Below, piece by piece: positions 1-20,497 of a stretch of DNA of 20,497 nt. The notes beneath the pieces are model-generated. The model saw only the letters and a program-made list of their open reading frames with translations. It made no database searches and had not been told where the DNA came from. A program made the position numbers and the translations under genes. This DNA is from Pseudolabrys sp. GTDB taxonomy: Bacteria; Pseudomonadota; Alphaproteobacteria; Rhizobiales; Xanthobacteraceae. Every line of letters begins with the position of its first letter. Within the stretch, counting starts at the first letter, position 1. Where the stretch lies: positions 1-20,497 of the forward strand of contig JAHCKF010000020.1 in the NCBI GenBank assembly GCA_026125925.1. The letters run 5' to 3'.

Positions 1-2
1 GC

Positions 3-461
3 AACAAGGCGGGCGGCCTGACCACCATCCTTGAGAAGTCGCTCGGCGCCGCGGCGAAGGGCGGCTCGACGAGCTTGCGTGCCGTCTATGAATACGCCCA
101 GCCGATCCGCGAGCGCGGCTTCGTCTTCATGGACACGCCGGGCTACGATCCGGTCGGCGCCACCGGGCAGGTCGCCGGCGGCTGCAACGTCATGTGCTTC
201 ACCACGGGGCGCGGTTCGGCCTTCGGCTGCAAGCCGACGCCGTCGATCAAGCTCGCCACCAACAATTACGTCTACGAGACCATGACCGAGGACATGGACA
301 TCAACTGCGGCGATGTCCTCGAAGGCGTGTCGCTCGAGACGAAGGGCGATGAAATCTTCGCCAAAGTGCTCAAGGTCGCATCGGGTGAGCGCACCAAGTC
401 GGAAGGGCTGGGCTACGGCGATCTCGAATTCGTGCCGTGGCAGATCGGCGCGACCATGTAG
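3..461 (+). CDS. UxaA-family dehydratase, C-terminal part (partial gene)
   Basis: This reading frame is open from the left edge of the window, so only the last 152 codons are present. The protein resembles the C-terminal catalytic domain of altronate/galactarate dehydratases (UxaA/GarD family), enzymes that dehydrate sugar acids in the cytosol. Recognisable stretches are the PGYDPVGATGQVAGG segment, a Cys-Asn after it, the TTGRGSAFGCKPTPSIKLATN region and a Gly/Asp-rich tail ending in the TAG at 459-461. Many members are only annotated 'UxaA family hydrolase', and the substrate cannot be read from this fragment. The gene converges on the uracil cluster with a 69 bp gap that holds a large inverted repeat. 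No functional link to the uracil genes is evident. Confidence 0.85.
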   Translation, partial: NKAGGLTTILEKSLGAAAKGGSTSLRAVYEYAQPIRERGFVFMDTPGYDPVGATGQVAGGCNVMCFTTGRGSAFGCKPTPSIKLATNNYVYETMTEDMDINCGDVLEGVSLETKGDEIFAKVLKVASGERTKSEGLGYGDLEFVPWQIGATM

Positions 462-462
462 T

Positions 463-507
463 GTTTTCAAGCGAAGTGGGAACCAGTTCGCGTGAAGAAA
501 ACGCGTC
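463..507. repeat. Nested palindromic intergenic repeat between convergent genes
   Basis: GTTTTC at 463-468 pairs with GAAAAC at 497-502. Inside it GCGAA (471-475) pairs with TTCGC (487-491), and TGG (477-479) pairs with CCA (483-485) around a GAA loop. The sequence closely resembles an interspersed element I recognise from Bradyrhizobium/Rhodopseudomonas-type genomes; this attribution is from memory. It lies between the stop codons of two convergent genes, so it could fold in either transcript and act as a bidirectional 3' end. There is no clear run of T after the stem on either strand, so it is not a textbook intrinsic terminator. Confidence 0.55.
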
Positions 508-530
508 GAGAATAATGTAGCGTATCACAT

Positions 531-1160
531 TCACCGCGTGCCGTAAGCGCGGTCGCCAGCATCGCCGAGACCTGGCACAATGAAGGCTTCGTCATTGAGG
601 CCTTCGTCGATTGCCGCGGTCCAGACCCGCACGTCGGGATGGATGCCGCGCACGCGCTCCATGCCTTCGGGCGCGCTGACCATACAGACCAGCCGGATTT
701 CCTTCGCGCCGCGCTCCTTGAGGCGGTCGATCGCCGCGACCACCGTGTTGGCGGTGGCCAGAATCGGCGCCCCGACGATGACCAGGCGCTCCTCGAGATC
801 GGTTGGCGCTTTGAAGAAGTATTCGACCGCCGAATGCGAGTCCGGGTCGCGGTACATGCCAATATGGGCGACGCGGGCGGCCGGCACGAGGTCGAGCATG
901 CCGTCGACGAAGGTGAGGCCGGCCCGCAGGATCGGCGCAAAGACTAGCTTCTTGCCGGCCAGCAGCGGCGACTTCATGCGCGCGATCGGCGTCTCGATTT
1001 CGGTCATTGCCAGCGGCAGGTCGCGGGTGACCTCGTAGCAGAGCAGCATGCCGATCTCGCCGAGCAGCTCGCGGAACGACTTGGTCGAACGCTCCTTGTC
1101 GCGCAGCAGCGTCAGCTTGTGCTGCACCAGCGGATGGTCGACGATGGTCACGCCTTCCAT
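531..1160 (-). CDS. upp: Uracil phosphoribosyltransferase (URC-cluster member)
   Basis: This 209-residue protein has the usual UPRT length (about 208-210) and would make UMP from uracil and PRPP in the cytosol. Family marks are the N-terminal [13 protein letters not shown], the [15 protein letters not shown] segment, the [12 protein letters not shown] stretch and a C-terminal [13 protein letters not shown] that forms the uracil site. The ATG at 1158-1160 was chosen because AAGGAG lies 6-7 bases upstream, overlapping the URC4 stop codon; the longer open frame to 1301 only shadows the URC4 gene. The loop that normally reads DPMLATG here reads AP-ILATA (residues 131-137), so the usual PRPP-contacting Asp and Gly are both Ala. 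As last gene of the URC1-URC4-upp cluster it probably channels uracil into degradation and not simply salvage. Confidence 0.92.
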
Positions 1161-1170
1161 AAGAGTCTCC

Positions 1171-2403
1171 TTAAAAGACGGTGCCGTCGCTGATGACGGT
1201 GATTGGTGGCGTGCCGCCTTCGCGCTTCTCCAGCGCGATGGCGCGGCCGGCGGCCCAGGTGCCGCCTTCAAGAATGCGGGCGAGTGGCAGCGTCTCCGCA
1301 TTCATGCCGAGCCGGCCGCGGATCACCTCGGCCAGTCGGTCGAGCAGCGCCACGGTGAGGCTGCGCCATTCCACCACCAGTTCGGACGATACGTCGTGTG
1401 GTTTCAGGATTTGAACCGGATCGTGCAGGTTGAGCACGGAGGCATCGACGAACAGGCCGCCGTTGCGATATTCGGCGAGGCCGGTAAGCCCGTCGATATT
1501 GCGGACCGTCACGCCGGCGCGTTGCAGCGGTTCGATCAGCGAATAAGACAACCACTGCGACAGCTTGTGCAGCGGCACCAGGCCGGACGTGGTGTCGTCG
1601 GTGACGAGCGAACGGTGCCGCCAGCAATCGCCCAGCGGCACGCCGCCGAGCGACAGCCGCGACGGCCAGATCGGCCCGAGCTCGCGGAGCAGGGCGACGA
1701 GAATATCGGGCGCCGCGACGGCTTTGCCATGCGTCATGACGAGATGATCGAACAGGCCGCCGGGGCGGGCGCCGTCCTGCTTGGCGAAGACATCGGGCTT
1801 CCAGGCGATGAGATCGCCGAGCCGGCGCAGCAGCGCGGCGCGGCCGTCGAGGCCGACGAGCGAGTTGTCGGCGGTCACCTGGAAGCCGCGCGCGAGATCG
1901 TCGGCGCTCAGTTGCGCGAGCCGCGCAGCATCGACGCGCAGCGGATCGGCAGCGTCAGCGGAGAAAGCGCCGGCGGCGAACATGTCGAGGCTGGCCAGGG
2001 CGAGGCCCTCGGAGCGGCCGATGCGTTCGCCGCTTTGCGGATCGATGTAGCGCCACTGCGGGCCGGCGCCGGCGTCGAGGAAGACGCTGACGATGGCGAG
2101 ATCGAACTCGGCGCGGGCGCGCGCCGCCTGATCGCGCCACGATGCCTTCTCCGCCAGCGCGGCGAAGCGATCGTCGCCTTTATAGACGAAATGCCGCCAA
2201 CGCGAATGAAACGGCACGTCGAGTGCCGGATAGACCGATCGCGTCACGGCGATGACGCGGTCGGCGACCTTGTCGAGCTTGCCGATCTCGACCTGGAAAT
2301 GCGGCAGCCGGCCCTCGAGGCCCAGTGCCAGCAACCGATGGGCGCGCGAACGCACTGCGTCTGCGGAGAGGAGCGAGAAAGCGGCAGCGGTGTCCGACGT
2401 CAT
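1171..2403 (-). CDS. urc4: URC4/urg3 family protein (DUF1688), uracil catabolism
   Basis: This 410-residue protein matches my recollection of the URC4/urg3 family (DUF1688): an N-terminal [18 protein letters not shown] segment, [10 protein letters not shown] near residue 65, a central [16 protein letters not shown] segment, [18 protein letters not shown] and [19 protein letters not shown], then a C-terminal [13 protein letters not shown] block. In the yeast Lachancea kluyveri URC4 is required for growth on uracil as nitrogen source; its biochemical step is not firmly known to me. There is no signal peptide or membrane segment, so a cytosolic role is likely. The gene sits between URC1 (36 bp gap) and upp (10 bp gap), in keeping with one transcript. 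The region before the chosen ATG has no good ribosome binding site, so translation may be coupled to URC1. Confidence 0.88.
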
Positions 2404-2439
2404 CGGGCTGGCATCACCATGCGGGAGGGAAGGCGGCGC

Positions 2440-3696
2440 TCAGTACTTGTTAAGATCGCGGCCGACGGTGCCGGTCAGTTCGTCCGGCTTAACGGTGTCA
2501 GGCGTGTAATAGCCGGCGGCTTTTTTCGCGGCGATCTCGACATGCGCGTCGGCCGGGATCATGTCGTCCGGGATCGGCACGCGCTCGACGATGTCGATGC
2601 CTTGCGACACCAGGGCATCGTGTTTCATGTCGCTCATCGAGATGAAGCGGTCGAGGCGCTTGAGTCCGAGCCAGTGGATGACATCCGGCATGAGCTGCTG
2701 GAAGCGGGCGTCCTGGACACCGGCGACGCATTCGGTGCGCTCAAAATAGGCGGCGGCGGCGTCGCCGCCTTCCTGCCGCTTGCGCGCGTTGTAGACCAGG
2801 AACTTGGTGACCTCGCCCAGCGCGCGGCCTTCCTTGCGGTTGTAGACGATGACGCCGAGGCCACCTTCCTGGCCGCCCCGTACGCATTCCTCGATGCCGT
2901 GGATGAGATAGGGCCGGCACGTACAGATGTCGGAGCCGAACACGTCGGAGCCGTTGCACTCGTCGTGCACGCGGCAGGTGATGCGCGTCGCCGGCTTGTT
3001 GAGCTTGGAGACGTCGCCGAACAGATAGACGGTGATGCCGCCGATCGGCGGCAGGAAGACCTGCAGATCCGGCCGTGTGACGAGCTCGGGGAACATGCCG
3101 GCGGTCTGCTCGAACAGCACGCGGCGCAGCGCGCCTTCCGAGGTGCCGAAGCGTTCAGCGACGCCGGGCAGATACCACACCGGATCGACCGCGATCTTTG
3201 TGACACTGACGCTGCCGTTCTTGTGCACGAGATCGCCGTCGGGCTTGAGCCGGCCGGCGCGGATCGCGTCCTGTAATTCGATGAGATCAAGCCGCGCCTT
3301 GGTGATGGCGATGCTCGGGCGGATATCGACGCCCTCGGCGATTTCATCCTTGAAATCGGAAGCGACGCGGTGGCCCCAAGGGTCGAGCGACACGATGCGC
3401 TTGGGCTCGCTCCACTGTCCGAACGGACCGATGTCTTCCGCCGGATGGGTGTTAGTCAGATCGGGGCGGCGGATCGGATCCAGCGCACCGGCCGACACCG
3501 CGAGCGCGCGATAAACCGAATAGGAGCCGCCATGCGTGCCGATGACATTGCGGTCAGCCGGGCGCGACACGGTGCCGATGATCGGCCCGCGTTCGCGTGC
3601 CGTGGCGGCGCCCCAATGGATCGGGAAGCGTGGCTTGCCGCCAGGCGTCGGATGCGAGGTAAGACGGATATGGTCGGGTCTGTTTGATCGCGTCAT
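2440..3696 (-). CDS. urc1: GTP cyclohydrolase II-like protein, URC1 type (uracil catabolism)
   Basis: The C-terminal half is homologous to GTP cyclohydrolase II (RibA). From the alternative start at 3747, the zinc ligands are Cys264, Cys275 and Cys277 (C-x10-C-x-C inside the VHDEC...DVFGSDICTC block), followed by YNRKEGRALGEVTK, equivalent to the RibA YLRQEGRGIG block. An N-terminal region of about 220 residues, beginning near DHIRLTSHP, is absent from ordinary RibA and typical of URC1-type proteins. In the yeast URC pathway the homologue is thought to open the pyrimidine ring after uracil has been converted to a nucleotide. The direct URC4 and upp neighbours and the absence of other rib genes support that role over riboflavin synthesis. 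The start is uncertain: ATG at 3696 leaves a family-like N-terminus, while ATG at 3747 adds 17 residues; neither has a strong Shine-Dalgarno sequence. Confidence 0.88.
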   Translation of the reverse strand: MTRSNRPDHIRLTSHPTPGGKPRFPIHWGAATARERGPIIGTVSRPADRNVIGTHGGSYSVYRALAVSAGALDPIRRPDLTNTHPAEDIGPFGQWSEPKRIVSLDPWGHRVASDFKDEIAEGVDIRPSIAITKARLDLIELQDAIRAGRLKPDGDLVHKNGSVSVTKIAVDPVWYLPGVAERFGTSEGALRRVLFEQTAGMFPELVTRPDLQVFLPPIGGITVYLFGDVSKLNKPATRITCRVHDECNGSDVFGSDICTCRPYLIHGIEECVRGGQEGGLGVIVYNRKEGRALGEVTKFLVYNARKRQEGGDAAAAYFERTECVAGVQDARFQQLMPDVIHWLGLKRLDRFISMSDMKHDALVSQGIDIVERVPIPDDMIPADAHVEIAAKKAAGYYTPDTVKPDELTGTVGRDLNKY

Positions 3697-3784
3697 GGAC
3701 TTAACCGGGATTGGGACAAAACCGAAGTTGGCTTCTGCTACGTCCATCCGAACTCAAATCACGAATCCGAATCCAAATGGACAA

Positions 3785-3806
3785 GGCCCGCCATCGAGAC
3801 GGGCCA
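3785..3806 (-). promoter_or_regulatory. Hairpin in the untranslated leader of the URC1 gene
   Basis: GGCCCG at 3785-3790 is the exact reverse complement of CGGGCC at 3801-3806 shifted by one base (CGGGCC starts at 3800-3801), giving a six-pair GC stem around a loop of about nine bases. It lies upstream of both candidate URC1 starts and downstream of the predicted promoter, so it would be transcribed in the leader. On the minus strand it is followed by TTGTCCATTTGG, a weak T content. It could act as an attenuator or simply be structure; nothing in the sequence decides. Confidence 0.35.
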
Positions 3807-3854
3807 GCGCACGACATTGATTACTCGGTTTTAAAGGCCGCCTCATTTCCCCCG

Positions 3855-3872
3855 CCGGATCGATCAATCCGG
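3855..3872. promoter_or_regulatory. 18 bp near-perfect palindrome upstream of URC1, candidate operator
   Basis: CCGGAT at 3855-3860 and ATCCGG at 3867-3872 are exact reverse complements, and the centre CGATCA contains GATC, so 16 of 18 positions are symmetric. It sits about 20-40 bases downstream of the predicted transcription start, where a repressor could block the URC1-URC4-upp transcript. No regulator gene of obvious matching type is adjacent other than the LysR gene at 3970-4878, and the dyad lacks the usual T-N11-A layout of a LysR site. Confidence 0.4.
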
Positions 3873-3898
3873 TCGTCGAGGTCGTCCCTTAAAAGAAA

Positions 3899-3926
3899 AA
3901 TATAGCGCCTTTTTTCCAGCGCGCAA
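3899..3926 (-). promoter_or_regulatory. Possible sigma-70-type promoter for the URC cluster
   Basis: On the minus strand TATATT (3904-3899) resembles a -10 box, with TTGCGC (3926-3921) sixteen bases upstream as a poor -35 box. The start point would be near 3892, giving a leader of roughly 145-195 bases before URC1. The AT-rich patch stands out in a GC-rich region, which is the main reason for the call. The cluster might instead be read through from the LysR gene, whose stop is at 3970. Confidence 0.33.
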
Positions 3927-3969
3927 CTGCCAACTTGCATGACTGCCCGGCGCGACGTCGATGAAGCGA

Positions 3970-4878
3970 TCAAACAACCTTAACCAATGCGGCGAGACGC
4001 TTGTTTATATGTTCCGCAAATATGGCGGTGGCGATGGGAAGATTGCGTTCTCGCAACTGTCCGAAGACCAGCTTTCCCGACGGGACGTCGCGGCCGTCGA
4101 TCTCGCGCGTGACCAAACCGAGCTTGTTACCTTCCGGCATGACGCCGATGGCGATCTGAAACGATATCAGCCCGGCATGGATGACGGCGCCGCGCAACAA
4201 CTCGAACGAGTTGGATTCGACGGCAATATTAAAGGTCAGGCCGGTGCGGGCGATGACCTCTTCCAGCAACTGGCGGCCGCCGATCGGCCGCTCGGGAAGC
4301 GCAACCGGATAATTGGCGCAGTCGCGCAGGCGCACTCGGGGCTTCTTCGCCAGAGGATGGTTCTTCGCCATCACCGCCACGAGAGTCTGCTCGAGGGTCA
4401 TCAGCGGCTGGAAGTTGGCGAAATAGGGCGGGCGGAACACCAGAACAAGATCGACCTCGAAGGCCGACAGCGCCGTCATGGCGTGTTCGTGGTCGACGAT
4501 CTTGACGTCGAATTCGACTTTCGGATGGGTCTTGCGGAAGTTGGCGATTGCCCGGGGCAGAAAATCGAGCGCCAGCGCCTGGCTGCAGGCGAGGCGCACC
4601 GTGCCGCGGCGTAGCCCTTTCAGGTCCTCGATCTGCGATTTCATGCGCTCGACTTCGCCGTTCTGCTTGCGCAGGTAATTGACGAAGACTTCGCCCGCGG
4701 CGGTCAGGCGGACGCCGCGCGGCTGACGTTCGAACAGCGTGGCGCCCAGCTCGTCTTCGAGATCGGCGATGCGACGGTTCACCGCGGAGGCGGTGACGTT
4801 GAGGTGTTCGGCCGCCTTGCGGATGGAGCGGGAGCGCGCCACCTCGTCGACGTAGTCGAGAATTCTCAAATGTTTCAT
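3970..4878 (-). CDS. LysR-family transcriptional regulator
   Basis: This 302-residue protein has the usual LysR length. The N-terminal winged helix-turn-helix is clear (LRILDYVDEVARSRSIRKAA, then LNVTASAVNRRIADLEDELG and LFERQPRGVRLTAAGE), followed by a linker helix and an effector-binding domain starting near the RRGTVRLACSQAL segment. The ATG at 4876-4878 was preferred to a GTG at 4896 because it starts with the common MKHLRILDYV-like layout. The gene is divergent from the heterocycle operon that starts at 5106 and is upstream of the URC cluster on its own strand, so it may control either or both. A T-N11-A dyad in the divergent gap fits autoregulation plus operon control. The arrangement recalls AtzR, the LysR regulator of the cyanuric acid genes of Pseudomonas sp. 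ADP, but the effector here is unknown. Confidence 0.9.
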   Translation of the reverse strand: MKHLRILDYVDEVARSRSIRKAAEHLNVTASAVNRRIADLEDELGATLFERQPRGVRLTAAGEVFVNYLRKQNGEVERMKSQIEDLKGLRRGTVRLACSQALALDFLPRAIANFRKTHPKVEFDVKIVDHEHAMTALSAFEVDLVLVFRPPYFANFQPLMTLEQTLVAVMAKNHPLAKKPRVRLRDCANYPVALPERPIGGRQLLEEVIARTGLTFNIAVESNSFELLRGAVIHAGLISFQIAIGVMPEGNKLGLVTREIDGRDVPSGKLVFGQLRERNLPIATAIFAEHINKRLAALVKVV

Positions 4879-4938
4879 GGGGCTAGCGCCTGTCACGGCG
4901 TCTCGCCGCGCCGCATGGGCGGGCGGCTGGCGCCTTCA

Positions 4939-4959
4939 GTGATGCCTTTTCGGCACCAC
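4939..4959. promoter_or_regulatory. Candidate LysR-type binding dyad (T-N11-A)
   Basis: GTGATGCC at 4939-4946 and GGCACCAC at 4952-4959 are reverse complements at seven of eight positions around a five-base centre. The inner TGCC-N5-GGCA (4943-4955) fits the T-N11-A layout typical of LysR-family recognition sites. It lies about 60-80 bp upstream of the LysR start and about 150 bp upstream of the operon start, the usual place for a divergent LysR site. The right arm overlaps the upstream sigma-54-like element at 4951-4966, so the two interpretations compete for some of the same bases. Confidence 0.5.
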
Positions 4960-4966
4960 TCTAGCA
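4951..4966 (+). promoter_or_regulatory. Possible upstream sigma-54-type promoter element
   Basis: CGGCACCACTCTAGCA has GG at 4952-4953 and GC at 4964-4965 separated by exactly ten bases, the -24/-12 geometry of sigma-54 promoters. The -24 block (GGCAC) is good and the -12 block (TAGCA for TTGCA) has one deviation. It is a near copy of the better element at 5009-5024. It overlaps the LysR-type dyad and may be only a relic or a decoy. Confidence 0.35.
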
Positions 4967-5008
4967 AAAAATCGGCGGCAGAAGGCAACGCTGCGGCGGG
5001 CTAGGTTT

Positions 5009-5024
5009 CGGCACCGCACTTGCA
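5009..5024 (+). promoter_or_regulatory. Candidate sigma-54 promoter for the heterocycle operon
   Basis: CGGCACCGCACTTGCA matches the -24/-12 consensus TGGCACG-N4-TTGCW at all but two defined positions. GG is at 5010-5011 and GC at 5022-5023, exactly ten bases apart. Transcription would begin near 5035, about 70 bases before the first gene. Sigma-54 promoters in these bacteria commonly serve nitrogen-limitation genes through NtrC-type activators, which suits an operon of amidohydrolases. I did not find a convincing NtrC site upstream. No reasonable sigma-70 promoter is visible in the same interval. Confidence 0.55.
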
Positions 5025-5105
5025 TGGAATCGACCATCGCCGCGGACGGTTGGCCGGAACCGACCCCGCGTCAGACAGATCAAACGCTCTGACAGGAGTC
5101 CGAAG

Positions 5106-6146
5106 ATGACGTTTTCGCCCCGTTCGCTGTTGATCGCCGCTACCGCGGTGATCGGCCTGGCCGCGCCTTTGCTGGCCCCGGCGCCCGCTGCTGCGCAAAC
5201 CAAGCTGAAGATGGTGCTGAACTGGAAATACCAGGGTCCGCAGGGCTGGTTCTTCCTTGCCGAGGACCGCGGCTACTTCAAGAAGGCCGGCATCGATATC
5301 CAGATGGACCAGGGCAACGGCTCCGGTGCACCGATCCCGCTGGTCGCCAACGGCACCTATGACGCCGGCTTCGGCGATATCAATGCGCTGATCCAGTTTG
5401 CCGCCACCAAACCGGCGGAAGCGCCGATCGCCGTTTACGTCATGTACAACCAGCCGCCGTTCACGGTGGCGGTGCGCGCCGACAGCCCGATCAAGTCGCC
5501 GAAGGATTTCGAGGGCAAGACGCTCGGCGGCGCCGCCGGCGACGGCGCGCTCAAATTGTTCCCGGCGCTCTGCAAGATCGCCAAGATCGACTGCACCAAG
5601 GTGACCATCACCAATATGCAGCCGAACCTGCGCGAGCAGATGCTGATGAACAAGCAGGTCGATGGCGTGTTCGGCTACGTCAACACCATCCGCTTCTCCG
5701 CCAAATTGATGGGCGTTGCCGACAAGGACATCCGCTACATCAATTACGGCGATTACGGCATGAACCTCTATTCCAACGCCATCATCGTCTCGAAGAAGCT
5801 CGCCGCCGAGAAACCGGAAGTCGTCAAGGGCCTGATCGAGGCGATCAACCACGGCCTCGAGGATTCGCTGAAGGATCCGGACGCCGCGATCGCCGCGGTC
5901 GCCAAGCGTGAACCGCTGATCAAGCCGGCTGTCGAGAAGGAGCGTCTCATGGCGACCTTGCACGACGAAATGAATTCGCCGGAGATCGCCAAGATCGGCG
6001 TCGGCAATGTCGACAAGGAGCGGCTGAAGAAATCGATCGACATCCTGGTCGAGGCCAACAGCCTGCCGCGCACGCCGACGGTGGACGAGATCTACACCGA
6101 CAAGTTCATGCCGCCGGCGTCGGAGCTGCCGAAAAAGCTGTTCTAG
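5106..6146 (+). CDS. ABC transporter substrate-binding protein, NMT1/THI5-like (copy 1)
   Basis: This 346-residue protein has a clear N-terminal secretion signal (hydrophobic run LLIAATAVIGLAAPLLA, then APAAAQ, cleavage likely near residue 31). The mature part opens KMVLNWKYQGPQGWFFLAED and carries GTYDAGFGDINALIQFA, layouts typical of the NMT1/THI5-like solute-binding family that includes pyrimidine-precursor, riboflavin, taurine and sulfonate binders. It would capture the operon's substrate in the periplasm and hand it to the permease and ATPase encoded downstream. AGGAG eight bases before ATG supports the start. It is the first gene of the operon, followed by a strong RNA hairpin, an arrangement often linked to higher expression of the binding protein. 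It is a clear paralogue of the protein at 10121-11152. The ligand cannot be determined from sequence. Confidence 0.9.
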   Translation: MTFSPRSLLIAATAVIGLAAPLLAPAPAAAQTKLKMVLNWKYQGPQGWFFLAEDRGYFKKAGIDIQMDQGNGSGAPIPLVANGTYDAGFGDINALIQFAATKPAEAPIAVYVMYNQPPFTVAVRADSPIKSPKDFEGKTLGGAAGDGALKLFPALCKIAKIDCTKVTITNMQPNLREQMLMNKQVDGVFGYVNTIRFSAKLMGVADKDIRYINYGDYGMNLYSNAIIVSKKLAAEKPEVVKGLIEAINHGLEDSLKDPDAAIAAVAKREPLIKPAVEKERLMATLHDEMNSPEIAKIGVGNVDKERLKKSIDILVEANSLPRTPTVDEIYTDKFMPPASELPKKLF

Positions 6147-6157
6147 ACCTTGGTGCT

Positions 6158-6187
6158 GGCCGTTTCCCGGTGGGGCGGGGAACGGCC
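6158..6187 (+). terminator. Strong stem-loop after the first substrate-binding protein gene
   Basis: GGCCGTTTCCC (6158-6168) pairs with GGGGAACGGCC (6177-6187) along eleven positions with a single G-U pair and an eight-base loop. It begins 11 bases after the stop codon and is followed by CTCTCTCTT and, further on, CTTTT, so the U tract is poor. Because downstream genes are in the same direction, partial termination or protection of the upstream message from 3' decay is more likely than full termination. Confidence 0.6.
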
Positions 6188-6225
6188 ACTCTCTCTTCGC
6201 CGACTTTTAAATTCCGGGTGTTGCA

Positions 6226-7020
6226 ATGGATCTGAAGCTTGCCGGCCGCGTCGCCATGATTACCGGGCCGGCCAAAGGCATGGGCGCTGCCGTCACTACG
6301 GCGTTTGCCGCTGAGAGGGCGAAACTGTCTTTGCTCGGCCGCGATATCGCGGCGATCGAGCCGGTGGCTGCCGCGGTGCGCAAGGCCGGCGGCGAGGCGA
6401 TCATCGTGCCGTGCGATCTCACCGATCCGAAGCAATGCGAGACGGCGGCCGAGAAGACCAGGGCGGCTTATGGCGATCGCATCGACATTCTCGTCAACGT
6501 CGCCGGCGGTTCGGGTCCGGTCGGCAAGACCGGCATCGACACCACCCCGGACGAATTCGAAGAGATCGTCACGCTCAACATGAACGGTTGCTTTCACACC
6601 ATGCGCAGCGTGCTGCCGACCATGATCGCGCAGCGTTACGGCAAGATCGTCAATGTCGGCGGCACCTTCGGCATGCGCGGCCGCGCTGGCCGGATGTCCT
6701 ATTCGGCGTCGAAATGGGGCCTGCGCGGCATCACCAAGAGTTTCGCGCTCGAGGTCGGCCAGTACAACGTCAACGTCAATTACGTCGCCCCGGGCATGGT
6801 CGATGGCCCGCGTTTCCGCGACAAAGTGTGCGCTGACATGGCCAAAAAGTTCAACATCACGGTCGAGGAGGCGATGGAGAGGCATGCCGCCGAATACGCG
6901 CTGCGCCGCGTCACGGTGGATGCCGACGTCGCCAATGCCTGCCTGTTCCTGGCGAGCGATGTGTCAGGCCAGATCACCGGCGCCGATCTGCCGGTCGATG
7001 GCGGCTGGGCGGCATTGTGA
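6226..7020 (+). CDS. SDR-family oxidoreductase with altered catalytic serine position
   Basis: This 264-residue protein has the classical short-chain dehydrogenase fold. The NAD(P)-binding TGPAKGMG is at residues 13-20, NVAGG at 91-95 replaces the usual NNAG, and the catalytic YSASK is at 159-163 (Tyr159, Lys163). The C-terminal GADLPVDGGW near residues 252-261 is typical. The catalytic Ser normally thirteen residues before the Tyr is Gly146, with Thr147 beside it, so activity may rely on Thr or be changed. It would oxidise or reduce an alcohol/carbonyl group in the cytosol. It is the only redox enzyme in the operon, lying between the binding protein and the cyclic amidohydrolase (7 bp gap), so it could act on an oxidised or reduced form of the ring or on the ring-opened product. 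Confidence 0.88.
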   Translation: MDLKLAGRVAMITGPAKGMGAAVTTAFAAERAKLSLLGRDIAAIEPVAAAVRKAGGEAIIVPCDLTDPKQCETAAEKTRAAYGDRIDILVNVAGGSGPVGKTGIDTTPDEFEEIVTLNMNGCFHTMRSVLPTMIAQRYGKIVNVGGTFGMRGRAGRMSYSASKWGLRGITKSFALEVGQYNVNVNYVAPGMVDGPRFRDKVCADMAKKFNITVEEAMERHAAEYALRRVTVDADVANACLFLASDVSGQITGADLPVDGGWAAL

Positions 7021-7027
7021 GGACCCC

Positions 7028-8449
7028 ATGAGCGCGACCAAGGCCGATCTCGTCATCGCCAACGGCCGCATCGTCACGCCTGATAGCGTGTTCGACGGCT
7101 CGATCGCCATCAAGGACGGCAAGGTGCTGGCTGTCGGCGAACTCGAGGCCATGCCGCTCGCGGCCGAGCTGTTCGATGCCGCCGGCATGCACATCCTGCC
7201 GGGCGCCATCGACGACCATGTGCATTTCCGCGACCCCGGCTATCCGCACAAGGAAGACTGGGAGAGCGGTACGGCGGCGGCGGCGTTCGGCGGCGTCACC
7301 TGCGTGTTCGACATGCCGAACACCATCCCGCCGACCGGCAATGGCGAGATCCTCGCCGCCAAGCACGCCATCGCCGCCGCCAAGGCGCATGTCGATTTCG
7401 GCCTCTACGGCCTGCTCGGCGACAACACCATCGCCAGCGTTCCGCAACTGATCGACGGCGGCGTCATCGGCTTCAAGCTCTATATGGGCAACACCTTCGG
7501 CAAGATCCCGTCGCCCGACACCGGCGCGACGCTGGAGTGCTTCGAGGTCGCCGCCGGTACCGGTAAGCGCGTCTCGCTCCATGCCGAGAACAACGACATC
7601 ATGGAGCGCCGGCAGAAGCGGCTGATGGCAGCCGGCAGGAAGGACCAGTGGGCGCATCTTGCCGCACGGCCCAACGTCGTCGCCGTCGAGGCGGTGAGCC
7701 GCGCCGCGACCCTCGCCGAATGGACCGGCGCGCGCATCCACGTGCTGCACATTTCCACGGCTGAGGAACTGCGGCCGCTGCGCGAGGCCAAGGCGCGCGG
7801 CGTCGATATCACCGGCGAGACCTGTCCGCATTATCTGCTGCTGTCGACCGACGATTACAGCCGCGTGCCCGGCATCATCGCCGTCAATCCGCCGGTAAGG
7901 GAAAAGCAGAACCAGCAGCCGATCTTCGACGCGCTTCTCGACGGCACCATCGACGTCATCGCCACCGACCATGCGCCGCACGCCTACGAGGAAAAGACGC
8001 GCAACGACATCTGGACCGTCGATTGCGGCTTCCCCGGCGTCGAGACGCAAATGCCGCTGATGCTCACCCAGGTGAATGCCGGCCGCATGAGCATTTCCGA
8101 TTACGTGCGCATGAGCGCCTACAATCCTGCGCGCATCTGGGCGCTGTATCCGCACAAGGGCGCGCTGCTGCCGGGATCGGACGCCGACATCGCTATTGTC
8201 GATCTCGGCCGTGATCACGTCATCCGCGACGCCGAGACGCAATCACGCTCCAAGGTGTCGCCGTGGGACGGATACCAGGTGAAGGGGATGCCCATTCACA
8301 CGCTTGTGCGCGGTCGCTTCGTCATGAAGGACCGCAAGCTGGTGAACGGCACTAAGGGCTGGGGCCGCTCCGTGCACACCATCCAGGACATGCCCGCGCC
8401 GACCGTACTGAACGCCGGCCACACCATGCGCGCGATTACGCAACCATAG
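7028..8449 (+). CDS. Cyclic amidohydrolase, dihydroorotase/allantoinase/hydantoinase type
   Basis: This 473-residue protein is a binuclear-metal amidohydrolase acting on cyclic amides. All metal ligands are visible: HVH at residues 64-66, Lys150 in GFKLYMG as the carboxylated lysine, His185 in SLHAE, His241 in VLHIS and Asp314 in ATDHAPH. The FRDPGYPHKEDWESGTAAA and FDMPNT stretches point to the dihydroorotase/allantoinase branch more than to classical D-hydantoinase. Genuine pyrimidine synthesis is unlikely because no pyr genes are nearby and the setting is a transport operon, so hydrolysis of a ring such as a hydantoin, dihydropyrimidine or allantoin is inferred. The ATG at 7028 follows GAGGA that overlaps the SDR stop codon. 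The open frame continues upstream inside the SDR gene, which is only a shadow. Confidence 0.88.
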   Translation: MSATKADLVIANGRIVTPDSVFDGSIAIKDGKVLAVGELEAMPLAAELFDAAGMHILPGAIDDHVHFRDPGYPHKEDWESGTAAAAFGGVTCVFDMPNTIPPTGNGEILAAKHAIAAAKAHVDFGLYGLLGDNTIASVPQLIDGGVIGFKLYMGNTFGKIPSPDTGATLECFEVAAGTGKRVSLHAENNDIMERRQKRLMAAGRKDQWAHLAARPNVVAVEAVSRAATLAEWTGARIHVLHISTAEELRPLREAKARGVDITGETCPHYLLLSTDDYSRVPGIIAVNPPVREKQNQQPIFDALLDGTIDVIATDHAPHAYEEKTRNDIWTVDCGFPGVETQMPLMLTQVNAGRMSISDYVRMSAYNPARIWALYPHKGALLPGSDADIAIVDLGRDHVIRDAETQSRSKVSPWDGYQVKGMPIHTLVRGRFVMKDRKLVNGTKGWGRSVHTIQDMPAPTVLNAGHTMRAITQP

Positions 8450-8463
8450 GCGAGGGGACGGGC

Positions 8464-9290
8464 ATGAACGCCGAAGACCATCCGCGCACCGGCCAGACCT
8501 TCGTCGAACTCGAGAATGTCACGCTGACCTACGGGCGCGGCGAGCGGCAGATCGTGGCGCTGGGCGAGACCAATCTGCGCATCGATGAAGGTGACTTCGT
8601 CGCGCTGGTCGGGCCGTCGGGCTGCGGCAAGTCCACCATCCTCAAGCTGGTCACCGGCCTCATCACCGCCAGCACCGGCTATGTCTATGTCGCCGGCCGC
8701 GAAGTCGGCGCCGCGCCGGTACGCGTCGGCATGGCGTTCCAGAATCCGACCATGCTGCCGTGGCTGACCGTGCGCGACAACGTCATGATGCCGCTGAAGA
8801 TCGTGCCGCCGTTCCGCCTGGAGTATCAGAGCAAGAAGAAGACCGAGTTCCGGGACCGCGCCGAGGCGCTGCTCAAGGAAGTCGGGCTCGGCGGCTTCGG
8901 CGACAAGCATCCGTGGCAATTGTCCGGCGGCATGCTGCAGCGCGCCTCGCTGTGCCGGGCGCTGATCCACGAGCCGCAGCTTCTGATGCTCGACGAGCCG
9001 TTCGGCGCGCTCGACCAGTTTACGCGCGAGGAGCTGTGGTCCGTGATGCAGGCACTGTGGCTGAAGCTGAAGCCCACGGTGATCCTGGTCACGCACGACC
9101 TCAAAGAGGCCGGCTATCTCGCCACGCGCATCTGCGTGATGCGCTCGCGGCCCGGCCAGATCATCGACGACGCGCCGGTGCCGTTCGCCCGGCCGCGCAC
9201 CATCGACATGTCCTACACCCCGGAATTCGTGTCGATGACGCAGCGGCTGCGCGAATTGATCGTCGCGGCGCGGCCGGTAAAGGAGACCGT

Positions 9291-9294
<4 letters not shown>
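8464..9294 (+). CDS. ABC transporter ATP-binding protein (SsuB/TauB/ThiZ-like)
   Basis: This 276-residue cytosolic ATPase powers import. Walker A GPSGCGKST is at residues 50-58, the Q-loop is AFQNPTMLPW at about 91-100, the signature LSGGMLQR at 153-160, Walker B LLMLDEPFGALD at about 173-184, and the switch histidine is in VTHDLKEA at about 209-216. The subfamily is that of nitrate, sulfonate and taurine-type importers, which pair with NMT1/THI5-like binding proteins. GAGGGGAC before the ATG supports the start. Its stop codon overlaps the start of the permease gene (ATGA), so the two are translationally coupled and form one transporter. Confidence 0.93.
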
Positions 9295-10067
<773 letters not shown>

Positions 10068-10120
10068 TCGGCCCGTTCACAGGTTTGCCGGCAATCCACT
10101 GCAATATGGAGAAGTACTGA

Positions 10121-11152
10121 ATGTCTAAGTTGCGTTTTGGTATGGCGGCGCTGGTGGCGCTGCTCTGCCTGGGAGCCGGCGCGAAGGCGGACGAGCCGAC
10201 CAAGATCCGCTTCACTCTCGACTGGAAGTATCAGGGCCTGCACGCCTACATCTTCTGGGCCAAGGACCATGGCTACTTCGCCAAGGAAGGCCTCGACGTG
10301 TCGATCGACCAGGGCACCGGCTCGGCCGCGACCGTGACCCGCATCGTGTCGGGCACCTATGACGCCGGCTTTGGCGACATGAACGCCATCATCCAGTTCG
10401 CCGGCGCCAAGCCGGGCCAGCAGCCGGTGATGGTCTACATGATCTACAACACGCCGCCTTTCGCGCTGATCGTGAAGAAGGATTCGCCGATCAAGACGCT
10501 CAAGGATCTTGAAGGCAGGAAGATGGGCACGCCGGCCGGCGGCGCGGCCGGGCAACTGTTCCCGGCGCTCGCCGCGCTCAACGGCATCGATGCCGCCAAG
10601 GTCTCGACCGTCAACATGGCGCCGAACCTGCAGGAGCAGATGCTGGTCAAGAACGACGTCGATTTCTCGGCGATCTTCACCGTCACCAGCTATGCCAACC
10701 TCATCGGCATGAAGATGGATCCGCTCAAGGACTTCCGCTGGTTCTACTACTCCGACTACGGCATCGACCTCTATTCCAACGGCATCATGGTGTCGAAGGC
10801 GCTGATCACCGAGAAGCCGAAGGCGGTGGCGGGTCTCGTCCGTGCGCTCAATCGGGCCATGATCGAGGTCGCCACCGATCCGGCGGCGGGCGTCAAGGAG
10901 ATGCTCAAGGTCGAGCCGTTGATGAACGAGGATATCGAGTTGCAGCGTCTGAAGTACGCCTTGAAGACCCATTTCGTCTCCAAGGAGACCGACGCCAACG
11001 GTCTCGGCGATGTCTCCGATGCGCGCATGGAGAAGGGCATCAAGCTGCTGGTTGACACCTACAAGCTGCCGAATACGCCGGCGGTGAAGGACGTCTTCGA
11101 CCGCTCGTTCCTGCCGCCGAAGTCCGAGCGCATGCTCAAGCTCAATTTCTGA
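10121..11152 (+). CDS. ABC transporter substrate-binding protein, NMT1/THI5-like (copy 2)
   Basis: This 343-residue periplasmic protein has a short signal peptide (FGMAALVALLCLGAGAKA, cleavage near residue 23). Its mature part starts KIRFTLDWKYQGLHAYIFWA and contains GTYDAGFGDMNAIIQFA, so it aligns end to end with the protein at 5106-6146 and shares, by eye, around half of the residues. Several pocket-like positions differ: PQGWFF against LHAYIF, GNGSGAPIPLV against GTGSAATVTRI, and GGAAGDGALKLF against GTPAGGAAGQLF. That suggests a related but different ligand. GGAGAAG before the ATG supports the start. It follows the permease by 53 bp and precedes the TRZ/ATZ amidohydrolase by 20 bp. Confidence 0.9.
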   Translation: MSKLRFGMAALVALLCLGAGAKADEPTKIRFTLDWKYQGLHAYIFWAKDHGYFAKEGLDVSIDQGTGSAATVTRIVSGTYDAGFGDMNAIIQFAGAKPGQQPVMVYMIYNTPPFALIVKKDSPIKTLKDLEGRKMGTPAGGAAGQLFPALAALNGIDAAKVSTVNMAPNLQEQMLVKNDVDFSAIFTVTSYANLIGMKMDPLKDFRWFYYSDYGIDLYSNGIMVSKALITEKPKAVAGLVRALNRAMIEVATDPAAGVKEMLKVEPLMNEDIELQRLKYALKTHFVSKETDANGLGDVSDARMEKGIKLLVDTYKLPNTPAVKDVFDRSFLPPKSERMLKLNF

Positions 11153-11172
11153 GCCACGACCCGAGACACGAA

Positions 11173-12609
11173 ATGACAACGACAGTCGCGGCCTCCTGGC
11201 TGCTTCCGGGCGCGGGGAAGGCCGCGGCTGCCAACCAAACGATCGCCATCGACGGCGGCACGATCGCCGCCGTCACGACCGGCGAGGGTGGTGGTTCCCT
11301 CGTCATGCCGGCGCTCGCCAATGCCCACGATCACGCTCGCATCGCGCGGCTGAGCCAGACGGGCAGCTACGATGTCCCGCTCGAAGCCTGGCTGCCGTAC
11401 CTCACCTTGTTGCCGGCGGTCGATCCCTACCTGTCGAGCGCCGTATCGTTTGCGAGGTCGGCGCGCGGCGGCGTCGGCGCCGTCATGGCGCACTATACCC
11501 GCGTGCAAGGGCTCACCGACTTTCCGACTGAAGCCAAGGCCGTGGCCAAAGCGGCGCGCGACGTCGGCATTCGCATGGCGCTGGCCGTACATTGCCGCGA
11601 TCTCAATCCGCTGGTCTACGACCCGCACGAGAAGCTGCTGGCCGAGCTCTCACCGGCAGCTTGCGAATGCGTCACCCGCCGCTTCCTGCGCAAGCCAGTC
11701 GCGCCGAAGGATCAGGTGGCCATGGTTGAGACCGTCGCGCGGGAGATCGAAGGCGACGGCGTCACCGTGCAATACGGCCCCGCGGGGGTGCAGTGGTGCA
11801 CCGACGAGATGCTCCGCCTGATCGGCGAAGCCTTGGCGGCGTCGAAGCGACGCGTCCATATGCACCTGCTCGAAACCAAATATCAGCGGCAATGGGCCGA
11901 CCGCACTTTCCCGCAGGGTCTCGTTCGCTATCTCGACGACATCGGTCTCGTCAATGAGCGCGTCTCCTTCGCCCATTGCATCTATCTGCGGCCCGATGAG
12001 ATCGACCTGATTGCCGAACGCGGCGCCACCATCGTCGTGAATACCTCGTCGAACTTCCTTGTCAGTTCCGGCCTGGCGCCGCTCGCCGAATTCATCAGGC
12101 GCGGCTGCCGCGTTGCCATGGGCCTCGATGGCCTTGCCTTCGACGAGGACGAAGACGGCTTGCGCGAGATGCGGCTCGCCTACAACGTCCACAAGGCTTC
12201 CGGCTTCGAGGTCCGTGTTTCGCAGGCCGATCTCATGCGCTTTGCCACTGCCAATGGCCGCTTCGCCGTCACCGGCATGGCGGAGAAGGGGCTTGCGCCA
12301 GGCGCGCCGGCCGATCTGCTCACGCTCGACTGGCCGGCGCTGTCGGCCGAACTGATCGAGCCGGACGTGCCGCCGTTCGATCTGCTGCTGGCCAAGGGCG
12401 TGAAGCAATACATCACGGGGCTCGTCGTTGCCGGCCGCGATGTCGTGCGCCGCGGCAAGGTCGTCGGCGTCGATTTGCCCGCGCTCGAGACCGAACTGCT
12501 GAAGACGTTGCGCGACAAGTATCCGACGACCGCTGATGTGCGTGCGACCATGCCCGAGCTGAAGTCGGCGCTGCGCAAGCACTACACCGGCCCGCTCTAC
12601 TGCGCGTGA
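11173..12609 (+). CDS. TRZ/ATZ-type metal-dependent amidohydrolase/deaminase
   Basis: This 478-residue cytosolic protein belongs to the amidohydrolase superfamily branch containing AtzB/AtzC, TrzN, and guanine, 8-oxoguanine and cytosine deaminases. The expected mononuclear-site residues are present: HDH at 52-54, His231 and Glu234 in HMHLLE, His268 in FAHC and Asp319 in GLDG. The N-terminal PALANAHDH is a variant of the usual PGLVNAHTH. It would remove an amino or other leaving group from an N-heterocycle. Its stop overlaps the possible GTG start of the ring-opening amidohydrolase gene, so the two enzymes are probably made together and may act in sequence, as deamination to a cyanurate- or barbiturate-like ring then ring opening. 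The ribosome binding site is weak (CGAGACACGAA). The substrate is not determined. Confidence 0.85.
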   Translation: MTTTVAASWLLPGAGKAAAANQTIAIDGGTIAAVTTGEGGGSLVMPALANAHDHARIARLSQTGSYDVPLEAWLPYLTLLPAVDPYLSSAVSFARSARGGVGAVMAHYTRVQGLTDFPTEAKAVAKAARDVGIRMALAVHCRDLNPLVYDPHEKLLAELSPAACECVTRRFLRKPVAPKDQVAMVETVAREIEGDGVTVQYGPAGVQWCTDEMLRLIGEALAASKRRVHMHLLETKYQRQWADRTFPQGLVRYLDDIGLVNERVSFAHCIYLRPDEIDLIAERGATIVVNTSSNFLVSSGLAPLAEFIRRGCRVAMGLDGLAFDEDEDGLREMRLAYNVHKASGFEVRVSQADLMRFATANGRFAVTGMAEKGLAPGAPADLLTLDWPALSAELIEPDVPPFDLLLAKGVKQYITGLVVAGRDVVRRGKVVGVDLPALETELLKTLRDKYPTTADVRATMPELKSALRKHYTGPLYCA

Positions 12610-12614
12610 TCACC

Positions 12615-13706
12615 ATGCCCGTCGCCAAAGTCCACCGCATTTCCGCTTCCGCGCCCGACGATATGAGCGGCATCGAGGCCGCGATCGCGTCCGGCCGCAT
12701 CGATCCGAAGGGCGTCGTCGCCGTGCTCGGCAAGACAGAGGGCAATGGTCTGGTCAACGACTTCAGTCGCGGCATGGCGACGACGGCGCTGGCGCGATTG
12801 TTCGGGCGTCATCTGCCGGCAGCGGACGCAGCCCAGGTCTGCCTCGTCATGTCCGGGGGCACCGAAGGCGGTATGGCGCCGCATTGGGTGGTGTTCGAGC
12901 GGGCCGAGGGTGAGGGCGGCGCATCACCGGCGCTGGCCATCGGACGGGCGCACACGCCGGCGCTGCCGTTCGAGCAGCTCGGCCGGCTCGGCGAGGTCGA
13001 TCAGGTCGCTGAGGGCGTGCGGGCGGCGATGCGTGATGCCGGCATCGCCGACGCCGCCGACGTGCACTTCGTGCAGATCAAGTGTCCGCTGCTGACGGCG
13101 CAGCGCGTCGCCGAGGCCGATGCCCGCGGCGCGGCGGTCGCGACGCGGGACACGCTCAAGTCGATGGGTTTGTCGCGTGCCGCGAGTGCGCTTGGCGCGG
13201 CCGTCGCCCTGGGCGAAATCGATCGCACTTTCATCAACGATAGGCAGATCGGCGCCGACTGGTCGCTGTGGTCGGACCGCGCGTCGACGTCGGCTGGTAT
13301 CGAACTCGTCAATCACGAAATCGTCGTGCTCGGCATGTCGAAGACGTGGTCGGGGCCGCTGGTGATCGACCACGCGGTGATGGCCGACGGCATCGACATC
13401 GAGCCAGTACGCGTGGCGCTGCAGCGGCTCGGATTCGGCGCGCCCGGCCAGCTCGACGCCACGCGGCGAAGCAGAATGGTGGCATTGCTGGCCAAGGCGG
13501 AAGCCAGCCATGACGGCCGGCTGCGCGGCCATCGCCACACCATGCTGGACGACAGCGATATTGCCTCGACCCGCCATGCCCGCGCCTTCGTCTGCGGCGC
13601 ACTCGCCGGTCTGGTCGGTCACGCCGAGATCTATGTCTCCGGCGGCGCTGAGCATCAGGGCCCGGACGGTGGCGGCCCGGTCGCGGTGATTGTCGATCGT
13701 GGCTAG
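12615..13706 (+). CDS. Ring-opening amidohydrolase (cyanuric acid amidohydrolase / barbiturase family)
   Basis: This 363-residue protein belongs to the small AtzD/TrzD/barbiturase family, which has a threefold-repeated fold with a Ser-Lys pair in each repeat. The pairs appear to be Lys40 (GKTEGNG) with Ser80 (SGGTEGG), Lys156 (IKCPLL) with Ser226 (RASTSAG), and Lys294 with Ser342 (SGGAEHQGPDGGGPVAVI). The RGHRHTMLDDSDIASTRHARA block is also diagnostic. Family members hydrolyse cyanuric acid to carboxybiuret or barbituric acid to ureidomalonate; the sequence alone does not let me choose. ATG 12615 was chosen since MPVAKVHRI resembles other family N-termini, but GTG at 12606 overlaps the previous stop. 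It is the last gene of the operon and shares its final bases with the convergent acetamidase gene. Confidence 0.9.
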   Translation: MPVAKVHRISASAPDDMSGIEAAIASGRIDPKGVVAVLGKTEGNGLVNDFSRGMATTALARLFGRHLPAADAAQVCLVMSGGTEGGMAPHWVVFERAEGEGGASPALAIGRAHTPALPFEQLGRLGEVDQVAEGVRAAMRDAGIADAADVHFVQIKCPLLTAQRVAEADARGAAVATRDTLKSMGLSRAASALGAAVALGEIDRTFINDRQIGADWSLWSDRASTSAGIELVNHEIVVLGMSKTWSGPLVIDHAVMADGIDIEPVRVALQRLGFGAPGQLDATRRSRMVALLAKAEASHDGRLRGHRHTMLDDSDIASTRHARAFVCGALAGLVGHAEIYVSGGAEHQGPDGGGPVAVIVDRG

Positions 13707-14653
13707 CCGTCCCTCAGCAGGTCCTTCGCGATCATCACGTGCACGCCCTTCGAGATGTTGACGAGCTGTGTCACGTGCACGTCGGCAGCGACGCTGCACA
13801 GCGAATAGGCGTCTTCCGCCGACAGACCGCCGATCTCGCCGATCTTCCGGATCATCGCGCGCAGGGCGAATTCCGCCGCGCGGTCGAGATCCTCGTCGAA
13901 GCCCATGGTGATGAGATGCGTCGGCGTCTCCGCCCAGGGGTGGTCGATGCCGGTCTCTTTCGCCAGCGTCACGCGCAGCTTGCCGCGCAAGGCCGTCTCG
14001 ATGGCGGTGACGCAAACCTCGCCGTCGCCTTGCAGCGCATGGCCGTCGCCGACCGACAGCAGTCCGCCGTCATTGAATACCGGCAGATGCAATGTTGCGC
14101 CGACGCCGAGGTGCTTGAGGTCCATGTTGCCGCCGAAGGCACGCGGGATGTTGGAGATGCAGGCTCCGTCGGCGGGGCGGGGCGCGACGCCCATGACGCC
14201 GAAGAACGGCGCCACCTTGAGCTCGAGCCCCCACGGCATGGTGACGACGCCGCGCGCTTCGTCGATCGGCGTGAAGATGTGCCGCAGGTTCGGGAAGTCG
14301 GCCGGCAGCGTGCCGGCGCCGGGCTTGATCATGTTCCAGCCCCAGGGCTGCGGGAAGCCGAGCTCCAGCACTTCCACGACGAGCTCGTCGCCGGGTACCG
14401 CACCGGCGACCGCGATCGGGCCGGTCATGAGATGCGCGCCAATGCCGCGCGGCACCTGCGCCAGCACGCGGGCATGCTCAGGCATCAGCGTGAGGCCGGA
14501 ACCGGCAGGGGGCGAATTCTCGTCATTGCCGGAGAGAGTCGTCACCTCGACGGTGTCACCGGACGCGATGCGCAGCACCGGCTTGATCGCGGCATCGAAT
14601 ACGCCGCGGTGCACCGTGCCGACATCGCCACGCAGGATATGATGTTGCCCCAT
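13703..14653 (-). CDS. Acetamidase/formamidase family protein
   Basis: This 316-residue protein is of the FmdA/AmdA family, cytosolic hydrolases that release ammonia from short amides such as formamide and acetamide. Recognisable blocks are DNGS-like DGGLLSVGDGHALQGDGEVC at about 200-219, GPIAVAGAVPGDELVVEVLE at about 80-98, and the C-terminal YSLCSVAADVHVTQLVNISKGVH. GGAG lies about seven bases before ATG 14653. It faces the ring-opening amidohydrolase, with both stop codons inside one CTAG, and lies 70 bp downstream of the RND transporter on the same strand. Beside a ring-opening enzyme it could act on a linear amide product such as a ureido acid or biuret-like compound, but that is inference. 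Confidence 0.88.
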   Translation of the reverse strand: MGQHHILRGDVGTVHRGVFDAAIKPVLRIASGDTVEVTTLSGNDENSPPAGSGLTLMPEHARVLAQVPRGIGAHLMTGPIAVAGAVPGDELVVEVLELGFPQPWGWNMIKPGAGTLPADFPNLRHIFTPIDEARGVVTMPWGLELKVAPFFGVMGVAPRPADGACISNIPRAFGGNMDLKHLGVGATLHLPVFNDGGLLSVGDGHALQGDGEVCVTAIETALRGKLRVTLAKETGIDHPWAETPTHLITMGFDEDLDRAAEFALRAMIRKIGEIGGLSAEDAYSLCSVAADVHVTQLVNISKGVHVMIAKDLLRDG

Positions 14654-14692
14654 GACCAGCTCCGATGCGGAGAGGCCGGTGTAACATCAAGA

Positions 14693-14708
14693 CTGGCGAG
14701 GGCGCCAG
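14693..14708 (-). terminator. Weak stem-loop after the RND transporter gene
   Basis: CTGGCG (14693-14698) and CGCCAG (14703-14708) are exact reverse complements around a four-base loop. On the minus strand it lies 16 bases after the RND stop and is followed by TCTTGATGTT, a short T-containing tail. It may end the efflux transcript before the acetamidase gene. The stem is short, so the call is tentative. Confidence 0.4.
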
Positions 14709-14723
14709 CCCCGGTGCTTACGT

Positions 14724-17700
14724 CTAGTGCGATGCCGGTGCGCTGGCCTCGGGCGCCGGTGCGGCGCCATGCATGCGCAACGGCCTGAAGCCGGAGAGCG
14801 CGCGCACCACCATGTAGAACACCGGCGTCAGGAAGATGCCGAACACGGTGACACCGATCATGCCGGCAAACACCGCGACACCCATGGCGTGACGCATCTC
14901 TGCGCCGGCGCCGACCGAGGTGACGAGGGGCACCACGCCCATGATGAACGCCATCGACGTCATCAGGATCGGTCGCAGCCGCAAACGGCTCGCGGTGATC
15001 GCGGCCTTGAGCGGCGGTTCGCCGGCGAACTCCAACTCACGCGCGAACTCGACGATCAGGATGGCGTTCTTCGCCGACAGGCCGACCAGCACGAACAGGC
15101 CGATCTGCGTGAAGATGTTGTTGTCGCCGCCGGTCAGCCAGACGCCAATCATCGCCGCCATCAGGCCCGTCGGCACAACCATCAGGATCGCCATCGGCAG
15201 GATGAGGCTTTCATAGAGCGCGGCGAGCACGAGGAACACGAGCAGGATCGCCAGCGGATAGATCAGCGCCGCGGAGTCGCCGGCGAGGATCTGCTGGTAG
15301 GTCAATTCGGTCCACTCGAAGCTGATGCCCTTCGGCAGCGTTTCCGCGGCGATGCGTTCGATCGCCGCCTGGGCCTGGCCCGACGAATAGCCGGGAGCCG
15401 GGCCGCCGCTGATATCCGCGGACAGGAAGCCGTTGTAGCGCATCGCCCGCTCCGGGCCCGCAGTCGACTTGATGTTCAGCACCGCGCCGAGCGGCACCAT
15501 CTGGCCGTTGCTCGATCGCACCTGCAGCCGCGCCACATCCTCCGCATGAGCGCGGAATTTCGCGTCAGCCTGCACGCGGACCGAATAGGTGCGGCCGAAC
15601 TTGTTGAAGTCGTTGACGTAGACCGAGCCAAGGTAAGTCTGAAGCGCCTCGAAGATATCCGGCACCGGCACGCCGAGCTGGCGCGCCTTGGTGCGGTCGA
15701 TATCCGCATAAAGCTGAGGCACGTTCACGCGGAAGCTGGTGAACAGACCCGCCAATTCCGGCGCCTGCATCGCTTTGCCGAGGAAAGCCTTGGTGGCGTC
15801 GTCGAGGACGCGATAGCCGAGACCGGCGCGATCCTCGATCTGCAGCTTGAAGCCGCCGATCGTACCGAGGCCCATCACGGGTGGCGGCGGGAACATGGCG
15901 ATGAACGCGTCGCCGATCGCCGCATACTTCATGTTCAGCGCCATGGCGATGGCGCCGCCCGACAGGTTCGGCGTCTTGCGTTCGTCAAATGGCTTCAGTG
16001 TCACGAAGACGATGCCGGCATTCGATGAATTGGTGAAGCCCGCGATCGACAGGCCGGGGAAGGCGACCGCGCTTTCGACACCCGGCGTCTTGAGCGCGAT
16101 ATCGCTCATCTGGCGGATTACGTCTTCGGTGCGGTCGAGCGTGGCGCCGTCAGGCAATTGCGCGAAGCCGACAAGATACTGCTTGTCCTGGCTCGGGATG
16201 AAGCCACCTGGCACGATGCGGAACATGGCGATGGTGACGCCGACCAGCACGACGTAAACGCCCATGACGATGGTTTTGCGGCCGAGCAGGCCGGTCACAC
16301 CGCCGCCATAGGCGCGGGTGCCGGCGCCGAAGCCGCGATTGAACAGGCGGAAGAACGGGCCGAGCACCTTGTCCATGCCGCGAGTGAGCCAGTCCTTCGG
16401 CGCATCGTGGCCCTTGAGCAGCAGCGCGGCGAGGGCAGGCGACAAGGTGAGCGAGTTGATCGCCGAGATCACCGTCGAAATGGCGATGGTGAGCGCAAAC
16501 TGATTGTAGAACTGGCCAGACAAGCCGCTGATGAAGGCGAGCGGCACGAACACCGCGACCAGCACCAGGGCGATGGCGATGATCGGACCCGACACTTCGC
16601 TCATGGCGCGATAGGTGGCGTCGCGCGCCGACAGGCCGTTTTCGATGTTTCGTTCGACGTTCTCGACCACGACGATGGCGTCGTCGACCACGATGCCGAT
16701 TGCCAGCACCAGGCCGAACAGCGACAGCGCGTTGATCGAGAAGCCGAGGGCGTACATCACCGCGAAGGTGCCGATGATCGACACCGGCACGGCGAGCAGC
16801 GGAATGATCGAGGCGCGCCAGGTCTGCAGGAACAGGATGACGACCAGCACGACGAGCACGATGGCTTCGAGCAGCGTGTGCACGACGGCCTCGATCGAGG
16901 CGCGGATGAACTGCGTCGGATCGTAGACGATCGAGTAGTCGACGCCTTCCGGCATGGCGTTCTTGAGGTCGGCCATCACCTTGCGCACGCTGTCGGAGAT
17001 GTCGAGCGCGTTCGAGCCCGGCGCCTGCATGATGCCGATGGCGACCGCGTCCTTGTTGTCGAGCAATGAGCGCAACGCATAATCGGCCGAACCGAGTTCG
17101 AGGCGCGCGACATCCTTCAGCCGCGTTACCTGGCCGTCGGTTCCGGTGCGGACGATGATGTCGCCGAACTCCTCTACGGTGTTGAGGCGGCCCTGGGCGT
17201 TCAACGAAAGCTGGAGATTGAGCCCAGGCTCGCTGGGCGAACCGCCGACGATGCCGGCGGCGGCCTGCACGTTCTGCGCCCGGATTTCGCGGACGATATC
17301 GCCGGCGGAGAGCCCTCGCGCCGCGATCTTCTGGGGGTCGAGCCAGACGCGCATGGCGTAGTCGCCGGCGCCAAACAGTTGCACGTCGCCGATGCCTTTG
17401 ATGCGGGCGATACGGTCCTTGACGTTGAGCAGCGCATAGTTGCGCAGATACGTCATGTCGTAGCGGCCGTTCGGCGACAGGATGTGCACGACCATGGTCA
17501 GGTCGGGCGAACTCTTGGTCGTGGTGATGCCGAGCGTGCGCACTTCCTCCGGCAACCGCGCTTCGGCTTGTGCCACGCGATTCTGTACGAGCTGCGTCGC
17601 CTTGTCGGGATCGGTGCCGAGCGCGAAGGTGACGGTCAGCGTCATCAGGCCGTCGGTGGTCGCCTGGCTGCTCATATAGAGCATGCCCTCGACGCCGTTG

Positions 17701-17912
17701 ACGGATTCCTCGATCGGCGTCGCCACGGTCTCGGCGATGACGCGCGGGTTGGCGCCGGGATATTGCGCGCGCACGACGACGGACGGCGGTACGACTTCCG
17801 GGTACTCCGAAATCGGCATGGCCCGCAGCGCCAGCAGGCCGGCGAGGAAGATCAACGTCGACAGCACGCCGGCAAAGATCGGGCGGTCGATGAAAAAGCG
17901 TGAAATATTCAT
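14724..17912 (-). CDS. RND multidrug efflux transporter, inner-membrane subunit (HAE1, MexF/BpeF/AcrB-like)
   Basis: This 1062-residue protein has full length for hydrophobe/amphiphile RND pumps. It begins MNISRFFIDRPIFAGVLSTL, typical of AcrB-like first transmembrane helices. The proton-relay aspartates are in GIVVDDAIVVVENVERN near residue 405, the duplicated large periplasmic loops are present, and a second transmembrane cluster begins near PLAILLVFLVLAALYESL. It would export drugs, solvents or other hydrophobic compounds across the inner membrane with the fusion protein encoded just upstream (55 bp gap). No outer-membrane channel gene is in the window, so it must use one encoded elsewhere. 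Control by the divergent TetR regulator is likely. The substrate range cannot be read from sequence. Confidence 0.95.
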   Translation of the reverse strand: MNISRFFIDRPIFAGVLSTLIFLAGLLALRAMPISEYPEVVPPSVVVRAQYPGANPRVIAETVATPIEESVNGVEGMLYMSSQATTDGLMTLTVTFALGTDPDKATQLVQNRVAQAEARLPEEVRTLGITTTKSSPDLTMVVHILSPNGRYDMTYLRNYALLNVKDRIARIKGIGDVQLFGAGDYAMRVWLDPQKIAARGLSAGDIVREIRAQNVQAAAGIVGGSPSEPGLNLQLSLNAQGRLNTVEEFGDIIVRTGTDGQVTRLKDVARLELGSADYALRSLLDNKDAVAIGIMQAPGSNALDISDSVRKVMADLKNAMPEGVDYSIVYDPTQFIRASIEAVVHTLLEAIVLVVLVVILFLQTWRASIIPLLAVPVSIIGTFAVMYALGFSINALSLFGLVLAIGIVVDDAIVVVENVERNIENGLSARDATYRAMSEVSGPIIAIALVLVAVFVPLAFISGLSGQFYNQFALTIAISTVISAINSLTLSPALAALLLKGHDAPKDWLTRGMDKVLGPFFRLFNRGFGAGTRAYGGGVTGLLGRKTIVMGVYVVLVGVTIAMFRIVPGGFIPSQDKQYLVGFAQLPDGATLDRTEDVIRQMSDIALKTPGVESAVAFPGLSIAGFTNSSNAGIVFVTLKPFDERKTPNLSGGAIAMALNMKYAAIGDAFIAMFPPPPVMGLGTIGGFKLQIEDRAGLGYRVLDDATKAFLGKAMQAPELAGLFTSFRVNVPQLYADIDRTKARQLGVPVPDIFEALQTYLGSVYVNDFNKFGRTYSVRVQADAKFRAHAEDVARLQVRSSNGQMVPLGAVLNIKSTAGPERAMRYNGFLSADISGGPAPGYSSGQAQAAIERIAAETLPKGISFEWTELTYQQILAGDSAALIYPLAILLVFLVLAALYESLILPMAILMVVPTGLMAAMIGVWLTGGDNNIFTQIGLFVLVGLSAKNAILIVEFARELEFAGEPPLKAAITASRLRLRPILMTSMAFIMGVVPLVTSVGAGAEMRHAMGVAVFAGMIGVTVFGIFLTPVFYMVVRALSGFRPLRMHGAAPAPEASAPASH

Positions 17913-17956
17913 GGCAGTACCGGCGTCGGGAAGGCGCTAAGTCAGTTGAAAGGGAA

Positions 17957-17979
17957 GCGAGCCGCCGTCAGCGGCTCGC
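17957..17979 (-). other. Stem-loop spanning the fusion-protein stop codon
   Basis: GCGAGCCGC (17957-17965) and GCGGCTCGC (17971-17979) are perfect nine-base reverse complements with a five-base loop. The fusion-protein stop codon (17968-17970) lies in the loop. No T run follows, so it is unlikely to terminate. It could modulate the amount of transporter relative to fusion protein by RNA processing or pausing. Confidence 0.45.
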
Positions 17980-19185
17980 GGTTTTGCTGTCGTTGGCGGC
18001 CAGCATCGGCACCAGCTTCGGTTCGACCGGAGCGCCGGGCCGGACATGCATCAGGCCATTGACGATGACCTGGTCGCCGGCATGGAGGCCGGCATCGACG
18101 ACGCGCAAGCCGTCGGCGGCGGCGCCGAGGCTGACCTCGCGATAGGCCGCCTTCTTCTCCTTGTCGACGACCAGCACGTAACGCTTGTCCTGGTCGGTCC
18201 CCACCGCCCGCTCGCTGACCATGAGAAGCGGCTTGTTGTCCGCGCGGCCCAGGAATAAGCGTGCGAACTGGCCGGGGATGAGCGCACCGTCGGCGTTGTC
18301 GAACACCGCGCGCAGCCGCAGCGTACCCGTCGCGGAGGCGACCTGGTTGTCGATCAGCTGCAATTTGCCCTGGCGCGGCTGGTCACTGCCGCCGACGATC
18401 ATCTGCACCGGAATGCGATCGATCTCGTCGCGCGCCGCCTGCGTCGGCAGCGAGCCGAGCGCACGGCGCACCGCGGCTTCGTCAGCGTCGAAGCTGGCAT
18501 ACATCGGATTGACCGAGACCAGAGTCGTCAGCACCGGGCCGTTGGCGCCGGCGGCGACGAGATTGCCGACGGTGACGTTGAGACGGCCGACGCGGCCAGC
18601 CACCGGCGCGCGGATCTTGGTGTAATCGAGATTGAGCTGTGCCGATTCCAGGCTCGCCTGCGCAGCTTTGACGTTGGCATCGGCTTCCCGCGACGCGTTC
18701 ACGCGCTGGTCGAGATCGCGCTGGGATAGCGTGCGCGAATCGATGAGCTGCTTGCCGCGCTCGAGATCGGTCTCGGTCAGGGCCGAACGGGCCTGCGCGG
18801 CCGCGAGTTGCGCCTTGGCGCGCATCACCTCGGCGGCGTAGGGCGCCGGATCGATGCTGATGAGGACGTCGCCCTTGGCGACCAGCGCGCCTTCGTGGAA
18901 ATGGACGGATTCGATGGCGCCGGCCACGCGCGAGCGGATATCGACGCGCTCGACGGCTTCGAGCCGGCCGGAAAACTCATCCCACAGCTTGACGGAACGG
19001 GGTTCGACGATGGCGACCGATACCGGCACCGCCGCCGGCGCAGCCGCCGCGGCGACCGCCTTGGACGGGGTGTCGGTGCCCGGCAGGACCATGTAGACGC
19101 CGACCGCCGCAACGATGACGAGGGCGGCGACCCCTGCGCTCCAGAGACGGGCGCGACCGGGCCCCGTTTTGGATTGCGATTCCAT
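17968..19185 (-). CDS. RND efflux periplasmic adaptor (membrane-fusion protein)
   Basis: This 405-residue protein is the AcrA/MexE-type adaptor. It has one N-terminal membrane anchor (LWSAGVAALVIVAAVGVYMV, no obvious lipobox cysteine). The first half of the lipoyl domain is SGRLEAVERVDIRSRVAGAI with VHFHEGALVAKGDVLISIDP. A coiled-coil hairpin rich in Ala, Gln and Glu spans about residues 115-180, and the second lipoyl half carries LNLDYTKIRAPVAGRVGR. Beta-barrel and membrane-proximal domains follow. ATG 19185 was preferred to the in-frame ATG at 19206 because GGAGAAA lies about eight bases upstream. It bridges the inner-membrane pump at 14724-17912 to an outer-membrane channel and is the first gene of the pair. 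Confidence 0.93.
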   Translation of the reverse strand: MESQSKTGPGRARLWSAGVAALVIVAAVGVYMVLPGTDTPSKAVAAAAAPAAVPVSVAIVEPRSVKLWDEFSGRLEAVERVDIRSRVAGAIESVHFHEGALVAKGDVLISIDPAPYAAEVMRAKAQLAAAQARSALTETDLERGKQLIDSRTLSQRDLDQRVNASREADANVKAAQASLESAQLNLDYTKIRAPVAGRVGRLNVTVGNLVAAGANGPVLTTLVSVNPMYASFDADEAAVRRALGSLPTQAARDEIDRIPVQMIVGGSDQPRQGKLQLIDNQVASATGTLRLRAVFDNADGALIPGQFARLFLGRADNKPLLMVSERAVGTDQDKRYVLVVDKEKKAAYREVSLGAAADGLRVVDAGLHAGDQVIVNGLMHVRPGAPVEPKLVPMLAANDSKTASR

Positions 19186-19209
19186 TGAAGTTTCTCCACC
19201 AACCATATA

Positions 19210-19225
19210 TGTAACGGACGCTACA
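19210..19225. promoter_or_regulatory. Candidate TetR operator 1, near the efflux start
   Basis: TGTAACGGACGCTACA is a 16 bp imperfect dyad with outer TGTA/TACA and inner CG/CG symmetric. It lies 24 bp upstream of the fusion-protein start codon. On the minus strand a perfect TTGACA (19252-19247) lies upstream of it, though the matching -10 region (CATGTG at 17 bp) is poor. A repressor bound here would cover the expected transcription start. The related site at 19261-19276 supports the call. Confidence 0.5.
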
Positions 19226-19260
19226 CATGTGGTGAGTGGAACACGGTGTCAAGGTAGTTA

Positions 19261-19276
19261 TATAAGTGGCGTTACA
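19261..19276. promoter_or_regulatory. Candidate TetR operator 2
   Basis: TATAAGTGGCGTTACA agrees with the first dyad at 11 of 16 positions and keeps the right half-site CG-N-TACA. Its start is 51 bp from the start of the first site, close to five helical turns. The TATAAG at its left end could serve as a -10 box for the TetR gene, but no good -35 box accompanies it. Two sites in the shared gap would let one regulator control both directions. Confidence 0.4.
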
Positions 19277-19363
19277 AAATAAAGGCGACTTTCGTGATAC
19301 CGTGGCAAAAAAGTCGCTAACGGAAATTGGCTGAGGGGAAAACGGCCGAGGGAAAATTCCGTA

Positions 19364-19957
19364 ATGGGAACAATGGGAAGACCCAGGGAGTTCGACACCG
19401 AACAGGCCCTGGACAAGGCATTGGATGTATTCTGGCGCAATGGCTATGAGGGCACTTCCATATCGGAACTGACCCAGGCCATGGGGATCAGTCCGCCCAG
19501 CCTCTACGCAGCGTTCGGCAACAAGGAGAAGCTTTTTCGCTCCGCGCTGGACCGCTATGCGGAAGTGCGCAAGCAGGTCTGGTCCGAACTCATGAGTGCG
19601 CCGACCGCGCGCGCCATGATGGAGTTGCTGTTCGAACGCGTCATCGGCTTCTACGCGGAAGAGGGCAATCCGCATTGCTGCATGCTGGTGAAGGGGACGC
19701 TCACCAGCGGCGATTGCGGTCAGGTCATCTCCGACCACATGAGCGCCAAGCGCGCCGAGAGCGAGCAGATGCTCATCGAGCGCTTTATCAAGGCTAAGGC
19801 CTCGGGCGAACTGCCCGACGAAATCGAGGCCAAGGATCTCGCGCGCTATTACATGACGGTGCTCGACGGCATGTCGGTGCGCGCCGCCGCAGGCGCCAGC
19901 CGGGACGAACTGCGCAAGGTCGCCGATCTCGCCATGCGCGGCTGGCCGGTTAAGTAA
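19364..19957 (+). CDS. TetR/AcrR-family transcriptional regulator
   Basis: This 197-residue protein has the TetR layout. It has an N-terminal helix-turn-helix (GRPREFDTEQALDKALDVFW, then GYEGTSISELTQAMGISPPS and LYAAFGNKEKLF), followed by an all-helical ligand-binding domain with a Cys-Cys pair in NPHCCMLVKGTL. The N-terminal sequence and the HCCML segment resemble regulators placed beside RND pumps and quinone- or electrophile-responsive genes. It is divergent from the efflux pair and is the likely local repressor. ATG 19364 has AGGGA about ten bases upstream; a second ATG at 19373 (MGRPREF) is a possible start. The ligand is unknown; the paired cysteines could make it redox- or electrophile-responsive, which is speculative. 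Confidence 0.92.
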   Translation: MGTMGRPREFDTEQALDKALDVFWRNGYEGTSISELTQAMGISPPSLYAAFGNKEKLFRSALDRYAEVRKQVWSELMSAPTARAMMELLFERVIGFYAEEGNPHCCMLVKGTLTSGDCGQVISDHMSAKRAESEQMLIERFIKAKASGELPDEIEAKDLARYYMTVLDGMSVRAAAGASRDELRKVADLAMRGWPVK

Positions 19958-19960
19958 AGT

Positions 19961-20052
19961 CCGTCATGCCCGGCCTTGGGCCGGGCATCCGCGTCTTTAG
20001 ATACAACGTTCGGCGGCAAGGCTTCAATGGCCGGGACAAGCCCGGCCATGAT
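19961..20052. repeat. Intergenic repeat with two perfect hairpins
   Basis: TGCCCGGCC (19967-19975) pairs perfectly with GGCCGGGCA (19979-19987) over a three-base loop. ATGGCCGGG (20027-20035) pairs perfectly with CCCGGCCAT (20041-20049) over a five-base loop. The two hairpins, starting CGTCATGCCCGG and ending GCCCGGCCATGA, match a dispersed element I recognise from Bradyrhizobium-type genomes, which often yields false short proteins containing MAGTSPAM. It fills the gap between the TetR gene and the convergent hydrolase gene and could stabilise or end both transcripts. Confidence 0.65.
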
Positions 20053-20082
20053 GCGGAGTTGTATTTCGATTTCGATATCCGC

Positions 20083-20497
20083 TCAGAGCGCCGGTGCTTT
20101 CGCTGCGACATTCTTGATGAATGCAGCCGCCAGACTGACGTCGGTCTGCGTCAGGCCGTGGCTGGCCGGTACCACACGGTGATCGACTGTGGCCCCGCGC
20201 TCGCGCAACTGCGCCGCCAGTTGCGCCGGGTTCGATGCCGGCATGATCGGATCCTGCGCGCCGGAGGCGATCAGCACCGGTGTGCGGGGGATCGATGCCG
20301 ACGGCGGATCGGCATATGGCACCATCGCCCGCAATAGCACTGCACCGCACAGAACATACGGATGTTGCATGAGCATCGCGGCGGCGATGTTGGCGCCATT
20401 GGAGAAGCCGAGTGCGATCGGCGCTTCCAGGCCGTAGCGCTTGCGCGCCGCGATGACGAAGTCCGCCAGCGCATCGGTGCGTTGCTTCAGGTCGGCC
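20083..20497 (-). CDS. Alpha/beta hydrolase (carboxylesterase / dienelactone-hydrolase-like), 5' end missing
   Basis: The frame is open from the right edge of the window, so only the last 137 codons are present. The nucleophile elbow G-F-S-N-G (with the Ser at about 20401-20403) falls in ALGFSNGANIAAAML. The acid is likely the Asp of LIASGAQDPIMP, and the catalytic His is in PASHGLTQTD, so the triad is complete. The layout resembles small phospholipase/carboxylesterases such as those found beside glyoxalase-type proteins in quinone-responsive operons. It would hydrolyse an ester or lactone in the cytosol. It converges on the TetR gene with the palindromic repeat between them. An internal ATG at 20374-20376 is not the true start because the nucleophile lies upstream of it. 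Confidence 0.85.
   Translation of the reverse strand, partial: ADLKQRTDALADFVIAARKRYGLEAPIALGFSNGANIAAAMLMQHPYVLCGAVLLRAMVPYADPPSASIPRTPVLIASGAQDPIMPASNPAQLAAQLRERGATVDHRVVPASHGLTQTDVSLAAAFIKNVAAKAPAL

Follow-up and report, generated by a model that had tools for sequence, protein, structure and literature searches.

Here we describe a gene set in a contig of Pseudolabrys sp. (the window, by which we mean the whole 20,497-nucleotide stretch analysed) that is probably a LysR-controlled operon for the uptake and hydrolysis of a small nucleobase-like N-heterocycle, that is, a cyclic ureide, an imide or a triazine, with cyanuric acid among the candidates. Comparison across related genomes reveals a modular gene set rather than a single pipeline, built around a transporter and two enzymes that rarely part company and carrying, in many lineages, a predicted cyanuric acid hydrolase.

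Eight tightly packed genes on the forward strand (5106-13706), spaced from a 4-base overlap to about 80 bases, make up the putative operon. These encode an NMT1/THI5-like periplasmic binding protein (SBP1, 5106-6146; NMT1 family match), an SDR oxidoreductase (6226-7020; Pfam adh_short_C2, with GxxxGxG at 14 and YxxxK at 159), a cyclic amidohydrolase of the dihydroorotase/allantoinase/hydantoinase kind (DHO, 7028-8449), an ABC transporter ATPase (8464-9294; Pfam ABC_tran) and permease (9291-10067; Pfam BPD_transp_1), a second NMT1/THI5-like binding protein (SBP2, 10121-11152; Pfam NMT1, 2e-37), a TRZ/ATZ-type amidohydrolase with a deaminase-like metal pattern (TRZ, 11173-12609; Pfam Amidohydro_1), and a predicted cyanuric acid hydrolase (AtzD, 12606-13706), the last two genes overlapping by 4 bases. 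An FmdA-family amidase gene (13703-14653, reverse strand; Pfam FmdA_AmdA, 110 bits) converges on the operon. The open reading frames and families listed for 5106-14653 in a first-pass annotation of this DNA were confirmed by their coordinates and family matches. That annotation did not include the divergent LysR-type regulator gene (3970-4896, reverse strand; Pfam LysR_substrate and HTH_1; translation may instead begin later, at 4878), an operator-like dyad (4940-4958), or the adjoining URC-type genes (531-3747). Scanning the window for Rfam families and tRNA genes gave no match.

Conservation was assessed in 248 genomes of one family, in which AtzD was called at near full length and at least 60% identity, and DHO at at least 65% identity. 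A DHO ortholog was found in 49 genomes; 10 of the 49 loci were dropped because contig ends lay too close, leaving 39 full-context loci for counts. The DHO tree has 45 rows, comprising these 39 loci plus the window, L003, L005, L027, L064 and L069, the states of these six being entered by hand. Alignments and trees hold some genomes twice (e.g. L019 and L114), and residue counts are thus of sequences, not species.

The SDR gene lies beside DHO in all 39 full-context loci, and SBP1, the ATPase, the permease and LysR are each present in 38 of them; routine scattering of the genes, which the first-pass annotation had named as telling against its proposal of a conserved import and hydrolysis set, is therefore not seen for this core. 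That proposal is supported by the core linkage, with an N-heterocycle the most likely substrate. SBP2 was counted in 28 of the 39, a figure that includes L110 and L113, where the match is probably SBP1 itself. The remaining genes are optional: 13 cores lack AtzD and 11 lack TRZ, while 18 carry FmdA, 15 an unrelated amidohydrolase of the isochorismatase family and 6 neither. Minimal cores such as L093 lack both AtzD and TRZ. Because AtzD, TRZ and FmdA come and go in this way, the gene set is modular, and the earlier suggestion that one substrate passes through all five enzymes did not hold. On the DHO tree, TRZ shows 9 gain/loss changes and AtzD 5. At L003 FmdA lies about 6 kb away, and the FmdA gene of L103 is in two pieces, each searched separately.

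Across the 248 genomes, AtzD and DHO occur together in 31, AtzD alone in 2, DHO alone in 18 and neither in 197, an overlap beyond chance (Fisher p 2e-24, uncorrected for kinship). Seen from the other side, the core is absent at 53 of 80 AtzD loci. L214 and L216 again bring AtzD and DHO together, arranged differently and joined by a molybdenum hydroxylase. An order-wide sample yielded DHO at 65% identity or more in only 2 of 397 genomes (G001 and G035, which the family sample contains as well) and DHO at E<=1e-150 in 20 of 397; the close operon is thus mostly confined to one family and rare outside it.

The assignment of AtzD is based on both profile and active site. The protein scores 557 bits against the curated cyanuric acid hydrolase profile NF052395 (CyanAcHdlAtzD; cut-off 360), and all nine aligned residues that form three Ser-Lys dyads and three substrate-binding arginines are kept; by numbering offset, the equivalents of AtzD Arg195, Thr321, Arg325 and Gly345 are Arg, Thr, Arg and Gly in the window protein. 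We therefore regard it as a cyanuric acid hydrolase with predicted activity. Of the earlier description as a cyanurate/barbiturate ring-opening enzyme, the cyanurate half stands; the barbiturase reading is rejected on the cyanurate-type residues, judged by signatures from the literature. Azorhizobium caulinodans ORS 571 has an orthologous, well-studied enzyme, AZC_3892, which the literature shows to hydrolyse cyanuric acid and which has been crystallised (PDB 4NQ3; PMC4051656). This enzyme, with which AtzD is 66-69% identical, sits in the same operon type (L091), and L091 carries all nine published active-site residues at their published numbers. The two operons differ: that of A. caulinodans includes a gene of the isochorismatase family but lacks FmdA and URC genes within the 20 kb examined, while the window shows the reverse.

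T-N11-A is a mark of LysR sites, and a 19-bp dyad of this form, TGATGCCTTTTCGGCACCA (4940-4958), lies in the gap between the divergent LysR gene and the operon. It scores 27.5 bits, the next best site in the window reaching 5.3. A motif search at width 19 recovered the conserved motif at 20.1 bits, compared with 8.4-8.8 in shuffles; at width 17 the search converged on the LysR gene start, and at width 15 on part of the dyad. The matrix was built from 31 of 38 sites, omitting L027, L037 and L064 (no fit), L133 (half site), and L108, L110 and L131 (near-duplicates). The dyad is conserved in core loci both with and without AtzD; searching the genomes of 10 relatives for its strict form gave exactly one copy in 8 and none in the other 2. 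Relaxing the pattern for a genome-wide search yielded no information, as the reversed control had more matches in 21 of 25 genomes. Among random 460-base stretches, 1.0% reached 14 bits and 0.6% reached 20 bits, in part because some of them contain true sites. At core-less loci, an upstream site of at least 11 bits was found at 2 of 76 AtzD genes (L143 and L127), and the unlinked AtzD of L143 carries the same dyad. A wider sample gave a site of at least 18 bits in 4 of 16 loci (L203, L206, L209 and L211) and none in the other 12, among them L205 and L212 with a recognised LysR gene (L212 and L027 belong to the same genome). The dyad is a probable operator at which LysR would bind, and the operon genes are probably jointly controlled.

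DHO exceeds the cut-off of the dihydroorotase multifunctional subfamily TIGR00857 (333 vs 279.05 bits) and falls below those of allantoinase AllB (TIGR03178; 343.8 vs 357.85) and D-hydantoinase/dihydropyrimidinase (TIGR02033; 321.2 vs 393.25). Its residues H62, H64, K148, H183, H239 and D312, presumably metal-binding, are unchanged in 97% or more of 72 sequences, and the same holds, across 53 sequences, for the TRZ residues H52xH54, H229xH231xxE234, H268 and D319. By fold, SBP1 is nearest to pyrimidine-, formylaminopyrimidine- and thiamin-binding proteins, and SBP2 matches 4nmy, THI5 and 3ix1 by sequence; both are of the THI5/ThiY type.

FmdA in the window matches only the broad Pfam family, scoring far below the FmdA formamidase equivalog NF045496 (70.9, cut-off 500). 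FmdA and the isochorismatase-family gene were found together at none of the 39 loci (naive Fisher p 2e-6), and such mutual exclusion suggests that they are substitutes, possibly for one step. It is important to bear in mind that on the tree the exclusion comprises 2 independent pairs when starred branches are counted and 5 when all are, too few for significance, and the idea is suggestive only. The A. caulinodans isochorismatase-family protein retains D48, K158 and C191, three residues that do not vary across 22 aligned sequences, and lies below the cut-offs for BiuH (118.5 of 370) and RutB. We accordingly rejected the candidate of a BiuH within the operon; neither an isochorismatase-family gene nor a biuret hydrolase occurs among the scanned window genes. 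Beyond the operon, no biuret hydrolase was singled out in the genomes of the 10 relatives, all of which hold unclassified isochorismatase relatives at 33-39% identity.

Beside the operon, a UPRT gene (531-1160), a DUF1688 gene (1171-2403; 485 bits) and a URC1-like gene (2440-3747; PRK07198, 758.5, cut-off 403) lie together on the reverse strand; we take these to be URC genes. In 12 of 49 loci URC1 is no more than 9 kb away from DHO, and it lies near 10 of the 39 full-context cores; a functional link with the operon is possible. The substrate is perhaps an oxidised purine product; in the literature searched, no paper was found that settles this question or that of the URC link.

In the scheme that we infer for the substrate, the order of steps, the reactions of SDR, DHO, TRZ and FmdA, and the binding of LysR to the dyad, SBP1 and SBP2 would capture a ring compound in the periplasm and deliver it to one shared ATPase/permease pair. 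Once the compound is inside, TRZ (if encoded) would remove a ring amino group, DHO would open a cyclic ureide or imide, and SDR would oxidise or reduce a carbinol or carbonyl of the substrate or product. AtzD would turn cyanuric acid into 1-carboxybiuret, from which biuret would form, FmdA (in other lineages the isochorismatase-family amidohydrolase) would cut a linear amide or ureide, and an allophanate hydrolase encoded elsewhere in the genome would complete the breakdown; the latter exceeds its cut-off in 10 of 10 relatives and 1 of 14 controls. As AtzD is missing from a third of the cores (13/39), cyanuric acid cannot be the sole substrate of the core. Counted against this reading are the many AtzD loci without the core, the lack of a biuret hydrolase gene in the window, the rarity of the operon outside one family, the low FmdA score against the formamidase equivalog and the placement of FmdA on its own strand opposite to the operon, and the lack of an obvious catalytic Ser in SDR.

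Several alternative readings were weighed against the same data. That the operon serves allantoin or hydantoin use, with DHO as allantoinase/hydantoinase, SDR acting on an intermediate of the ureidoglycolate type, the ureide finished by either FmdA or the isochorismatase, and AtzD as an add-on, we hold to be unlikely: the A. caulinodans DHO ortholog does pass the AllB cut-off (373.2 vs 357.85), the window DHO falls just short, and minimal cores such as L093 would fit, but among solved structures an L-hydantoinase comes closest to DHO, the fold of the binding proteins is of the pyrimidine type, no allantoicase, ureidoglycolate or glyoxylate gene occurs among the scanned window genes, and AtzD and TRZ are left unaccounted for. 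Xenobiotic s-triazine degradation, in which the binding proteins import triazines, TRZ deaminates ammeline or ammelide and AtzD opens cyanuric acid, draws on the TRZ family (amidohydrolases including atrazine and triazine hydrolases) and on AtzD itself; given the cores without AtzD, the divergence of the core genes along a tree with few AtzD changes, and a pathway with no place for SDR and DHO, its chances appear slim. A further reading has the operon break down or salvage the pyrimidine of thiamin (HMP, or HMP in its N-formylamino form), which the ThiY-like proteins would import; FmdA or the isochorismatase would take the acyl group, TRZ deaminate, DHO open the ring and SDR oxidise the hydroxymethyl group. 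This accords with the closest matches of SBP1 by fold and SBP2 by sequence, yet identity to formylaminopyrimidine/thiamin-binding proteins is only about 22%, the window holds no thiamin gene and AtzD is unexplained, making it very doubtful. Finally, FmdA, TRZ and AtzD might merely adjoin an unrelated transporter operon, as the turnover of the optional genes on the DHO tree would allow; the core linkage contradicts this for the core itself, the TRZ/AtzD overlap, the strong AtzD-DHO co-occurrence and the dyad at the unlinked AtzD of L143 also speak against it, and the reading as a whole is highly improbable.

A bolder proposal, which we rate as rather unlikely, is that the operon is a natural home of cyanuric acid hydrolase and degrades triazinone-type purine oxidation products (oxonate/5-azauracil, perhaps 5-azacytosine). 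Building on the chemistry of 5-azauracil, TRZ would turn 5-azacytosine into 5-azauracil, which DHO would open to N-formylbiuret for cleavage by FmdA or the isochorismatase; SDR, or the molybdenum hydroxylase of L214 and L216, would oxidise the ring (C6 hydrate) to cyanuric acid for AtzD. If true, every optional enzyme would have a job, and the occurrence of unrelated formamidase-type families in both main AtzD contexts would be explained.

Returning to the uptake and hydrolysis operon that we favour, comparison with known systems shows partial likenesses. The Rhizobium leguminosarum-type cluster (L073; BMP-like transporter, formamidase, BiuH, AtzD and a second isochorismatase) resembles the window in having AtzD, an ABC transporter of its own and an amidase, which in L073 is a nitrilase-family formamidase, but has another transporter type, a BiuH that in L073 exceeds its cut-off and no SDR/DHO core; its transporter cluster (c11) occurs in none of 27 core loci. 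The atzDGEHF operon of Pseudomonas sp. ADP (PMC6219798) has AtzD as ring opener in common with the window, which instead carries SDR, DHO, two binding proteins and an ABC transporter. No AtzE, AtzG, AtzH or AtzF gene, and no Amidase-family gene, was found among the scanned window genes. Hydantoinase, dihydropyrimidinase and allantoinase pathways use the same kind of enzyme as DHO, yet the window protein stays below the dihydropyrimidinase and AllB cut-offs. The Rut pathway is echoed by the RutB/BiuH-like amidohydrolase in 15 of 39 relatives, the window giving no match to any other gene of the Rut type, and the URC genes, though adjoining the operon here, accompany a minority of cores. The earlier view that this gene combination is not a described pathway is uncontradicted: no description was found in the literature searched, outside which some key AtzD-family papers lie.

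The bacteria that carry the gene set live in soil and are relatives of the root-nodule bacteria. That a crystallised AtzD lies in a conserved operon, equipped with an importer and a probable operator, hints at the natural role of this enzyme, and FmdA and the isochorismatase-family enzyme are flagged as possible one-step substitutes. The question of this role thereby becomes testable, since a natural substrate should be revealed by the binding proteins and by the effector of LysR.

A compact plus-strand operon (5106-13706) encodes, in order, an NMT1/THI5-like binding protein (SBP1), an SDR oxidoreductase, a dihydroorotase/allantoinase/hydantoinase-type cyclic amidohydrolase (DHO), an ABC ATPase, a permease, a second binding protein (SBP2), a TRZ/ATZ-type amidohydrolase (TRZ), and AtzD, with 4-base overlaps at both the ATPase/permease and TRZ/AtzD junctions. 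A convergent gene for an FmdA_AmdA-family amidase (FmdA; 13703-14653) overlaps the end of AtzD, while a LysR gene lies divergently on the other side of the operon. The SDR (6226-7020) retains YxxxK within residues 143-163 and carries Gly-Gly-Thr at the position expected of the catalytic Ser; Thr147 is shared by at least 97% of 69 sequences. Also adjoining the operon are genes for an RND efflux pump (permease and adaptor) with a divergent TetR regulator (14724-19957), which are present in locus L001 and in few other core loci, and the window edge holds the C-terminal end of a galactarate/altronate dehydratase gene (3-461, plus strand).

According to the accessible text of PMC4051656, the active site of the crystallised A. 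caulinodans cyanuric acid hydrolase (AZC_3892) comprises Lys40, Arg52, Ser79, Lys156, Arg188, Ser226, Lys285, Arg314, and Ser333. All nine residues are kept in the window AtzD, and all nine occur at the published numbers in the 356-residue AtzD of relative genome G023. Four tested positions, one of them that of Arg188, are reported in the portions of the literature available to hold other residues in barbiturases; at all four the window protein has the cyanurate-type residue. Together, the active-site and barbiturase-distinguishing positions indicate that the window AtzD is very probably a cyanuric acid hydrolase. The G023 gene lies in a locus (L091) that reads LysR (divergent), isochorismatase, SBP1, SDR, DHO, ATPase, permease, SBP2, TRZ, AtzD; we found no description of the gene neighbours of AZC_3892 in the accessible text of two papers naming it. 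A second A. caulinodans AtzD-like gene (43%; L147) has a BMP-type transporter and an amidase as neighbours, and is probably AZC_3203, the match by position being a guess; the accessible text of PMC3758960 reports that AZC_3203 showed activity with neither cyanuric nor barbituric acid.

Contigs of 432 relatives were scanned for AtzD and the best 80 loci kept; based on gene calls, 27 of these 80 have the core (SDR with SBP1 or DHO), and a different, BMP-like transporter cluster accompanies 43 of the remaining 53 and none of the 27. Pseudolabrys sp. Root1462 matches the window at 88-98% identity across its eight operon proteins, and 248 genomes of its family were sampled evenly. AtzD relatives occur in 69 of these genomes (33 near full length at no less than 60% identity) and DHO orthologs (at least 65%) in 49. 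Neighbourhoods of all 49 orthologs were inspected, 10 being cut by contig ends; the 39 with full context all encode SDR, and all but L104 also encode LysR, SBP1, ATPase, and permease (38 each). Also present are TRZ (28 loci), AtzD (26), FmdA (18), an isochorismatase-family gene (15), and URC1 (10). Given these counts, the routine scattering of genes that would refute the first-pass annotation of a candidate system for N-heterocycle uptake and stepwise hydrolysis is not seen for the core, but AtzD, TRZ, and FmdA, which that proposal had included, are add-on modules. The DHO of L022 (2791-4219) is broken into two pieces. A LOG-like protein is encoded in or beside five core loci (L027, L064, L103, L105, and L108), assigned by Pfam Lysine_decarbox for L108 and through sequence cluster c29 for the others.

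Most of 38 non-redundant intergenic regions separating LysR from the first operon gene share a 19-bp operator-like dyad (three show no fit and one a half site), with 20.1 bits of information versus 8.4-8.8 in shuffled controls of equal width. The window site, TGATGCCTTTTCGGCACCA (4940-4958), scores 27.5 bits, the second-best site in the window reaching 5.3. Both arms are changed in a variant found in L091, L106, and L112 (TGTAGCC or CGTAGCC with GGCTACA). The strict form occurs once per genome, at the operon promoter, in eight of ten whole genomes, the reversed control giving 0 matches; it is absent from the other two (G129 and G072), whose sites are diverged. In a wider test of 16 loci, 15 of them from genomes outside the matrix and training set, four had a site next to either LysR or the operon's first gene (L203 and L206, 18.1 bits each; L209, 22.6; L211, 19.2) and the other 12 had none. 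Genome G241 carries the core with FmdA in one place and AtzD elsewhere (L143); since a 21.8-bit site lies upstream of it, this AtzD may belong to the regulon in trans. It has the one clear upstream dyad among 76 AtzD genes in loci lacking the core, a weaker one being found at L127 (14.5 bits).

None of the 39 full-context loci has both FmdA and the isochorismatase-family gene (6.9 such loci expected), and six have neither; on the DHO tree each trait requires five changes, and their mutual exclusion is not significant on so few events. The isochorismatase-family proteins form a separate clade (at least 60% to that of A. caulinodans, the nearest proteins outside it being below 40%) with an Asp-Lys-Cys triad, near RutB and BiuH and under both cut-offs. 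FmdA may be convergent, co-directional after the permease or after AtzD, or located beyond LysR; that of L103 (7314-8260) is broken into two pieces. One locus of the Rhizobium-type AtzD cluster (L073) encodes a nitrilase-family formamidase above cut-off (589 against 406). Among the best 80 AtzD loci, the sequence cluster of this formamidase (c15) is represented in 29 of the 53 without the core, and FmdA in 11 of the 27 with it; two unrelated formamidase-type families thus adjoin AtzD, although FmdA itself falls under the formamidase equivalog cut-off.

Beyond LysR, the minus strand (531-3747) adjoins the operon with genes for uracil phosphoribosyltransferase (UPRT), a DUF1688 protein, and a GTP-cyclohydrolase-II-like protein, which we take to be the uracil genes of the URC pathway (URC1/URC4/UPRT); the URC1-like protein matches the PRK07198 equivalog at 758.5 bits (cut-off 403). 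URC1 is present in 101 of the 248 family genomes, among them 32 of the 49 that have DHO, and lies no more than 9 kb from DHO in 12 of the 49 loci, in more than one orientation (L009 versus the window). Chance is a very unlikely explanation of this closeness (p 1e-20, a value that ignores kinship, several of the 12 being close relatives); in 20 of the 32 genomes with both genes, they are apart or on separate contigs. In L020 (6256-11092), AtzD directly follows URC1-DUF1688-UPRT without the SDR/DHO core.

Among more distant relatives, L214 and L216 (DHO 52-53%) group AtzD, a xanthine dehydrogenase-family molybdenum hydroxylase, DHO, and a TRZ-type hydrolase, with an SDR also in L216; this recurrence in another gene order supports a functional tie between AtzD and DHO. 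L215 encodes the molybdenum hydroxylase, DHO, an NMT1-type protein, permease, ATPase, and a TRZ-type hydrolase. Assignments in L214-L216 derive from Pfam on the L214 proteins and the L217 NMT1 protein, and otherwise from sequence clusters. A related DHO/SDR/TRZ set in L213 and L218, with domains identified in L213, is accompanied by a 2OG-Fe(II) oxygenase, a pyroglutamyl-peptidase-family protein, and a Gfo/Idh oxidoreductase.

No description of the operon is apparent in the accessible part of the literature, and an earlier mention may exist. The component families are known; what appears to be new is the operon, together with its modular make-up and its operator-like dyad. We take the operon to import a nucleobase-like cyclic ureide or triazinone and open its ring, and its optional modules would widen the range: TRZ, mostly together with SBP2, would handle amino forms, AtzD cyanuric acid, and FmdA or the isochorismatase-family protein a linear product. 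Allophanate hydrolase, encoded elsewhere in the genome in 10 of 10 relatives, could finish the route after a putative biuret hydrolase. The boldest reading, a 5-azauracil/oxonate pathway, strikes us as improbable. Oxidised purines are a credible natural source, since, in the accessible text of the respective papers, uric acid oxidation is reported to yield triuret and cyanuric acid (PMC7948467) and cyanuric acid to arise in oxidative DNA damage (PMC3758960).
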